Assembly (NCBI GenBank): GCA_030428565.1 | Contig: JAUIDR010000002.1 | Span: 1 to 64,000, forward strand | Source: Alphaproteobacteria bacterium | GTDB lineage: Bacteria; Pseudomonadota; Alphaproteobacteria; UBA7985; JAUIBT01 | Length of the DNA: 64,000 nucleotides | Direction: 5' to 3' | Shown: one piece after another, positions 1 through 64,000 of the stretch | Position numbering within the stretch: the stretch's first letter is position 1 | Layout of the letters: each line of letters starts with the position of its first letter | Made by a program: the position numbers and the translations under genes | Notes under the pieces: generated by a model | The model's database searches: none | What the model saw: only the letters and a program-made list of their open reading frames with translations | Told to the model about the DNA's origin: nothing

Positions 1-667
1 TAACGCCAGCAGACAGGCCGCCAGCGGTTGCGCCGATAGAACCAGCCAGAGTTTCGTCTTGAGCCGTCAGTCCCAGATCGATGGTGATGCCGCCCAGGTC
101 AGCTGAGTAGCCGAGGCCCAAAGACCAGTTGGCGTCGTCGTCAACAGACGCTTCGAAGTCTAGGCCAACGAAAGAGTTAGAGTAAAAGACCTGCTCTGCT
201 TCCAGAACTGAGTAGTGGTCGACTTCCAGAGCGCCAGGGATTACGGGCGTGTGCAGCTGGTTAGCAGCTTCGTTTGCGTCGCCAGTGTCACCCATCTTCA
301 CGTTACCCAGAGCTGAGTTGATGAAGACGTAGCCGTCGTTGAACTGAACAACGTCGCCGATTAGGTAGTCGTTGTAGAAGCCGTTCAACTGCTGGCCAAC
401 GAGCACAACTTCATTTTCATCAGACTGATACAAGTCCAACTCGAAGTGCATGCCGTATTCCAGGCCTGACTTGGTTGAGTTTGAGTAATCGAAGTTCAAA
501 CGACCATCAACGCCGAAGTCCAGGTCCTGGACCTGCGCGTCTTCTGCGTCGTAGTTTTCGCCGTAAGCGGCTTCAAACTCCAAAAAGCCGCCAACCGTCA
601 GGTCTTGTGCCGCAGCAACGCCTGCAAATGCAACAACAGCAGTTGTCGCTAACAGTAGCTTTTTAAT
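1..667 (-). CDS. Outer membrane porin, 5' part (runs off the left edge), ATT start
   Basis: Reading the minus strand leftward from 667 gives a Sec signal peptide (KKLLLATTAVVAFAGVAAA, cleaved before QDLTVGG) followed by about 200 residues rich in alternating beta-strand-type sequence, Tyr, Asp and Gly, with no stop before the window edge. This is the pattern of roseobacter-type trimeric porins that let small solutes cross the outer membrane. The apparent start codon is ATT at 667-665. It lies 7 nt after a clean Shine-Dalgarno AGGAG (679-675) and gives the expected M-K-K signal start. The nearest in-frame canonical codon upstream is a GTG at 742-740, which would add 25 charged residues before the signal peptide. 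The family call is from composition and signal peptide only. Confidence 0.75.
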   Translation of the reverse strand, partial: MKKLLLATTAVVAFAGVAAAQDLTVGGFLEFEAAYGENYDAEDAQVQDLDFGVDGRLNFDYSNSTKSGLEYGMHFELDLYQSDENEVVLVGQQLNGFYNDYLIGDVVQFNDGYVFINSALGNVKMGDTGDANEAANQLHTPVIPGALEVDHYSVLEAEQVFYSNSFVGLDFEASVDDDANWSLGLGYSADLGGITIDLGLTAQDETLAGSIGATAGGLSAGV

Positions 668-1484
668 GTGGTATCTCCTATCGGGAAAGGTCCGTCTATC
701 GCAGGCGTTCTGTCTGCGCCCGTCTTTGGTTTATTAGGCACCTCTACTGCGCTGAGTTCGAGCCTTTCTGTGCCATTTATGCGACTTTTCCAGCCAAGTG
801 TTGCACAAATGGCACAAAACCCATCGTTTAGATAGCTCGCGACTCAAAGATTGGGCTTTCCTGCAGTATTTGAAGAGACATCCAACGGGTAGCATCGATG
901 GCGCGCTCTCAACCATTAGTTGATAGCTTGCTGCTGCCTCGCACGTCAGTCTCATCGCTCGCTTTGTGGCGAAGCGCTCGAATTAGCGTCGATAGTCTAA
1001 ACGCTCTTATCACGGCCAAGGACGTCTAGCCCAAGCTGCAACCGCGTCATCCTTGCTTTGATCCCCTTTGGCGGCGCGTGGCGGCTCATCGCAATTTGGG
1101 GATTGGTGGCGTTGCTCTAGAGTATAGCTTTGTTTTGGGCCGTTCTAATCTTGGGCTTGGCCGCCGTCTGTGCATGGCGCTTCGTCTTCGACTGGCAAGA
1201 TTCGCCCGACCCAGGCCAGACCTCAGCGTCAGAAGAATGCCCTCGCCCTGGATAGCCCCTTCCCGGTGCAGGCCGCAAACAGGCCCCCTAGACAGGCCCC
1301 CTAGACAGGCGCCAAGTGCAGGCCCCAATTTAGGCCGAGATCGGGCTAGAAATCAGACCCCGAGGCCAAGCGATAACCAGCCCCATCACCGACGGCGCGC
1401 ACCAGCGACAAGCACCGAATTGAGCGCTCATGTTGGGTGGCAGCGAGGAACCCCGACGGCAGGCGACCGGGGCGCTGCTGTCTT
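668..1484. other. Gene-poor gap between porin and peptide transporter
   Basis: About 800 bases without a convincing gene. The left part should hold the porin promoter and leader. A 13-bp direct repeat lies at 1279-1311. A short reading frame at 1130-1255 (TTG start, 41 residues, one hydrophobic stretch then an acidic tail) follows another hydrophobic stretch in the same frame that is closed by an amber codon at about 1118. Together they may be a decayed small membrane protein, but I do not call a gene. Confidence 0.5.
1279..1311. repeat. 13-bp direct repeat, two and a half copies
   Basis: The unit ACAGGCCCCCTAG occurs at 1279-1291 and 1292-1304 and starts a third time at 1305. It lies downstream of the ABC ATPase stop at 1485. 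It belongs to the group of short GC-rich tandem repeats seen in several other gaps of this window. Confidence 0.8.
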
Positions 1485-3611
1485 CTAGGCCGCCTCTGAG
1501 GCTTCGGGCACCATAATCACCGGCTCCATGCGGGCCAAGATTTCTTCGGCCAAGTGGCACTTGATCTGATGGCCGTCCGCCATGGTCTTGTAGCCCGGCA
1601 CCTCGGACTCGCACTTGCTCGCAATATCCGGGTTGGCGCGCTTATGCGGACAACGCGTTTGGAAGGGGCAACCGCTCGGCGGATTGACCGCAGAAGGAAT
1701 ATCGCCCTCCAAAATGATGTGCCGCTTTTGCACCTTGGTATCGGCGATCGGCACCGCCGACAGCAGCGCTTCGGTGTAGGGGTGATAGGGCGGTGAGAAA
1801 ATCTGCTCGGTCGTGCCCTGCTCCATAATATGGCCCAGGTACATCACAACGATCCGATCCGACAGATAGCGCACCACCGACAGGTCATGCGAGATAAACA
1901 GCAGCGTCGTGCGATGCTCGCGTTGAATTTCCATCAGCAGCTGCGTGACCGCCGCTTGCACCGACACATCAAGCGCCGAGACGGGCTCGTCGGCGATCAC
2001 CACCGAGGGATTGCCCGCAAAAGCGCGCGCAATGCCCACGCGCTGCTTTTGACCACCGGAGAGCTGACGCGGCATGCGCTTGGCAAAATCACGCGGCAGC
2101 TTGACGATATCCAACAGCTCCAGAACGCGCTGCTGGGCCTCCTTCTTCGACTGCACCTTGCCAAAGCGACGAATAACACGCTCGATCTGCGCGCCGACGG
2201 TATGCGAAGGGTTTAAGGTGTCGAAGGGGTTCTGGAAGACCATTTGCAGGCCCGCCACCAGATCAACATCACGTTCTTGCACCGGCTGGCCGCCAATTTC
2301 TGCCGAGCGCAGCATAATGGTACCGTCGGTCGCGGTCTCCAGGCCCATCAGAACCTTAGCGAACGTCGACTTGCCACAGCCAGACTCGCCCACGATAGCC
2401 ACCGTCTCTGCCTCGTGCGCATCGAACGACAAGGTCTCATTCGCCTTGACCGAACGGGTCGCACCGCCAAAGGGCCCCGAGGGAATCTCGTAGTACTTTT
2501 TAAGCGTATCGACTTTCAACACCACCTCGCCGATATCGGTGGGCTCGTTGATCGGCGCTTCGGGCTTATAGCTGGCCCAGTCGATCTCTTCCAACCGGGC
2601 ACAGCGCACCCCGCGATTGTTGTCATCGGACGAGCGGAACATCTTGATATCGCCCTGGTCACAGACACCGGATTGAAAGAAATCACAGCGCGGACCGAAA
2701 TTACAGCCCCGAGGACGTTCGTGCGGCAGCGGCAACTGCCCACGGATGGGCAGCAAGGGTCGGGCGTTTTTGTCCGATGTCGGCAAAGCAATGGCGCTAA
2801 ACAAGCCGCGCGTGTAGGGGTGGCGCATGTCGTCAAACACCTCTGCCACGGTGCCGGTTTCAACCGCCTCGCCCGAGTACATGACCGTAATGCGCTCGCA
2901 AGTCTCAAGGATGAGACCCAGGTTGTGCGAGATGTAGATCATTGAAGTACCGAACTTTCCGGCGATCTCCTTAATCAGCTCAACGATGCCAGCCTCAACC
3001 GTCACATCCAGGGCGGTCGTTGGTTCGTCGAGCAACAGCAGCTTGGGATTGGACAACAACGCCATAGCAATAACGACACGCTGTTGTTGGCCACCAGAGA
3101 TCTGGTGCGGATAGGCGTTCATGATGCGCTTAGGGTCAGGCAAGCGCACGTCGGCGAGCATTTTCTCAGCGCGATCCCAGGCCTCTCTGCTCGACACACC
3201 TTCGTGCTGCATCGGCACTTCCATCAGCTGGCGGCTGATTTTCATCGAGGGGTTCAGTGAGGCCATGGGCTCTTGGTAGACCATGGAAATCGCCGAGCCG
3301 CGGATATCCTCTAGCTCTTTTTGGCTCATGGTGCGCATGTCGCGACCGTTGAACAGCACCTCACCACCAACGATGGCGCCGTTCTTGCCCATGTGCTGCA
3401 TGATGGCGAGCGCCACCGTTGACTTACCGCAGCCGGACTCGCCAACAATGCCGTGGGCCTCGCCGGGCATGAGCGTCAGGTTGAAATCAACGACCGCCGG
3501 GATTTCACCGGCGCGCGTGAAGTAGGAAATGCAGAGGTCGCGACACTCCAAAATTGGGGTTTGAGCGTCACCTTGACCAGCAGCTGGGCTGGCAACATGA
3601 TTGTCGGTCAT
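1485..3611 (-). CDS. Peptide/opine-type ABC transporter, fused double ATP-binding protein
   Basis: 708 residues holding two complete ABC ATPase domains of the Dpp/Opp/GsiA class on one chain, the energising subunit of the importer encoded by the next three genes. The first domain has Walker A GESGCGKST (about residues 57-65), signature SGGQQQRV and Walker B LLLLDEPTTALD. The second has GESGCGKSTF, SGGQKQRV and VVIADEPVSALD. Each domain is followed by an oligopeptide-transporter C-terminal segment (HPYTRGLFSAI and HPYTEALLSAV) with a Cys-containing motif (RGCNFGPRCDF, SGCPFQTRCPH) as in DppD/DppF. It is the last gene of a four-gene minus-strand operon, 11 nt after the permease stop. The substrate cannot be told from the sequence. 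The methylated-amine genes nearby make peptides or modified amines plausible. Confidence 0.93.
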   Translation of the reverse strand: MTDNHVASPAAGQGDAQTPILECRDLCISYFTRAGEIPAVVDFNLTLMPGEAHGIVGESGCGKSTVALAIMQHMGKNGAIVGGEVLFNGRDMRTMSQKELEDIRGSAISMVYQEPMASLNPSMKISRQLMEVPMQHEGVSSREAWDRAEKMLADVRLPDPKRIMNAYPHQISGGQQQRVVIAMALLSNPKLLLLDEPTTALDVTVEAGIVELIKEIAGKFGTSMIYISHNLGLILETCERITVMYSGEAVETGTVAEVFDDMRHPYTRGLFSAIALPTSDKNARPLLPIRGQLPLPHERPRGCNFGPRCDFFQSGVCDQGDIKMFRSSDDNNRGVRCARLEEIDWASYKPEAPINEPTDIGEVVLKVDTLKKYYEIPSGPFGGATRSVKANETLSFDAHEAETVAIVGESGCGKSTFAKVLMGLETATDGTIMLRSAEIGGQPVQERDVDLVAGLQMVFQNPFDTLNPSHTVGAQIERVIRRFGKVQSKKEAQQRVLELLDIVKLPRDFAKRMPRQLSGGQKQRVGIARAFAGNPSVVIADEPVSALDVSVQAAVTQLLMEIQREHRTTLLFISHDLSVVRYLSDRIVVMYLGHIMEQGTTEQIFSPPYHPYTEALLSAVPIADTKVQKRHIILEGDIPSAVNPPSGCPFQTRCPHKRANPDIASKCESEVPGYKTMADGHQIKCHLAEEILARMEPVIMVPEASEAA

Positions 3612-3622
3612 CGCTTGTCTCC

Positions 3623-4978
3623 TTAGTCCTTGAGGCTCATTTCACGCAGACCGTCGGCCAGCATGTTGATGCCCAATACCAACGACATGAGCGCAAGGGC
3701 GGGCGGAATTACCATATGGGGATAGGAACGCGCACCACCGCGCCCGATATTGATCATGGTTCCCCAATCGGGGCTGGTGGGCTCCAAGCCCAGACCGAAG
3801 AAACCCAAGGTTCCCAACAGAATGATGGTATAGCCAATCCGCAGCGCCGCATCGACGATGAGCGGGCCACGCACGTTGGGCAAGATCTCAAAGATCATGA
3901 TATACCAGGTGTTTTCCCCGCGGGTCTGCGCTGCGGCCACGTAGTCGCGCTCTTTGGTGTCCAGCGTCAGACCGCGCACCAGCCGGAAGATGCCCGGCGC
4001 AGAAGCAAAACACACCGCGATAAAGACGTTCAGCGCTGCGTCGCGAGGGATGAAGAGGTTGTTCACCATACCTTCAATCTCATTGAACTTCTGGCTGCCC
4101 ACCTCGCCAAACAGGCCTGCAACGACAGGCGCGATGAGCCCCAGATCTGGCAATGAAAAGGCCACGCGCGAATAAATGAAACCAAGGACCGGCACCAATA
4201 TCACGGTCAACACGGCCAGCTTGCGATCCCCACAATTCATAACGCGTGAGATGAAGAAGGCGGCCCAAGCGGCCATAACCAACCAACCCAGGAGGCTGAA
4301 CCAGGAGCCCAAAATCCAGGCCAGTACGATGGCCACCGGCAACAGCAGTGTCGCCAACAACAGGCCCGTTCGTCCTGCCTTGCCGTAGAGACCGAAGGCC
4401 GCCACTACAACAAAGGCCACCGGCGCGAAGCCAAGAACTCCCAAGAGCGTCGGTATGAGCGGGCCATCGCGCGCAATCAAAACGATCAAGATAAACAGCA
4501 AGATCACCGGGAAGGCCAAAATGGCGTTGGCCAAAAAGGAAAGGATAGCGTCGGTCTTGCGCCCGAAGTAGCCCGCTGGCAAACCGGCGACGATGCCAAC
4601 AACGAAAGCCAAGGCGGTGGCAGTCACCGAAATGGGGATAACAACCCGTGCGCCGTAAAATAGGCGGCCAAAGATATCGCGCCCGGCAACATCACCGCCC
4701 AAAATTGCGATGATACCGTCTCTGCTTACCGCGCCGGGGCCTTTCTTACGCAAGGCCACGGATTGCGCTTCGGGGTCAAAATCGGTCACGATGCCCGCGA
4801 AAATGGCGGCAAAGATCCAGAACAGGCAAATATAGAGACCGATGAGCCCGATGGGGTTTTCATAGAGCTTTCCGTAGAGGCCGGTATATTGGCGGGTCGG
4901 CCACGAGATGATGAACACCCCCGCCAGGGCAAACCAAATAGGCCACAAATCACTGAGGGCTTTGATAAGCAATTCCAT
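3623..4978 (-). CDS. Peptide-type ABC transporter permease (DppC-like, enlarged)
   Basis: 451 residues, well above the usual 280-310 for DppC. The N-terminal part carries the OppC-type N-terminal segment and the start of the permease domain (GGDVAGRDIFGRLFYGARV, residues about 95-112). The C-terminal part carries the ATPase-coupling loop (RLVRGLTLDTKERDYVAAAQTRGENTWYIMIFEILPN is split here as residues 332-369) and the final helices (LGFFGLGLEPTSPDWGTMI). Between them, at about residues 172-312, is an extra stretch with several hydrophobic helices not found in ordinary DppC. Product: integral inner-membrane channel subunit pairing with the adjacent DppB-like protein. It lies 15 nt downstream of that gene. 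Confidence 0.9.
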   Translation of the reverse strand: MELLIKALSDLWPIWFALAGVFIISWPTRQYTGLYGKLYENPIGLIGLYICLFWIFAAIFAGIVTDFDPEAQSVALRKKGPGAVSRDGIIAILGGDVAGRDIFGRLFYGARVVIPISVTATALAFVVGIVAGLPAGYFGRKTDAILSFLANAILAFPVILLFILIVLIARDGPLIPTLLGVLGFAPVAFVVVAAFGLYGKAGRTGLLLATLLLPVAIVLAWILGSWFSLLGWLVMAAWAAFFISRVMNCGDRKLAVLTVILVPVLGFIYSRVAFSLPDLGLIAPVVAGLFGEVGSQKFNEIEGMVNNLFIPRDAALNVFIAVCFASAPGIFRLVRGLTLDTKERDYVAAAQTRGENTWYIMIFEILPNVRGPLIVDAALRIGYTIILLGTLGFFGLGLEPTSPDWGTMINIGRGGARSYPHMVIPPALALMSLVLGINMLADGLREMSLKD

Positions 4979-4993
4979 TGTTCTTTTCCCCTC

Positions 4994-6040
4994 TTAGCGC
5001 AGTCGCAGTCTTGGATTGAGCAGCACGTAACCCAAATCTGAAATCAATTGGGTCAGCAGAACCACCACGACCGACACAATGGAACAGGCCATAATCATAT
5101 TGAAATCCATATTGGTGGAGGCAACGAACAGCGCTTGCCCGAAGCCCTTATAGGCGAACATGACCTCCACGATCACAACGCCGGTCAGCATCCAGGGGAA
5201 CTGCAGCATAATGACGGTAAAGGGCGCGATCAGAGCATTGCGTAGCGCGTGGCGGCGGATGACTGTGCCGCGTGGCAAGCCCTTCAAGATTGCCGTTCGC
5301 ACGTATTGAGAACTCATGACTTCCGCCATGGACGCGCGGGTCATGCGCGCGATATAGCCGACGCCGTAGACCACCATGGTCAGGACCGGCAAGAACAGAT
5401 CTTCAAAGCTGATCCCGTTGCGCATATTGGCAACCGCCTTGAAATAAAAGCTATCCAAGGTAGCGTACTGGCCGGTCGATATCCAGGTCGGAATATCGGG
5501 TATGTGATTGAAAATATGGTATTTTCTTGAAGCCAGCGCCACCATGAACAAGATGCCAGAAATATATTCTGGTGTCGCCGTCGTCATAATCGATAGCGTC
5601 GATAAGCCCCGGTCACGAAGGGAGCCCTCCCGGACTCCGGCGAATATCCCGATCAGCAGCGCCACCGGCACCATGATCAAAAAGACCCAAAAGGCGAGGA
5701 TGCCGGTTGCATAGAGGCGCTCGTTGATCACCCCCCACTTGTTGCGGCCCGCTTCGGCATCATAGCCAAAGATGTGGCGGCGGAACACGGCGGATTCACC
5801 CCAGTCGCCAACGGCAAAACCAGACAGCCACTCGCCATAACGCACCACGAGCGGTTTCGTTAGCACGTTGTCGGCGACCCAGGAATCCAGGTCTTCGGCA
5901 GGGGTTTGGGGACCAAGCTCATTAATAGCAATCGCACGAAGCGTATTCTGATTGGTATTGATGAGCGTGAAGATCGTCGCGGTGAGCACCAAGATCGTCA
6001 CAAAGGCTAGCAAGATGCGGCGGAATGCAAAGGCGAGCAC
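4994..6040 (-). CDS. Peptide-type ABC transporter permease (DppB-like)
   Basis: 348 residues. The N-terminal transmembrane helix (FAFRRILLAFVTILVLTATIF) and the C-terminal permease domain with coupling loop (MAEVMSSQYVRTAILKGLPRGTVIRRHALRNAL) match the DppB/OppB family. The end is typical (LISDLGYVLLNPRLRLR). It forms the membrane channel with the 3623-4978 protein. It is separated from the upstream binding-protein gene by 93 nt that contain a strong minus-strand terminator hairpin, so it is probably transcribed by partial read-through and made in smaller amounts than the binding protein. Confidence 0.92.
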   Translation of the reverse strand: MLAFAFRRILLAFVTILVLTATIFTLINTNQNTLRAIAINELGPQTPAEDLDSWVADNVLTKPLVVRYGEWLSGFAVGDWGESAVFRRHIFGYDAEAGRNKWGVINERLYATGILAFWVFLIMVPVALLIGIFAGVREGSLRDRGLSTLSIMTTATPEYISGILFMVALASRKYHIFNHIPDIPTWISTGQYATLDSFYFKAVANMRNGISFEDLFLPVLTMVVYGVGYIARMTRASMAEVMSSQYVRTAILKGLPRGTVIRRHALRNALIAPFTVIMLQFPWMLTGVVIVEVMFAYKGFGQALFVASTNMDFNMIMACSIVSVVVVLLTQLISDLGYVLLNPRLRLR

Positions 6041-6081
6041 GGGAATTGACCTCTAGCCGTTGGAATTTGGAAAACGGATGT

Positions 6082-6117
6082 AAAAAAAAGGAGGCAAGGG
6101 CTTGCCCTCGCCTCCTT
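6082..6117 (-). terminator. Intra-operon hairpin terminator after the binding-protein gene
   Basis: On the minus strand the 8-bp stem AAGGAGGC/GCCTCCTT (6117-6110 with 6095-6088) encloses a second AGGGC/GCCCT pairing and is followed by eight T residues (6089-6082). It lies between the binding protein (stop at 6134) and the first permease (start 6040). This is a common way to make more binding protein than permease. Confidence 0.85.
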
Positions 6118-6133
6118 GATGTCGGCGCAAACC

Positions 6134-7774
6134 TTAGGCGTCCAGCCACACTTTCTCAAAGTGGTGCTCGAATGCCTGGTGCATGCGGAAGCCCTGAACC
6201 TCGGGGGTCGAGTGGGCGAACAATGAACGCCAGTACGGCTGAATCATAATCGCGTCGTCCTGCAGCATGGCTTCGATTTTGGCCATGATCGCGCGGCGTG
6301 CTTCCACGTCGGCGGTCGCCTCAGCCTTATCCAACAGGGCGTCGAATTCAGGGTTGTTGTAGGCGGTCTCGTTCCACTTCACGCCAGAGCGGTAAGCCAG
6401 CGACAGCACTTGCGTGCCCAGCGGACGACCGTTCCAGTTGGTTGAAGAGAATGAGTGTGTGGTCCAGTTGGTCCAGAAGGTAGAACCTGGCATCACGATA
6501 CGATTGATGTTCAGGCCCGCTTCTTCCAACTGAGCGCCCACAGCGTCGGTTGTCAGCAGGCGATAGCCCGCGTCCAGCGAGTAGAGGTCAAGCGTGGTTC
6601 CGGCAAAGCCAAGATCCGCGATTTCTTTCTTGGCGGCTTCCATATCGCGAGAGATCGGCGGCAGCTTAGCGTACTCTTCGTGCATAGGACCAACGTGGTG
6701 GTTTTCAGCCACAAGACCCAAGCCGTTGTTACCCAACGCCAGTAGGTCTTCGTTGGATACAGCCTTAACAATCGCTTGACGCAGCGCTTTGTTGTCGTAG
6801 GGCGCAGTATCGGTGTGCATGCGCACAACGATGGTGGCACCGGTAGCAACTTCGTAGCGCTCAAAGCCCAGGTCATCCATAGTGGCGACTTGCTCGGCGT
6901 CGGTCTGGAAGTTCAGGTGAACTTCGCCCGCTTCGAAGGCACCCACTTCGGCGGCAGGGTCTGTACCAAAGTCGATGTAGTCGATGCCGTCCAGGTAGAC
7001 GTCACCGCCCCACCATGCGTGGTCGTCGTTGCGATCCAAAGACGCGCCAACCTCGGGCTCGTAGTTGGTCAGGCGGAATGGGCCAGTGCCCACGCCTTCG
7101 CTGACAGACTTGCCAGGATACTGGATCAGAGCCGGATAGTCTGACATGCCTGCGATGACAGAAATGTCGGGCTTGATCAGGTTCAAGGTCACAGTGCCGG
7201 CTGCGTCGTCGGCGACGATAGAGCCTGCCTTGGCTTTGTTGGTGTCGGGGTCGATCAGCGAGGCGACACGAGCGGCCATTGAGTTGCCGTCAACGTCGGC
7301 TTCGGCCCAACGCTCGATGTTCCAAGCCACCTGAGATGCCGTCAGGGCTTCACCATTGTTCCACATAACCCCTTCGCGAACGCTTAGGACATATTGCGTG
7401 GCATCCGCGTTTGCAGTCCAGCCAGACAGCAGGTGCGGCGTAAAGGTGAAGTCCGGGGTCCAACGAACCAGCGGCTCCAGGAAGTGGCGCGCGACGTTGC
7501 CCAATTCGGACCAGTCAAAGATGCGCGCATCGGTGAAGTTGGCCTTGATGATCATAGAGACCTTCAGACGGCCGCCTTGCTTAGCGTGGCTGGCCGCTTC
7601 TGCTGCAGGGGCAGCCAGACCCAGCATGCCATAGGCTGCGGTCGCGGTCACACCCAGTGCAGTAGCCTGCGCCAGGAATTCGCGGCGGCTCAAACGACCT
7701 TCGCGAGCGGCTTTGGCAAAGCCCTCGACAGAAGGGTGCAGCGGCGCCCCGGTAAGAGTTCTCTTATCTACCAT
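6134..7774 (-). CDS. Peptide-type ABC transporter substrate-binding protein, Tat-exported
   Basis: 546 residues from the ATG at 7774, which has GGAGA about 10 nt upstream; a further in-frame start upstream at 7837 is less likely. A twin-arginine motif SRREFL (residues 29-34) is followed by a hydrophobic segment ending in APAAEA, so the protein is likely exported folded by Tat. The mature part is a family-5 solute-binding protein (SBP_bac_5): LEPLVRWTPDFTFTPHL, GVMWNNGEALTASQVAWNIERW and VGTGPFRLTNYEP. It binds the substrate in the periplasm and hands it to the permeases encoded downstream. First gene of the operon. Ligand not predictable. Confidence 0.93.
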   Translation of the reverse strand: MVDKRTLTGAPLHPSVEGFAKAAREGRLSRREFLAQATALGVTATAAYGMLGLAAPAAEAASHAKQGGRLKVSMIIKANFTDARIFDWSELGNVARHFLEPLVRWTPDFTFTPHLLSGWTANADATQYVLSVREGVMWNNGEALTASQVAWNIERWAEADVDGNSMAARVASLIDPDTNKAKAGSIVADDAAGTVTLNLIKPDISVIAGMSDYPALIQYPGKSVSEGVGTGPFRLTNYEPEVGASLDRNDDHAWWGGDVYLDGIDYIDFGTDPAAEVGAFEAGEVHLNFQTDAEQVATMDDLGFERYEVATGATIVVRMHTDTAPYDNKALRQAIVKAVSNEDLLALGNNGLGLVAENHHVGPMHEEYAKLPPISRDMEAAKKEIADLGFAGTTLDLYSLDAGYRLLTTDAVGAQLEEAGLNINRIVMPGSTFWTNWTTHSFSSTNWNGRPLGTQVLSLAYRSGVKWNETAYNNPEFDALLDKAEATADVEARRAIMAKIEAMLQDDAIMIQPYWRSLFAHSTPEVQGFRMHQAFEHHFEKVWLDA

Positions 7775-8223
7775 TAGAGTATGTCTCCATGTTGCTTTGG
7801 TGGTCGCTACAGGACCAATCTTATACATTTGCGACACCGCACCCCGTCGCCTTCAGGCAAATTGCGTGCGAGTCATGCAAAAGTCGTAACGCGCCCATTA
7901 CCCAAACGCAACCCTCAAAGGCGCACGCGCCAACTTGCCAGGCTCGATTTTGGTTCTAATCTGAGGATAAGCGGTCAAAATAAGACAATTCATTTCGCAA
8001 ATATGGCATTGGGGGCAATTTCCAGGCGTGAACCGCCGCACTCCAAGCCGCGGCCACACAGCCCATCACAAGAGCGTAGAGCTTTCTAACGCCCTGTTGC
8101 GACCACCGCTAAGGCGCATCGGGTCGCCCGATCCAGCCCTCCCGGGTCAGGACGCCAGGCGACCGCTGACAGGGCCGACAGCAGCCAGACCAGAGCGGCC
8201 ACGGCCAGACCAGAGCGGCGATT
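7775..8223. other. Gap between binding-protein gene and GlxA regulator
   Basis: About 450 bases. It should hold the promoter of the transporter operon next to 7774. The far end, directly after the regulator stop, holds a 16-bp direct repeat (8184-8219). I see no gene and no clear operator in the rest. Confidence 0.5.
8184..8219. repeat. 16-bp direct repeat next to the regulator's stop codon
   Basis: GCCAGACCAGAGCGGC is present at 8184-8199 and again at 8204-8219, with a 20-bp period. It ends 4 bp before the stop codon (8224) of the GlxA-type regulator. It is one of several short repeats at gene ends in this window. Confidence 0.85.
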
Positions 8224-9279
8224 TCATTTGCTTTTGGGCAGGGCTGTGCGCTCGGCTTCGGGCCAATCCTTCGGCGGCGTCGACAGCGAGCGTGGCTTGC
8301 GATCCTCGCTTGGGCGAAGGCCAAAGATTTCGCGATACTTGCGGGCAAAGTGCGAGGCCGAATCAAAGCCACAAGCCAGCGATATCTCTGTGATCGGCAT
8401 GGAGGTCTGCCGCAACAGATTGCGCGCGCGTTCCAGGCGAAGCTTGAGATAAAATCGCGTGGGCGCGTCCCCCAGATTGTGCCGGAATAGCCGCTCGAGC
8501 TGGCGCGTAGACAAGCCGATCTGGTCCGCGATGTCGGATTTAGCGACCGGCTCCTCGACGGACTCCTCCATAATCCGCATGGCTTCGATCAAGCTGGGAT
8601 GAACGACCCCAAAGCGATGGCGAATATCGCTGCGTTGCAGCTCGTTCCCTTCGCGTTGGCGGCCATGCACGAATTGATCCGACACATCGGTGGCCAACTC
8701 CGCGCCGTATAGGTGGCGAATGACGTCCAGCATCATATCCATGGCCGCAATGCCGCCGCCCACCGTTACCCGGTTGCGATCCCAGACGAAAATTTCGCTG
8801 CGGTGATCGACGTGCGGATAGGTCTCTTGAAAGGACTCGGCGAACTGCCAATGCACCGTGCAAGCGTGATCATCCAACAATCCTGCTTTGGCCAGGACAA
8901 AGGTCCCGGTTGAAATGGCCCCCAGTGCTTTGCCGCGACGCTCAAAATTGCGCAGGAAATTGAACAGAGCATCGTCGCGAAAATCGCGCGCATCGGTGCC
9001 ACCACAGACCAGCACCATGTCGTACTCGTTCCCACGGCTCTCAGGGATTGATTTGGTCGCCAGCTCCAAGCCAGAGCTTGAATACATCATGCCGCCGACA
9101 TGAGAAATCAACTCCCACTCGAACAGCTTCATATTGGCGATCATGTTGGCGTTGCGCATCGGCTCCATGGCCGCACAAAAGGCCATGAGCGAAAAACTGG
9201 GCACGAGAACAAAGCCGACCCGATAGGGCTTTGATGGGGGCTGCACGGCAAAACTTTCCAAATTTAGGTCTTGGATCAA
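8224..9279 (-). CDS. GlxA-type AraC-family transcriptional regulator
   Basis: 351 residues. The N-terminal two thirds is a DJ-1/PfpI-like (class I glutamine amidotransferase-like) domain (YRVGFVLVPSFSLMAFCAAMEPMRNAN, here residues about 19-45, and GAISTGTFVLAKAGLLDD). The C-terminal third is an AraC double helix-turn-helix (IADQIGLSTRQLERLFR and ITEISLACGFDSASHFARKYREIFG). Relatives such as GbdR and CdhR sense glycine betaine, dimethylglycine or carnitine breakdown. Standing beside MttB and dimethylglycine-dehydrogenase-like genes, it is the obvious candidate activator of this cluster (inference). The start is a TTG at 9279, directly after a stop, since no ATG occurs before the conserved domain. 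Confidence 0.9.
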   Translation of the reverse strand: MIQDLNLESFAVQPPSKPYRVGFVLVPSFSLMAFCAAMEPMRNANMIANMKLFEWELISHVGGMMYSSSGLELATKSIPESRGNEYDMVLVCGGTDARDFRDDALFNFLRNFERRGKALGAISTGTFVLAKAGLLDDHACTVHWQFAESFQETYPHVDHRSEIFVWDRNRVTVGGGIAAMDMMLDVIRHLYGAELATDVSDQFVHGRQREGNELQRSDIRHRFGVVHPSLIEAMRIMEESVEEPVAKSDIADQIGLSTRQLERLFRHNLGDAPTRFYLKLRLERARNLLRQTSMPITEISLACGFDSASHFARKYREIFGLRPSEDRKPRSLSTPPKDWPEAERTALPKSK

Positions 9280-9382
9280 TTATCGAAAAGCAAGCATAGC
9301 GACGCTTACATGTCGATTCTGTTTTGGTGGCAGGCCGCGCTTGGTCTCAATTTAGGCGCAAACAGACGGAAAGCCCAATGCC

Positions 9383-11023
9383 ATGCACAACTTATCTGAA
9401 CTACTGCGCCCTTGCTTCGCCGCCCCCGGTGGCAATGAGTCCAGCGCTGCCGAAATTCCCCGCAGCGAGGTGCCAGCAGCCAGCCCAAGAAGCCGCAGCG
9501 CACGGCGTGGTCGTGGTAAACGCGCGCCAATCGGCCAGACCATCGATCAACTGCCCTTTGGCCAAATCGAACGCCAAATCAAGCCGATCGACCTCATCAG
9601 CGAGGACCATTTGGAGGCCATCCACCAAGCTTCGCTGACCATCATGCAAGAGATCGGGCTGGAATATATGAGCGCGCGGGCACGCGACATCTTCCGCCAA
9701 GCCGGCGCCGATGTGGACGAAGACAGCCAAATGGTCCGCATTCCGCCCGAACTGGTCGCGCAGGCTCTTGCCAGCGCCCCCAACAGCTTTAGCCTGACGC
9801 CGCGCAACCCCGCCAAAAAGCTTAAGATGGGCGGCGGTTTTTGGGTCGCGGGCTCCGTCGCGGGGCCACCGCAGGTTCACGACGCGATCAACGGTCGTCG
9901 TCCGGGCAATTTCGAAGATTTCAAAAAGCTAATCCAGCTCTCGCAATACTTTAACGCCGTCCAGATGTTCGGCTACCACCCGGTCTCGCCGATCGACATT
10001 CCGGCCAACACCCGCCACCTGGACACTTATCACGTCTGCCAAACCGAGGGCGATAAGGCCTATAAGATCTCAGCCATCGGCCGCGAGCGCACCTTGGATG
10101 CCATTGACATGATGGCCATCGCCAAGGGTCTGGACCGGGAGGCCATGAAGCACGAGCCCGCATTGGTCACGACCATCTCAATCAACTCGCCGCGCCGGGT
10201 CGATGAGGCCATGACCGACGGGCTAGAGGTCATGGCGCTGCACAATCAGGTCTGTTCGATCACCCCCTTTACGTTGATGGGCGCTATGACGCCGGTCACG
10301 CTGGCGGGCGCATTGGCCCAACACAATGCAGAGGCCTTGTCAGCAATCGTCTTGACCCAGCTCATCAATCCGGGCGCACCCGTGCTCTATGGCACTTTTA
10401 CCTCAAATGTGGATCTGCGAACCGGAGCCCCGGCCTTTGGGACGCCAGAGAACTCGCGCGCCAACCTGATTGCCGGTCAACTCGCGCGCAAGTACGACCT
10501 GCCCTACCGCTCGTCGAATGCCTGCACCTCCAACCTGGCCGATGACCAGGCGGTCTATGAGTCGATGATGTCGCTTTGGTCCGCGATTGCAGGCGGCGCG
10601 CACTTCATCCACCACGGCGCAGGCTGGCTGGAAGGCGGCCTTAAAGCCTCGTTCGAAAAATTGGTCTTAGACGCCGAGCTGCTGCAAGAACTGGCACTCA
10701 CCTTTGGCCCCTTCACGGCCGAGATCGCCGACCTGGCTGTCGAGGCGATCCGGGGTGTGCCACCGGGCGGCCACTTCTTCGGCGAAGCCCACACCTTAGA
10801 GCGCTACGAGACCGCTTTTTATTCGCCTATGACCTCGGACTGGCGCAGTCACGAGAATTGGGAGGCCGACGGTTCCAAGTCAGCCCGCGAACGCCTGACC
10901 CCTTTGTGGCAACAAGCGCTAGCGGACTTCAAAGCCCCCGCCCTGGCCGACGATCGTCGCGAGGCGCTGGATGCCTTCGTTGCCAAGCGCAAAGAGGAGT
11001 TGGCCGGGCGCGAACCCGCCTAA
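9383..11023 (+). CDS. Trimethylamine methyltransferase (MttB) family protein 1
   Basis: 546 residues, full length for the MttB/COG5598 family. Family-type segments include EDHLEAIHQASLTIMQEIG, ITPFTLMGAMTPVTLAGALAQ, APVLYGTFTSNVDLRTGAPAFGTPE and GVPPGGHFFGEAHTLERY. There is no in-frame amber codon, so this is a non-pyrrolysine member; characterised relatives (MtgB, MtpB) demethylate glycine betaine or proline betaine with a corrinoid protein. No corrinoid protein or RamA is encoded in this window; the next gene is instead an FAD/GcvT dehydrogenase. The Arg/Gly-rich N-terminal stretch (RSARRGRGKRAP) is shared in style with the second copy at 17395. Cytoplasmic. The methylated substrate is unknown. 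Confidence 0.88.
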   Translation: MHNLSELLRPCFAAPGGNESSAAEIPRSEVPAASPRSRSARRGRGKRAPIGQTIDQLPFGQIERQIKPIDLISEDHLEAIHQASLTIMQEIGLEYMSARARDIFRQAGADVDEDSQMVRIPPELVAQALASAPNSFSLTPRNPAKKLKMGGGFWVAGSVAGPPQVHDAINGRRPGNFEDFKKLIQLSQYFNAVQMFGYHPVSPIDIPANTRHLDTYHVCQTEGDKAYKISAIGRERTLDAIDMMAIAKGLDREAMKHEPALVTTISINSPRRVDEAMTDGLEVMALHNQVCSITPFTLMGAMTPVTLAGALAQHNAEALSAIVLTQLINPGAPVLYGTFTSNVDLRTGAPAFGTPENSRANLIAGQLARKYDLPYRSSNACTSNLADDQAVYESMMSLWSAIAGGAHFIHHGAGWLEGGLKASFEKLVLDAELLQELALTFGPFTAEIADLAVEAIRGVPPGGHFFGEAHTLERYETAFYSPMTSDWRSHENWEADGSKSARERLTPLWQQALADFKAPALADDRREALDAFVAKRKEELAGREPA

Positions 11024-11228
11024 GCTCGGCAGCTTTGCTCAGGCAGATCGTGCGACGGGGCCGCAGTAAAGCGGCGGTTGGGTAGAAATGCGATCTGCCA
11101 ATCTGCTCTGCAAAGCGTCGGATTTGGAATAAAACCGGCCGCCTGCCCGGCCTATGCTTATGCCATTCCGATCAAAAGGTGGACACCACCAGACAAACGA
11201 AGCCCGAACTGGGCACAGGGAGAGAGCC

Positions 11229-13652
11229 ATGAAAGATTCGTATCGCGTCGTCATCGTGGGCGGCGGCGTTGTCGGCGCATCCGTCTTGTACCACTTGGCC
11301 AAATTCGGCTGGACCGATTGCGCCATTATCGAGCGGAACGTCCTGACCGCGGGCTCCTCCTGGCACGCTGCGGGCGGCATTCACGCGCTGAACGCGGACC
11401 CCAACATGGCGGCCTTGCAAGCCTACACCATCGACCTCTTGTCAGAGATAGAGGAAGAATCCGGCCACAACATCGGCCTGCACATGACCGGCGGCATCAC
11501 CATCGCCACCACCCCCGACCGCTGGGAGTGGTTGCAAGGCGCCTATCGCACCTTCCAATCCATCGGCATTGACGACTGCCACATCTTGACGCCCGAAGAA
11601 GTCAAAAAGCACTGCCCCGTCATGGACGTTGGCGAGGTCATCGGTGGCATGTGGGCCGACCGCGAGGGTTACGTTGACACCACCGGTACCGTCCACGCCT
11701 ATGCGACCGCTGCCAAGAAGCGCGGCGCCGATGTCATCGAGCACAACCGCGTCTTGGAGCTAAACCAGCGCGCTGATGGCTCGTGGGACGTGGTGACAGA
11801 AAAGGGCACAATCCACGCCGAGCATGTCGTCAACGCGGGTGGCCTATGGGCCAAGCAGGTCGGCCGAATGGTGGGCCTGGAGCTGCCGGTCTCACCTCTA
11901 TCGCACCACTACCTGGTGACCGAAAGCATCCCTGAAATTGCTGCCTTGGATTTCGAAGTCCCCATGATGGTGGATCCCGATGGCTTCACCTATATGCGCC
12001 AGGACCAGCAGGGCATGCTGATCGGCATTTATGAGGTCAATCACCAGCACTGGATGATGGATGGCGCGCCTTGGAACTACGGCATTGAGCTGTTGAACGA
12101 GGACATCGACCGTATCTCTGACGAGCTGGAGCTGACCTTTAAGCGCTATCCGGTTCTGAACGATGTCGGGATTAAGAACTGGGTCAACGGTGCCTTTACC
12201 TTCTCGCCCGACGGCAACCCCTTGGTGGGGCCGGTTCGCGGCCTCAAAAACTACTGGCTGGCCTGCGGTGTCATGGCGGGCTTCCTGCAAGGCGGCGGCG
12301 TCGGCAAGACCCTGGCCGAGTGGATGATCCACGGCGAGACCGAGGCTGACGCCTGGTCCATGGACATTGCGCGCTATGGCGAGTTTGCCTCCAACAAGCA
12401 GTACATTAAAGAGACTACCGGCCAATTCTATTCGCGCCGCTTTGTCATGACCTACCCCAACGAGCAGCTTTGGGCGGGTCGTCCGCTGAAAAAAGCCCCC
12501 GCTTACGAAGGCATGGATCAGGCAGGAGCCAAGTGGGGCGTTTCTTGGGGGCTGGAAGTCCCCTTGATGTTTGGACCTCAGGGCTATGAAGAAAACCCGA
12601 CGATGAAGCGCTCCAACGCCTTCGAGCACGTGGCTGCCGAGTGTAAAGCGGTGCGCGAAGATGTGGGCCTAATCGATATCACGGGCTTCTCGCGCTACGA
12701 GGTGAGCGGCGCCGATGCGGCGGCTTTTCTGGATCACGTCATGGCTTCAAAACTGCCGGGCGCGGGCCGGGCCAAGTTGGCGCCCATGGTGGGGCAAGAC
12801 GGCAAGTTGAAGGGCGATTTGACGGTCTTTAACTGGGGCGACGGCAGCTGGTGGGTCATGGGCTCTTATTACCTGCGTGAATGGCACATGCGTTGGTTCC
12901 ATGACCGCCGCCAGGATCTGGACGCCGCACTAGATGTCTCGATCCGCGATATCTCAGACGCGGTCTGCGGCTTTGGCATTGCGGGGCCGAATGCGCGCAA
13001 GGTCTTGGAAAAGCTGACCCATCAGGACGTGTCGAACGAGGCTTTCAAATTTGCCCAGTGCCGCACGCTGGATGTGGGCCTACTGCGCTGCAAAGTGGGC
13101 CGCCTTTCGGTCATGGGTGAGCTGGGTTACGAGATTAACTGTTCAGCCGCCGAGCATATTACCTTGCGCGAAATGCTGTTGGAAGCGGGCGCTGATCTGG
13201 GTATGCGCGAAGTCGGCTTTTATGCCATGAACTCGCTGCGCTTGGAAAAATCATTCGGCATCTGGTCGGCAGAATTCACCCAGCGCTTTACGCCCGGTGA
13301 AACCGGTATGGATCGCTGGATCGACTGGTCCAAAGACTTCTACGGCAAGGAGGAAGCCGCCAAAGAACGCGAGACGGGTGCCAAAAACCGCCTGGTCACG
13401 CTGGAAGTGGACGCCCCTGAAGCGGATGCCGCGGGCTACGAGCCGGTCTGGGCTGGCGATGCTATGATCGGCTTCACCACGTCGGGCGGCTATGGGCATT
13501 CGCTGGGCAAATCACTGGCCATGGCCATGATTGACGCTCAATATGCTGAACCTGGCACCGAGCTGAAGACCCATATTGTTGGCGTCGAGTGCGCCTGCCG
13601 CGTGCTGGCCCCCAGCCCCTACGATCCCAAGGGCGAACGCCTGCGCGCCTAG
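11229..13652 (+). CDS. FAD-dependent oxidoreductase with GcvT domain (dimethylglycine/sarcosine dehydrogenase-like)
   Basis: 807 residues from the ATG at 11229, preceded by AGGGAGAG; in-frame sequence further upstream is not family-like. The N-terminal half is a DAO-type FAD domain with GGGVVGASVLYHL (residues about 11-23) and SSWHAAG, whose His (about 46) is at the position of covalent flavin attachment in dimethylglycine dehydrogenase. The C-terminal half (from about 430) is a GcvT-type folate-binding domain (GELGYEINCSA, SGGYGHSLGKSLAMAMI). Such enzymes oxidise an N-methyl group and transfer the one-carbon unit to tetrahydrofolate. It follows MttB 1 on the same strand by about 200 nt and ends at a strong terminator, so both may form one demethylation unit. 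Confidence 0.92.
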   Translation: MKDSYRVVIVGGGVVGASVLYHLAKFGWTDCAIIERNVLTAGSSWHAAGGIHALNADPNMAALQAYTIDLLSEIEEESGHNIGLHMTGGITIATTPDRWEWLQGAYRTFQSIGIDDCHILTPEEVKKHCPVMDVGEVIGGMWADREGYVDTTGTVHAYATAAKKRGADVIEHNRVLELNQRADGSWDVVTEKGTIHAEHVVNAGGLWAKQVGRMVGLELPVSPLSHHYLVTESIPEIAALDFEVPMMVDPDGFTYMRQDQQGMLIGIYEVNHQHWMMDGAPWNYGIELLNEDIDRISDELELTFKRYPVLNDVGIKNWVNGAFTFSPDGNPLVGPVRGLKNYWLACGVMAGFLQGGGVGKTLAEWMIHGETEADAWSMDIARYGEFASNKQYIKETTGQFYSRRFVMTYPNEQLWAGRPLKKAPAYEGMDQAGAKWGVSWGLEVPLMFGPQGYEENPTMKRSNAFEHVAAECKAVREDVGLIDITGFSRYEVSGADAAAFLDHVMASKLPGAGRAKLAPMVGQDGKLKGDLTVFNWGDGSWWVMGSYYLREWHMRWFHDRRQDLDAALDVSIRDISDAVCGFGIAGPNARKVLEKLTHQDVSNEAFKFAQCRTLDVGLLRCKVGRLSVMGELGYEINCSAAEHITLREMLLEAGADLGMREVGFYAMNSLRLEKSFGIWSAEFTQRFTPGETGMDRWIDWSKDFYGKEEAAKERETGAKNRLVTLEVDAPEADAAGYEPVWAGDAMIGFTTSGGYGHSLGKSLAMAMIDAQYAEPGTELKTHIVGVECACRVLAPSPYDPKGERLRA

Positions 13653-13680
13653 GCCAGCGAACACCAAGGCAGAAAACAAG

Positions 13681-13713
13681 AAAGCCCCTGGCTCGCACGG
13701 TCAGGGGCTTTTC
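13681..13713. terminator. Bidirectional terminator between convergent genes
   Basis: The stem AAGCCCCTG/CAGGGGCTT (13682-13690 with 13702-13710) has an 11-nt loop. It is followed by TTCTATTT on the plus strand and by TTCTTGTTTT on the minus strand. It separates the FAD/GcvT gene (stop 13652) from the converging DUF3726-like gene (stop 13773). Confidence 0.85.
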
Positions 13714-13772
13714 TATTTCATCTGGCGATCGGGCACCGAAGGCGTGGCCGCCCGTGACCGACACCAACCGCG

Positions 13773-14513
13773 CTAGTCGTTGTCGGTCTCCCCGGCCCCG
13801 GCTTGCTGGCGGGAGGCCTCGGTCGCGGGGACATAGGTGTTGTAAGCCAGTTCTGCCAAGGGGGCGACTGTCGCCTTACGATCAACCGCAATGCCTTGCG
13901 CGTAGGCAGCCTCAACGACGCTCGCCATGGAGCTGTAGCCACCCAGGACCAACAAGCCTTCTGCTTCTTCTTCCGCCATCCAACGGGCGACCAGGCCAGA
14001 GCTGTCGCCCGCCTCGGCGCGCCACTGGTTGCGCTCCGAGACAATCAGGCTCACCCCGCCTGCTTCCAGATACAAAAGGCGTCCTTCGGGCACGGAGCAT
14101 TGCGCCAAGCAAGCCGCCAACAGGCGCTTGCGAGCGGCCAACTTGCTCGCCTCAACCTCGCCCCCGTGAGAAACCCCGTGAGAAACCCCGTGAGAAACCC
14201 CGTGGGAATCCTCGTGGGAAACCTCGCGGGACACCTCGTGGGGCACCCCTTGGGACAGGCTGATTTCCAACTGGTTCTCCAAGCACAGGCGATCACAGAG
14301 CTCCACCGCAAGGTTGGCCAGCTCGGTCAGACCGGCGCCAGTCGCGACATCGGCCAAGGCCTCAAGTACAGACAGACCGCGCAGCTCGCCCCAGACACAG
14401 GCCGCCGACACTAGGCGCGCGTGTGCTAAGGGCAGACCTGCTCCGCGCATGGCTCGCTCCACCAAGGCCGAAATCTCGTTCGCAGAAAAGCGCAACGTTT
14501 GCTCCTGGCTCAT
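13773..14513 (-). CDS. DUF3726-like protein of unknown function with an expanded tetrapeptide repeat
   Basis: 246 residues. The N-terminus (LRFSANEISALVERAMRGAGLP) resembles DUF3726 proteins, which start with a similar NEI..L..KAARGAG segment; this call is tentative. Residues about 86-117 are a run of tetrapeptides (VPHE, VSRE, VSHE, DSHG, then VSHG three times) encoded by eight 12-bp units (14162-14257), so the array keeps the frame. The rest has no motif I recognise, no signal peptide and no membrane helix. Its ATG overlaps the stop of the 561-residue gene (ATGA), which points to translational coupling. It is the last gene of a three-gene operon with that gene and the M19 homologue; the partners suggest a shared role with the MttB proteins. 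Confidence 0.8.
   Translation of the reverse strand: MSQEQTLRFSANEISALVERAMRGAGLPLAHARLVSAACVWGELRGLSVLEALADVATGAGLTELANLAVELCDRLCLENQLEISLSQGVPHEVSREVSHEDSHGVSHGVSHGVSHGGEVEASKLAARKRLLAACLAQCSVPEGRLLYLEAGGVSLIVSERNQWRAEAGDSSGLVARWMAEEEAEGLLVLGGYSSMASVVEAAYAQGIAVDRKATVAPLAELAYNTYVPATEASRQQAGAGETDND
14162..14257 (-). repeat. In-frame 12-bp microsatellite, eight units
   Basis: On the plus strand the units read CCCCGTGAGAAA (three exact copies, 14162-14197), then five diverged copies up to 14257. Because 12 is a multiple of three, copy number can change without breaking the DUF3726-like reading frame. The uniform copies at one end and diverged copies at the other indicate recent expansion. Confidence 0.9.
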
Positions 14514-16195
14514 GATGCTGCCTCCGCTTCAGGTTCCGGCAAAACGCAAAAATACCAAGGCGTGTCAGCCTGCTCAGCCAGTTGATCCGGCAGAGGCGCG
14601 CCCTGATACATGTTGATGCGGGTCCACAAATCAGACTTGGGATCGAACTTCGACGCGCCAAAAAATGCCAGCTTTGCGCGCAGCAAATCAATCGGCAGAC
14701 AATCGTCTGCAATGACATTGCCGCGAATTTCCGCGAAGGGGCGCAAGGCGTTCTGCTGCACGCGAATTGCCGCCGCCCGCAGCGCTGGCTTGTCCGCTAG
14801 GAAGGCGCCGCAGCTTTGATCTTCATAATTTTCAGGAATGGCCGCATAAAGTGCCGACACATCCCGGGCCACGGTCAACGGCATCTCCCACTCGCTGCCT
14901 TCTTCTTGCCATCGAAAGCCAAAGCGCGGTTCCAGCTTTTCTTCGCTGGTATACCAAAACCGTGCTTGATTTTCAGGCAGGTCAAAATCGTATGCCAGCG
15001 CCCAGGTGTAGTACTCATCCAGACAATCAACGAGCCTAGACAGGGGCATAGCGGCATCCAGAATGCAGACCTCTTTAGCGGCCTGCTGATCGTCGCAGAG
15101 CTCATCCACAAGTTCGCCGTGGCCTTCGATCAACAGACTGACGGTCAACTCCTGGCAATCCAGGCTCTTGCCTTGGCACCAGTCTATTACCGCCCCCCAG
15201 CCCTCTGGTTGACCGGTCGCGCACCATTGGGACAGCGCGCCAAGTTCGTCCTCAAGCAGAGCAATGCGGCGCTGATAGTCGGTATCGTCCACGCGCCACT
15301 GCGCGACGTGCCCGCGGACCTGTTCCACCAGCGCGCAGAAATCGCTCCATGACCCGGCATCAGGCTTGCGTTGCTGGCAAACGCGGGTCAGCGCCTGTTC
15401 TTTGCTGTTGAACCAAGCATGCAGCAGGCCGGGATGATTGATCAGATAGGGCGCCATGCCGAGCCCTGTGGCATTGCCAATCCCCAGCGCTTGTTTGCTC
15501 GCAGGGCTAAGCGCTACTGCTTGTGCGCCACCGCGTCGCTTGGCGGCATGCTCGACCAGCACAAAACTGAACAGACGAACAAGGTAGACCGCCAGCATCT
15601 CGACGTGGAAGGAAGCCGCGAATTCAGGTCGGTCTGCGATCTTGCCCCGATCAGCCACGCCAAACTTGCCGCTGCCATAGACCGCCGTCGTGCGCATCAG
15701 GTAGCCAACCTTGCGGATCATGGCCATATCGGGTTGCTGTCCGCGGGCCAGAGCCTCAACGACATGATCGAACATACGCACCGATTTATTGGCGCGTGCG
15801 AGCACCAGTTCACTGGCCTGGCAACGCCCAGCTTCTTGCTTGGGCACATTGGCCGCTAAGCGCGTGATATCCTCGGCACTCGCGCGGCCATCGAACAGGG
15901 TAAAGGTCGCGTCCCAGACCGTGGCAATCACCCGATCAGATCGCTGTTCGGGGCTCAAACGATGGGCGAAGGCTATCAGCGTATAGACGCGTTCGCCCGT
16001 ATCGACACTGATAAGAACATGGCCTTCACCTTGCTCATCCAGTTCGATAACCGGGGCCTCAAAACGCCAGTTCTCGCGCGCCATGCGGCGCAACAAGCTT
16101 GGCATAAACGATAGCCGCGAGGGAAAGGTCGAGCCGATGCGCTTTAGGCCCATGACCGTATCTGGATAACGCCAGGTCTCAGCCACTGCACTCAT
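14510..16195 (-). CDS. Conserved-looking protein of unknown function, 561 residues
   Basis: I do not recognise the family. The protein is soluble, with no signal peptide, no membrane helices and no nucleotide-binding or metal-binding motif. The N-terminal third has TWRYPDTVMGLKRIGSTF and a beta-rich region (GHVLISVDTGERVYTLIAFAHRL); the middle is helical (FHVEMLAVYLVRLFSFVLVEHAAKRRGG, residues about 193-220); the C-terminal part contains YYTWALAYDFDLPENQARFWYTSEEKLEPRFGF in residues about 395-428, rich in aromatic residues. Its start overlaps the stop of the M19 homologue (TAATG) and its stop overlaps the start of the DUF3726-like gene. So it is made together with them, as the middle subunit or enzyme of a three-protein set next to two MttB genes. 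Confidence 0.85.
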   Translation of the reverse strand: MSAVAETWRYPDTVMGLKRIGSTFPSRLSFMPSLLRRMARENWRFEAPVIELDEQGEGHVLISVDTGERVYTLIAFAHRLSPEQRSDRVIATVWDATFTLFDGRASAEDITRLAANVPKQEAGRCQASELVLARANKSVRMFDHVVEALARGQQPDMAMIRKVGYLMRTTAVYGSGKFGVADRGKIADRPEFAASFHVEMLAVYLVRLFSFVLVEHAAKRRGGAQAVALSPASKQALGIGNATGLGMAPYLINHPGLLHAWFNSKEQALTRVCQQRKPDAGSWSDFCALVEQVRGHVAQWRVDDTDYQRRIALLEDELGALSQWCATGQPEGWGAVIDWCQGKSLDCQELTVSLLIEGHGELVDELCDDQQAAKEVCILDAAMPLSRLVDCLDEYYTWALAYDFDLPENQARFWYTSEEKLEPRFGFRWQEEGSEWEMPLTVARDVSALYAAIPENYEDQSCGAFLADKPALRAAAIRVQQNALRPFAEIRGNVIADDCLPIDLLRAKLAFFGASKFDPKSDLWTRINMYQGAPLPDQLAEQADTPWYFCVLPEPEAEAAS

Positions 16196-17172
16196 TATGC
16201 CTCCTTTGGCCCAAATGAGGCCTGGTAGAAGTTCAACCAGTTCTCGCCCATGATCTGTGCAACTTCTTGGTCATTGAAGCCGACCTCTGCCAGACCGCGC
16301 GCCAGGTTGGGAAAATCGCGATTGTCGGTGAACCAATCGGGCTGCGGGGGGAAGCCGGCATCGCTGGCCGAGCCCTCGCCATAGTCGATTTCCTTACTCC
16401 AGCGACCAACGCGCATCCACTCGACTACACTATCGGGCTGGTCCTGGCACAGATCGCTGCCGATGCCAAAGAAGCCGACGCCGTAGCGCTCCGCAAGGTC
16501 GGCGGCCATGCGTGCAAAGCTCTCTAGGCTGCAATCAGACTTGTCTTTTAGATGGTGCGGATACAGCGATAGGCCCAGCATACCGCCGCTCTCTGCCAAG
16601 GCAGCCAGCACCGCGTCCGACTTATTGCGGCGCGCGGCGTGCCAAAAGGCCGGATTGGCGTGGGTAATCGCGATTGGGCGCTCAGAAATCTCGATGGCTT
16701 CCAAGGTGGAGCGTTCAGCCGAGTGGCTCATATCGACCACCAAGCCGACGCGGTTCATCTCTTTGATGACCTGACGGCCCATGCGGGTAATGCCCGGGTC
16801 TTCGGCCTCATAGCAGCCGGTCGCCAACAGCGACTGGTTGTTATAGCTAAGCTGCATGAAGCGCGCGCCCAGCGTATGGCAGATTTCCACCAAGCCGATA
16901 TCATCCTCGATGGGCGAGCAATTTTGGAACCCAAAGATAATCCCCGTGCGCCCATCAGCCTTGGCCCGGCGCAAATCCTCGGCGCTGCGCGCGTGGCAGA
17001 TCAGCTCAGGATATGTTTCAAACCAGCGGTTCCACTTTTCGATATTAAGAACCGTATCGCGGAAATTCTCGTGATAGCAGATCGTGACGTGAACCCCGTC
17101 GAGCCCGCCTTCGCGCATTTGGCGAAAGATTTTCTCTGACCAATTGGCATATTGAAGGCAGTCGATCTTCAT
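16195..17172 (-). CDS. Divergent membrane-dipeptidase (peptidase M19) homologue lacking several metal ligands
   Basis: 325 residues from the ATG at 17172. It is a TIM-barrel M19 family member: VVDMSHSAERSTLEAI and PIAITHANPAFWHAARRN carry the two zinc-binding histidines (H150 and H171, 21 residues apart as in renal dipeptidase H198/H219), and FFGIGSDL carries the conserved Asp (D240). The other metal ligands are missing. The N-terminal HxD of the family is replaced by IDCLQY (residues 3-8), and the bridging Glu of the usual G-x-E-G motif is Gln (GFQN, Q83). Normal binuclear dipeptidase activity is therefore doubtful; a mononuclear or different reaction is possible. First gene of a coupled operon with the 561-residue and DUF3726-like proteins, and divergent from MttB 2. 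Confidence 0.85.
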   Translation of the reverse strand: MKIDCLQYANWSEKIFRQMREGGLDGVHVTICYHENFRDTVLNIEKWNRWFETYPELICHARSAEDLRRAKADGRTGIIFGFQNCSPIEDDIGLVEICHTLGARFMQLSYNNQSLLATGCYEAEDPGITRMGRQVIKEMNRVGLVVDMSHSAERSTLEAIEISERPIAITHANPAFWHAARRNKSDAVLAALAESGGMLGLSLYPHHLKDKSDCSLESFARMAADLAERYGVGFFGIGSDLCQDQPDSVVEWMRVGRWSKEIDYGEGSASDAGFPPQPDWFTDNRDFPNLARGLAEVGFNDQEVAQIMGENWLNFYQASFGPKEA

Positions 17173-17348
17173 GGACAGAACTCCGGTTGCTCGGCGGCTT
17201 GCTCCCCGATGGAGCACCAGGCGGGCCGCCGGTCGATAATTGGTTTTCGCGGTAACGGCGTCAGCCTAAGCCATTTTCTGACCGCAACAGGCCTTCAAAC
17301 CGACCCTTGATGTCGTAGAATGGATTGCGGGGTCGGTTCAATGGCGAC

Positions 17349-17371
17349 ATTGTATACGCATTGTATGCAAT
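17349..17371. promoter_or_regulatory. Candidate operator, 9-bp inverted repeat
   Basis: ATTGTATAC at 17349-17357 and GTATGCAAT at 17363-17371 form an inverted repeat with one mismatch and a 5-nt spacer. The TTGTATAC half site resembles GntR-family operators. It lies 24 nt before the MttB 2 start and between this gene and the divergent M19 operon, so it could control both. Which regulator binds it is unknown. Confidence 0.5.
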
Positions 17372-17394
17372 CCAGCAAGTCAGGGAAAACACCG

Positions 17395-19014
17395 ATGGCC
17401 GTAACTTCTGCACAAGCACCGTCCAGAGCACAGACAAGCTCAGAGCCATCTGACAGCGCACCGACCAACGCGGGCGAGAGCCCCGCGCGCGGTCGTGGTC
17501 GGGCAGCGCGCAGAGCGGCGCGACAAGCCCCAGATACCCGCATGCTGCCCCAGCTCGAACGTCGTTTGCCGCTCGTCGAGCCGCTGACCGCCGAACAGGT
17601 CGCCAAGATCGACGCCGCTTCCATGGATATCCTTGAAGAAGTCGGCGTAGTCTTCCGTGATCCCATCGCCCTTGAGGACTGGCGTAAAGCAGGCGCAGAC
17701 GTGCGTGGGGAGCGGGTTCATTTGGACCGCAATTTGATCCGCGAGCTGATCGCTTCAATACCCAGCACGATCACCTACAACGCTAGAGATCCGCAAAAGT
17801 CCGTTGAGATCGGCGGCAACAAGTCCATGTTTGTGCCCATGACGGGCGCGCCCTACCTGCGCGATCTTGAAGACAAGCGCCGCGCGCCCACCTTGGAAGA
17901 TCTTGCCAACTTCCACAAGCTGGCGCACATGCTGCCTGCCTTGCATTCCAGCGCCCACCACATCGTCGAGCCGATGGATCACCCCGTCAGCCAGCGACAC
18001 CTGCGCATCACTTACTCCAGCATGAAGCACTCGGATAAAATCTTCATGGGCATGACCACCTCGGGCAAAAACGCCGAGGATGTCTTGGACATGTGTGAGA
18101 TCCTGTTCGGTGCCGATTTCATGCGCCATAACGCGGTTGTCACGGGCAACTGTAACGGCAACTCTCCCTTGGTCTGGGATCAGACCATGTTGTCAGCCAT
18201 GCGCGCCTTCAACCGTCGCAATCAGCCGGTCTTGTGCTCGCCCTTCGTCCTGGGCGGCGCCAATACCCCCGCTTCAGCGGTGCCCGCGGTGGCGCAGCTC
18301 AATGCCGAAGCACTATCGGGCCTGGCCTATACACAGGTGGTCAACAAGGGCTGCCCGGCTATTTACGGGCACTACTTGTCGACGGTCTCCATGCGCTCGG
18401 GCGCGCCGATGGCGGGCACACCTGAAATCAGCCTGATGAACTTCATGATTGGCCAGATGGCGCGCCATTACGACGTGCCTTGGCGGACATCTAACACGCT
18501 GGGCGGGGCCAAAACCCTGGACGCGCAAGCGGGCTACGAGAGCGCCACGACCTTGCAGGCCGTGCTGTTGGCCGGCGCTAACTACATCTGGCACTCGGCG
18601 GGATGGAATGAGGCCGGCATGCACTGCTCCATGGCCAAATTCGTCATCGACGCCGAGCAATGCGCCATGGGCTACCGCATGGCCGAAGGCTTGCGCTGGG
18701 ACGACTTCGACGAGGCCCTGGCGGCAGTGCGCGATATTGGGCCTGGCGGGCACTATCTGGGCCACCCGCACACGCAAGCCAACTTCCAACGCGCTTTCTT
18801 CATGCCGACGCTATTCGATAACAATTCGATCGAACAGTGGATGGCAGAGGGCTCAAAGGATGTGACCCAACGCGGCTTGGAAAAAGCACGCCAGCTGCTC
18901 GCAGACTATGAAGAGCCCCGCCTTGACCCTGGCGTCAACGAAGCCCTGTTGGATTATATCGCGCGCCGCGAGCGCGAAATTCCGGCGGTCGACGCCCTGA
19001 ACGAAGAATACTGA
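17395..19014 (+). CDS. Trimethylamine methyltransferase (MttB) family protein 2
   Basis: 539 residues from the ATG at 17395, with AGGGAAA upstream; earlier in-frame ATGs at 17320 and 17365 overlap the putative operator. An Arg-rich N-terminal region (RGRGRAARRAARQAP) is followed by the MttB barrel: EVGVVFRDPIALEDWRKAGAD, PVLCSPFVLGGANTPASAVPA, CPAIYGHYLSTVSMRSGAP and IGPGGHYLGHPHTQANFQ. No amber codon, so it is a non-pyrrolysine member. It is a clear but distant paralogue of the 9383-11023 protein, so it probably acts on a different methylated amine. It is divergent from the M19 operon and followed by a GNAT gene. Confidence 0.88.
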   Translation: MAVTSAQAPSRAQTSSEPSDSAPTNAGESPARGRGRAARRAARQAPDTRMLPQLERRLPLVEPLTAEQVAKIDAASMDILEEVGVVFRDPIALEDWRKAGADVRGERVHLDRNLIRELIASIPSTITYNARDPQKSVEIGGNKSMFVPMTGAPYLRDLEDKRRAPTLEDLANFHKLAHMLPALHSSAHHIVEPMDHPVSQRHLRITYSSMKHSDKIFMGMTTSGKNAEDVLDMCEILFGADFMRHNAVVTGNCNGNSPLVWDQTMLSAMRAFNRRNQPVLCSPFVLGGANTPASAVPAVAQLNAEALSGLAYTQVVNKGCPAIYGHYLSTVSMRSGAPMAGTPEISLMNFMIGQMARHYDVPWRTSNTLGGAKTLDAQAGYESATTLQAVLLAGANYIWHSAGWNEAGMHCSMAKFVIDAEQCAMGYRMAEGLRWDDFDEALAAVRDIGPGGHYLGHPHTQANFQRAFFMPTLFDNNSIEQWMAEGSKDVTQRGLEKARQLLADYEEPRLDPGVNEALLDYIARREREIPAVDALNEEY

Positions 19015-19089
19015 TCTTGGTGCTTGTCGCCGCCCCTCAAAGCATCGCATAGTTGGCGCCGGTTGGAACCGGAAGGATGGGAATGCAGC

Positions 19090-19701
19090 ATGACACCTTG
19101 GCCACCACTCGTTGACCTAGAGGGGCACGGGGTTCGTTTGGAGCCACTGGCACTAAGGCATGCCGACGACCTGGCCGAGGCCAGCGCTGACGGGCAGCTG
19201 CACCGCCTCTGGTACACCAGCGTTCCCGAGCCAGACGGGGTAGCGAGCGAAATCGGCCGCCGCTTGGCGCTGCGCGCCCAGGGCTCCATGCTGCCGTTTG
19301 CGGTCATCGAGACCAAGCCCGGCCCCTTGCAAGGCCGCGCGGTTGGCATGACCACCTATATGAACATTGACGCCCAGTTCCGCCGGGTTGAGATCGGCTC
19401 GACCTGGTATCGGCGCGCCGTGCAGCGCTCTAGCCTTAACACGGCATGCAAACTCTTGCTGATGGGGCATGCCTTTGAGCAGCTCGATTGCCTGGCGGTG
19501 GAGTTTCGCACCCACTTTATGAACCATCAGAGCCGCCGCGCCATAGAACGGCTGGGCGCCAAGCTGGATGGGGTGCTGCGCTCCCACATGCGTATGGCCG
19601 ATGGTAGCCTGCGCGATACAGCGGTCTATTCGGTCATCGCCTGCGAGTGGCCAGCGGTGCGCGCTAACTTGGCCTGGGCGCTAGAAAAGCCGCGCGGCTA
19701 G
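19090..19701 (+). CDS. GNAT acetyltransferase (RimJ/RimL-like)
   Basis: 203 residues from the ATG at 19090 (GGGAA about 7 nt upstream). It has the layout of RimJ/RimL-type N-acetyltransferases: GVRLEPLALRHADDLAEAS at the start, RVEIGSTWYRRAVQRSSLNTACKLLLMGHAFEQLD at residues about 98-133 and VEFRTHFMNHQSRRAIERLGAKLDGVLRSHMRM near the end, where Asn and Arg contact acetyl-CoA in relatives. Cytosolic. It follows MttB 2 by 75 nt on the same strand, so the two are probably co-transcribed. The acceptor may be a protein N-terminus or a small amine; the context favours the latter only weakly. Confidence 0.85.
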   Translation: MTPWPPLVDLEGHGVRLEPLALRHADDLAEASADGQLHRLWYTSVPEPDGVASEIGRRLALRAQGSMLPFAVIETKPGPLQGRAVGMTTYMNIDAQFRRVEIGSTWYRRAVQRSSLNTACKLLLMGHAFEQLDCLAVEFRTHFMNHQSRRAIERLGAKLDGVLRSHMRMADGSLRDTAVYSVIACEWPAVRANLAWALEKPRG

Positions 19702-20070
19702 AGCCAAGCCCGAGCGATGGTTCCTGATTGATCAGGAAGGCTTGCGGTGCTTTTGCATCACCATCAAGGCGATAGCGCACGATGAGCAAACTCCATTCGA
19801 TGAAACAGCCGCTAGCATTATGCGCGGGGTCTCGCTACGGCCCTACTCTATGCCTACGGCCATTTTGTGCGCAAAAGAAAAAGGGCGCTCGCTCTGCCAA
19901 CGCCCTTTACGTTCGATTTCTAACCTCGCTTGACCTTGCCAGGCCTCACCCCTGCGCGAGGGCCAAGAAGCGCTGCGTTTCTGGCCTTTGCCACGGCGGG
20001 AAAACGGACCCTTGGCGGTGGCCAAACACGATCAGCTACCCGCCAGGACGCCCGCGATTCGGCCCCGGCT
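19702..20070. other. Convergent gap between GNAT and lipoprotein genes
   Basis: About 370 bases between convergent stops. It holds one minus-strand terminator (19873-19908). I see no supported gene in it. Confidence 0.6.
19873..19908 (-). terminator. Hairpin terminator for the lipoprotein/permease transcript
   Basis: The minus strand has stem AAAGGGCG/CGCCCTTT (19908-19901 with 19887-19880), a 13-nt loop and then TTTTTCTTTT. It lies about 160 nt after the lipoprotein stop. Confidence 0.75.
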
Positions 20071-20586
20071 TTAGCGACGGGCGACGCGCGCTGGCAACTG
20101 CAAAACGATGGTGCCGTTGCGGTCGAAGACGACGCAATCCAGCTGCCCGGGATTAACATCCAAGCGGCATTCGGCCAGCGCGGCAGCTTCGGCTTGTTCG
20201 GCGGTTGGATAACCAAAAGCAACACCGTAAGGGCCCGACGGCGAAATCGCGAAGGCCTTATTTTGCGGGTCGCTCTTGTATTGGCCGTGGTAGTCGCGCG
20301 CGCCTTCCGGGGTCCAATTGATATCGGCCTCAGAGACCGTAACCACCGCTCCGCCCGCACCGGGTACAGAGTTGAAATTCGTAGTCTGGCTTGGCAGCGC
20401 CCCGACCGGTGGCGGCACTTGTTGAGCGGGCGCCGCATCGCGCTTGCCAATCGAGCGCAACCGTTCGCTAAACTTGCTAAAGCGCGAATTCGTGCGGTCG
20501 CATGAACTCAGCGAGAGCACCGTCACCGCCGCTAGAGCAAGCAGGGCAAGGCGGCCCGCCTTGTTGTTGGTCAACACCTGGAACAT
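20071..20586 (-). CDS. Small lipoprotein of unknown function
   Basis: 171 residues from the ATG at 20586, which has GAGG 9 nt upstream. A short charged N-terminus and hydrophobic helix lead to the lipobox LSSC (LALLALAAVTVLSLSSC), so Cys is likely acylated and the protein anchored in the membrane. The mature part is Pro- and Gln-rich at first (APAQQVPPPVGALPSQ) and ends in a compact domain (AISPSGPYGVAFGYPTAEQAEAAALAECRLDV..LDCVVFDRNG). The spaced cysteines and the AxxxALxxC pattern recall DUF4189-type small secreted domains, a weak resemblance. It begins 25 nt after the ABC permease stop and may share its transcript. Confidence 0.75.
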   Translation of the reverse strand: MFQVLTNNKAGRLALLALAAVTVLSLSSCDRTNSRFSKFSERLRSIGKRDAAPAQQVPPPVGALPSQTTNFNSVPGAGGAVVTVSEADINWTPEGARDYHGQYKSDPQNKAFAISPSGPYGVAFGYPTAEQAEAAALAECRLDVNPGQLDCVVFDRNGTIVLQLPARVARR

Positions 20587-20610
20587 CGGTCCCATCCTCT
20601 TCAACTGTCG

Positions 20611-22389
20611 CTAGCGCAGCGCCCGCACCAACAGCAAAACCGGTGCCAACCCTACGACAACTATCAAACACGCTCCAGCCGCTGACTCCTCCAGCAAGCC
20701 ATCACTGGCGAACTGGTACACATGCGTGGCCAGAGTATTCATATTGAGGGGCCGCAGCAACAAAGTGGCTGGCAACTCCTTGACAGTATCCACAAACACC
20801 AGCAAGCCGCCGGTCATCAGGCCTCCCGCCAACAACGGCAGGTGTAGTTGCCAGACGATCGCGCTACTTGAACGACCCAATGAACGAGCCGCCCACTCCA
20901 CATTTGGCCCGATTCTTCGGCTTGCTTCAGCTAAGCTATTGTAAGCGCTCGCAAAAAAGCGCAAACTATAGGCTAAAATCAGCGCAACGCTCGTTCCGGT
21001 CAGCCACAATCGTGGCCGCCAATCGAACCAAGCCAAGAACCAGTGCGACAAAAGCTTATCAATGCTTGTGAGCACCAGCAGAACCCCAAGACCCACAACG
21101 ACTCCCGGGACTGCGTAACCTAAGGTAGCAAAGCCATCTAAAGTTGCAAGCGCAGAATTTGACCTTAATCTTTTCGTCACGATAAAGACCAAAGCGACGA
21201 GCCCCACGACCAGGCTAGCCAGCAATCCGAGCCAAAAGGACGCCGCTAACGCGCCCCATAGGCTAGGCTCCAGCCCCCAACGCGCCGACTTGACCGAGAG
21301 CCACACCAAGCGACCGATGGGCAGCGCAAATGCAAGGCTCCAGGTCAGCAACAAGAACAGGTAGGCCAGCCACCGTCCGCCCCCTGGCAAGGGCTTACGG
21401 CGCATGGCACCGCCTCGGCTGGCATCCAGCGAGGCCCCCTTAACATGCAGCGATTGCTTGACCAGCAGCATGAGCGCAACAAAGCTCAACAAGCCCATCG
21501 AGAGCTGCGACGCAGCGGGCAAGTTGCCGCGATTGATCCAAAGATCGTACATGCCGGTGGTCAGGACCGGCACCGCGAAGAAATCCACCGTCCCGAAATC
21601 CGCCAAGCTCTCCATCGCGACGATGGCACTTCCCGCCGCCACAGCGGGCAGCAAGGGCGGCAACACCAGACGAAAGAAGCGGCGCCACGCGTTGTGATCC
21701 AGCATGCGCCCCGCGTCGATCAGCGATTGGCCCATACGCTGAATAGCCACCAAGGTGATGAGATAGACATAAGGGTAGAGCACCAAGGCCAGCATCAAGG
21801 CGGCCATTGGCAAGCTGCGGACTTCAAAGAACCAGTAGTCAGCCTTGCTCTGCCAACCGAATAGCCAGCGCAGCCCTTTTTGCAGAGGCCCGGCGTACTC
21901 TAAAAGATCAGTATAAACGAAAGCATTGACGTAAGCTGGCACCGCCATGGGCAGCAGCATGAGCCCCCCCAGCAGGCGCCGACCGGGAAATTCAAACAGC
22001 CCCACCAGCATAGCCGCCACGCTGCCCAACACAGCCGCACCTATCACGGCCAATAGGGTCAACAGCACCGAATTGCCCGCGAGCCGCCAGAGGCTTGCCC
22101 CCTCAAGCGCGTCGAACAAATCCACATCAGCGCGCAGGGCGAGCTGCAAAAGCGCCAACAAAGGCAAGGCGAAGATCACGAGGGTGACGGTGCGAAACCA
22201 AGGAAAGCCCAAGAGCGCGCGCCGCGCGTATGATCCAGGATGTCGTGCCATGCGTAAGGCCAAGCCACGTAGGGACCGCAAGGGCTTCTTGGTCGGTTCG
22301 GGCAGGCGTCGCGCCAGCAGCCAAACGAGAGTCCCCAGCGCGCGCCATAGCCGTCGCAAGGTCTGAAGCCCTTGTTCAGCGAGCGCCAC
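20611..22389 (-). CDS. Iron(III)-type ABC transporter permease (FbpB-like), two fused permease domains
   Basis: 592 residues with about twelve hydrophobic segments and two coupling loops (AIQRMGQSLIDAGRMLDHNAWRRFFRLVLPPLLP and SLAEASRRIGPNVEWAARSLGRSSSAIVWQLHLPLL), the duplicated architecture of FbpB/AfuB permeases for Fe(III) or similar substrates. The start is a GTG at 22389 with AAGGGGG 6-7 nt upstream. The cognate binding protein and ATPase are not adjacent in this window, so the rest of the transporter must be encoded elsewhere. The N-terminal 40 residues are unusually basic. Confidence 0.88.
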   Translation of the reverse strand: MALAEQGLQTLRRLWRALGTLVWLLARRLPEPTKKPLRSLRGLALRMARHPGSYARRALLGFPWFRTVTLVIFALPLLALLQLALRADVDLFDALEGASLWRLAGNSVLLTLLAVIGAAVLGSVAAMLVGLFEFPGRRLLGGLMLLPMAVPAYVNAFVYTDLLEYAGPLQKGLRWLFGWQSKADYWFFEVRSLPMAALMLALVLYPYVYLITLVAIQRMGQSLIDAGRMLDHNAWRRFFRLVLPPLLPAVAAGSAIVAMESLADFGTVDFFAVPVLTTGMYDLWINRGNLPAASQLSMGLLSFVALMLLVKQSLHVKGASLDASRGGAMRRKPLPGGGRWLAYLFLLLTWSLAFALPIGRLVWLSVKSARWGLEPSLWGALAASFWLGLLASLVVGLVALVFIVTKRLRSNSALATLDGFATLGYAVPGVVVGLGVLLVLTSIDKLLSHWFLAWFDWRPRLWLTGTSVALILAYSLRFFASAYNSLAEASRRIGPNVEWAARSLGRSSSAIVWQLHLPLLAGGLMTGGLLVFVDTVKELPATLLLRPLNMNTLATHVYQFASDGLLEESAAGACLIVVVGLAPVLLLVRALR

Positions 22390-22730
22390 GGCATCCCCCT
22401 TGGGCAGCCAGTCCGAAAAACAGCGGCCCGGCCCAGCTTTGATTCTTGCAGCTTGGCGCTTGGCTCGCCCGCATGACTTTCCCTTTATCCTTGCCGCCCC
22501 CGGTTTGGGCCGCCCCCAGTTTGGGCCCCCCCCCCGGTTTGGGCCGCCGCTCTGGCGTCTTCTTTGCTAGCCGTCCACGTGAACGGCGCATTGACCTGTA
22601 ACAAGCTGGAGATATGGGACGGATTTGGTCCTATGTCAAAGCCCTAAGCAGCGCGCCTTGTCTCGCATGTTCGGCTTTCGCTCGTGACGCTTCTGCCGTC
22701 TAGGCTACCGCTCGTTAGGCCTTTGATTTG
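22390..22730. other. Gap upstream of the FbpB-like gene
   Basis: About 340 bases between the MerR stop and the permease start. It contains the GC-rich repeat at 22493-22556 and probably the permease promoter. No gene seen. Confidence 0.55.
22493..22556. repeat. GC-rich 16-18-bp tandem repeat
   Basis: The unit GCCGCCCCCGGTTTGG occurs at 22493-22508, with one change at 22509-22524, a longer C-rich copy at 22525-22542 and a degenerate fourth copy. It lies in the gap downstream of the MerR gene and includes a run of about ten C residues. Confidence 0.8.
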
Positions 22731-23129
22731 CTAGGCCGCCGCGACCGGCTTACCCATGCGAAGCCGATCCATGACCTGCTGCTTGATGTCTTGCAGCTCG
22801 CCCAGGGTCTCTTCCAAATCGGCCTGCTGTTGTTCTAAGCGCTTAATGCGATCCTCGACACGCGCCAGCAATAGGCGGTTCTGCTCGTACTGGCCGTCAT
22901 CCAAAGCATAAAGCTCCAGATATTCCGCAATTTCCTGTAGGCTAAACCCCATGCGTTTGGCCCGTAGGATGATGATGAGCCGGGCCCGGTCGCGATAAGT
23001 ATATATGCGCGCACCGTTGATGCGCTGAGGCGAGAGCAGCCCCTTGTCCTCATAGAGGCGAATGGCCCGATGGGTCAAAGAGAACTCATCCGCCAGATCG
23101 GAAATTCCATAGAGCTTTTCTTTATTCAT
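22731..23129 (-). CDS. MerR-family transcriptional regulator
   Basis: 132 residues from the ATG at 23129, which overlaps the fadD stop (ATGAATAA), so it is translationally coupled to fadD. N-terminal winged helix YGISDLADEFSLTHRAIRLYEDKGLL (helix-turn-helix at residues about 7-25), then RLIIILRAKRMGFSLQEIAEYLELY and a dimerising coiled coil (RVEDRIKRLEQQQADLEETLGELQ). It lacks a metal-binding Cys cluster, like LiuR-type MerR regulators that control fatty acid and branched-chain amino acid breakdown in proteobacteria. It very likely controls its own operon through the palindrome at 25033-25050 (inference). Confidence 0.9.
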   Translation of the reverse strand: MNKEKLYGISDLADEFSLTHRAIRLYEDKGLLSPQRINGARIYTYRDRARLIIILRAKRMGFSLQEIAEYLELYALDDGQYEQNRLLLARVEDRIKRLEQQQADLEETLGELQDIKQQVMDRLRMGKPVAAA

Positions 23130-24930
23130 CGCCGACTGATCCCGTCGCTTGTTCTTGTCCTTGTTTTTGTTCTGCGGCAATTTCGATGCGCAAGTCTTTG
23201 CGTGACGGCTTGCCGATTAGGGTTTTGGGCAGCGCATCACGGAAAATAAAATCCTCGGGCATCTCGATCTTAGAGAGATACTGACTCAGGAAATCCATCA
23301 GCCCGTCTTTATCGACCGACTGCCCCGCCTTCAGAGCCACATAAGCCATCGGCGCTTCACCACGGTATTCGTCTTTGACGCCCAGAACCAGCGCTTCAGC
23401 CACCGCCTCGTGCTTATACAAAGCATCTTCAATGGCGCGCGGATAGACCTTATAGCCCGAAGCGATGATCATATCCTTGATGCGATCGTTGATGAAGATA
23501 TAGCCCTCTTCATCGACATAGCCGACATCACCGGTACGAAAATAGCCATCGACAAAGCTGTTGGCCGTCGCTTGAGGATTATCGAAGTAGCCCATAAAGA
23601 CGTTGGGGCCTCTAAAACACAGCTCGCCACTCTGTCCTTGTGGCAGCTCTTGGCTTGGGTCTTCCAAATCACGCACGCTCAGCTCAACGCCCGGCCAAGT
23701 CAGACCGATGGAGCCCGGCTTGTTGACCCCCTCAAAGGGATTAGAGGTCAGCACGGGGGCGGTCTCCGACAGGCCATAGCCTTCGACCACCGTTGCGCCT
23801 GCAATGGTCTCAAAGCCGCTCTTCACTTCGGCTGGCAGCGGCGCACCGCCCGAAATACAAAACTCCAGCGAGCTCAAATCATACTTTTTACGATCGGGGC
23901 TGTTGATGACTGCCTGGAAGATGGTCGGTACGGCGCAGAGCACGTTGGGCTTTTGCTTGTCGATCAAGGACATGAATTGGCGCAGTTCAAAGCGCGGCAT
24001 CATCACCATCTTGATTCCCAGCGCGATCGAATAGTTCATCACCGAGGTCATGGCAAAGATGTGGAAGAAGGGTAGCACCGCCATATGCGAGGAGCCCACA
24101 GGCAAGGGCGGCAGCCAATCCAACGCCTGCTCGACATTGGCCGCAATATTGCGGTGACTGAGCATGGCGGCCTTGGGACGACCGGTCGTCCCCCCCGTAA
24201 ACTGTAAGATCGCCAACTGTTCGGGATCAATCACCGGATAGTCGGCGTCTCCCTCGCTGGCCATCAGCTCGCTGTGGTGCAACAGCTTGCTGCAGTCCAG
24301 CTTCTGAACCACGTCGGCGCCCTTGAACGCGCGGAACAGCAAAGATTTGGTAAAGGTTAGGGTGTTGGTGAAGGGGATCATCACCAAGTGTTCGACATGC
24401 GCGCTGGCTTCCGCCACCGTGGCGACCTTCTGGACGATGGCCTTCAGGTTAAAGCTGACCAGCACCTTGGGCTTAACGCTGGCCACCAGTTCGCTCAGCT
24501 CGCTCTCCGTGTAGAGGGGATTGAAGTTGACGACCACCGCCCCCAATTTGAGCACCGCGTAGTAATAAATGATAAACTGGGGGGCGTTTGGCATGACAAG
24601 GCCGACGCGATCACCCGGACCAATGCCTTGATCCTGCAAGCCTTTGGCCACCCGCGCGACCTTCTCACCCAGCAAGGCATAGCTGCGCTGCTGGCCCATG
24701 AAATAGGTCGCGATGGCCTCAGGCTGTTCGGCCACGGTGCGATCAAAGGTGACCGTGACCGGCACCTGTCCATAGGGTTGACCGGGCTCGCGCGGGGGCT
24801 TGGTCAGAAGGGAGCGCCCCTCCGGCTCGGTTTCGTTGAGCGGCAAGGTCGCTGTTGTGGCGGCGACTTCGCTAGCCTCCCAAAGCGTTTCGGGTTGCGG
24901 GTTAGCACGGAAAGAAAATAGTCGGGTCAT
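23122..24930 (-). CDS. fadD: Long-chain acyl-CoA synthetase (FadD-type)
   Basis: 602 residues, full length. AMP-binding motif LQFTGGTTGRPKAAMLSHRN, GYGLSETAPV, the YFRTGDVGYVDEEGYIFINDR region and the C-terminal catalytic Lys in PKTLIGKPSRKDLR are all present. It activates fatty acids to acyl-CoA with ATP at the inner face of the membrane for beta-oxidation. The start ATG at 24930 has AGGAG about 9 nt upstream. First gene of a two-gene operon with the overlapping MerR regulator. The exact chain-length preference is unknown. Confidence 0.92.
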   Translation of the reverse strand: MTRLFSFRANPQPETLWEASEVAATTATLPLNETEPEGRSLLTKPPREPGQPYGQVPVTVTFDRTVAEQPEAIATYFMGQQRSYALLGEKVARVAKGLQDQGIGPGDRVGLVMPNAPQFIIYYYAVLKLGAVVVNFNPLYTESELSELVASVKPKVLVSFNLKAIVQKVATVAEASAHVEHLVMIPFTNTLTFTKSLLFRAFKGADVVQKLDCSKLLHHSELMASEGDADYPVIDPEQLAILQFTGGTTGRPKAAMLSHRNIAANVEQALDWLPPLPVGSSHMAVLPFFHIFAMTSVMNYSIALGIKMVMMPRFELRQFMSLIDKQKPNVLCAVPTIFQAVINSPDRKKYDLSSLEFCISGGAPLPAEVKSGFETIAGATVVEGYGLSETAPVLTSNPFEGVNKPGSIGLTWPGVELSVRDLEDPSQELPQGQSGELCFRGPNVFMGYFDNPQATANSFVDGYFRTGDVGYVDEEGYIFINDRIKDMIIASGYKVYPRAIEDALYKHEAVAEALVLGVKDEYRGEAPMAYVALKAGQSVDKDGLMDFLSQYLSKIEMPEDFIFRDALPKTLIGKPSRKDLRIEIAAEQKQGQEQATGSVGDE

Positions 24931-25032
24931 GACGCTGCGCTCCTGTTAGAGGGCTGCTCTGTCGGCCAGCGAGGCGCTGGCTTCAGTGCTTGTTTTTGGT
25001 CTTGGCAAAATTTTAGATTTGCTCGTCAACAA

Positions 25033-25050
25033 GCTTACCTTAAGGTAAGC
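25033..25050. promoter_or_regulatory. Perfect 18-bp palindrome, candidate MerR operator
   Basis: GCTTACCTTAAGGTAAGC is identical to its own reverse complement. It lies 103 nt upstream of the fadD start. MerR regulators bind such palindromes inside the promoter, and the coupled downstream gene encodes one. Confidence 0.75.
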
Positions 25051-25090
25051 CTGCTACAAAGCGCAAGAATAATGCACCTTACGGGTAATC

Positions 25091-25110
25091 ACATTTCCTT
25101 AATGAAATGT
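25091..25110. promoter_or_regulatory. 7-bp inverted repeat, possible second operator
   Basis: ACATTTC and GAAATGT flank a 6-nt spacer. It lies between the 18-bp palindrome and the divergent monooxygenase-like gene. It could be an operator or a weak hairpin; no binding protein can be assigned. Confidence 0.4.
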
Positions 25111-25126
25111 TGCGACTTAACGCGAA

Positions 25127-25192
25127 GGGATGGCCCAGGGATGCCCCCTGGGATGCCCCTGGGACGCCCCTGGGACGCCCCGGGGGGCGCCA
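25127..25192. repeat. GC-rich 11-12-bp tandem repeat
   Basis: Five to six imperfect copies of GGGATGCCCCT / GGGACGCCCCT follow each other. It sits in the divergent gap between fadD and the monooxygenase-like gene. Some copies can pair with each other (GGGGC/GCCCC). Confidence 0.85.
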
Positions 25193-25439
25193 GGTAGACA
25201 CCAGGTAAGACAACCTAGAGGAAGGAACCGAGGCGCAATCGACCTTTCCGCGATCACGGATTGCCTTTAGGCTTATACCAAGCCGTCTTGGCCCCGCCCC
25301 CAAGCCAGACCACAGCAAAGCGCAGGTCTGATTTTGATTGAGCGCGGCGTCAGGCGCTAAGACTGACGAACGAGGAGGCCAGGCGCGGAGGCCGGGCGCG
25401 AATGCGTTTCAAGGAAACAGGCTCAAGAAGGAGGCGCTA

Positions 25440-25748
25440 ATGTATTTGGTGGTTTTCATGTCCCAACGCAGCCCGTCAGACCCACAAGGCTATGACGCCA
25501 TGGCTGCGGCCATGGTCGCGCTCGCCGAGCGCCAGCCAGGTTTCTTGCGGATCGAATCGTGGCGCGATGAAGCCGGGTTTGGCTGCACCTTGTCTTGGTG
25601 GCAGAGCGAAGCCGCTATCGCCGCCTGGAAGGCGAACGCCCAGCACCAAGCCGCCCAACGCCTGGGCCGTGAGCGCTGGTACGCGGACTTTGAGCTGCAA
25701 ATCTGCAAGGTGGCGCGCCAGTACACCATGACTGATCGCAAGATCTGA
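25440..25748 (+). CDS. Antibiotic-biosynthesis-monooxygenase-like (ABM, dimeric alpha/beta barrel) protein
   Basis: 102 residues from the ATG at 25440 with an excellent AAGGAGG upstream. Short dimeric alpha-beta barrel protein of the ABM/YgiN/heme-oxygenase-like superfamily: MYLVVFMSQRSPSDPQGYDAM is the first strand and loop (residues 1-21), GFLRIESWRDEAGFGCTLSWWQSEAAIAAWKANAQHQAAQRLG the core (about 34-76). The WxSxxAxxAWK pattern is typical. Members are small monooxygenases or isomerases, often of unknown substrate. It is a single gene, divergent from fadD and convergent with the nucleoside operon. Confidence 0.8.
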   Translation: MYLVVFMSQRSPSDPQGYDAMAAAMVALAERQPGFLRIESWRDEAGFGCTLSWWQSEAAIAAWKANAQHQAAQRLGRERWYADFELQICKVARQYTMTDRKI

Positions 25749-25773
25749 GCGGTTAGCCGCCGCCGTCAACGAC

Positions 25774-25799
25774 AAAGAGGCGAGCCATTGACTCGCCTC
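25774..25799 (-). terminator. Terminator of the nucleoside operon
   Basis: On the minus strand GAGGCGAG/CTCGCCTC (25799-25792 with 25784-25777) has a 7-nt loop and is followed by TTTGTC. It lies 30 nt after the last permease stop. The T-run is short. Confidence 0.65.
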
Positions 25800-25829
25800 C
25801 TGCCCGATACAACGAAAAACGGCAGATGC

Positions 25830-26798
25830 CTATTTGACGTAAGGTTGGCCAATAGCCGCAGGCGGCGTCGGACGACCAATAAAGCCAGCCAGCAACAGCA
25901 CCGTCAGCAGGTAGGGCAGCGCCTGCATGAGCTGCGTCGGCAGCACGCCCACAACCGGGAAGTCCACGCCTTCGAGGCGCGCGGTCATGGCCTCCAAGAA
26001 GCCGAACATGAAGCAAGCACCCAGCGCCCTAAAGGGCTGCCAATTGCCAAAGATGACCGCCGCCAGCGCGATATAGCCCTTACCCGCTGACATCTCGCGC
26101 ACGAAACCCGCGCCGGACGCCGTCGACAGGTAGGCGCCCGCGATCCCGCACAGCAGACCGCCGAACATCAAAGCGCGATAACGCAACCAAAAGACCGAAA
26201 TGCCCGCCGTATCGACGGCCTCGGGCACCTCGCCCACTGCGCGCAGGCGCAAGCCAAAGCGGCTGCGATAGAGCACAAACGCGGTCATAGGCACCGCTAT
26301 CAACGCCATATAGACCAACAAGCTATGCCCAGAGAGCAGCTCTTTATAGATGGGGCCCAGCACGGGAACTGCGTTGAGTTGGTCGGCAAAGGGTAATGTA
26401 ATGGGGCCAAAGCGTTGGTTGTCGGTCAAGGCCGGGGTCTGGCCGCCGCGCGCAAAGACGGCGTGCCCTACTACGATGGTAAAACCCGTGGCCAGCATAT
26501 TGATGGCCAGGCCTGAGACCACCTGGTCGCCGCGGTGGGTAATCGTGGCAAAGCCGTGTACAACTGACAGCATCATGGAGCTGAGCATAGCCGCGCCCAG
26601 CCCTACCCAGACCGAGCCGGTGGCCGCTGTCACCGCCGCTGCCACAAAGGCAGAGGCCAAGAGTTTGCCCTCAAGGCTGATATCGACGATGCCCGAGCGC
26701 TCAGAAAAGATGCCCGCCATGGCGCAGAGCATCAGCGGCGCCGCTAAGCGAATCGATGCATCAAGCGCCAGCAGCAGCTGAAATGCCAAATCGTTCAT
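25830..26798 (-). CDS. Nucleoside-type ABC transporter permease 2 (BMP-family system)
   Basis: 322 residues with about eight hydrophobic helices. The segments ALDASIRLAAPLMLCAMAGIFSERSGIVDISLEGKLL and GLRLRAVGEVPEAVDTAGISV (residues about 12-48 and 218-238) are typical of the RbsC-like permeases of BMP/Nup nucleoside importers (NupQ/YufQ type). It pairs with the upstream permease and overlaps its stop by 4 nt. It forms the inner-membrane channel for nucleosides. Last gene of the seven-gene operon. Confidence 0.93.
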   Translation of the reverse strand: MNDLAFQLLLALDASIRLAAPLMLCAMAGIFSERSGIVDISLEGKLLASAFVAAAVTAATGSVWVGLGAAMLSSMMLSVVHGFATITHRGDQVVSGLAINMLATGFTIVVGHAVFARGGQTPALTDNQRFGPITLPFADQLNAVPVLGPIYKELLSGHSLLVYMALIAVPMTAFVLYRSRFGLRLRAVGEVPEAVDTAGISVFWLRYRALMFGGLLCGIAGAYLSTASGAGFVREMSAGKGYIALAAVIFGNWQPFRALGACFMFGFLEAMTARLEGVDFPVVGVLPTQLMQALPYLLTVLLLAGFIGRPTPPAAIGQPYVK

Positions 26799-27937
26799 GA
26801 CACCGCTCCTTCTGGGCTCGATTTACGCGGCAAGACCAAGTAGAGCAAGCGCGCCAGCCAAGGATTGAACATGTAGTAAAGCGCGCCCGAAAACAGAATA
26901 ATCAGGCCCTGGATCAGCACCACCATTTCGCGGGTAATGCTTTGATAGTTAAAGTCGATCTCAGTGCCACCTTGGTAGAGAGCGCCGAACAACAAGCTGG
27001 CCAAAAAGATGCCGATCGGGTGGTTACGACCAATCAGGGCCACCGCAATACCAACAAAGCCATAGTTGCCCGAGAAGTTCAAAATCACCCGCTGCTGGGC
27101 GCCGGCGACTTCGTTCAAAGCCATCATGCCCGCTAGTGCCCCGGAAATTGCCATGGTCAACATGACCACACGCGGCACATTGATCCCCGCGTAGTGCGCC
27201 GCTTCAGGGTTGTGACCGACCGCGCGGATTTGGTAGCCAAGGCGCGTGCGCCAGATCAACAACCAAACGCCGATCAGCGCCAAGATGGCGATGAAAAAGG
27301 ACAGGTTCATCGGTGATTCGGCCACTTTGCCGATGCCCAACCAATGCAACACATCGTGGGTCTTGTACAAAATGGCATTGCCCGGGAAGGGCGCGGTCTG
27401 GGGGGACATCTGACCCGGCTGCATCATCGGTCCCGACAAGAGGCTGACCATGATCGCCGCCGCGATGAAGTTGAACATGATGGTGGTAATCACGATGTGA
27501 CTGCCGCGATAGGCCTGCAAATAGCCAGGGACCAACGCCCAAGCCGCGCCAAAAGCGGCCGACGACAAGACGATGAGCGGCACCATCAGGATCATGGGCA
27601 GGCTGCCGCCCAGTGCCATGACCAACAGGCCAACGCCGAGCCCCCCTAAAGTCGCCTGGCCTTCACCGCCAATGTTGAACATCTTGGCGTGAAAGGCCAC
27701 CGCCACCGCCAGCCCCGTAAAGATGAAGTTGGTGGTGTAATAGAGCGTGTAGCCCATGTTGCCGGGGAATAAGAATGGGCCTTGGAACAGGGTCCACAGC
27801 ACCTCAACCGGTTTTTCGCCAATCGCGGCGATCACCAAGGCACACGCCAAAAAGGCTACGAACAGGTTGATAAGGGGCAACAACAGAACTTCTGCCCAAC
27901 GCGGCAACGGCGGCGGCGTTCCTAAAAACTTAAACAT
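26795..27937 (-). CDS. Nucleoside-type ABC transporter permease 1 (BMP-family system)
   Basis: 380 residues from the ATG at 27937, which overlaps the end of the ATPase gene. About nine helices; FHAKMFNIGGEGQATLGGLGVGLLV and GYQIRAVGHNPEAAHYAGINVPRVV are the conserved signatures of the NupP/YufP permease. Together with the 25830 protein it makes the transmembrane pathway for nucleosides. The earlier in-frame start at 27991 lies inside the ATPase gene and is unlikely. Confidence 0.93.
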   Translation of the reverse strand: MFKFLGTPPPLPRWAEVLLLPLINLFVAFLACALVIAAIGEKPVEVLWTLFQGPFLFPGNMGYTLYYTTNFIFTGLAVAVAFHAKMFNIGGEGQATLGGLGVGLLVMALGGSLPMILMVPLIVLSSAAFGAAWALVPGYLQAYRGSHIVITTIMFNFIAAAIMVSLLSGPMMQPGQMSPQTAPFPGNAILYKTHDVLHWLGIGKVAESPMNLSFFIAILALIGVWLLIWRTRLGYQIRAVGHNPEAAHYAGINVPRVVMLTMAISGALAGMMALNEVAGAQQRVILNFSGNYGFVGIAVALIGRNHPIGIFLASLLFGALYQGGTEIDFNYQSITREMVVLIQGLIILFSGALYYMFNPWLARLLYLVLPRKSSPEGAVS

Positions 27938-29552
27938 GGCTCTCTCCCCCGCTTGCGGCGGCTTGCGCGGCGGGCACCTTAGGACGCGCACGCCCCCCGC
28001 CCATCATCAGGCCCAACTCGTTCTCATCGGCCTGACCGCGGGCAACTTCACCCACCAGACGGCCTGCATTCATGACGATGATGCGGTCGGACAGCGACAT
28101 AATCTCTTCCAGCTCGACCGAGATCAACAGCACCGCACAGCCGCGATCTCGCAAAGCGATAAGCTGCTTATGGATGAATTCGATCGCGCCGACGTCGACC
28201 CCTCGCGTCGGCTGACCGACAATCAAGACTTTGGGTTCAGCGTCCACTTCGCGCGCAATCACCACTTTTTGCTGATTGCCTCCCGACAGGTGCTTTGCGA
28301 GCACGGTTGCCCGGCCATTGCGCACATCGAAATCTTCGATCAAGCGCTTGGAATGCTGGTAGATCTTGGCACGATCCATCAGCAGGCCCGCGCCAGCAAC
28401 CTCGCCATTGTGGTAGCCCAAGATCGCGTTTTCCTGCACCTGGAAATTTAGGATTAGGCCGTGGTGGTGGCGGTCTTCGGGAATGTGCCCCAGGCCAATA
28501 TCGCGCATGGCCGCAGGGTCTTTGGGCTTCCGGTTATCGACGCGGTGGCCCAAGACCTCAAAGTGTCCTTCACCGACCGGTCGCATGCCCGACAGGATCT
28601 CCATCAGCTCGGACTGGCCATTGCCGGACACGCCCGCTACGCCCAGGATCTCGCCCGAGCGCAGTTCAAAGCTGATATCTTCCAGCACCTTGTAGCCCGC
28701 TTGAGAGCGCGCGCCCAAACCGGAGACCGATAGGCGGGTCTCTTTGGGTTCGGCGGGGGAGTGGTCTACCTGCAACAGGACTTTGCGGCCCACCATCAGT
28801 TCGGCCAATTCTTGCGGGTTGGTGTCTTTGGTGTCGCGATGGCCCACCATTTCACCGCGACGCATGATCGACACGCGATCGGTGATGGCCATGATCTCAT
28901 CGAGTTTGTGGGTAATCAGCAATATGGTGACGCCATCGGCCTTGAGTACCCGCAAAATGTCAAACAGACCCTCGGTCTCTTGCGGCGTCAGCACGCCGGT
29001 CGGCTCATCGAGGATGAGGATTTTAGCGCCGCCTTTTAGGGCTTTAATGATCTCAACGCGCTGGCGGATGCCCACAGGCAGATCGCCGACCCGCGCATCG
29101 GGATCGACCTTCATGCCATAGTGTTCTGCAAATTCTGCCAACAGCTTGCGCGTGGCCGCGCGGCCCTCGGCCAGCAGCGCCCCGCCTTCGGTGCCCAGCA
29201 TAACATTTTCAAGAACGCTGAAGGTCGGCACCAACATGAAGTGCTGGTGGACCATACCGATGCCCTTGGCAATGGCGTCGGCGCTTGAGCGGATATCAAC
29301 CGCCTGCCCACCGATTAGCATGCGGCCGGTATCGGCGCCTTGCATGCCATAGAGAATTTTCATCAGCGTGGATTTACCGGCACCGTTTTCACCGATGATG
29401 CCGTGGATGGTCCCCGCTTCGACCGCTAGGTCGATATCCCTGTTGGCCCGAACCGGGCCAAAACTCTTTGAGATTTTTTCCAGCTCTAGGGCCAGACCAG
29501 GCGCGCTCTGCGCGCCCGCTGCCTGGCCAACCGGGCCAACAGTTTCAGTCAT
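27930..29552 (-). CDS. Nucleoside-type ABC transporter ATP-binding protein, double ATPase
   Basis: 540 residues with two ABC domains as in NupO/YufO and RbsA. Domain 1 has an intact Walker A (GENGAGKST, residues about 54-62) and Walker B (ILILDEPTGVLTP); its signature is degenerate. Domain 2 has a modified Walker A (GVSGNGQSEL), a normal signature LSGGNQQKVVIARE and VLIVGQPTRGVDVGA in the Walker B position. These asymmetries are standard for the family. It drives uptake through the two adjacent permeases. It begins 37 nt after the binding-protein stop. Confidence 0.94.
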   Translation of the reverse strand: MTETVGPVGQAAGAQSAPGLALELEKISKSFGPVRANRDIDLAVEAGTIHGIIGENGAGKSTLMKILYGMQGADTGRMLIGGQAVDIRSSADAIAKGIGMVHQHFMLVPTFSVLENVMLGTEGGALLAEGRAATRKLLAEFAEHYGMKVDPDARVGDLPVGIRQRVEIIKALKGGAKILILDEPTGVLTPQETEGLFDILRVLKADGVTILLITHKLDEIMAITDRVSIMRRGEMVGHRDTKDTNPQELAELMVGRKVLLQVDHSPAEPKETRLSVSGLGARSQAGYKVLEDISFELRSGEILGVAGVSGNGQSELMEILSGMRPVGEGHFEVLGHRVDNRKPKDPAAMRDIGLGHIPEDRHHHGLILNFQVQENAILGYHNGEVAGAGLLMDRAKIYQHSKRLIEDFDVRNGRATVLAKHLSGGNQQKVVIAREVDAEPKVLIVGQPTRGVDVGAIEFIHKQLIALRDRGCAVLLISVELEEIMSLSDRIIVMNAGRLVGEVARGQADENELGLMMGGGRARPKVPAAQAAASGGESHV

Positions 29553-29589
29553 AGTAAACGCCTTGTTTGCGCTTAGTTAAGGTGCGCGA

Positions 29590-30603
29590 TTATTCTACAG
29601 GGCAAGTGTTGTCCGCACGGTAGTCGTGGACAACGATGTCGCCAGAGATGATGCCAGCCGCTGCCGCTTCAACAGCCGCTTTCATGTCATCGCTGATCAG
29701 CGCTGCGTTGTTTTCATCCAACGCCCAGCCAACACCGTTTTCGGCCAGACCCAGGTTGTAAACGCCCGCATCAAAGTTGCCGTCCATTGCGTCCTTCAGG
29801 GTGTTGTAGGCCGCAACGTCCACGCGCTTCAGCATGGAAGTCAGGACCGAACCCGGAGCCATGTGGTTCTGGTTCGAGTCAACACCGATGGAGTACTTGC
29901 CCGCATCAGCCGCCGCCTGGATGACGCCAACGCCGGTACCACCAGCAGCCTGGTAGACCACGTCTGCACCACGGTCGATCTGCGAGCGGGTCAGCTCAGC
30001 GCCTTTGGCCGGATCGTTCCAAGCCGCAGGCGTGGTGCCGGTCATGTTGCCCAGCAGACGGATGTCACCGTTGGCTGCCTTGGCACCCTGCTTGTAGCCA
30101 CACTCGAAGGCGCGGATCAGCGGAATGTCCATACCGCCAACAAAGCCGACAGTGCCGGACTTTGAGAAGTTCGCTGCGATCATGCCGACCAGGTAAGAGC
30201 CTTCGTGCTCTTTAAAGGCGTACTGGCGCAGGTTCGGCTGGTTCAACCAGTTCACGTCGATGATCGAGAACATGACGTCGGGGTTGTCGCCTGCAACGGC
30301 GTTGATGGCGTCTGCCTGACCAAAGCCAACACCCAGAACAACGGTCGCACCGCGCTGTACCATGCGGCGCATGGCTTGCTCACGCTGAGCTTCGTTGGTC
30401 ACTTCGAATTCCATGACCTCAACACCGGTCTCGTCGGTGAAGCGCTTGATGCCGTTGTAAACGCCTTCGTTGAAAGACTTATCGAACTTACCGCCCATGT
30501 CATAGATGACGGCCGGCTTGAAGTTACCGTGCGAGCCGGCGAAAGCCACACCAGCAACAGCGGTAGCAGCCGCGGTTACCGCGGCGAACAGAAAGGATTT
30601 CAT
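29590..30603 (-). CDS. BMP-family nucleoside-binding protein
   Basis: 337 residues. Signal peptide MKSFLFAAVTAAATAVAGVAFA without a lipobox Cys, so it is likely a soluble periplasmic protein, unlike the PnrA/BmpA lipoproteins. The family core is clear: AVIYDMGGKFDKSFNEGVYNGIKRF, GVGFGQADAINAVAGDNPDVMFSIIDV and VDSNQNHMAPGSVLTSMLKRVDVA. It captures nucleosides (purine nucleosides in characterised relatives) for the ABC importer encoded downstream. Lies mid-operon, between the oxygenase and the ATPase. Confidence 0.93.
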   Translation of the reverse strand: MKSFLFAAVTAAATAVAGVAFAGSHGNFKPAVIYDMGGKFDKSFNEGVYNGIKRFTDETGVEVMEFEVTNEAQREQAMRRMVQRGATVVLGVGFGQADAINAVAGDNPDVMFSIIDVNWLNQPNLRQYAFKEHEGSYLVGMIAANFSKSGTVGFVGGMDIPLIRAFECGYKQGAKAANGDIRLLGNMTGTTPAAWNDPAKGAELTRSQIDRGADVVYQAAGGTGVGVIQAAADAGKYSIGVDSNQNHMAPGSVLTSMLKRVDVAAYNTLKDAMDGNFDAGVYNLGLAENGVGWALDENNAALISDDMKAAVEAAAAGIISGDIVVHDYRADNTCPVE

Positions 30604-30680
30604 GTCTTTTGTCTCCCTGACATTTGGACCCTAGGATGAGGCGAAGCCCCGTCTTGACGCAATGATCTTTGTTGGAAGGA

Positions 30681-31526
30681 TCAGTCTTGACGGATTTCGC
30701 TCAAGCGTTCCGCGAGGTATTCACCTGCGGTCATCTTGTCCAACCGCACTTCGGGGCGCGGGTGGACAAAAAGCGGCATGGAGTAGCGCGCCCGGTTCTC
30801 TTGCTTGGGCGGGTTGACTACTCGGTGCGGGGTCGAAGGATAGTAGCCACGCGTCGCCATCTCCAACATGTCCCCACAATTAACGGTAATGTAGCCCTTG
30901 GCGCAGGGCACGTCGTGCCAAGCCCCTTTTAGATCTTTGGCTTGCAAGCCGGGCTCTGAGCCCGCGACCAGCAGCGTGATCAAATTGATATCGCCGTGTT
31001 CAGCTGCGCGCACTTCGCCGGGTTCTACGCCATCCGCCAGCGGCGGATAGTGGATAATGCGCAGAAGGTTGCTCATCGAACCTTCAATCATCTGAGAAAA
31101 TGGCTCCGAGGCGATGGCTTTCACGTCTTCCGGGGTCTCCTGCTCCAGCCATTTCAGCAGCATCGAACCGATGCCGATCATCTTGGCCTGAAAGGCGCGG
31201 GTTGTGTCCTCGACCGAGCCTGGCACCGGGCGATCTTGATAGATGTGATAGAATTCTTTCAGATCCTTGTGGGCATTGCCCTTAGCGTTCTCGGACTTAT
31301 AGCCGAAAAAGCCGTGAACTTCGCCGGGTTTGACGGCAAAGTCCGCCTTGGAATCGCTGCCGAAAAAGGCCTTCCAAGTGTCATACATACCTTCAATTTC
31401 GTCGTCGGAAATGTCGTGATCCTTTAGAATCGCAAAACCGGTCTTACGAAAGGATTCAGCAAATTTCCGGGGCGCTTCTGGGTCGTTCAAACTGACGGCC
31501 AAGACCTCAAATTCATCACCTTGCAT
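30681..31526 (-). CDS. 2-oxoglutarate/Fe(II) oxygenase of the isopenicillin N synthase family
   Basis: 281 residues. The N-terminal DIOX_N region (RKFAESFRKTGFAILKDHDISDDEI) and the 2OG-Fe(II) core are complete. Iron ligands H177 and D179 (AEHGDINLITLL) and H234 (STPHRVVNP), and the 2-oxoglutarate-binding RYS motif at 247-249. Cytosolic. It would hydroxylate or demethylate a small molecule while converting 2-oxoglutarate and O2 to succinate and CO2. It lies inside a nucleoside uptake and hydrolysis operon (62 nt after the nucleoside hydrolase, 77 nt before the binding protein). A nucleobase or nucleoside is therefore the likely substrate, by analogy with fungal thymine dioxygenase of the same superfamily (inference). 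Confidence 0.92.
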   Translation of the reverse strand: MQGDEFEVLAVSLNDPEAPRKFAESFRKTGFAILKDHDISDDEIEGMYDTWKAFFGSDSKADFAVKPGEVHGFFGYKSENAKGNAHKDLKEFYHIYQDRPVPGSVEDTTRAFQAKMIGIGSMLLKWLEQETPEDVKAIASEPFSQMIEGSMSNLLRIIHYPPLADGVEPGEVRAAEHGDINLITLLVAGSEPGLQAKDLKGAWHDVPCAKGYITVNCGDMLEMATRGYYPSTPHRVVNPPKQENRARYSMPLFVHPRPEVRLDKMTAGEYLAERLSEIRQD

Positions 31527-31588
31527 ATCGAGCTATACCTCTGTTTCTAGAGCCCATTTATATGGCTCTTTATGTTGTATCAGGTCCG

Positions 31589-32506
31589 TTAGTGGCCTGT
31601 TTTGATTGTATTTAAGAATACATCCTTGATGGCCTGGTCCTGCCCCCCGACGCAAGCCTTAACCAGCCTGCGATTTGGATCTACCGAGCGCAGCGTCGCC
31701 CCTACCAACTCCCCATCGGGAACAACGCTGATCGCGGTCTCCTCAAAGCTAAACAGCTCTGGATACAAGACGGCAACCATGGCGGCTGGGTCGTGCATCT
31801 GGCAACCCTCGATGTTGTAGTGGCTCATGTAGAAATTAGCATAGAATTTGGCGGCTTCGTTCAAAAAGCCCCCTAGAACCGGCGCAGCTTTTGCCAGGCC
31901 TTCAAAGTCGCTGGGCGGGCTCACGATGTCGCTGGTCACGTCCAGGCCGACCATAATCATATCCCAGTTGGCCGCAAAGACCTTGTCCGCCGCGTGCGGG
32001 TCGTTCCAAACGTTGGCCTCGGCATAGGGCGTGACATTGCCGCGATCCAGGCCGCCGCCCATCATGACGAGGCGGGTCTTTTCCTGAATGCTGGGGTCCA
32101 GCTCCAAAGCCAGTGCGATATTGGTAAAAGGCCCGATGGGGCACAAGACGATCTCGCCCGGTGACTCGTTGATCAAGTCAACGATCAGCTGCGCCGAGGA
32201 GCGCTCGTCGATGCCCCCTTTGGGATGCGGGGCCGGCAGATCGCCGAACCCCTGCTCCCCGTGCACATAATCTGACACAGGGTTGGGCTCCATGACCAGA
32301 GGGCGGTCGGCACCCTTGGCGACGGGGATATCCAGGTCCACCATCTCAGCCAGCACTTTGGCATTGCGCGCGGCCGTGTCCGCGGTCACGTTGCCGAAGA
32401 TTGTTGTCAGCGCGACCAGATCCAAATCTGGATGCAAGGCCGAAAACAAAATTGCGAAAGCGTCGTCGATACCAGGATCGGTATCAATGATGATTTTTTG
32501 AGCCAT
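31589..32506 (-). CDS. Nucleoside hydrolase (IunH family)
   Basis: 305 residues. The Ca2+-binding signature DTDPGIDDAFAI (residues about 8-19) is intact, and the family core continues with VMMGGGLDRGNVTPYAEANVWNDPHAA and a conserved Asp-rich end (CQMHDPAAMVAVL). It cleaves ribonucleosides to base and ribose in the cytosol. Ribose goes to the ribokinase encoded just upstream; the base may go to the oxygenase encoded just downstream. Base preference (purine or pyrimidine) is not evident. Confidence 0.94.
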   Translation of the reverse strand: MAQKIIIDTDPGIDDAFAILFSALHPDLDLVALTTIFGNVTADTAARNAKVLAEMVDLDIPVAKGADRPLVMEPNPVSDYVHGEQGFGDLPAPHPKGGIDERSSAQLIVDLINESPGEIVLCPIGPFTNIALALELDPSIQEKTRLVMMGGGLDRGNVTPYAEANVWNDPHAADKVFAANWDMIMVGLDVTSDIVSPPSDFEGLAKAAPVLGGFLNEAAKFYANFYMSHYNIEGCQMHDPAAMVAVLYPELFSFEETAISVVPDGELVGATLRSVDPNRRLVKACVGGQDQAIKDVFLNTIKTGH

Positions 32507-32550
32507 ACTTATTCTTATCGTTTCTTTGCATGTGGCATCGATGGCGGACT

Positions 32551-33429
32551 TTAGCCCGCTCTTGCCTGTTGGGCAAGGAATGCCTCGACCTCTGATTTTG
32601 ATGGGATTGCCACCGCTGCACCGGGCTTTTGCACCTGCAGCGCGGCGGCCGCAGCGGCGTAGCGTAGTGCCAGCGAAAGTTGGTCCGGCGCCTGGCTGTA
32701 GTGGGCCAAAAAAGCCCCCAAAAAGGTATCGCCTGCCCCAGTTGTATCAACCGGATCGACCGCAAAGGCCGCCTGGAACTGCCGCTGACCGTCCTGCGCG
32801 ATGAATTCGGCGCCTTTGGCCCCGTGGGTAATCAGCAGCGCCGTCCCACTCAAGTCGGGCCGGGCAGCACGCAGCGCCTCAGCTTCGTATTGATTGACCG
32901 CCATCAGATCCACCTGATCGATGACCGCCAGCGCCCGCGCCTCGTCGAAGGGCGCAGGACTATAGGCGACCCTTAGCCCCGCTTGTTTGGCTTTGGCAAC
33001 GATTTCAACGGTGAGATTGGTCTCATTTTGCAGCAGAACCCAAGCGTGGCTGGGGGCCGCGGCCAGCGCCGCGTCGATCTGAGCCTCGTTCAGCGCTTGA
33101 TTGGCGCCGCCGTGGATGACGATCATATTTTCTGCATGCGCGTCGACAAAGATGATGGCGTGACCGGTCGCGGTCGCGACCCGTGCTACACCGTCGGTTG
33201 CCACGCCAAGCGCCGCAACGCGGCCCAGCGCCCAATCGCCATCGGGGCCGACGGCACCTATGTGACGGACCTCGCCCCCCGACGCCGCGATGGCCACCGA
33301 CTGGTTGACGCCCTTGCCGCCCAAGAATTGCTCAAAAGACCTTGCGCTCAGGGTCTCACCGGGCTGGGGCATGCGCTCCAGCGCGTAGACCAAATCGACA
33401 TTTATCGAGCCGAAGTTCACAATGGTCAT
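32551..33429 (-). CDS. rbsK: Ribokinase
   Basis: 292 residues from the ATG at 33429; an in-frame TTG or ATG further upstream at 33492 adds non-family sequence. PfkB fold with N-terminal NFGSINVDLVYALERMPQPGETL, the GG..N substrate motif (FLGGKGVNQSVAIAASGG) and the C-terminal anion hole and catalytic base DTTGAGDTFLGAFLAHY. It phosphorylates ribose released by the nucleoside hydrolase to ribose 5-phosphate. First gene of the seven-gene operon; its promoter should lie in the short divergent gap 33430-33507. Confidence 0.93.
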   Translation of the reverse strand: MTIVNFGSINVDLVYALERMPQPGETLSARSFEQFLGGKGVNQSVAIAASGGEVRHIGAVGPDGDWALGRVAALGVATDGVARVATATGHAIIFVDAHAENMIVIHGGANQALNEAQIDAALAAAPSHAWVLLQNETNLTVEIVAKAKQAGLRVAYSPAPFDEARALAVIDQVDLMAVNQYEAEALRAARPDLSGTALLITHGAKGAEFIAQDGQRQFQAAFAVDPVDTTGAGDTFLGAFLAHYSQAPDQLSLALRYAAAAAALQVQKPGAAVAIPSKSEVEAFLAQQARAG

Positions 33430-33507
33430 AGACAAAACCTTTTCATCGCGGGAGATTAAGCGAGCAAACCAGCGATAACAAGCTGAATCCACTCCCTTTG
33501 GAAAACC

Positions 33508-33972
33508 ATGATTTTACAAGACGACTTGACGATCAAAGCCCTGTTAGAAAACACCCGGCGCATTGCAATGGTGGGTGCGAGCCCCAAGCCCTGGCGCGAC
33601 TCACATAAAGTCATGGCCTTCTTGTTACAGCAGGGCTTCGAGGTGGTGCCGGTCAACCCCAGCTTCGCCGGTCACGAGCTGTTGGGTCGGAACGTCGTTG
33701 CCGATTTAAGCGCCTGTCCGGGCCCCATCGATATGGTGGATATCTTCCGTAATAGCGATGCCGCGGGCTTGATTGTGGATGAAGCCATCGACCAGAAAGC
33801 TCGCTTGGGCATCACCGCCATTTGGATGCAGCTTGGCATCATCAACCAAAAGGCCGCCGAACGGGCGCACCTTGCCGGGCTGAACCTTGTCATGGACCGC
33901 TGCCCCAAGATCGAAATTCCCCGTCTAGCGGTAGAGACTAAGGCCTCAATGCCACTTGTGGCGGCGCAATAG
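33508..33972 (+). CDS. CoA-binding domain protein (YccU-like)
   Basis: 154 residues with a Rossmann CoA-binding fold: RRIAMVGASPKPWRDSHKVMAFLLQQGFEVVPVNP is the glycine-rich first strand and helix (residues about 18-52), VDIFRNSDAAGLIVDEAI and AIWMQLGIINQKAAERAHLAGLNLVMDRCPKIE follow. Members are small cytosolic proteins of unclear role that bind CoA-like ligands. It is a single gene, divergent from rbsK and convergent with the DMT pseudogene. Confidence 0.9.
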   Translation: MILQDDLTIKALLENTRRIAMVGASPKPWRDSHKVMAFLLQQGFEVVPVNPSFAGHELLGRNVVADLSACPGPIDMVDIFRNSDAAGLIVDEAIDQKARLGITAIWMQLGIINQKAAERAHLAGLNLVMDRCPKIEIPRLAVETKASMPLVAAQ

Positions 33973-33980
33973 CGCTGTGG

Positions 33981-34896
33981 CTAGGCGGCTTTGGCCTTAC
34001 GACCCATGCGGAAAAACAGCAGGCCAAATGCGATAACAACCAGGCAGCCCACGATCGTTAGCGCGGTCGGCGGTTTGCGGAATAAAAGCGCATCATACAG
34101 CACCACCCACAGAATGTTCGAATAGAACAAAGGCGAGATGATCGAAGCGGGCGTAAAGCTGAGCGCAAAGGTCATGAACCAATGCGCCAGACCGCCCAGC
34201 AGCCCATAGACCGACAGGATCAACAAGAGCTGCCAATCCAAGGCCTCTGGCCACGTCCAAAACGCTAGCGGTGCGAAGATCAAACAGCCAGCCAAAGTGG
34301 TGTAGACTTGGCTCGTCGCCAAGCTGTCATAGCGTGAGGCCATGCGCGAAAACAGCTGATAGAAAGCGGTGCTGATCGCCATACCGAAGGAAATCAAATA
34401 GGGCCAAGATAGGGAATCGCTCAGCGTCCAAGGCCGAATTACCAGCGCGACACCGCCCAGACCGCCAAAAATGCATAGCCATTGCAACAGCTTCAAGCGT
34501 TCACCCAACAAAGGATAGGCCAGCGCCGCGACGAAGAACGGAATTAAGGTAGATAATCGCCACATTGGTCGTCATCGACAAAAAGCGCAGCGCCACAAAC
34601 AGGCAGACCGTCGCCGAAGCCAGGGAGACCGAGCGGCCCACCTGCAACCAAGGCGCTTTCGAGCGCCAAACGCTCCAGCCGACGCGGTGGGTGAAGAGCG
34701 CTCCCAAGACGATTTGCGGCGAGACAAACCGCATCCACACCACAACAAAGGTCGGCACCCCCGCCGCGCCCAGCCACTTGGCCGTTGTGTCCATGGTGGT
34801 CAGCAAGAAGACCGCCGCGCAGCCCATCAAAATCCCAAGTCCTACGGTGAGATTGAGTCCATTGGCGCTGGGTGTGGCATTGGTTGCGCTGCTCAT
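33981..34896 (-). pseudogene. DMT-family (EamA) transporter, broken by a frameshift
   Basis: The first 115 or so residues (start 34896; GLGILMGCAAVFLLTTMDTTAKWL through SMTTNVAIIYL) are in one frame. The family pattern then continues in another frame from about 34555 (TLIPFFVAALAYPLLGERLKLLQWL to the end at 33981). Joined, they make a normal ten-helix transporter of about 300 residues with two EamA domains. A single-base deletion near 34549-34556 fits. Its start overlaps the lpxB stop (ATGA), so it was built as part of the lipid A operon. Either a recent inactivation or an assembly error; the sequence downstream of the break is well preserved. Confidence 0.8.
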
Positions 34897-36083
34897 GACG
34901 CAGGGTCCTTATCGAGGGCAGCGGTCACATCGTCCCCGCTGGCCATGTCTAAAACGATATCGGCCGCCATATCGGATGGGCTCTTGCCCGCTTCAGGCGC
35001 CTCCAACATGGCTGCGGTCTGGGTGATTGCTTCGCGGTATTCTGCGATGGCATCTTGGTCGTATAAAAAACGGCGTGCCTGCTCCAGCAGCGCTTCAGGG
35101 GTAAAGTCCCATTGCAGCAGCTCGGGCTGAATGGCGCGCTTGTTGAGCAAATTGATCAGCGAAGCAAACTCGACCTTGACCAAGGCCCGCACGATGCGCG
35201 CGGTTAGAGGATTTACCCGGTAGGCAACCACGGTCGGCGTACCCACCAAGCCCAGCTCGAGCGCGATGGTACCGGAGGCGACCAAGGCCAAGTCTGCCAC
35301 CTTAAAGGCCGACCAGCGCAACGCTTGCCCAACGATCACCTCGTGCGGCAGCCCCGCCTCAGCCATCATGGCGCGCACCATGGGTTCAACCGTCTCCACG
35401 GTCGGCACCACAAAGCGCAAGCTTGGATCATCGGCATGAAGTTGTTTGGCCACGGTCAAGAAATCGGGCAGCAGCTTGCTAACCTCGCCCTTGCGCGAGC
35501 CCGGCGCGATAATCACCGTGCGGCTCTCGCCCTGCCCCTCTCCACCTGCCAAGGTCTCTAAGAACAGCTCGGGCGTGGCATAGCTCAGCAACTCGGTGAT
35601 GGGATGGCCGACGAAATCCGTCGCCAGGCCGTGGACGGTAAAATAGGGCGGCTCGAACGGCAAAATCACGAACAGATGGTCCAGATAGCCCGCCATTTGC
35701 TTGGCCCGCCAGGGCTTCCAGGCCCAGACGGTCGGCGCCACGAAATGCACCTTCTTGAAGGGCGCGTTTTCGAACATCTTGTGGATGCGCAACGACAGGC
35801 CGGGACTATCCACCGTCAGCAGCACATCGGGCTGAAACGCGCGCACATCCTCGGCGATCTGGCGCATGCGCCGCTTCAAGCGCGGAACGTGGCGCAGGAC
35901 CTCCACCAGGCCCATGATGGCAAATTCTTTGATATCGAATTGGCTCGCAAGGCCTTGCTCGGCCAAAAGACTGCCGCCAATGCCACGAACTTCCAGGTTG
36001 GGATCGCGCTGCTTGAGACTCGCCAAAAAGCGTGCCGCGATCTGGTCGCCAGAGACCTCACCGGCGATAATGTATATCTTCAT
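34893..36083 (-). CDS. lpxB: Lipid-A-disaccharide synthase
   Basis: 396 residues. N-terminal YIIAGEVSGDQIAARFL, the MGLVEVLRHVPRLKRRM segment, TVDSPGLSLRIHK and the C-terminal GT-B donor site region (LVASGTIALELGLVGTPTVVAYRVNPLTA) are diagnostic. It joins UDP-diacylglucosamine and lipid X at the inner membrane to form the lipid A disaccharide. Its start overlaps the lpxI stop by 4 nt, and its product uses the product of LpxI, so the two steps are coupled. Confidence 0.96.
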   Translation of the reverse strand: MKIYIIAGEVSGDQIAARFLASLKQRDPNLEVRGIGGSLLAEQGLASQFDIKEFAIMGLVEVLRHVPRLKRRMRQIAEDVRAFQPDVLLTVDSPGLSLRIHKMFENAPFKKVHFVAPTVWAWKPWRAKQMAGYLDHLFVILPFEPPYFTVHGLATDFVGHPITELLSYATPELFLETLAGGEGQGESRTVIIAPGSRKGEVSKLLPDFLTVAKQLHADDPSLRFVVPTVETVEPMVRAMMAEAGLPHEVIVGQALRWSAFKVADLALVASGTIALELGLVGTPTVVAYRVNPLTARIVRALVKVEFASLINLLNKRAIQPELLQWDFTPEALLEQARRFLYDQDAIAEYREAITQTAAMLEAPEAGKSPSDMAADIVLDMASGDDVTAALDKDPAS

Positions 36084-37012
36084 GATGTCCCTACTGCTGC
36101 CGCGTCGGCTTGATCTTCTGCGCCTGCTGCGGCCTCGTCTTCGTGCATACCAATAACGAACAGGCCGTGGAGGTTTGCCAGTTCGACCAAGCGCATTTCA
36201 TTCAATACCAGCGCCGCGCCTGCCTCAATGACCATGCCAGCCAAGCCCGCATTGGCCAAAGCCTCCACCGTCGCGGGGCCGATGGTCGGCGTATCCAAAC
36301 GGCGATCTTGCTGCGGCTTCATCACTTTAACAAGTACGCCGCCGCCGCCGCTGCGCTTCAGCTGACCAGCGCGCGCAATCATGGCATCCGTACCCTCGAC
36401 GGCCTCGATGGCCAGAATGAAGGAGCGCTGCACGATGGCGCCCTGTCCAGCATCCAGCGTGCCCAAGGTCTTAGCAATGCGCCAGGCTTGCGCTATGTCT
36501 TGTCGGTCAGCCCGGTTGGGCGCTCGTCGCGTATAGAGGCGCTGTTCAGCCAACAGGCCGCCCACCAGCTCATCCGCCCCGCGCAAGCGAAAACCGCGCT
36601 CTTGCAGCGTGTCGCGTACCGCTTCCAAAATACTATTTTCGCCGCCCAGCTTCAGCCCGATGCTGAAAAGAAAACGCAAGCTGGTCCAGTCCGGGCGCAG
36701 CGACCAAATCGAGGGACGATCGACCCCGCCCGCCAACACCAGATCTTGCGCACCCGCTTGCTTGAGGGCCGCCAGCGCGGCCCCCGCTTTGTCGAGGCGC
36801 ACCACAGTGCAGAGTTCGGGCACCAGGCCATGGCAAACATGTTCACCGCAACCCTTGATAGCGACCACGAAGAACCGGCGCCCTTCGCGCTCGCAGGCAC
36901 GGCGAATGGCCAGCGGCAGCTCACCCCGCCCTGCGATCAGCCCTAAAACCGGCGCGTTCGGATCAGTCGTCTTGGCACTTGTGTGCTGGTTGTCGGGACC
37001 GCTCTCAATCAT
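36080..37012 (-). CDS. lpxI: UDP-2,3-diacylglucosamine diphosphatase LpxI (DUF1009)
   Basis: 310 residues. VLGLIAGRGELPLAIRRACEREGRRFFVVAIKG, VDRPSIWSLRPDWTSL and the C-terminal LVKVMKPQQDRRLDTPTIGPATVEALANAGLAGMVIEAG region are those of LpxI, the enzyme that replaces LpxH in alphaproteobacteria. It hydrolyses UDP-2,3-diacylglucosamine to lipid X (2,3-diacylglucosamine 1-phosphate) and UMP. It lies in the canonical position between lpxA and lpxB. Confidence 0.95.
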   Translation of the reverse strand: MIESGPDNQHTSAKTTDPNAPVLGLIAGRGELPLAIRRACEREGRRFFVVAIKGCGEHVCHGLVPELCTVVRLDKAGAALAALKQAGAQDLVLAGGVDRPSIWSLRPDWTSLRFLFSIGLKLGGENSILEAVRDTLQERGFRLRGADELVGGLLAEQRLYTRRAPNRADRQDIAQAWRIAKTLGTLDAGQGAIVQRSFILAIEAVEGTDAMIARAGQLKRSGGGGVLVKVMKPQQDRRLDTPTIGPATVEALANAGLAGMVIEAGAALVLNEMRLVELANLHGLFVIGMHEDEAAAGAEDQADAAAVGTS

Positions 37013-37080
37013 GAAAGCCTCAAAGCTAAAATGAGCCCTACCAGCACCTCGGGGAGACCCAAACGAGCGCTACTAGGGAA

Positions 37081-37875
37081 CTAGAAGCGGGCGCTGTCGC
37101 TGGCTGGCGTTAGGCCACGTTTAGCCGCGCCTTCGACGAAACTCAGCAAGTCCTTTACGACCGCGCTATCGCCTTTGGCTTCTGCCAGCGCCTGCATGCG
37201 CGCGGCCAGCGTATCGTCGCCCGAAAAAATCGCCTGCATGGCATCTTTCAAGTTGCCCAGCTCCTCGCGCTCAAAGCCGCGCCGCTTGAGGCCAACCACG
37301 TTGAGGCCAACCACCTTAGAGCGCTCACCCTGGACCAGGGAGAAGGGTACAACATCGCGCTCGACCGCGGCCATGCCGCCAATCATAGCGTGCTGTCCGA
37401 TGCGCACAAACTGGTGAATGCCGCAAGCTCCGCCCAGAATGGCGAAATCTTCGACCACGACATGACCCGACAGGTTGGCCGCGTTGACGATGATGGCATG
37501 GTTCTTGATGATTACATCGTGGGCGATGTGAACATTGCCCATGATCAGGTTGTTATCACCGATTTTGGTAACACCGCCAAACTGCTCAACGCCCGCGTGA
37601 ATTTGGGTGTGTTCGCGGATGGTGTTGTTGTCACCGATCTCAACGCGCGTATCCCCACCTTGATACTTCAAGTCCTGCGGCTCGATGCCGATCACCGTGA
37701 AGGGATAGATCTGGCAGTTCTTGCCAACCGTGGTGTGGCCGGTGACGTGCGCTTGCGGTTTGATGACCGCGTTATCGCCCAACACAACGTTCGGGCCGAC
37801 ATAGGCCATGGCGCCGATGGAGACGTTGGCCCCCAGTTCAGCGCCCTTTTCGACAACAGCAGTAGGGTGAATCAT
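37081..37875 (-). CDS. lpxA: Acyl-ACP--UDP-N-acetylglucosamine O-acyltransferase
   Basis: 264 residues. Left-handed beta helix of hexapeptide repeats (from IHPTAVVEKGAELGANVSIGAMAYVGPNVVLGDN) with MGNVHIAHD, whose His is the catalytic-base position, then the C-terminal helices. First committed acylation of UDP-GlcNAc in lipid A synthesis, using 3-hydroxyacyl-ACP. Its start overlaps the fabZ stop by 4 nt, so it shares the acyl-ACP pool with FabZ. Confidence 0.96.
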   Translation of the reverse strand: MIHPTAVVEKGAELGANVSIGAMAYVGPNVVLGDNAVIKPQAHVTGHTTVGKNCQIYPFTVIGIEPQDLKYQGGDTRVEIGDNNTIREHTQIHAGVEQFGGVTKIGDNNLIMGNVHIAHDVIIKNHAIIVNAANLSGHVVVEDFAILGGACGIHQFVRIGQHAMIGGMAAVERDVVPFSLVQGERSKVVGLNVVGLKRRGFEREELGNLKDAMQAIFSGDDTLAARMQALAEAKGDSAVVKDLLSFVEGAAKRGLTPASDSARF

Positions 37876-38357
37876 TCGTCTTTATCTACGATCATCGCTG
37901 AAAATTCGGCTTCGGTGGCCAATTCGCCATCGATGTATCCTTTGCCCCAAAAGCGGCAGACGGGGCCTCTGCGGCGTTCGACGCCGATCTTCAGGCGCAA
38001 CTGGTCGCCTGGCGTAATGGGCTTGCGGAAGCGCGCCTTGTCGATGGTCATGAAGTAGACCAGCTTGTCCTCGACCACCTCGTCAGCAACGATGAAATAG
38101 ACGGTGGCAGCCTGCGCCAGCGCTTCAATCGACATAACGCCCGGCAAAATCGGATGCCCGGGGAAGTGCCCTTGAAAGATGGGTTCGCCCATCGAGACGT
38201 TCTTAATGGCCTCACAGGTCTGCTCTTGGAGATCGACTTCAATGACCCGATCAATCAGCAAGAGGGGAAAGCGATGGGGGATCATCTCCATCACGGTTTC
38301 GACGGATAGGTTCCGCACATAGCGGTCGTCGATCACTTCATATTTTGCCTTAGCCAT
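37872..38357 (-). CDS. fabZ: 3-hydroxyacyl-ACP dehydratase FabZ
   Basis: 161 residues. MIPHRFPLLLIDRVIEVD at the N-terminus and FQGHFPGHPILPGVMSIEALAQAATV, carrying the active-site His and the nearby Glu, identify a single hotdog-fold FabZ. It dehydrates 3-hydroxyacyl-ACP in fatty acid synthesis and so competes with LpxA and LpxD for hydroxyacyl-ACP, the reason for its conserved place in this operon. It follows lpxD by about 80 nt. Confidence 0.97.
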   Translation of the reverse strand: MAKAKYEVIDDRYVRNLSVETVMEMIPHRFPLLLIDRVIEVDLQEQTCEAIKNVSMGEPIFQGHFPGHPILPGVMSIEALAQAATVYFIVADEVVEDKLVYFMTIDKARFRKPITPGDQLRLKIGVERRRGPVCRFWGKGYIDGELATEAEFSAMIVDKDE

Positions 38358-38437
38358 GCAACCTCTATTTCTTATGTTCTTCGGGTCTTATTACGTCCGA
38401 TTTCGCGCGTTGTGCTGCCACCCCCGCCTGGCAGCGC

Positions 38438-39463
38438 TTAGGCGAGGCCCTCGCGCTCAAGTAGTTTTGTGATGTTTTCATGTCTGCGCAATTGCTCGCG
38501 AGCCGTCAAGGGTGGGTAGGACAAAACTTCCTGTCCGGGCCGCGTTGAGCGCAAAATTGGCGTGAAGGGGCCGACCTTTGAGCCCTGCTTTAGGGTAATG
38601 TGGCCGTTGATGCCCGCGTGACCGCCGATCATCACCATATCTTCCACGGTCGTACTGCCCGCGATGCCGACCTGTGAGACGATGGTACAAAGGCGACCGA
38701 TCTGCACATTGTGGCCGACGCTGACCATCGCGCCCAACTTCGATTGATCACCGACCGTGGTATCGCGCACAGAACCGCGATCGACGACGGTGCCAGCCCC
38801 CAGCTCGACGCCGTTGCCAATAATGACACGGCCATACTGAGGCAGGTTAACAATGCCGGTCGGGCCCGCTGTAAAGCCGTAGCCGCGATTGCCCAAGCTG
38901 ACATTTGAGTGAATCAGGTTGTTGTCACCGACGATGGCATAGGAAATCGAGCTGTTAGCTCCAATCCAGTTGCCCTTACCAATGATGACATTGTCTTCAA
39001 TGACGGTATTGGCACCGATCTTCGTGCCCGCTCCGATCTCAACATTCGCGCCAACAACCGCGCCGGCGCAAATCATGGCGCCCGGATCAACCTTGGCGCT
39101 TTCATCAACGATGGCGCGCGGATGAACGCCCGGCACCACTTCGGGCCATTCAACGAACAACTTGGCACCGGCCAGGGCGAAAATCAGATAGGGCTGATCG
39201 CACGCAATGACGGGGCACTGGGGCGACAAGCCCTTCAGCAAATCGGGCGTGGTCAAAATCACGCCGGCCTGGCTGTTTTCGATAAAGCGCTTATAGCGGC
39301 GGTTGTGGACGGAGACCATGTCACCGGGCCCGGCATCTTCGACCGCGCTAACCCCTGTGATCTCGGTAGCGGGATCGCCGTTGATCAGCTCGCCCTCCGC
39401 CATGGCGGCAACATCAGCGAGCGTCAAAGGCTGCATTTTGGGGAAAAATCGCGTATCGGTCAT
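38438..39463 (-). CDS. lpxD: UDP-3-O-(3-hydroxyacyl)glucosamine N-acyltransferase
   Basis: 341 residues from the ATG at 39463 (MTDTRFFPKMQPLTLADVA); the same frame stays open upstream to 39712, but that extension has no family character. N-terminal uridine-binding domain (ITGVSAVEDAGPGDMVSVHNRRY), then a long hexapeptide helix (INGDPATEI... SVGHNVQIGRLCTIVSQVGIAGSTTVEDMVMIGGHAGING in segments) and a short C-terminal helix. Third step of lipid A synthesis. It comes after a terminator that separates it from the Skp/BamA transcript, so it probably has its own promoter. Confidence 0.96.
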   Translation of the reverse strand: MTDTRFFPKMQPLTLADVAAMAEGELINGDPATEITGVSAVEDAGPGDMVSVHNRRYKRFIENSQAGVILTTPDLLKGLSPQCPVIACDQPYLIFALAGAKLFVEWPEVVPGVHPRAIVDESAKVDPGAMICAGAVVGANVEIGAGTKIGANTVIEDNVIIGKGNWIGANSSISYAIVGDNNLIHSNVSLGNRGYGFTAGPTGIVNLPQYGRVIIGNGVELGAGTVVDRGSVRDTTVGDQSKLGAMVSVGHNVQIGRLCTIVSQVGIAGSTTVEDMVMIGGHAGINGHITLKQGSKVGPFTPILRSTRPGQEVLSYPPLTAREQLRRHENITKLLEREGLA

Positions 39464-39637
39464 GGGTATCCTTACCGTCGAGCTTTGCGTACTAGGTGTT
39501 TTTCTGTTCGATTTTCGCGAGCGCGCCATCGGGTGTGCCCACCCGGGTTTGCTCACCAAGATCTCGATGCGCTCACGTAGGCTGAGCGCGGCGACTATAG
39601 CCGCCAATACCGGCCTGGATGGCCACGCCCTTCGCGC

Positions 39638-39672
39638 AAAAAAACACCGACCCCTGGCAGGCCAGCGGTCGG
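39638..39672 (-). terminator. Terminator between the Skp-type gene and lpxD
   Basis: On the minus strand CCGACC/GGTCGG (39672-39667 with 39652-39647) encloses CTGG/CCAG and is followed by TGTTTTTTT. It lies 83 nt after the OmpH/Skp stop. It cuts the usual bamA-skp-lpxD transcript in two. Confidence 0.85.
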
Positions 39673-39754
39673 CATCTTGTAACGGCTTGGCGTGCCCTTG
39701 GCCAGCGCGCAATCGGCGCAGGAAGGGCTTTATTGGTCGCGGTCGGCGCGCAGC

Positions 39755-40318
39755 TTATTGCGACTCCGGCGCCTTACTGAGATCCGCCAGCTCGGGCATC
39801 GAGACATTGAGGCGCTCGATCGCTGAATCGGTCACGTCGAAGTCATCGGCCATGACAATGACAGCGCCCTTGGCCACCACCATATTGACGCCCTTTTCTG
39901 CCGCGATTTCGAGCGCGGCGGCGTTCAAGGATTGCAAGATTGCGGCGCGCTGCACCCGGGCATAGCGGTCCAACTTAGCCCGCGCATCCACAACTTCCGA
40001 GCGGATCTTGTTGGCCTTGGCGTTGATCTCAACGTTTTTAGCGCGGAAATCTTCTTGAGACAGGCTAGAGCGCTGTTCGCTCAGAGCCTTAGACTCATCA
40101 CGCAGGTTGGTCAGTTGTTCTTTGTTCCAGTCTTCGATGCGCTGGCGCTCGGAAACGACAAAGTCGCGCAATTTTTGGCCAACGTCCGATTCGCGCACGG
40201 CGCGATCGCGGTCGATTACCAAAACACGGGGAATGAAAGCCTCACCCTGGGCGAAGACCGGCATCGCCAAGGCGTTGAAAGCCAGAGCGAGCAAAAGGGT
40301 TAGGTACGAAAGGCGCAT
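39755..40318 (-). CDS. OmpH/Skp-family periplasmic chaperone
   Basis: 187 residues. Sec signal peptide MRLSYLTLLLALAFNALAMPVFA, then PRVLVIDRDRAVRESDVGQKL and a long charged helical region (EDWNKEQLTNLRDESKALSEQRSSLSQEDFRAKNVEINAKANK, about residues 82-124) that forms the tentacle coiled coils. Periplasmic holdase that carries unfolded outer membrane proteins to BamA, encoded just upstream (22 nt). Slightly longer than E. coli Skp. Confidence 0.9.
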   Translation of the reverse strand: MRLSYLTLLLALAFNALAMPVFAQGEAFIPRVLVIDRDRAVRESDVGQKLRDFVVSERQRIEDWNKEQLTNLRDESKALSEQRSSLSQEDFRAKNVEINAKANKIRSEVVDARAKLDRYARVQRAAILQSLNAAALEIAAEKGVNMVVAKGAVIVMADDFDVTDSAIERLNVSMPELADLSKAPESQ

Positions 40319-40340
40319 GTCGCTTACCTACTCTGTATTT

Positions 40341-42803
40341 TTAGAATGCACGTTGAATATTGAAGCGGAAGACTTGGGTGTCATCGCTGGTTTGGCTTCT
40401 CATGGCATAGCCGAAATCGAGCTGCAAGGGGCCAATAGGAGATGCCCAAGTTAGGCCATAACCTATGGATAACCGCGGATCGGCGGTATCGTTGAGTGCG
40501 GTGACGCCCTGGTCCTGGCCAAAAGTGGTGTTGACGTCCCACAAAGCGCCGGTGTCCATGAAGACCCGCCCTTTTATGTCGATGTCGATGGGGAGCGGCA
40601 CCGGGAAGCGCAGTTCGGCGGTGCCGCGATAGAACTTTGAGCCCCCGACCCGCTGCATGGTATCGCTGGCAATCGGTCCGATGCCCGAGCGCGAAAAGCC
40701 CCGGACTTGCAAACTGCCCATGGTGAAACGGTCGGCTACATAAGTTCCCTCTTCGTTGAAGGGCTCCAGCCAGCCCCCCTCGCCTTCAAAGACCAAGGTG
40801 AAGTTGTCGTTGATCGGGTAGTAATAGCCTGCTTTTGCAGTGTTTTTCAGATAGGCCACGTCGCCGCCCAGACCGGCCACTTCCGTCGCCAGGCTAGCCA
40901 CCCAGCCTTCGCTGGGGTCCGAGACACTGTCGCGCACATCGTAGGTTATGCTGTGACGAATAGAAGAACGGGTCGAGGTCGCGCCTTCATCTGAAATGAT
41001 AGCACTGGTGTTGCTCTGCTCAATCGAGGAGAAGGCAAAATTATAGCGCCACGACTGGTTCAAGTCGTCGATCAATTCATAGCCCGCAAAGACGCCCGCG
41101 TTATAGGTCTGCTCCAGATAGCCGGAGTCCTCGTTGTTGACTTGGCTAAAGCCTCCGTTGACGCCAGCGGCCACGTCCCAGCCCAGCAAATAGGGCTCGG
41201 TAAAGCTGAAATCAAAGGCGCGATTGTTCTGTGCCAGATTGGCGGAGACGCCCACTTTTTGCCCGCGGCCAAGGAAATTGCGCTGATTGAGCGAAAAATT
41301 GGCGCCGAATCCGGACGCGTTGGAATAAGACCCGCCGACTTCAAAGGTCGCGGTCGATGTCTCTTGAACGGCAGCATTGACGATGACACGGTCCTCGGCC
41401 TGGCCTTCGGCCGGCTCGATTTCGACCTTTGAAAAGAAACCCAAGCGCTGAATGTTGCGCTGTGCGCGCTTCAATTTGGTCAGGTTGAAGGCGTCGCCTT
41501 CTTCGAAGCCAAAGCGGCGGCGAATGACGTAATCGCGGGTACGCTCATTGCCAGTGATGTTAATACGCTCGACGAAAGCGCGCGGACCGTTTTCGATTTT
41601 ATAGACGATTTCAATCGTCCTGGCCTGCTTGTCGCGCTTCAGCTCTGGCGACACTTTCACAAATGCGGCGCCGTTTTCGTTGGCGGTCTCGACCATCTTT
41701 TCGACCGAGTCGCGAATCTTATCTTCATTGAGAAAAGAGCCAATCCGCACCTTATTGCGCTGCGCGATCAGGTTGGTATCCAAGCGCTCGATTTCATTCT
41801 CATAGCGCACATTCGAGACCCGGTAGCGCAAGCCTTCTTCAATGGTGAAGGTAAGGTAGAAGCCCGCACGGTCGGTGGTGAGTTCACCGACCGAATCGAC
41901 CACTTTCACGTCCGCGAATCCGTTTTGGCGGTAGAATTTGGTCAAAAGCTCCGCATCAACCGCCACGCGCGTTGGGTCATAATTCACCATGCCGTTGGCA
42001 AAGCGCCAAAAACGGCTCTCGCGCGAGAGGATGATTTGGCGCAAGCGCGTATCAGAATACTTGCGGTTGCCGACAAAGTTAATGCCGACGATTTTTGACG
42101 GATTGGACTCGATGATTTCGAACACCAGGTCGGCGCGGTTCTGTTCCAGGACGATAATCTTGGGCTCGACCTCGGTCGCAAAACGCCCCTGCGCTTGATA
42201 GAGCGATAAGATTCGGCGCACCGCATCTTGCACTTTGGACTTGGTAAAGGGCTGGCGCGGGCGCAACTGGATCTCAGACAAAAGCTCTTCGTCTTTGATC
42301 TTGTTATTGCCCTCAAAAGCAATGCGATTGATGACGCGCTGTTCTTGCACCTGCACGATCAAGGTCGATCCGCTGCGCTCTAAGCTGACATCGATGAACA
42401 AGGTTGTCGCGACCAGACGCTTTAGCGCTTCGTTCAGCAAGCTGGGGTCAAAGGGATCGCCGACCTTGATCTGCATGTAAGATAGGATGGCCTGGCGATC
42501 GACCCGACGATTTCCGCGCACATCAATCGCCGCGATGGCGTCGGCCTGTACCTGGCGGACGACCTGCCCTTGGGCCCCGGCTTGCGCGTTTGTCGGCGAG
42601 GCCGCTGGATTAGCGATCGTGGCGGGTACAGGCAGGCTTTGGGCGTGGCCGGGCAGGCTGGGCATCAGCGCCACGACGAGACCGAAGGCAGTTAGGCAGG
42701 CGATCTGGCGCGCACGAGTCTTTGCCCACCGCAGTCCCCGGTTCAATCCGAGGGCTAGAGGTGTCTGCAAAGGCGCAACAGGGAACGCTGCCTCAACCAT
42801 CAT
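40341..42803 (-). CDS. bamA: Outer membrane protein assembly factor BamA
   Basis: 820 residues from the first of two tandem ATGs (42803 and 42800); an earlier TTG at 42839 is less likely. Signal peptide region TAFGLVVALMPSLPGHAQS sits unusually far in, about 55 residues from the start, so export may need a long n-region or a later start. Five POTRA domains follow (AIDVRGNRRVDRQAI, INRIAFEGNNKIKDEEL, IVGINFVGNRKYSDTRL, YRVSNVRYENEIERLD, FVERINITGNERTRDYVIRRRF), then the 16-strand barrel with the QVRGF lid motif and a C-terminal Phe (NIQRAF). It folds and inserts barrel proteins in the outer membrane. It is 170 nt downstream of rseP. Confidence 0.96.
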   Translation of the reverse strand: MMVEAAFPVAPLQTPLALGLNRGLRWAKTRARQIACLTAFGLVVALMPSLPGHAQSLPVPATIANPAASPTNAQAGAQGQVVRQVQADAIAAIDVRGNRRVDRQAILSYMQIKVGDPFDPSLLNEALKRLVATTLFIDVSLERSGSTLIVQVQEQRVINRIAFEGNNKIKDEELLSEIQLRPRQPFTKSKVQDAVRRILSLYQAQGRFATEVEPKIIVLEQNRADLVFEIIESNPSKIVGINFVGNRKYSDTRLRQIILSRESRFWRFANGMVNYDPTRVAVDAELLTKFYRQNGFADVKVVDSVGELTTDRAGFYLTFTIEEGLRYRVSNVRYENEIERLDTNLIAQRNKVRIGSFLNEDKIRDSVEKMVETANENGAAFVKVSPELKRDKQARTIEIVYKIENGPRAFVERINITGNERTRDYVIRRRFGFEEGDAFNLTKLKRAQRNIQRLGFFSKVEIEPAEGQAEDRVIVNAAVQETSTATFEVGGSYSNASGFGANFSLNQRNFLGRGQKVGVSANLAQNNRAFDFSFTEPYLLGWDVAAGVNGGFSQVNNEDSGYLEQTYNAGVFAGYELIDDLNQSWRYNFAFSSIEQSNTSAIISDEGATSTRSSIRHSITYDVRDSVSDPSEGWVASLATEVAGLGGDVAYLKNTAKAGYYYPINDNFTLVFEGEGGWLEPFNEEGTYVADRFTMGSLQVRGFSRSGIGPIASDTMQRVGGSKFYRGTAELRFPVPLPIDIDIKGRVFMDTGALWDVNTTFGQDQGVTALNDTADPRLSIGYGLTWASPIGPLQLDFGYAMRSQTSDDTQVFRFNIQRAF

Positions 42804-43010
42804 TGATGCGCGGCATCCTTGCAAAGATCCAATCCACAAACGCCCGGCATCGCCGCGCGCAACTCATGTGCCGCAACGCACGAACGTCCGCTGCTGCTAT
42901 CGGGCAAATGTAGCCTTTCTGGGACTAGCACCCGCCCATCGAGCCAAGCCGCGCCCTGCACTGCAATTTGCGTCTTAGTTTCGAAATCATGGCGCTGTGT
43001 TCGCATGCTG

Positions 43011-44363
43011 CTACCCCTGACTCAAGTCAAAGATGTCGCCGATATTCAAATACAGCGCTAACGCCACGATGAAGACAAAGCCAATCGTAAAGGCCAACTC
43101 TTGCACGCGCGCGGGCAGCGGCTTTCCGACCACCGCCTCATAGGCGAACATGACGAGGTGCCCGCCGTCCAAGACCGGGATGGGCAGCAGGTTCAACACG
43201 CCAAGTTGGATCGAAATGAAGGCGGCAAAGCTCGCCAACGCCACCCAGCTCCAAGGGATTTGTCCGGCCACCGAGGTGATTTTGACGATACCGCCGAAGT
43301 CTTTGCGCTCAAGCTGGCCTGCAAACAACAGCTTGAATGTGGTGCCCACATCTTTAACGGTCTGCCAGACTTCGTTGCTGGCCTGCCCCAAGCCTTCCGC
43401 AAAGCCCATGGTGCGCAATTCGCCCGAAGCAAAAGAAAAACCCAGAGTGTAGAGCCGCTGGCCGCTCTCGGGATCTAAGCGGGTCTCGGGCCGCCATTCC
43501 ACGTCAAATTCACGCCCCCGGCTGTCAACGGTCAGGATATAGCTTTCCTGATCGTTGGCTTCCAAAAAGCGCAATAAATCAAAGACCTGGTCGAGAGATT
43601 GCCCATCAATGGCAGTGAGGCGATCGCTGGGCTGTAGCCCCATCTGCGCGCCCTGACTATCGTCGGCCACGGCGCTAATCACCAAAGGATAATCCGCCCG
43701 CATACCGATGAGATAGCGCGTGAACATCTGCCCACTGCGCTCATCTTTGACCGGTTGCAGGGTCATCGACAGGCGTTGGCCGTCGCGCTCGACCACCAGT
43801 TCCGAGCGTTGGCCACGGGTCAGATTGACCGCGCGGCTGATATCTTGAAAGCGCGTGATTTCGTAGTCGGCAAAGGAGATGACGCGATCACCCGACTGCA
43901 GCCCGGCCTGCTCTGCTGGCGAGCCTTCTAAGACCGAGCCGACGATGGGGGGAAATTCGGTACGCCCGTGGCCGATAAAAACGGCCGCAAAGAGCACCAG
44001 CGCCAAAATGAAGTTGGCTGCAGGGCCTGCGGCAACGACAATCGCGCGCTGCCACACGGGCTTGTGGTGCAAGGACAGCGCGCGCAGTTCGTCGGACATC
44101 TCGTCTTCGTGCCGCCCCGGTGCGCTTGCAGCGTTGCTATCCCCAAACATACGGACATAGCCGCCCAGCGGGATCAAACTCAGGCGCCAACGCGTACCAC
44201 TGCGATCATTGAAGCCGAGCAATTCGGGACCAAATCCAATGGAAAAGGCTTCGACTCCGACCCCAAAGAAACGGGCAGCCCAGTAGTGGCCCAGCTCATG
44301 AAAAATAATGAGCGGTATGACGACCAAGAAGAATGTCGGCAAGCCCAGGGCAAACCATTCCAT
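43011..44363 (-). CDS. rseP: Site-2 protease RseP (RIP metalloprotease)
   Basis: 450 residues. Zinc motif HELGH at residues 22-26 in the first helix, two PDZ domains (QSGDRVISFADYEITRF and LQPSDRLTAIDGQSLDQVF regions) and the second metal-site motif PVLDGGHLVMFAYE near the end, with flanking helices. It cleaves a transmembrane anti-sigma factor to release the envelope stress sigma factor, and removes signal-peptide remnants. 18 nt separate it from dxr. Confidence 0.95.
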   Translation of the reverse strand: MEWFALGLPTFFLVVIPLIIFHELGHYWAARFFGVGVEAFSIGFGPELLGFNDRSGTRWRLSLIPLGGYVRMFGDSNAASAPGRHEDEMSDELRALSLHHKPVWQRAIVVAAGPAANFILALVLFAAVFIGHGRTEFPPIVGSVLEGSPAEQAGLQSGDRVISFADYEITRFQDISRAVNLTRGQRSELVVERDGQRLSMTLQPVKDERSGQMFTRYLIGMRADYPLVISAVADDSQGAQMGLQPSDRLTAIDGQSLDQVFDLLRFLEANDQESYILTVDSRGREFDVEWRPETRLDPESGQRLYTLGFSFASGELRTMGFAEGLGQASNEVWQTVKDVGTTFKLLFAGQLERKDFGGIVKITSVAGQIPWSWVALASFAAFISIQLGVLNLLPIPVLDGGHLVMFAYEAVVGKPLPARVQELAFTIGFVFIVALALYLNIGDIFDLSQG

Positions 44364-44381
44364 TTAAGCGACCTTTCTAAA

Positions 44382-45542
44382 TCAAGCTTCTGCGTAGCGC
44401 GCGATCCGCTCTTGGGCTAGCCGCCGCGCTGACTTATCCGCATCTTGAATATCAGATAGGCCCCCGATGGGCTGATTCCAGGCTTTGTCCATGCCCTCAA
44501 CAACCACCCTAGCGATAGCGCCGAAGGTAAATCTTCCACCCAAGAAGGCTGCGACAGCCTCCTCGTTGAGGGCGTTGAAGGCGATCATGGCCGCCGGGCC
44601 TTCCTGCCAGGCGTGTTCTGCCATTTTCAGCAAGGGGAAGTCGCTGTGGCGCGGGGCTTCAAAATCCAGGCGACCCAAGGTCATCAGGTCCAGCGGCGCG
44701 ACATTGAGCGCCGCGCGGTCTGGATAGGTCAGCGCGTAGGCGATCGGGCTGCGCATATCGGGTGCGCCCAGTTGAGCCAGGTAGGAGCCGTCGTGAAACT
44801 GCACCATGGAATGAATGATGGACTGGCGATGTACCACCACCTCAATATCACCTGGCTGTAAATCGAATAGATACAGCGCCTCGATAAACTCCAGCGCCTT
44901 GTTCATCAGCGAGGCCGAATCAATCGTCACCTTGGCGCCCATGTCCCAATTGGGGTGCGCCAGGGCTTGTTCGGGCTTGGCTTGGGCGATGGCATCCGCG
45001 CTCCAGGTGCGGAAAGGTCCACCACTGGCTGTTAGTACAACGTTGCGCAGCGCTTTTCGAGGTTGCTGGTGCAGCGCTTGAAAAATGGCTGAATGTTCAG
45101 AATCGACAGGAATTATTGCCACCTCGTGACGCTGCGCAGCCTCCATCAACAAGCTGCCGCCGCACACCAGGCTCTCTTTGTTGGCCAGCGCCAGGCGGCG
45201 AGTGGCGGTCAGAGCGGCCAGCGTAGGCTCTAGGCCTGCAATGCCGGTAATGGCCGATAGGCAAATATCATTGGGGCGCTGGCAAGCCTCCAACAGACCG
45301 TCGCGGCCCGCCAGCACTTCAATTCCCTGCCCCGCCAAGGCATGCGCTACCGCGGGAGCCTGGCTAGCATCCGCCAGCGCGACACAGGCCGGACGAAATT
45401 CCAGCGCGTCCTTGATGAGTTGGGTGGCATTGCGCCCGGCAACCAGCGCTTCGATGCGAAAAACCTGGGGATGCTGGCGTACAACATCAAGGCACGATTG
45501 GCCGATAGAGCCACTGGCTCCCAACAGAGTGATGGATTTCAT
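44382..45542 (-). CDS. dxr: 1-deoxy-D-xylulose 5-phosphate reductoisomerase
   Basis: 386 residues from the ATG at 45542 (MKSITLLGASGSIGQSCLD). An in-frame start exists at 45620, but that extension is translated from the 14-bp repeat and is not family sequence. NADPH-binding GASGSIG at residues 8-14, the ALANKESLVCGG segment and ASGGPFRT, all typical. Second step of the MEP isoprenoid pathway, feeding undecaprenyl phosphate made by UppS in the same operon. Confidence 0.96.
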   Translation of the reverse strand: MKSITLLGASGSIGQSCLDVVRQHPQVFRIEALVAGRNATQLIKDALEFRPACVALADASQAPAVAHALAGQGIEVLAGRDGLLEACQRPNDICLSAITGIAGLEPTLAALTATRRLALANKESLVCGGSLLMEAAQRHEVAIIPVDSEHSAIFQALHQQPRKALRNVVLTASGGPFRTWSADAIAQAKPEQALAHPNWDMGAKVTIDSASLMNKALEFIEALYLFDLQPGDIEVVVHRQSIIHSMVQFHDGSYLAQLGAPDMRSPIAYALTYPDRAALNVAPLDLMTLGRLDFEAPRHSDFPLLKMAEHAWQEGPAAMIAFNALNEEAVAAFLGGRFTFGAIARVVVEGMDKAWNQPIGGLSDIQDADKSARRLAQERIARYAEA

Positions 45543-45843
45543 GGCGCTGTCTTGCCCGTCCCTTTTGGCCCGTCCCTTTTGGCCCGTCCCTTTTGGCCCG
45601 CAACTTTTGGCCCGTCTCATTCGGCCCGTCTCGTTTGGCCTGCCACGTTCGACCGGTCTCGTTTGGCCCGACCTTCTTGGTGCCGCCGATTGTGGCCCTC
45701 ATTCTCGCCAGCGCCAGCCTGTCAGGTTTTCTGTCCCAGGCCGCTGTTCTGTCCCAGGCCGCTGTTCTGTCCCAGGCCGCTGTTCTGTCCCAGGACGCTG
45801 TTCTGTCCCAGGACGCTGTTCTGTCCCAGGCCGCTGTTCTGTC
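45543..45843. other. Repeat-filled gap between cdsA and dxr
   Basis: These 300 bases lie between two genes that normally sit close together. They consist mostly of two different tandem arrays (45555-45680 and 45731-45848). No gene or terminator is evident. Confidence 0.8.
45555..45680. repeat. 14-bp tandem repeat, nine units
   Basis: Nine 14-bp units run without a break. The first three are identical (CCCGTCCCTTTTGG); the other six carry substitutions only, no indels. It ends 12 bp upstream of the dxr ATG. Confidence 0.92.
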
Positions 45844-45848
45844 CTAGG
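45731..45848. repeat. 18-bp tandem repeat, seven units, running into the cdsA stop
   Basis: The unit CTGTCCCAGGCCGCTGTT starts at 45731, 45749, 45767, 45785, 45803 and 45821, with one substitution in two copies. A seventh, partial copy at 45839 reads CTGTCCTAGGCCGC and contains the cdsA stop codon (45844-45846). The array may have grown from the gene's own 3' end. Confidence 0.92.
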
Positions 45849-46521
45849 CCGCCCCGCCGACCGCTATCACCAACAAGGCGCCGACCAACCAGACCGCTAG
45901 CAAGGCATCGACCCGATCCAGCAACCCTCCGTGCCCCGGCAACAAGCCGCTGGCATCCTTAACGCCCAGCTTGCGCTTGGCAGCCGATTCCAGCAAATCG
46001 CCTAAGATCGCGATGACCGCTAGCGCGACGCCGTGCATCAGCAGCATAGCCAGCCCCCCTGGAATAAAGCCAGCCAATTGAAACGCCAGCGTCACCAGGA
46101 CCGCGCCCGCGACGCCGCCCAGGGCACCTGACCAGGTCTTGAGCGGCGAGATGGTCGGGGCAAGCTTGGGGCCGCCCAGGGCATAGCCGACCCCAAAGGC
46201 GCAAGTGTCAACGGCCCAGACCGAGCCCAGCAGCCACAAAGAGACTCCCATAGGAAAGCTTTGATATAGGTACAGCCCACCCCAGCAAGCCAGCACGATA
46301 TAGACCGCTCCCAGCACGCCCCAGAACAATCGCGATTCGGTGATTTTTTGCCCCGGCTTGGCCTGCTTGACGAATATCAGCAACCATTCGGTCAGGCATA
46401 TCGCAGCCACGATGAAGATGCCGATTTCCGGAAACGGCGTGCCCAAATAGGCGCACAGCAGCACCAATCCGATCAGCACCGCGGCGGTGGCGACGCGGCG
46501 CAAAAGTGTCTTATACGTCAA
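45844..46521 (-). CDS. cdsA: Phosphatidate cytidylyltransferase
   Basis: 225 residues, at the short end for CdsA. About six hydrophobic helices; the C-terminal signature is present (SPLKTWSGALGGVAGA, then GDLLESAAKRKLGVKDASGLLPGHGGLLDRVDALL with the Asp residues of the active site). It makes CDP-diacylglycerol for phospholipid synthesis in the inner membrane. It follows uppS by about 40 nt. Its stop codon lies inside the 18-bp repeat array. Confidence 0.93.
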   Translation of the reverse strand: MTYKTLLRRVATAAVLIGLVLLCAYLGTPFPEIGIFIVAAICLTEWLLIFVKQAKPGQKITESRLFWGVLGAVYIVLACWGGLYLYQSFPMGVSLWLLGSVWAVDTCAFGVGYALGGPKLAPTISPLKTWSGALGGVAGAVLVTLAFQLAGFIPGGLAMLLMHGVALAVIAILGDLLESAAKRKLGVKDASGLLPGHGGLLDRVDALLAVWLVGALLVIAVGGAA

Positions 46522-46560
46522 TGCCCTGCCCTCATGGCGTCTTGCCGTTTTGCCATGCGA

Positions 46561-47349
46561 TCATCGCCCCCCAAAGCGGCGATGGCGCTCGCCATAAGCC
46601 AACAGAGCCCGATCCAGCTCTTCGGCCCCAAAATCCGGCCACAGGACCGGCGTGAAATAGAATTCTGCGTAGGCGCTTTCCCACAGCAGAAAGTTGGAAA
46701 CGCGCTGCTCACCGCTGGTGCGAATGACCAGATCGGGGTCACACATCCCCTGCGTTGACAGATGGTCCGCAAGGCTCTGTTCGTCGATTTGATCGGGCCG
46801 CAAGCGGCCATCGGCGACAGCCTGAGCCAGCTCTTGAGCCGCGCGGACCAAATCCTGGCGCCCGCCATAGGAGACAGCCAACTGCAAGGTCAAGCCGGTA
46901 TTGCTGGCCGTCTTCGCCTCGGCCTGGGCAATCAGGCTCTGCAGATCGCTGGCCAAGGCCGAGCGATCGCCGATCACACGCAAGCGTATGCCGTTGCGAA
47001 TCAGCGTCGCCAGCTCATAGTTCAGATAGTGGCGAAACAAGCCCATGAGGTCCGAGACCTCGTCTTGCGAGCGCTTCCAATTTTCGGTCGAAAAGCTGTA
47101 GAGCGTCACCGCATCCAGGCCTTGCCGGGCGGCGTGCTCGACCACTTGGCGAACCGCTTTGGCGCCCTGGCGATGCCCTACAACCCGCGGCAGCCCACGC
47201 TGTTGAGCCCAGCGGCCATTGCCATCCATAATAATGGCAACGTGGCGCGGGCTCGCCACCTCTTGACCGCAAGCCTTGTCCCCATGTTTGCGGGGAACTT
47301 GGGATGCAGCCAAATCGGCGGGGTGTTGCGGGTCAGCGAAGGCGGGCAT
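46561..47349 (-). CDS. uppS: Undecaprenyl diphosphate synthase
   Basis: 262 residues. Conserved regions HVAIIMDGNGRWAQQRGLPRVVGHRQG, TLYSFSTENWKRS and LVIRTSGEQRVSNFLLWESAYAEFYFT carry the catalytic Asp and the substrate Arg residues. It condenses isoprene units in cis to the C55 lipid carrier for peptidoglycan and LPS. The first 35 residues (before HVAII) are an unconserved extension, so the true start may be later. It follows frr by 12 nt. Confidence 0.95.
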   Translation of the reverse strand: MPAFADPQHPADLAASQVPRKHGDKACGQEVASPRHVAIIMDGNGRWAQQRGLPRVVGHRQGAKAVRQVVEHAARQGLDAVTLYSFSTENWKRSQDEVSDLMGLFRHYLNYELATLIRNGIRLRVIGDRSALASDLQSLIAQAEAKTASNTGLTLQLAVSYGGRQDLVRAAQELAQAVADGRLRPDQIDEQSLADHLSTQGMCDPDLVIRTSGEQRVSNFLLWESAYAEFYFTPVLWPDFGAEELDRALLAYGERHRRFGGR

Positions 47350-47361
47350 AGGAGGTGGCCG

Positions 47362-47916
47362 TTAGACTTTCATGATGTCAGCTTGCTTGTCTTCCAGCGC
47401 GGAATCAACCTGAGCAATGTATTTGTCGGTGAGTTTTTGAACGTCATCGCCCGCGCCGTGCGCTTCGTCCTTGGACATATCGCCGTCTTTTTCGGCTTTC
47501 TTGAGGCTGTCCATGCCATCGCGGCGAATGTTGCGAATGGCGATACGGGTCTGCTCAGCGTACTGACCGGCGACCTTTTGCAGCTCCTTGCGGCGCTCTT
47601 CGGTCAAGTCGGGCAGCGGTACGCGGATCACTTGGCCGTCGGTGGCGGGGTTGAGGCCCAGATCCGAGTTGCGGATCGCCTTTTCAACGGCCGAAACATT
47701 GTTCATGTCCCAGACCTGCACTGAAAGCATGCGCGGCTCGGGTACATTGACCGTGCCAACAGCAGAAAGTGGCATCATGGAGCCATAGACTTCGACCTGC
47801 AGCGGCTCCAGCAAGCTGGTGCTGGCGCGACCGGTACGCAAGCCGGTGAACTCCTTATTCAAGACGTCCATCGCGCCTTTCATGCGCTTTTCCAATTCCT
47901 TAAGATCGTGTGACAT
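47362..47916 (-). CDS. frr: Ribosome recycling factor
   Basis: 184 residues from the ATG at 47916 (AAGGAAG about 10 nt upstream; a TTG two codons earlier is the alternative). [37 protein letters not shown] and the C-terminal helix [40 protein letters not shown] are diagnostic and full length. Together with EF-G it splits post-termination ribosomes. Separated from pyrH by about 460 bases, which is unusual. Confidence 0.96.
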
Positions 47917-48378
47917 GGTCAAACTTCCTTGTTCGTGTTGCCCTCAGCGGCCTGAAACGCTGGGGTGCCTAATCGCTCGGCTTGCCGTTGAAACAGCGTT
48001 TGGCCTTGCCAAGGACGCGTTGAGAGCGTCGGCCATCGACCTTTGACGATCGCGTGGCTGGCAGAACAAGCACAAACGGCATGGGCCCAGGCAAGGGCAT
48101 ACGGCCAAACCGTGCTATTTGGCAAGCGCATCCTGGCCTAGCGACGCCCCATCCCCTGTGCAAAAGCGACCGAGGACCGACCTGATGCAAGACGCTGCGC
48201 TTAGCTGCGAGAGCAACGGCTCTGTTTCTAGCCCCTACCAGCGTCCAAAATTGGGCAATTCACTGCCACGAAACTCAAATACGGTGCAAATTGGGTGCCA
48301 ACCCCCTAGCGGGTTGCGCCCGGACCGCGCCCGGACTGGTCCCGGGCTGCCCCAGACTGGCCCCAGACTGGCCCAGCG
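47917..48378. other. Unusually long pyrH-frr gap
   Basis: About 460 bases where pyrH and frr normally nearly touch. The end next to pyrH is a GC-rich repeat (48316-48376). The rest holds no gene I can support and no clear terminator; the frr promoter may be here. Confidence 0.6.
48316..48376. repeat. GC-rich 11-bp repeat directly after the pyrH stop
   Basis: The unit GCCCCAGACTG is exact at 48349-48359 and 48360-48370, and degenerate copies (GCGCCCGGAC and similar) extend to 48316. It ends a few bases from the pyrH stop codon (48379). Confidence 0.75.
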
Positions 48379-49170
48379 CTAGTCTTCGACCAGAGTATAC
48401 CGACCCTTGCCCTGCACGACGTCGGCCATGGCCCCTTCGTCCAACAGCGAAAAGACCAAGATTGGAATATTGGATTCGCGCGTCAAGGAAATCGCGGCGG
48501 CGTCCATGACCTTCAGATCGTCGGTCAAAACCTTGCGGTAGCTAATTCTTTCGAAGCGCTTCGCGTTGGGGTTCTTGAAGGGGTCGCTGTCGTAGATGCC
48601 ATCGACTTTTGTGCCCTTCAGCAAAGCGTCACAGCCGACCTCTGCCGCGCGTAAGGCAGCCGCTGAGTCGGTGGTAAAGAAGGGATTGCCAGTACCGGCG
48701 GCGAACAGCACAACGCGGCCTTTTTCCATGTGGCGAATGGCACGCCCACGGATAAAGGGCTCGCAGACCGACATCATGGGAATGGCCGACTGCACCCGGC
48801 AATCCACGCCGATACGAAGCAAGGCGTCTTTCATAGCCAGCGCGTTGATGACGGTCGCCAACATGCCCATGTGATCAGCGTTGGTACGGTCCATGCCTTG
48901 GCTCGCGCCGCTGACACCGCGGAAGATATTGCCGCCCCCGATGACCAGGCCGACTTCGACCCCCATATCGACGACGCTTTTGATTTCGGCCGCCACGCGG
49001 CCCAACATGGCGGGGTCTACCCCATAATCCAAATCGCCCATTAGGGCTTCGCCCGACAGCTTGAGCAATACGCGCTTATATTTCAGGCCCTCGCGCTCTG
49101 CTGCAGCGGCGCTCTCGACGTCTGAAGTGGCTTGAAGCTGAGGCGAGGTGGTAGCGCTGGACAAGGGCAT
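48379..49170 (-). CDS. pyrH: UMP kinase
   Basis: 263 residues. [51 protein letters not shown] and [37 protein letters not shown] (split motifs of the amino acid kinase fold) are all present. It phosphorylates UMP to UDP. The N-terminal 28 residues before YKRVL are extra and poorly conserved, so the start may be later. The usual upstream partners rpsB and tsf are not here; a TetR gene takes their place. Confidence 0.96.
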
Positions 49171-49203
49171 CTCCCGAACCGATTAATCAGATAGAGGCAA
49201 GTA

Positions 49204-49228
49204 GGGCCGTGCTATACAAACACGGCCC
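49204..49228. terminator. Hairpin between TetR gene and pyrH
   Basis: The stem GGGCCGTG/CACGGCCC (49204-49211 with 49221-49228) has a 9-nt loop and no T-run. It lies 90 nt after the TetR stop on the minus strand. It may end that transcript weakly or be a structured pyrH leader. Confidence 0.45.
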
Positions 49229-49318
49229 CCGGCACAAGTCAGCTTCTGGGATATCCACGCCCGCTGCGATGCTTTACACCGCATGCGCGCGATTTATGCC
49301 ACACCTAGGGGCGATGGC

Positions 49319-49930
49319 TTAGGCTTGGTTGGCAGCCGAAAAAGGCACCGCTTGAACCGCGCGCGGATCGCATTGATCAAATATGGCTTTGAGCACGTAA
49401 TCAGCCATCCGTTGCAAATCGTCGGAGCTGGTCCCCAAACGTCCCATGGTGGACAAGGCCGACTGCTGGAACACCAAGGCTTTGGCCGCCATATAAATGC
49501 TGGGCGAACGCTCAAACTCGTTCAACAGGTTTGAAACGAAGATAGCTTCCAGCTTAGACAGATGCTCGCGGCAAATTTCAACGGCCGTTACCGGCGAACG
49601 CGAGGCTTCGTTTACCGTCAAGCTCGCCAAATCGCCTTTGTGCGGGAATTCATGGCTCAAATAACGGAAATATGCGCGGATGTTCGCACAGCCCAAGGGC
49701 TCGACCGCCAAATAGCGTTCCCAAGCCGCCTCCATGCGGTTGACATAAAGGCTCAAGGCCTCAATGAACAGCCCTTCTTTGCTTGAGAACTGTTCGTATA
49801 GGATTTTTCGATTCAGCAACGTAACCTCAACTAGTTTGCTGATGGACGTAGCAAAATACCCTGTCTCGATGAACGCTTCCAAGGCTTTCTCGATAACGTC
49901 ATCGCGCTTATAGGTCTTTTGTCTGGCCAT
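49319..49930 (-). CDS. TetR-family transcriptional regulator
   Basis: 203 residues. N-terminal helix-turn-helix KRDDVIEKALEAFIETGYFATSISKLVEVTLLNRKILYEQFSSKEGLFIEAL (about residues 8-59) is typical, followed by a helical ligand-binding domain with no assignable ligand. Its recognition-helix region (LLNRKILYEQF) is slightly unusual compared with the common G.SKGSLYHHF pattern. It sits alone between pyrH and rpmJ with an AT-rich upstream region and a possible operator at 50017-50031. The target genes are unknown. Confidence 0.88.
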   Translation of the reverse strand: MARQKTYKRDDVIEKALEAFIETGYFATSISKLVEVTLLNRKILYEQFSSKEGLFIEALSLYVNRMEAAWERYLAVEPLGCANIRAYFRYLSHEFPHKGDLASLTVNEASRSPVTAVEICREHLSKLEAIFVSNLLNEFERSPSIYMAAKALVFQQSALSTMGRLGTSSDDLQRMADYVLKAIFDQCDPRAVQAVPFSAANQA

Positions 49931-50016
49931 CGGTTATCCCTACTAGCTATGAAACGGTGCTTAATTTTTTCTGCGCTTGCCAGTTAGTCTAGCAAGCAAA
50001 TTTACTAAAACCAGCG

Positions 50017-50031
50017 TTGAAGCGGTTTCAA
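50017..50031. promoter_or_regulatory. Inverted repeat, possible TetR operator
   Basis: TTGAA and TTCAA are separated by 5 nt (TTGAAGCGGTTTCAA). It lies 87 nt upstream of the TetR start in an AT-rich region. TetR regulators often bind such sites at their own promoter; here this is only a suggestion. Confidence 0.35.
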
Positions 50032-50293
50032 TAAATTAACCAAGTGGTTCTTCCCAAACTAGAAGCGCAAAACGGTAAATATTTCTATTTTGCAGACGTA
50101 AACTATCCGTTACTATCACAAACTATACTTTTGAGATATTTTGCGAGCCTAAAGAGTTCTTGATTCGAGTCGCGCACCGCAGCTCGGCTACTTAGCGAAT
50201 GGGGCGTTTGAACACGTCTGCGCGCACTCAAACCAGCCGAATTTTGCAATCTAGGCCGCCCCAAATCCGGCCCTTGGCTCAAAATTGAGGCAT

Positions 50294-50334
50294 AAAAAAA
50301 CGAGGCACCGCGCGTTGCGGCACCTCGTTTTTTT
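50294..50334. terminator. Strong terminator after rpmJ
   Basis: The 12-bp stem AAAAAAACGAGG/CCTCGTTTTTTT (50294-50305 with 50323-50334) continues through a small internal loop into CCGC/GCGG. Seven T follow on either strand. It lies about 95 nt beyond the rpmJ stop. Confidence 0.9.
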
Positions 50335-50428
50335 AATTTGAAAAGCGTTCGACCCAAGGGGCGCTTGGAGTCGCGGCCTCATTCGTCCGCGGCATCCCCG
50401 CATGGCCTAGGCGCTCTGCCTTGCTCGA

Positions 50429-50554
50429 TCAGCCCTGGCGGGTCTTAAAGCGAGGGTTCTTTTTATTAATGACATACAGACGACCGCGGCGACGAATAAC
50501 TCGGTTGTTCTTGTCGCGCACTTTGGCCGAACGAAGCGAGTTTCGGATGCGCAT
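50429..50554 (-). CDS. rpmJ: 50S ribosomal protein L36
   Basis: 41 residues, small and easily missed. It starts [19 protein letters not shown], continues [18 protein letters not shown] and ends TRQG, matching the alphaproteobacterial 41-residue L36 (typical form starts [22 protein letters not shown]). It lacks the zinc-binding Cys of the C+ form. It is a structural protein of the large subunit and needs only 126 bases. Followed by a strong terminator. Confidence 0.95.
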
Positions 50555-50710
50555 GTGCTTAGTCTTTCAGAAAAAAGGACTGTATATGATCTTCGGAGGC
50601 CGGAACCTAGAAAGGTGTGCGGTGCGAGTCAAGGTCTGAGTGGGCTCTAGGACAAGATAAATGGCCGCTAGCCCGCATTTGCCGCCCTTTGGCAAGATTT
50701 GCAGCCCAAG

Positions 50711-51670
50711 CTAATCCTTTTGTGCGACCCACAGACAGGCCTGCGGCGCCATCCCGCCGCTTGGATGCGGCTTTGCGTCGGCAACCACGCGCCGCGTAAC
50801 CGGCCGCAGCTTGGCCATAGCAAACCAGGCCTCCATTTCTTCTTGCGAAAAGCCGAGCCACAGATGGGCATGATTGCGTTGCAGCTCTTCGCGTTGATGA
50901 CGGGCGTAGTCTACCAACAACAAGCGCCCCTTATTGCTCAGCACGCGCCCAGCTTCTTTGATGGCGCGGCTGGGCTCGTCCAAGAAGTGCAAGACTTGGT
51001 AGAGCCCTACCGCTTCGAATTGACCGGCCTCAAACGGCAGCCCATAGATATTGCCTTCCTGCACCAACAAATGGCGGTAGACCGGCCCCGCCAGGCGGCT
51101 TCGTGCGATGGTCAGCATCTCACGATTGGTATCGATGCCGACCCCGCGCACCACGTAGCGCGCCGCCTGTTGTAAAATGCGGCCCGTCCCGGTGCCCATA
51201 TCGAGGAAGCTAGCCACCTTAGGCGCATCACCTGCCGCCAACTCTTCTATAAATGCGCGCTCAACCTGCTCATCGTCATTATAGCTGCCGCGAACCTCGT
51301 CCCACTTGGCCGCGTGCTTATTGAAATAGCCTTGCGCGAGCTTGGCGCGCGCTTCAAGCGTAGCCGATAGGCGTTCCTCGTCGGCGCGCACCCCAGCACT
51401 GGCGCCGCTAACGCTGTCGATCAGCGCTTGCACGATGCCATCAAAGCGGGTCTCACGATTGCGCGCGAAATAGACATGCTGGCCCTCGGCCAAGCGCCGC
51501 AAAGCCCCCGCCTCGACCAAAATCTTGAGGTGGCGCGATAAACGCGGTTGCGATTGCGAGAGGATGTTGGTGAGGTCTGAGACCGTCAGATCGCTCTTAT
51601 TGCAGAGCAGCAGTAAGCGCAGGCGCGTCGGCTCGCTTAACGCCTTGAGCAGATTAAGTGCAGCATCCAT
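50711..51670 (-). CDS. ArsR-type regulator fused to a SAM-methyltransferase domain (SahR-like)
   Basis: 319 residues from the ATG at 51670. N-terminal ArsR winged helix (LLKALSEPTRLRLLLLCNKSDLTVSDLTNILSQSQPRLSRHLKILVEAGAL, residues about 7-57), then a class I methyltransferase domain with motif I FLDMGTGTGR (about 164-173). Proteins of this build, divergent from ahcY, are SahR-type regulators that sense S-adenosylhomocysteine and control the SAM cycle (established for proteobacterial SahR; assigned here by context). A near-perfect palindrome between the divergent starts (51709-51726) is the likely operator. Confidence 0.88.
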   Translation of the reverse strand: MDAALNLLKALSEPTRLRLLLLCNKSDLTVSDLTNILSQSQPRLSRHLKILVEAGALRRLAEGQHVYFARNRETRFDGIVQALIDSVSGASAGVRADEERLSATLEARAKLAQGYFNKHAAKWDEVRGSYNDDEQVERAFIEELAAGDAPKVASFLDMGTGTGRILQQAARYVVRGVGIDTNREMLTIARSRLAGPVYRHLLVQEGNIYGLPFEAGQFEAVGLYQVLHFLDEPSRAIKEAGRVLSNKGRLLLVDYARHQREELQRNHAHLWLGFSQEEMEAWFAMAKLRPVTRRVVADAKPHPSGGMAPQACLWVAQKD

Positions 51671-51708
51671 AGGCCCCTGGGGACTCCCAACAATAAACTT
51701 GACTAACA

Positions 51709-51726
51709 CATAAAGATATATTTATG
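51709..51726. promoter_or_regulatory. 18-bp near-palindrome, candidate SahR-type operator
   Basis: CATAAAGATATATTTATG has halves CATAAAGAT and ATATTTATG, complementary except at one position. It lies 39 nt before the regulator gene start and 44 nt before ahcY, in the divergent promoter. This is the site expected for ArsR-type control of both. Confidence 0.7.
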
Positions 51727-51769
51727 ACCGCACAAGTTTCATTTTCCTAAGATCCGAAAGTCCGTCCGC

Positions 51770-53068
51770 ATGACCGCTCCCACCGACTATAAAGTCAAAG
51801 ACATCAGCCTGGCCGATTGGGGCCATAAGGAAATCGCCATCGCTGAGACCGAAATGCCGGGTCTGATGGGCCTGATCGAAGAATACGGCAATGACAAGCC
51901 TCTGGCGGGTGCGCGCATCGCGGGCTGCTTGCACATGACCATTCAGACCGCCGTTTTGATCAAGACCTTGGTGGCCTTAGGCGCCGAAGTGCGTTGGTCG
52001 TCGTGCAACATCTTCTCAACCCAAGATCAGGCTGCTGCGGCCATTGCTGACCTGGGCATTCCCGTCTTTGCTTGGAAGGGCATGAACGAAGAAGAGTTCT
52101 GGTGGGCGATCGAGCAGACCATCACCGGCCCGGACGGCTGGGAATTGAACATGATCTTGGACGACGGCGGCGACCTGACCCAGATCATGCACGACAAGTA
52201 CCCCGAGATGCTGAAGAAGAACGTCAAGGGCTTGTCGGAAGAGACCACGACCGGCGTGCATCGCTTGTATGAAATGGCACGCGACGGCAAGTTGTTCGTC
52301 CCCGCAATTAACGTCAACGATTCTGTAACCAAGTCTAAGTTCGACAACGTATACGGCTGTCGCGAGAGCCTGGTTGACGGCATTCGCCGTGGCACCGATG
52401 TCATGATGGCGGGCAAAGTGGCCGTCGTTGCCGGCTTTGGCGATGTCGGCAAGGGCTCTGCGGCTTCATTGCGCCAAGCGGGCTGTCGCGTCGTTGTCAC
52501 CGAAGCTGACCCCATCTGCGCTCTGCAAGCCGCCATGGAAGGCTATGAAGTGGCGACCATGGACGACATGGCTCCGCAAGCCGATATCTTCGTGACCGCG
52601 ACGGGCAACCGGGACATTATTACCTGGGAACACATGAACGCCATGAAGGACCGCGCCATCGTCTGCAACATCGGCCACTTCGATAATGAGATCCAGGTCG
52701 ATACGCTGCGCAACTACCCTTGGCACAATGTCAAGCCGCAGGTCGATGAGATTGAATTCCCCGATCAAAAGCGCATCATCTTGCTTTCTGAAGGCCGCCT
52801 TGTGAATCTGGGTAACGCCACAGGGCACCCCTCGTTCGTTATGTCGGCGTCTTTCACCAACCAGGTTTTGGCGCAGATCGAGCTGTGGAACCACTCGGAC
52901 AAGTACGAGAACAAGGTCTACGTCCTGCCCAAGCACCTGGATGAAAAGGTTGCCGCATTGCACCTCGCTAAGGTTGGTGCCAAGCTCACCCAACTGAGCA
53001 AGGACCAGGCGGACTACATCGGCGTATCTGTCAATGGTCCGTTCAAGAACGACCAGTACCGCTACTAG
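51770..53068 (+). CDS. ahcY: S-adenosylhomocysteine hydrolase
   Basis: 432 residues. [57 protein letters not shown] (substrate site, residues about 58-94), NAD-binding [13 protein letters not shown] and the C-terminal FKNDQYRY are diagnostic. It converts S-adenosylhomocysteine to homocysteine and adenosine, removing the inhibitor of methyltransferases. First gene of ahcY-metK-adenosine kinase, each with a short gap, divergent from the SahR-like regulator. Confidence 0.97.
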
Positions 53069-53091
53069 GCGCCCTGCGCGCTCTTTTCTTT

Positions 53092-53117
53092 GGGCTGAAG
53101 CGCTTGCGTTTCAGCCC
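53092..53117 (+). other. Strong hairpin in the ahcY-metK gap
   Basis: GGGCTGAAGCGC pairs with GCGTTTCAGCCC (one G-U), leaving a tiny loop of about 2-4 nt. It lies 36 nt before the metK ATG and 24 nt after the ahcY stop, with no T-run behind it. It may act as a transcript-processing or stability element or a weak pause. Confidence 0.6.
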
Positions 53118-53152
53118 GGCCCACCCGCTTCGCTTTAGGGGAAAGCCCAAGC

Positions 53153-54319
53153 ATGTCTTCTTATCTCTTTACGTCTGAATCGGTCTCTGAGGGCCATCCC
53201 GACAAAATTTGCGACCAGATTTCGGACACCATCGCCGACATCTTTTACAAGCGCAACGGCCAAAACGCCCGCATCGCGGTCGAGGCCCTGGCCACGACGC
53301 AAAAAGTGGTTTTGGCAGGCGAAGTCCGCGGCGATGTCAGCCACGAGGAGATGGTGCAAGCCGCCCGCGATACCGTGCGCCGCATTGGCTATGAGCAGGA
53401 CGGCTTCCATTGGGAAAACATGAGCGTCGATTGCTACGTTCACGAGCAGTCCGCGCACATTGCCCAAGGGGTCGACGACAGCGCTGACCTCAAGGGCCAA
53501 GAAGGTGCAGGCGACCAGGGCATTATGTTCGGCTTTGCCTGCAACGAGACCGACGAGCTGATGCCCGCCCCGATCCTATTGGCGCATAAAATGCTGCGCT
53601 ATCTGTCTGACACGCGCCATGGCGGAGAGACCCGCCTGCTGCCCGATGCCAAGAGCCAAGTCACCTTACGCTATGAGAACGGTAAGCCCGTCGCGGTCGA
53701 TACGATTTTGGTCTCCCACCAACACGCGCCCGGCCTGACACCGGCGGATGTCAAAGAACTGGTACGCCCAGACGTAGCCCGCGCTCTGGCCGAGAGCGGC
53801 TGGGAAATCCCCGAAGACAAATTTTACGTCAACCCCACCGGCACCTTTGAAATCGGCGGTCCCGACGGGGATGCGGGCCTGACCGGCCGCAAGATCATCG
53901 TTGATACCTACGGCGGTGCTGCGCGGCACGGCGGCGGCGCCTTTTCGGGCAAAGATTGCACCAAGGTGGACCGATCAGCGGCCTATGCCGCACGCTATAT
54001 CGCCAAGAACGTGGTCGCAGCAGGCCTCGCTGATCGCTGCGAAATTCAGCTGTCTTATGCCATCGGCGTCGCGCGTCCTTTGTCGATCTTTGTCGATACC
54101 TTTGGCACCGGCAAAGTGGACGAGGAGCGCTTGGGCGTTCTGCTCAACGAAGTGGCCGACTTCTCGCCCGCTGGCATCCGAAAAATGCTCGACCTCGCCA
54201 AGCCCATCTATGCCAGAACCGCAGCTTATGGCCATTTTGGCCGCGAGCCCGAAAACGACGGCGGCTTTTCATGGGAACGCCTCAACCTGGTCAATGAGCT
54301 CAAGCGTGCCCTGGGCTAA
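53153..54319 (+). CDS. metK: S-adenosylmethionine synthetase
   Basis: 388 residues. [18 protein letters not shown] at the start, [16 protein letters not shown] and the C-terminal [22 protein letters not shown], which carry the ATP and metal ligands, are intact. It makes SAM from methionine and ATP. It is placed between ahcY and adenosine kinase, so three steps of the SAM cycle are encoded side by side. Confidence 0.97.
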
Positions 54320-54388
54320 AGCATCGCAACCGCGCGAGCTTGCCAGACCCGACTTGCCCTAACTGTTCTAACAACAAGGCCCGCCCCC

Positions 54389-55354
54389 GTGACTTCTGCG
54401 TCCGCATCTTATGATCTGCTTTGCATCGGCAACGCCATTGTCGATGTCATCGCCACCTGCCCTGAAGAGCTGATAAGCAACGAAAAGATGATCAAGGGCG
54501 ATATGCAATTGATCGATTCTGAGCGCGCGTTGCACCTCTATGATCTGATGCGCGGCACGGTCGAGACCTCGGGCGGCTCGGCGGCCAACACCGCCGCGGG
54601 CTTTGCCAAACTGGGCGGCTCGGTCGCCTTCGTGGGCAAAGTACAAAATGACCCCTTGGGCCAGGTTTATATCGACGATATCTCGAACATCGGCGTAGCC
54701 TACCCTTGCAACAAAGCAGACAAAGGGGCACCGACGGGCCGCTCAATGATCTTCGTCACCCCCGACGGCGAGCGTACCATGAACACCTTCTTGGGCGCCG
54801 CGGTCGAGCTGACTCCCGAAGAACTGCCCGGTGATGCCATCGCCAACAGTGCCATTTCTTACTTGGAAGGCTATTTGTTCGATTCGCCCACCGCGCGCCA
54901 AGCCTGTATCGAGACCGCCGAACAAGCCAAAGCGGCAGGCCGCAAAACCGCGCTGTCTTTGTCAGCCTTTTTCATCGCTGCGACCCATCGCTATGACTTC
55001 TTGGGCATGATGTCCGAAGGCCTGGTGGACTATGTGTTCGCCAACGCCGAAGAAGCCCGCATTTTCGCCAAGACCGACTCGCTGGACGCTGCTTTGGACT
55101 TTCTGACCGCGCGCGTGCCTTGTGCCATCGTCACCACTGGCCCCAAAGGCTCGGTCACGGCTGAAGGCGATCAGCGCACCGTCGTTCCCGCGACCCCAAT
55201 TGATAAGCGCGTTGATGCAACGGGCGCAGGCGATGCCTTCGCAGCCGGCTACCTCTACGGGCTCAGCCAAGGCGAGCCCCACGAGAACTGCGCGCGCCGG
55301 GGCTCAGATATGGCCGCGCGGGTCATCCAGCAAATGGGCCCCCGCCTGGCCTAG
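54389..55354 (+). CDS. Adenosine kinase (PfkB family)
   Basis: 321 residues from a GTG at 54389. PfkB signatures: SGGSAANTAAGFAKLGGSVAFVGKV near the N-terminus and VDATGAGDAFAAGYLYGLSQGE with the catalytic Asp near the end. Its place after ahcY and metK fits adenosine kinase, which removes the adenosine made by AhcY and drives that reversible step forward. Substrate assigned from context and the family layout. The last codons and stop are exactly duplicated downstream (55339-55370). Confidence 0.88.
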   Translation: MTSASASYDLLCIGNAIVDVIATCPEELISNEKMIKGDMQLIDSERALHLYDLMRGTVETSGGSAANTAAGFAKLGGSVAFVGKVQNDPLGQVYIDDISNIGVAYPCNKADKGAPTGRSMIFVTPDGERTMNTFLGAAVELTPEELPGDAIANSAISYLEGYLFDSPTARQACIETAEQAKAAGRKTALSLSAFFIAATHRYDFLGMMSEGLVDYVFANAEEARIFAKTDSLDAALDFLTARVPCAIVTTGPKGSVTAEGDQRTVVPATPIDKRVDATGAGDAFAAGYLYGLSQGEPHENCARRGSDMAARVIQQMGPRLA

Positions 55355-55370
55355 CCCCCGCCTGGCCTAG
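55339..55370. repeat. Exact 16-bp duplication containing the adenosine kinase stop
   Basis: CCCCCGCCTGGCCTAG occurs at 55339-55354 and again immediately at 55355-55370. The first copy encodes the last residues and the TAG stop of the adenosine kinase gene. A third copy begins with CCCC. Confidence 0.95.
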
Positions 55371-55639
55371 CCCCAATCGCGAGTAGGGCCTTGCCGCTTA
55401 CAGGCAGGCCCGTTTGGGCCCCTACAGTCATTTCCGCGGGTAACCGGATGCCAGTGCTCTGGTAAGCATCCACGGCGCGTTGGTCCGCCTTGCCCGGGTC
55501 ATGGACGCGGCAGGCTGCCCGCTCACCATCACGCCACGCCCCTTGCAATTTGCACGCAACCAGCCTAGCTCTGAGGTTTAACTTCACATCGCCTTGGGTC
55601 ATTTTCTGGCTCAGCGAAGGTACTAGCGGGAGCCGTAGC

Positions 55640-56629
55640 TTGATCGATCCCTTTGGACGCACCGTCTCTTATCTTCGGGTCTCAGTGACCGACCGCTGCG
55701 ACTTGCGCTGCCAGTACTGCATGTCCGAAGACATGACCTTTTTGCCCAAAAAAGACCTGCTGAGCCTGGAAGAGCTGGACCGTGTCTGCTCGACGTTTGT
55801 GCGTCTTGGCGTCAAAAAGCTGCGACTGACCGGCGGTGAGCCCTTGGTCCGTAAGGGTATTATGACCCTTATCGACGGCCTGGGTCGTCACCTGGAGACC
55901 GGCGCACTGGAAGAATTGACCTTGACCACCAACGGCACCCAGTTGGATCGCTTTGCGGAGCCGCTGCGCCGCGCCGGTGTGCGTCGCGTCAACGTCTCGC
56001 TGGATACGCTGCTGCCGGACAAGTTCCAGGCCATTACCCGCTGGGGTAAAATCGAACAGGTTTTCAACGGCTTGGAAGCCGCCAAGCGCGCGGGCCTAGC
56101 GGTAAAAATCAACATGGTGGCGCTGAAGGGCGTCAACGATGCAGAGATCCCTGCCATGGTGCAGTGGTGCGGCGAGCAAGGTTTCGATTTGACCTTTATC
56201 GAGGTCATGCCGATGGGCGATATGGGCGAACAAGACCGCGCCGATCAATACATGCCGTTGACCGAAGTCCGTGCGCGACTGGCCCAGCACTACAGCTTGC
56301 AAGAATTGGATTATCAAACCGGCGGTCCGGCACGTTATGTGCGGCTGGGCGAGACCGGCCAGCGCATCGGTTTCATTACACCCTTGACCCATAATTTTTG
56401 CGAGAGCTGTAATCGCGTGCGCCTGACCTGCACTGGCACGCTCTACATGTGCTTGGGTCAAGACGATGCCACCGATCTGCGTGCTGCGGTGCGCGCCTCG
56501 CAGAGCGACGCGCCCTTAGAAGACGCCATTCACAATGCCATTGCGCGCAAGCCCAAAGGCCACGACTTCATTATTGGCCGCGGCTTGGGCCCAGCGGTGG
56601 CCCGTCACATGTCGGTCACGGGCGGCTAG
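55640..56629 (+). CDS. moaA: GTP 3',8-cyclase MoaA
   Basis: 329 residues from the TTG at 55640 (GGGAG upstream); the frame is open further left, but that sequence is not MoaA-like. N-terminal radical SAM cluster CDLRCQYC (C-x3-C-x2-C including the preceding Cys), [14 protein letters not shown], and the C-terminal second cluster [18 protein letters not shown]. The Gly-Gly tail (MSVTGG) is intact. It makes the first intermediate of molybdenum cofactor synthesis from GTP. No other moa gene is near. Confidence 0.95.
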
Positions 56630-56649
56630 ACCGGCAAGAGCCTGCGGCT

Positions 56650-57807
56650 ATGATCTACCTCGACAACCAAGCCTCTACGCCTTGCGATCCGCGCGTGCTG
56701 GAGGCCATGGCCCCTTTCTGGCAGCGCCTCTACGGCAACCCACACTCCATTGAGCACGGGCACGGGCTGATGCTGGCTGGCAAGGTGGAAGAGGCGCGCG
56801 CGCAAGTCGCCACAGCCGTCGGGGCCGATCCGCGCGAGATTATCTTCACGTCCGGAGCCACCGAAGCCAATAACCTGGCCATTAAGGGCGCGGCTTTGTT
56901 TGCTCAGCAACACCCGACCAGAGCTAGCCAAGGGCGCGGCAAAATCCTGACCTTTGCCACGGAACACAAGTGCGTTCTGGAGAGCGTCAAAGCGACCGCC
57001 GCTTGGGGCTTTGAACCGATTGTCTTGCCGGTTGGCAATGATGGTTTGGTGGACTGGCCAGCTTATAAAGCGGCCCTCGACGAACAGGTTCTTCTGGTCT
57101 CGGCCATGGCGGTCAATAATGAGACCGGTGTCATTCAACCCATCGCCCAAATGGCTGAAGCCGCGAAGGCAATGGGCGCAAAATTCCATTGCGACGGCGC
57201 GCAGGCCTTGGGCAAAATCCCGCTGGATGTCGAAGCGCTGGGTATCGACCTTTTGAGCCTATCCGGCCACAAGGCCTACGGCCCCATGGGCATGGGCGCG
57301 CTCTATGTACGGCGGCGGCCGCGCGTGCGTTTGCAGCCGTTGATCAGCGGCGGCGGCCAAGAACGGGGCCTACGCTCGGGCACCCTGCCCCTTCCTTTGG
57401 TCGTGGGCTTCGGCAAAGCCGCCGAGCTTGCGGCACAAGAACAAGCCCAAGACGCGCAGCGAATGCGGGGCTGGCAGCAAGACATATTGGGGGTGGTCGC
57501 TCAACGCGCCAACGCCTTGCGGGTCAACGGCAGCTTGGATCAGCGCATCGCCCACAACCTGAATATCAGCTTCTTGCAGCTAGATCGCCAGGCCATGCTG
57601 CGGGCCTGGTCCGGCTTTGCCGTCTCCAGCGGCTCGGCTTGCTCGGCGGCGGATGTGGAGCCCTCCTACGTGCTGACCAGTATGGGACTTGCCCCCGATG
57701 TCGCCAGTGCCTCACTGCGCCTATCCTTTGGACGCCAGACCCGCGATGACGAGGTGGCACAGGTCTTGGCTCTGCTGAAAAGCCCGGCGCTCGAAGGCTC
57801 GTCTTGA
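56650..57807 (+). CDS. Cysteine desulfurase (NifS/IscS-type)
   Basis: 385 residues from the ATG at 56650. IYLDNQASTPCDPRVLEAM, ATEHKCVLE, HCDGAQALGKIPLD, the PLP Lys in SLSGHKAYGP and the active-site Cys loop SSGSACSAADVEPSYVLTSMG are in place. It takes sulfur from cysteine for Fe-S clusters or thiolation. It follows moaA by 20 nt. MoaA needs two Fe-S clusters and molybdopterin needs sulfur, so a role in cofactor sulfuration is attractive, but a general Fe-S role is equally possible. Confidence 0.93.
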   Translation: MIYLDNQASTPCDPRVLEAMAPFWQRLYGNPHSIEHGHGLMLAGKVEEARAQVATAVGADPREIIFTSGATEANNLAIKGAALFAQQHPTRASQGRGKILTFATEHKCVLESVKATAAWGFEPIVLPVGNDGLVDWPAYKAALDEQVLLVSAMAVNNETGVIQPIAQMAEAAKAMGAKFHCDGAQALGKIPLDVEALGIDLLSLSGHKAYGPMGMGALYVRRRPRVRLQPLISGGGQERGLRSGTLPLPLVVGFGKAAELAAQEQAQDAQRMRGWQQDILGVVAQRANALRVNGSLDQRIAHNLNISFLQLDRQAMLRAWSGFAVSSGSACSAADVEPSYVLTSMGLAPDVASASLRLSFGRQTRDDEVAQVLALLKSPALEGSS

Positions 57808-57915
57808 GGCATAGCTTTGCTTAGTGCAAGCCGCGAACGAGTGGCAACACGAGTGAGCATGGACTTGCGTTGGAAAGCAGTCAGCTGGAGCGGATCGGCT
57901 GTTGCTAATCCAGCG

Positions 57916-57949
57916 CCCGACGCGCTAGCCCACCCGACGCGCTAGCCCA
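57916..57949. repeat. Exact 17-bp duplication containing a stop codon
   Basis: CCCGACGCGCTAGCCCA occurs at 57916-57932 and again at 57933-57949. The second copy contains the stop codon (57942-57944, minus strand) of the coiled-coil/HHH gene. Same pattern as at 55339-55370. Confidence 0.95.
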
Positions 57950-59150
57950 AATGGCGCGCGCGCGTTGTTTCAAAGCTCTCGCCGTGCAACTCGGCGTGCA
58001 TGTCCTTGGCTTGTTGCACCCAGCCCTCGCGTTTGATGCGACCTTTGAAGGTCAGCATATTATCATCCAACCAAGCCAGCTTTTCATCGGTTAGAGCGGC
58101 GAGCTGCCAAAAGTGAAAGATGCCTTGCTCGTTGAGCGCTTGGGACAGCTTTGGGCCAATGCCGGAGATCTTCTTGAGATCGTCGGGCGCACCAAAGGGT
58201 TGGCCTGGGCGCAACATGGCGGGGCGTTCGCTTACCGCTGTTTCTTGGCTCGCATTGGGCTTGCCGGGCACCTCGGCCGCACCGGTCGCACCGGTCGCAT
58301 CGGCTCCGGCAAGCTGCTCATTTTGATTGTTGGACGGCGGATGGGGCACCAGCAAGCTACGCAAGCGGATGATCTCTGCATCCTTGTCGGCCTCCAGCGC
58401 GCGGCGGCGGCTGCGTCGTCCTTCCAGATCGGCGATGGTCTCACGCAAACTGGCCAGCTCACTGCGGGCTTGGTCACGTTCTTGCTTCAACGCGGTTAGC
58501 CGGCTCTCCAGCGCGCGTTGCCCATCTTCGCCCTCGTATTCGGCTGTGAGCCCCGCAAGCTCGGTGCGCAGGCGGTTGACCTCGGCTTCCAGCGCCACCC
58601 GCTGATCTTCTGCGGCGTCATCGCCGTGAGCCGCCCGGTCGGCGCGCGCCTCAGCCAAGGCTTTTTGCAGACTGTCGATTTCCTGCTCGGCTTCGATTTG
58701 CGCCGCCTCTAGCGATTGCAGGCGCTCTTGTTCGCTGGTGTGGCCGCGCAAGGTCTCATTCAACTCCCCAATACGCCCCCGCAAGCGCGCATTTTCAGCT
58801 TCCAGCGCGGCGCTCATATCGCCCTGGGCCAGCGCTTCTTGCGCTTCCTCGCCCAACCGCCCGCGCGTCACGCCGAGGCCTGTCTCCACCGAGCGACTGG
58901 CTTCAAGCTGCGACTTGAGCTGCAATATTTCACGGTCCTTTTCATCGCAACGCTGTTGCAGAGCCGATGCCCGGCTGCGCTCGGCCTTCAAATCACTGCT
59001 GGCTTTGCTGCTTGCGCCGCCTTCGATCGCTCCCACAGAGCTCCGCTGCGAGGCTTTTGTCCCGCGCCCCCAAATCAGCCAGGCAAATAAGACGCCCAGC
59101 GCCAAGGCCGCCAGCAGCATTAGGGACATTTCGCTCATCAGGTAAAGCAT
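57942..59150 (-). CDS. Membrane-anchored coiled-coil protein with C-terminal helix-hairpin-helix domain
   Basis: 402 residues. One N-terminal transmembrane helix (SLMLLAALALGVLFAWLIWG), then about 220 residues of charged coiled coil (from KASSDLKAERSRASALQQRCDEKDREILQLKSQL, about residues 49-82, onward), a Pro/Ala-rich linker, and a C-terminal domain (FGAPDDLKKISGIGPKLSQALNEQGIFHFWQLAALTD in residues about 325-361) of the kind annotated as 'flap-endonuclease-like 5' DNA nuclease' or HHH in alphaproteobacterial inner-membrane proteins. The ISGIGPKL motif is a classic HhH. Its start is 4 nt after the OmpA-family stop, so the two are an operon. Function unknown. Confidence 0.88.
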   Translation of the reverse strand: MLYLMSEMSLMLLAALALGVLFAWLIWGRGTKASQRSSVGAIEGGASSKASSDLKAERSRASALQQRCDEKDREILQLKSQLEASRSVETGLGVTRGRLGEEAQEALAQGDMSAALEAENARLRGRIGELNETLRGHTSEQERLQSLEAAQIEAEQEIDSLQKALAEARADRAAHGDDAAEDQRVALEAEVNRLRTELAGLTAEYEGEDGQRALESRLTALKQERDQARSELASLRETIADLEGRRSRRRALEADKDAEIIRLRSLLVPHPPSNNQNEQLAGADATGATGAAEVPGKPNASQETAVSERPAMLRPGQPFGAPDDLKKISGIGPKLSQALNEQGIFHFWQLAALTDEKLAWLDDNMLTFKGRIKREGWVQQAKDMHAELHGESFETTRARHLG

Positions 59151-59154
59151 GGGA

Positions 59155-61977
59155 TCAGTCCTCTATCTTAAATTCGATGCGCCGGTTTTCTTGGCGACCT
59201 TGGGCAGTTTGGTTGTCGGCAACGGGTTGGCTCTCGCCCATGCCGACCGCGTACACCCGCTCGCCGTCCACGCCCAAATCGACCAGGAAAGCGCGCACAG
59301 CTTCGGCGCGGCGCTCGCTCAAAAGCTGATTGGCTTGATCCTCGCCTTGGGCGTCGGTGTGGCCTTCAACCCGCAAGTGCCAGCCGGTGCCCTCCAAGCA
59401 AATTCGCGCCAGGCGCGCGAGCCGTTGCAAGAAGGCTTCGGATGAAGCGTCGATCTCAGCGCCACCGGTGGGGAATTTGATGATTTCTTCGCTCAAGGCC
59501 TGAACAAAGCGCTGTTCACAGCCTTGGCTAGACGGTGCGAAGCTGAAAATCGAAGCCAAGGCCTTGCGCTTGGCCTTGCCTGAACTGGGCATATTGGCAG
59601 CCACGTTACCGACCGGCGCTGCAGGCTGGTCGTCACGAGCCACGCCCTCGCTTCCCTCACCGCCTTGAGCGGGCTCGACCGCCTCGCTGCGGGCCAGGGG
59701 CTCAAAGCGGAAGGTGGGTTTGCTGCCCACCACGGCGTCTTGGCTCATCAAATTGCGAGCAACCGCCCGCTGCTCTTCACCTTTAGGAAACAGAGTAAGT
59801 TCAACGCCTTGATCGCTCGCGTAAGCCGAATAGGCCTGAATTTGCGCCAGCCCGCCGGACAGGGCCGCCAGGTGATCGACAGCAGGCGAGCCGGCGTCGG
59901 CTATATCGTTGATCTCCAATTGCAGCTCAGCGTCTTTGAACAGAGCCAACAGCCGCTCCTGGTCGCCAGCATCGCGCAACTGCCCGTCGATGGTCAGTCC
60001 GGCAGCCAAGCGGGTCAGGCGCACGCCCGAGCGAGGTTCGACCGCGGCCAATATGGCCGCGCGTTCACGATCAGAAGAAAACGCGCCTTCAAAGGTCAAA
60101 ACGCCGTCGATCAAACTAACCTCAACCCGTGCCATTTGGGCGATTTGAGCCCGGCGCATCCACAATTGGGTTACAGCCCCATCGGGGGTCGGCGACGCCA
60201 TGTCCACCTGGAGTTCGGAGAGGTCGGCTTGCGGGAACAAGAGCGCCAGTGCCGCCCAAGCGTCATCGCTTCGAACGCTACCGGTGATGCTCAAGGCATC
60301 GTCCTGCTTACTCAGGCGCAGCGCGGTAACGGCAGGGGCCGTCCTTGCGCCCTCGGCCAATGGCGATGCCACGGGGTGCAGCAAGGTCTCGCGCTCCACA
60401 TCGGTCAGGGCGATACCGGCAAGCTTGAGCAAGGCCTCGTATTGGGCAGGTGTTGCTATGGTCGATTGCTGAATGCGTGCAGACTGGTAGTAGATCGGCG
60501 CATAACTACTGTCCAAGACCTCGGCATTGTCGCCACTTGAACTAAATCTGAAGGTGGGCTCGGGGCCCAAAACAGACGGGTGCCGGAACAGAGCCTTGGC
60601 GACGCTCGCCTGCTCTTCACCGCGCGGGAACAAGCTCAGCTCGACACCGCGATCGGTCGCAAAGGCGGAATAGGCATTCAATTGGCGCAACTGCGGCTCC
60701 AGCGCTTGCAGGTGCGAGACAGCCCGCTGGTTCGACGAGGCTTCAGGGGTCACGCGCACACTGATTTGCGCGTCGGGATAGCTCTCGGGCGCATAAAGCG
60801 CTGCCAGAACCTGGCGTTCATCATCATCGCGCACCTGACCGCTGGCGACCAAACGGCCTTGGTAGACCTTGATCGAGATGCCGTCGTCGGGCTGGGTGGC
60901 TTGCAAGACCCGCGCATATTCTTCTTGGCTGGTATACCGGCCCTCGAAGGTGGGAATGCCGCGCTCTTGGCTGATGGTCAGGCGGCTAATCGCGGTGAGT
61001 AACGAGCGGCGTTGGGCCACCTGCACCATGAAGCCCGGCAGGGTCTGAGTCTGGGTGGTAATGACCACCGGCGTCAAGTCAGCGGCGGGTATCAGATCTT
61101 CCAGCTCGCGGCGCTGGGCCACGTTGGCCAACGATCCGGACAGCGTCAGGCGGGTCCCGTCTTTTTCGATCCGCAATGGCTTGATGGTGGCGGGTTTGCC
61201 GATAATGGCTTCTTTGTCGGCGTCGCTCAGCTCAAAATCAGCGGCGGAAAATTTGCGCAGCATGCGCTCGCCCGTGGCGTTCAATATGACCGCCCCGACC
61301 TTGGCTTGTTCGGGCAGGTCTTCTGCGAAATGCTCCAAAAACGCCGCCTGCGCCTCTGGGCTCTTGGCTTGGCCAATAACCGAGACCACGGTATCGCGCA
61401 CAACAAAGCCGCCAGATATCAGCATGTCGGAACGCTCGCGCGCCACCCGCTCGACGCCATAGAACAGAGCAATGGCCGGATCATCGGGCGACAAGTCGCG
61501 ATTGATCGGCATGTAGCCAATGCGATGCATGCCCGAAGGAGCTACTAGAAATTCATAGGCGTAGGGCGTCTCCAACAAGGGTTGCTCGCCCGCATCGGTT
61601 CCGTCCTCAGCCTGGCCAGACTGCGAAGCGCTGGAGCGTTGGCCCGGCAAAAGGATGGCAGGCAAAGCCTCGAAGGCCTCAGCATCAAGGCTGACAATTT
61701 TGGCCTCCCGCGCGCCCGGCACTTGAGCTAGTAAGGGTTTGAAAGCCTCCAAAACGGCAGGCTTGGCGGTGGAATAAAGGCGCACATGACGCCCCTCGAC
61801 ATCCAGCTTAACAGGCACCGGCACCTTACCAGCCAAAACGCTAAAGCTTTGCTCGAAAATGCGGGTTTGAATGGCACTCGCCCAGGTCTGTATGCCGAAC
61901 CATAACGCGACCAACAGCAAGGCCAAGACAGCGGTCTTTAGCCAAAACCAAGGAGCGCGAGCAAGATTAGCGAGCAT
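59155..61977 (-). CDS. Large OmpA-family protein with duplicated BON-like repeats
   Basis: 940 residues. N-terminal anchor helix (LKTAVLALLLVALWFGIQTW), then a long region with repeated short alpha/beta units that look like BON domains, and a C-terminal OmpA peptidoglycan-binding domain (IKFPTGGAEIDASSEAF, RVEGHTDAQGED, NQLLSERRAEAVRAFLVDLGV; about residues 833-938). A long internal duplication is clear: residues about 421-478 (LNAYSAFATDRGVELSLFPRGEEQ..) match 700-758 (IQAYSAYASDQGVELTLFPKGEEQ..). It should stretch from the inner membrane into the peptidoglycan. It is co-transcribed with the coiled-coil/HHH protein. Confidence 0.9.
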   Translation of the reverse strand: MLANLARAPWFWLKTAVLALLLVALWFGIQTWASAIQTRIFEQSFSVLAGKVPVPVKLDVEGRHVRLYSTAKPAVLEAFKPLLAQVPGAREAKIVSLDAEAFEALPAILLPGQRSSASQSGQAEDGTDAGEQPLLETPYAYEFLVAPSGMHRIGYMPINRDLSPDDPAIALFYGVERVARERSDMLISGGFVVRDTVVSVIGQAKSPEAQAAFLEHFAEDLPEQAKVGAVILNATGERMLRKFSAADFELSDADKEAIIGKPATIKPLRIEKDGTRLTLSGSLANVAQRRELEDLIPAADLTPVVITTQTQTLPGFMVQVAQRRSLLTAISRLTISQERGIPTFEGRYTSQEEYARVLQATQPDDGISIKVYQGRLVASGQVRDDDERQVLAALYAPESYPDAQISVRVTPEASSNQRAVSHLQALEPQLRQLNAYSAFATDRGVELSLFPRGEEQASVAKALFRHPSVLGPEPTFRFSSSGDNAEVLDSSYAPIYYQSARIQQSTIATPAQYEALLKLAGIALTDVERETLLHPVASPLAEGARTAPAVTALRLSKQDDALSITGSVRSDDAWAALALLFPQADLSELQVDMASPTPDGAVTQLWMRRAQIAQMARVEVSLIDGVLTFEGAFSSDRERAAILAAVEPRSGVRLTRLAAGLTIDGQLRDAGDQERLLALFKDAELQLEINDIADAGSPAVDHLAALSGGLAQIQAYSAYASDQGVELTLFPKGEEQRAVARNLMSQDAVVGSKPTFRFEPLARSEAVEPAQGGEGSEGVARDDQPAAPVGNVAANMPSSGKAKRKALASIFSFAPSSQGCEQRFVQALSEEIIKFPTGGAEIDASSEAFLQRLARLARICLEGTGWHLRVEGHTDAQGEDQANQLLSERRAEAVRAFLVDLGVDGERVYAVGMGESQPVADNQTAQGRQENRRIEFKIED

Positions 61978-62152
61978 GGCAAAGCTCCAAGGGCGAAGCG
62001 GCCTGCGCCCAGGCGCGGCAAGACACTAAGGTCTTGTTGGTACGATATTTTGGGATACGAGCCATCAAGCAGGTCTTTGGCTAAGGGGCGTCGGGAGCTG
62101 GGAAGCATTGAGGTGCTCTCATCCTAGTCTTTTCTTGCGACCTTACAAGGGG

Positions 62153-64000
62153 CTAGGTGGCACGCCAGAAGCGATGCGGGTCGATCAACCGCCGAAGGCT
62201 GGCCGGCAGCACATGCATATCGCCCAAGAGCTGCGCGCGCAGTTCATGAGCTAACAAAGGGGCCAGCGAGAGGCCGCGCGAGCCCAGGCCCGCGAAAATC
62301 CAATTCGCCCCAAACAACGGGCTCTGTGACGGCACATCGGGGGGCAAGGGGCCCAGCACGGGATTGCGATCACGGGTCACGCTGCGCAAGGCAGCCCGCT
62401 CAAAACGCCAGCCGCTTCGCGCCGCGGCCTCTGGGTCAAGATCAGCGAGCCGTTGGCGCAGCGCCTCGCTCTCTTCTGCTTCTTCTTGGGCCCATGCCCG
62501 CTGCGTCAAAATCGCTTCGCGCGCGGCGGGCTCGACGGCAAACCGCTTAAAAGAGCTGCCAGCGATCCATCGCTGGCCGTCATCCAATAGATAACCTGAC
62601 TTAGAGACAAATCGCTGCAAACGCTCGTCCGAGGCTCGGGTCATAAGCTGCCCCTTATTGGCCCCCAGAGCGGGCCCTAACTTGGCGTCTTGTTCGGCGG
62701 TCAGCGCCAAGCGGCTCAATGCGCCGCCCGCGAGCAGCTTTAGGCCGCCAGCGTCGGGGCCGTCATTCGTCGCGCTTGGGCGCCATCGACGGCCAGTCTC
62801 GACCTCGATATCAGCCAACCAGCCTTGCACCAGCTCAGGCGGGCAGACGCCGCCGCTGGTTGGAAACCACAGCTGGCCGGGCCCCGCCTCTTGCATCCAA
62901 TCCGACGGCAGTAAGCCCGAGCGGAGCCAGAGCGTCATCTTGCTGGCGGTCGCGGCGTCGCGCGCCACTTTCAACATGCCGCGCGGTTCGACGAAGATCC
63001 CCGCCTGTTGGTAAGCAAGGACCGCATGAATAAAGGCCAAGCGCTGCAATTCAATTTCGGGCGCCAGCGCGTGCGAGAGGCGCGGCTCTACGATCCCCAG
63101 AGGATTGCCTGAAGCATGCATAGCCGCCGCTGGTTCTGCCTCGATTACGCGGATCATGTCAAAGCCCGCCAATTTGAGGCAATGCGCCGCCGCTGCTCCA
63201 GCGAGCCCTGCACCGACGATGGTTAGGCTCTGCGGCGGTTTTTGCTGCCAATCTGGCAAGCAACCCGGCGACTGAAGGGCAGCGCGCCGGACATGATCGC
63301 CCGGCAAGCGCGCCCTTAGGCAATTGCGTTTGCCTTGGAAGCCAGGCCGCAAGGACCATTCTGCACCGATGTCCGCCAAGCCATCCTTGACCTTGCGAGC
63401 CACGCTAAAGGTGGCCAGGCGCGCACCCGGCGCTGACAAGCGGGCGATCTGCTGGAACACCTCTGGCGACCAAAGATCCGCATTGCGGGCGGGCGAAAAA
63501 CCATCCAAGAACCAAGCCTGGGCTTTGAAATCGGCTTCGGGCAGAACTTGATGGGCTTGGCCATAGAGCAGCAACAATCGGACCTGGCCGCCTTCCAGCG
63601 TGACCAAGTGAAAGCCGGGACACGCAGGCGGCAAGACCTGGCCCAGGGCCTGGATTTCTGCGCCAAGTTCTGCTTGCCAGACCTGCCAGGCGGGACGGCA
63701 TTGGGTCAAGCTCAAGGGGCGTCCCTCCAAGGAGACATAATCCAAACGCGCCACCGCCTTGCCCGCCGCCAAGTTCGCGTCGCGATAACGTCGCCAAGCG
63801 TTGAGCGTTGCCAGAAAATTGAGCCCCGTTCCAAAGCCCGTCTCGGCGATACAGACGGTCTCACGACGCTGAAACAGCTCTGAAATCCCGACGCCTTCTA
63901 AGAAGACATATCGGGTCTCTGCCAGGCCATCGCGCGGGTGAAAATAGTCGTCGTCAAAATCCAAACTACGCGGAGCGCGCCCGTGTTCATGGGCAATCTG
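62153..64000 (-). CDS. mnmC: tRNA 5-methylaminomethyl-2-thiouridine biosynthesis bifunctional protein MnmC, 5' end cut off
   Basis: The frame is open to the window edge (residues upstream of the in-frame TTG at 63964 read QIAHEHGRAPRS), so the start lies beyond 64000. N-terminal methyltransferase domain (FDDDYFHPRDGLAETRYVFLEG, ETGFGTGLNFLATL), then the FAD-binding half (SLTIVGAGLAGAAAAHCLKLAGF, then RDRNPVLGPLPP and ANWIFAGLGSRGLSLAPLLAHELRAQL). The protein removes the carboxymethyl group and then methylates the wobble uridine of certain tRNAs. Well over 600 residues, as expected for the fused form. Nothing suggests inactivation. Confidence 0.93.
   Translation of the reverse strand, partial: QIAHEHGRAPRSLDFDDDYFHPRDGLAETRYVFLEGVGISELFQRRETVCIAETGFGTGLNFLATLNAWRRYRDANLAAGKAVARLDYVSLEGRPLSLTQCRPAWQVWQAELGAEIQALGQVLPPACPGFHLVTLEGGQVRLLLLYGQAHQVLPEADFKAQAWFLDGFSPARNADLWSPEVFQQIARLSAPGARLATFSVARKVKDGLADIGAEWSLRPGFQGKRNCLRARLPGDHVRRAALQSPGCLPDWQQKPPQSLTIVGAGLAGAAAAHCLKLAGFDMIRVIEAEPAAAMHASGNPLGIVEPRLSHALAPEIELQRLAFIHAVLAYQQAGIFVEPRGMLKVARDAATASKMTLWLRSGLLPSDWMQEAGPGQLWFPTSGGVCPPELVQGWLADIEVETGRRWRPSATNDGPDAGGLKLLAGGALSRLALTAEQDAKLGPALGANKGQLMTRASDERLQRFVSKSGYLLDDGQRWIAGSSFKRFAVEPAAREAILTQRAWAQEEAEESEALRQRLADLDPEAAARSGWRFERAALRSVTRDRNPVLGPLPPDVPSQSPLFGANWIFAGLGSRGLSLAPLLAHELRAQLLGDMHVLPASLRRLIDPHRFWRAT

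Follow-up and report, generated by a model that had tools for sequence, protein, structure and literature searches.

Two MttB-type methyltransferases beside a conserved, uncharacterised operon: a probable accessory module of aerobic corrinoid-dependent demethylation in an alphaproteobacterium

The stretch of DNA analysed here (the window; 64 kb, contig C48 of the genome) encodes two methyltransferases of the MttB superfamily together with an FAD/GcvT enzyme, a GlxA-type regulator and three overlapping minus-strand genes, referred to below as the trio. A profile search of the whole window gave the same open reading frames and families as the original prediction. The features are as follows:

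1485–7837, minus strand: peptide/opine-type ABC importer (ATPases, two permeases and an SBP_bac_5 binding protein), neighbouring the locus
8224–9279, minus strand: GlxA-type AraC regulator (DJ-1/PfpI and HTH_18 domains; PF12833, PF01965)
9383–11023, plus strand: MttB1, non-pyrrolysine MttB-superfamily methyltransferase (PF06253, 619 bits)
11232–13652, plus strand: FAD/GcvT dimethylglycine-dehydrogenase-like enzyme (DAO, FAO_M, GCV_T, GCV_T_C)
13773–14513, minus strand: DUF3726 protein, trio gene 3 (PF12525, 24.9 bits against a cut-off of 22.1)
14162–14255, no strand: 12-bp tandem repeat of 7.8 copies within the DUF3726 gene
14510–16195, minus strand: U561, uncharacterised protein of 561 aa without any family, trio gene 2
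16195–17217, minus strand: M19 membrane-dipeptidase-family amidohydrolase, trio gene 1 (PF01244)
17320–19014, plus strand: MttB2, non-pyrrolysine MttB-superfamily methyltransferase, divergent from the trio (PF06253, 717 bits)
19024–19701, plus strand: GNAT acetyltransferase, 3′ of MttB2

Both MttB proteins match PF06253 over the full length and neither gene contains an in-frame stop, which identifies them as non-pyrrolysine members of the superfamily. They share only 34% identity and are therefore paralogues from different subgroups. MttB1 is closest to the MttB proteins of two other loci, L083 and L112 (52–53% identity), where the gene also precedes an FAD/GcvT gene and the trio, all on one strand. 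Orthologues of MttB2 (74–77%) adjoin the trio in SUP05/Thioglobus (loci L052, L053, L056 and L090), and the order MttB2, then GNAT, recurs in a congeneric genome (L038).

The FAD/GcvT enzyme contains the DAO, FAO_M, GCV_T and GCV_T_C domains in this order and shares architecture and full-length homology with dimethylglycine dehydrogenase (mammalian DMGDH; dimethylglycine oxidase of Arthrobacter), the best solved relatives being mammalian DMGDH (4pab/5l46, about 562 bits). It is predicted to carry out an N-demethylation that yields methylene-tetrahydrofolate. However, it is one of nine full-length paralogues in this genome, and a dimethylamino substrate is putative here. The regulator scored 331 bits against the GbdR model NF052371, below the equivalog cut-off of 480; judged by its sequence, it appears to be GbdR-like, that is, related to GbdR but not classed as GbdR. 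GbdR itself is a regulator that responds to glycine betaine and dimethylglycine.

The genes of the trio overlap one another by 1–4 bases. The M19 gene probably starts at the ATG near position 17172 (MKIDCLQ...) rather than at the GTG at 17217, which leaves a gap of about 147 bp to MttB2. A search for operators in this intergenic region gave nothing usable, and conservation with L038 is confined to a short segment around the start of MttB2. The closest solved relative of the M19 protein is the amidohydrolase 2i5g. U561 has no Pfam or NCBIfam family and no sequence relative in the PDB; its predicted model is confident (pLDDT 88, pTM 0.90) and matched no fold among the solved PDB structures. Relatives of U561 are encoded in at least 582 of the 590 candidate stretches listed. 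For DUF3726, the model of the family member at L073 (pLDDT 92, pTM 0.87) matched YiaK/Ldh_2 structures (Foldseek E 2.5e-4, probability 1.00, with a TMq of only 0.58); Ldh_2 enzymes are longer than this protein. From the modelled structure, DUF3726 is tentatively predicted to be what remains of an Ldh_2 (type-2 malate/lactate dehydrogenase) fold. The 12-bp repeat encodes SHGV repeats that are absent from the aligned relatives. A literature search on DUF3726 gave no paper.

A relative of the M19 protein, from the same family and 35% identical, also heads the dimethylglycine demethylation cluster of Pseudomonas (M19, a 176-aa protein, DgcA, DgcB; PA5396–PA5399), analysed here in a P. putida genome (L146). 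The second gene there encodes 176 aa and is not U561, which led us to reject U561 as a DUF5943-like protein, and DUF3726 was not seen in that cluster.

Glycine betaine is demethylated in the aerobic bacteria Ruegeria pomeroyi and Phaeobacter by MtgBCD(E), which combines a glycine betaine methyltransferase with a split methionine synthase; such genomes contain as many as seven MttB genes, for which varied substrates have been suggested (Mausz et al. 2025, PMC12478193). The original prediction had stated that the window holds neither a corrinoid protein nor the activator RamA. This holds for the window but gives a wrong picture of the genome (same assembly, 99% complete), where the matches fall on contigs C35 and C22. 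C35 encodes a single MtgC-type corrinoid protein (9019–9720, minus strand, 233 aa, PF02607 and PF02310) with the motifs GDIHDIGKN (DxHxxG) and VGGAPL, adjoining DUF1638. This is the only PF02607 protein of the genome; beyond it, the sole domain match above the B12-binding cut-off genome-wide is methylmalonyl-CoA mutase, and no MetH-type B12 domain was found. On C22, genes for MTHFR (MetF), a PF00809 pterin-binding MtgD and RamA (682 aa) are consecutive. The genome contains eight MttB genes (PF06253). A third MttB, on C58, is divergent from and adjoins an MtgE-like S-methyltransferase gene (PF02574); with 65% identity to the MttB of locus L105, it is most likely the glycine-betaine MtgB of this genome, so that the MttBs of the window may act on unusual substrates, or even with unusual partners.

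This gene set matches the one described for MtgBCD(E): a PF06253 MttB, a small corrinoid MtgC, the pterin-binding MtgD, RamA, DUF1638, MetF2, an MtgE-like S-methyltransferase, several MttB paralogues per single MtgC and no MetH-type B12 domain (PMC12478193). Unlike in that system, MttB1 and MttB2 lie away from mtgC, mtgD and ramA, to which they have no chromosomal linkage, and beside the trio, which the part of that paper describing MtgBCD(E) does not mention. One corrinoid protein shared by MttB-superfamily members is also known from Desulfitobacterium (MtgABC) and Eubacterium (MtcB/MtpB family); these are anaerobes, however, and the aerobic proteobacterial MtgC is described as phylogenetically distinct (PMC12478193).

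The coupling between MttB and MtgC extends across the class. Among 387 alphaproteobacterial genomes, 85 contained MttB; 80 of these 85 encoded a close MtgC orthologue (72% identity or more) and 80 encoded RamA, while no genome had a close MtgC orthologue without MttB. This count speaks against an MttB that works without a corrinoid protein.

The trio M19-U561-DUF3726 is a genuine operon: conserved, widespread and uncharacterised. Its taxa include Rhodobacteraceae and streamlined alphaproteobacteria of 1.2–1.6 Mb. Genes for BCCT and OpuAC transporters, aldehyde dehydrogenase, LysR and Ldh_2 were enriched within 5 kb of it compared with the flanks at 5–10 kb; MttB showed no statistical enrichment (6 in the inner vs 2 in the outer flanks). 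At these loci, the models nearest to the aldehyde dehydrogenase are those of alpha-ketoglutaric-semialdehyde dehydrogenase, with scores below the cut-offs, and the Ldh_2 enzyme is closest to delta1-piperideine-2-carboxylate reductase. A binding protein and permeases like those of the window importer, which had been proposed to bring in the substrate, were found near a trio relative at one locus only (L082). Two candidates from the neighbourhoods were discarded: the enolase-superfamily neighbour in the SUP05 loci was considered as a hydroxyproline-betaine epimerase, but its similarity is to sugar-acid dehydratases and mandelate racemases, and the recurrent ORF clusters c10 and c21, which have no Pfam match, appear to be antisense shadows.

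The tie between trio and MttB presumed in the original prediction does not hold for most copies, as MttB lies near only 10 of the 94 trio loci and 16 of 57 genomes with U561 lack any MttB. It is real in some lineages: in addition to the loci carrying close relatives of MttB1 or MttB2, two gammaproteobacteria have the trio upstream of, and on the same strand as, MttB-MtgC-DUF1638-MtgD-RamA (L105 and L114), in L114 leading directly into a FolD gene that precedes this MttB, with MtgC proteins 75–76% identical to that of this genome. Since the trio occurs both without MttB and alongside MtgC, it does not replace MtgC, contrary to its suggested role as the missing methyl carrier.

These neighbourhoods also bear on two other readings. 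The trio could be part of the homarine (N-methylpicolinate) operon that was recently published, or of another cyclic-betaine pathway, with M19 as a ring amidohydrolase and with MttB, DMGDH or Sox-like enzymes acting on the N-methyl group in some lineages. Its usual neighbours and its taxa agree with this, as do the sarcosine-oxidase/N-methylglutamate-dehydrogenase-like genes that adjoin it in L114; the homarine pathway uses Mgd, as cited in PMC13390433. Yet the window locus has no aldehyde dehydrogenase, LysR or BCCT gene and an aromatic N-methyl group is not an expected MttB target, which makes this reading doubtful, and homarine-type betaines a lead only. We consider it unlikely that the trio and the MttB/DMGDH genes came to lie together in this genus without any functional relation. 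The rarity of MttB at trio loci would fit, as would the congener G002, where the MttB near the retained trio is a different one (28% identity) and Aldedh and LysR genes also lie nearby, but even in distant gammaproteobacteria the trio is flanked by MttB2 orthologues, L083 and L112 have MttB1 and DMGDH genes ahead of it on one strand, and U561 and MttB occur together in 41 of the 57 genomes (odds ratio 17, not corrected for lineage). That MttB does without a corrinoid protein and hands its methyl group straight to folate enzymes, or to a novel carrier in the trio, was suggested by the window without a corrinoid gene, the FAD/GcvT folate enzyme adjoining MttB1 and the wholly uncharacterised U561, but is highly improbable given the genomic MtgC, MtgD, RamA, MetF and DUF1638, the class-wide coupling and the distribution of the trio.

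Very probably, then, the locus serves MtgBCD(E), the cobalamin-dependent system of aerobic betaine demethylation, as an accessory module for particular substrates, in which the MttBs of the window feed the shared MtgC and the trio is not the methyl carrier. The best reading of MttB1 and MttB2 is as additional methyltransferases, each specific for a substrate, and we infer that MtgC accepts their methyl groups. Each would demethylate its own quaternary amine and pass the methyl group to the single MtgC of the genome, held in the reduced state by RamA and DUF1638; MtgD would transfer it to tetrahydrofolate, followed by oxidation through MetF2. The DMGDH-like FAD/folate enzyme would then remove a further methyl group from the product of MttB1, possibly a dimethylamino acid such as dimethylglycine, and what the GbdR-like regulator senses is probably the substrate or its dimethylated product. 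The aerobic demethylation route ending on folate enzymes that had been proposed thereby survives, but not the idea that MttB dispenses with its corrinoid protein.

The trio would be a conserved betaine-associated module, most likely acting on the carbon skeleton of the substrate of MttB2. More tentatively, it may constitute an undescribed enzyme system, with a U561 fold new to solved structures, that converts a marine betaine, partnered by a dedicated MttB2 in certain alpha- and gammaproteobacteria and elsewhere by other demethylases.

These results remove a claimed exception: alphaproteobacterial MttB still relies on corrinoid chemistry, and in practice it is a marker for MtgC and RamA in this class. 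The trio, which includes one protein without known family or fold and sits with betaine transporters in marine bacteria, offers a testable target for an unassigned step in the cycling of methylated nitrogen.

Open reading frame and family checks confirmed the gene content originally predicted for 8.2-19.7 kb of the window, in a 3.5 Mb, 99% complete genome whose gene families and relatives point to an alphaproteobacterium. In order, the locus contains:

GlxA/GbdR-type regulator gene
9383-11023 (+), MttB1, non-pyrrolysine MttB methyltransferase
FAD/GcvT enzyme gene
minus strand, the trio: M19, U561 (a 561-aa protein) and DUF3726 genes, overlapping by 1-4 bases
17320-19014 (+), MttB2, non-pyrrolysine MttB methyltransferase (34% identity to MttB1)
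GNAT protein gene

An MttB route operating without a corrinoid protein, as the original prediction had it, is not supported, because a corrinoid protein and RamA are encoded on other contigs of the same genome. A genome-wide domain search recovered a single protein with both B12-binding domains (contig C35, 233 aa), which carries GDIHDIGKN and VGGAPL motifs; a DUF1638 gene adjoins it, and a formate-tetrahydrofolate ligase gene is divergent there. The only further B12-binding match above cut-off was methylmalonyl-CoA mutase, thus this search found no MetH-type B12 domain in the genome. Contig C22 encodes consecutively an AraC-type regulator, MTHFR, a pterin-binding methyltransferase and RamA. 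Beside RamA lies a convergent sarcosine-oxidase-alpha-like gene (10796-13774 of locus L015), which joins methyl transfer in this cluster to sarcosine-type oxidation. Contig C58 holds another MttB, divergent from an S-methyltransferase gene. The C35/C22/C58 set matches, gene for gene, the system of Mausz et al. 2025 (PMC12478193). Their genetic work shows that growth on glycine betaine and methionine synthesis depend on MtgC and MtgD; the study also reports higher levels of RamA and DUF1638 on N-osmolytes, and expects the multiple MttB homologues to act on other methylated compounds.

Among 387 alphaproteobacterial genomes, MttB was present in 85. Close orthologues of MtgC (E < 1e-90, identity at least 72%) occurred in 80, every one with MttB; none of the 387 had such an orthologue without MttB, which is striking, although these are raw counts that include shared ancestry. 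RamA was matched strongly in 80 of the 85 MttB genomes. The four MttB genomes that had neither a close MtgC orthologue nor a strong RamA match gave weak best MttB matches (E 5e-20, 9e-65, 2e-76 and 9e-78), which probably represent divergent or fragmentary proteins.

The C58 MttB is nearest to the mtg-operon MttB of two loci of relatives, L105 and L114 (65% identity), and is therefore likely the glycine betaine enzyme, rather than MttB1 or MttB2. MttB1 groups with the MttBs of loci L083 and L112 (52-53% identity), where an FAD/GcvT gene also follows MttB; the best solved relatives of the enzyme beside MttB1 are mammalian dimethylglycine dehydrogenases (about 562 bits). In the simplest reading, MttB1 would transfer the first methyl group of a trimethylammonium compound onto folate, and the dimethylglycine-dehydrogenase-like enzyme would remove the next, also onto folate. 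Nine full-length paralogues of the latter (C48, the contig of the window, and C73, C89, C72, C88, C77, C20, C53 and C12) mark the genome as specialised for N-methyl compounds. It also encodes SoxA-like proteins and eight MttB, one MttB gene adjoining the paralogue on C88. MttB2 orthologues (74-77% identity) adjoin the trio in SUP05/Thioglobus loci.

U561 relatives occur in 57 of the 387 genomes, 16 of which, from 11 families, lack MttB, and in at least 582 stretches from at least 590 candidates in the genome collection. Reading of 94 loci recovered DUF3726 at 82 of them and M19 at 77, with contig ends explaining part of the shortfall; MttB was near the trio in 10. The usual neighbours at 80 genome-collection loci were aldehyde dehydrogenase (40), LysR (28), BCCT (23), Ldh_2 (22) and OpuAC (7), each more frequent in the inner 5 kb than in the 5-10 kb flanks (gene counts: BCCT 25 vs 2, aldehyde dehydrogenase 40 vs 6, LysR 28 vs 0). 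Locus L114, from a gammaproteobacterial MAG, apparently represents a complete betaine operon:

572-19625, one strand: BCCT-cluster gene, DAO oxidase, SoxA-like subunit, second BCCT-cluster gene, M19, U561, DUF3726, FolD, MttB, MtgC, DUF1638, MtgD, RamA

L105 shows the same end of this gene order. As the trio coexists with MtgC in both loci, it cannot be an MtgC replacement, and the suggestion that it supplies a missing methyl carrier was not borne out.

Searches of Pfam, NCBIfam and PDB gave no match to U561, and no PDB fold matched its model (pLDDT 88, pTM 0.90) at an E-value of 0.001. The model of a DUF3726 family member (pLDDT 92) appears to resemble Ldh_2 enzymes such as YiaK, and the closest solved relative of the trio M19 is 2i5g. 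Within the DUF3726 gene of the window, a 12-bp tandem repeat (14162-14255, 7.8 copies) encodes an SHGV-type stretch that is absent from the DUF3726 relatives aligned. We infer that the substrate of the trio is a betaine or an N-methyl amino acid, on whose carbon skeleton it would act. The neighbouring aldehyde dehydrogenase is alpha-ketoglutaric-semialdehyde-like, with scores below cut-offs, and the Ldh_2 is piperideine-carboxylate-reductase-like; these likenesses hint that the skeleton is cyclic or C5. One lead is the homarine pathway reported in 2026, to which PMC13390433 refers.

Elsewhere, the window contains several short G+C-rich tandem repeats (45554-45852 and 22493-25185; 14-18 bp and 11-16 bp), tandem S-adenosylhomocysteine hydrolase and S-adenosylmethionine synthetase genes (51770-54319), and an MnmC-like fusion of a methyltransferase (PF05430) with a DAO oxidase (62153-63964), which appears to be a standard enzyme of tRNA modification.

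The locus is best read as an additional substrate module within a known system, and includes in the trio one uncharacterised, conserved operon worth testing.
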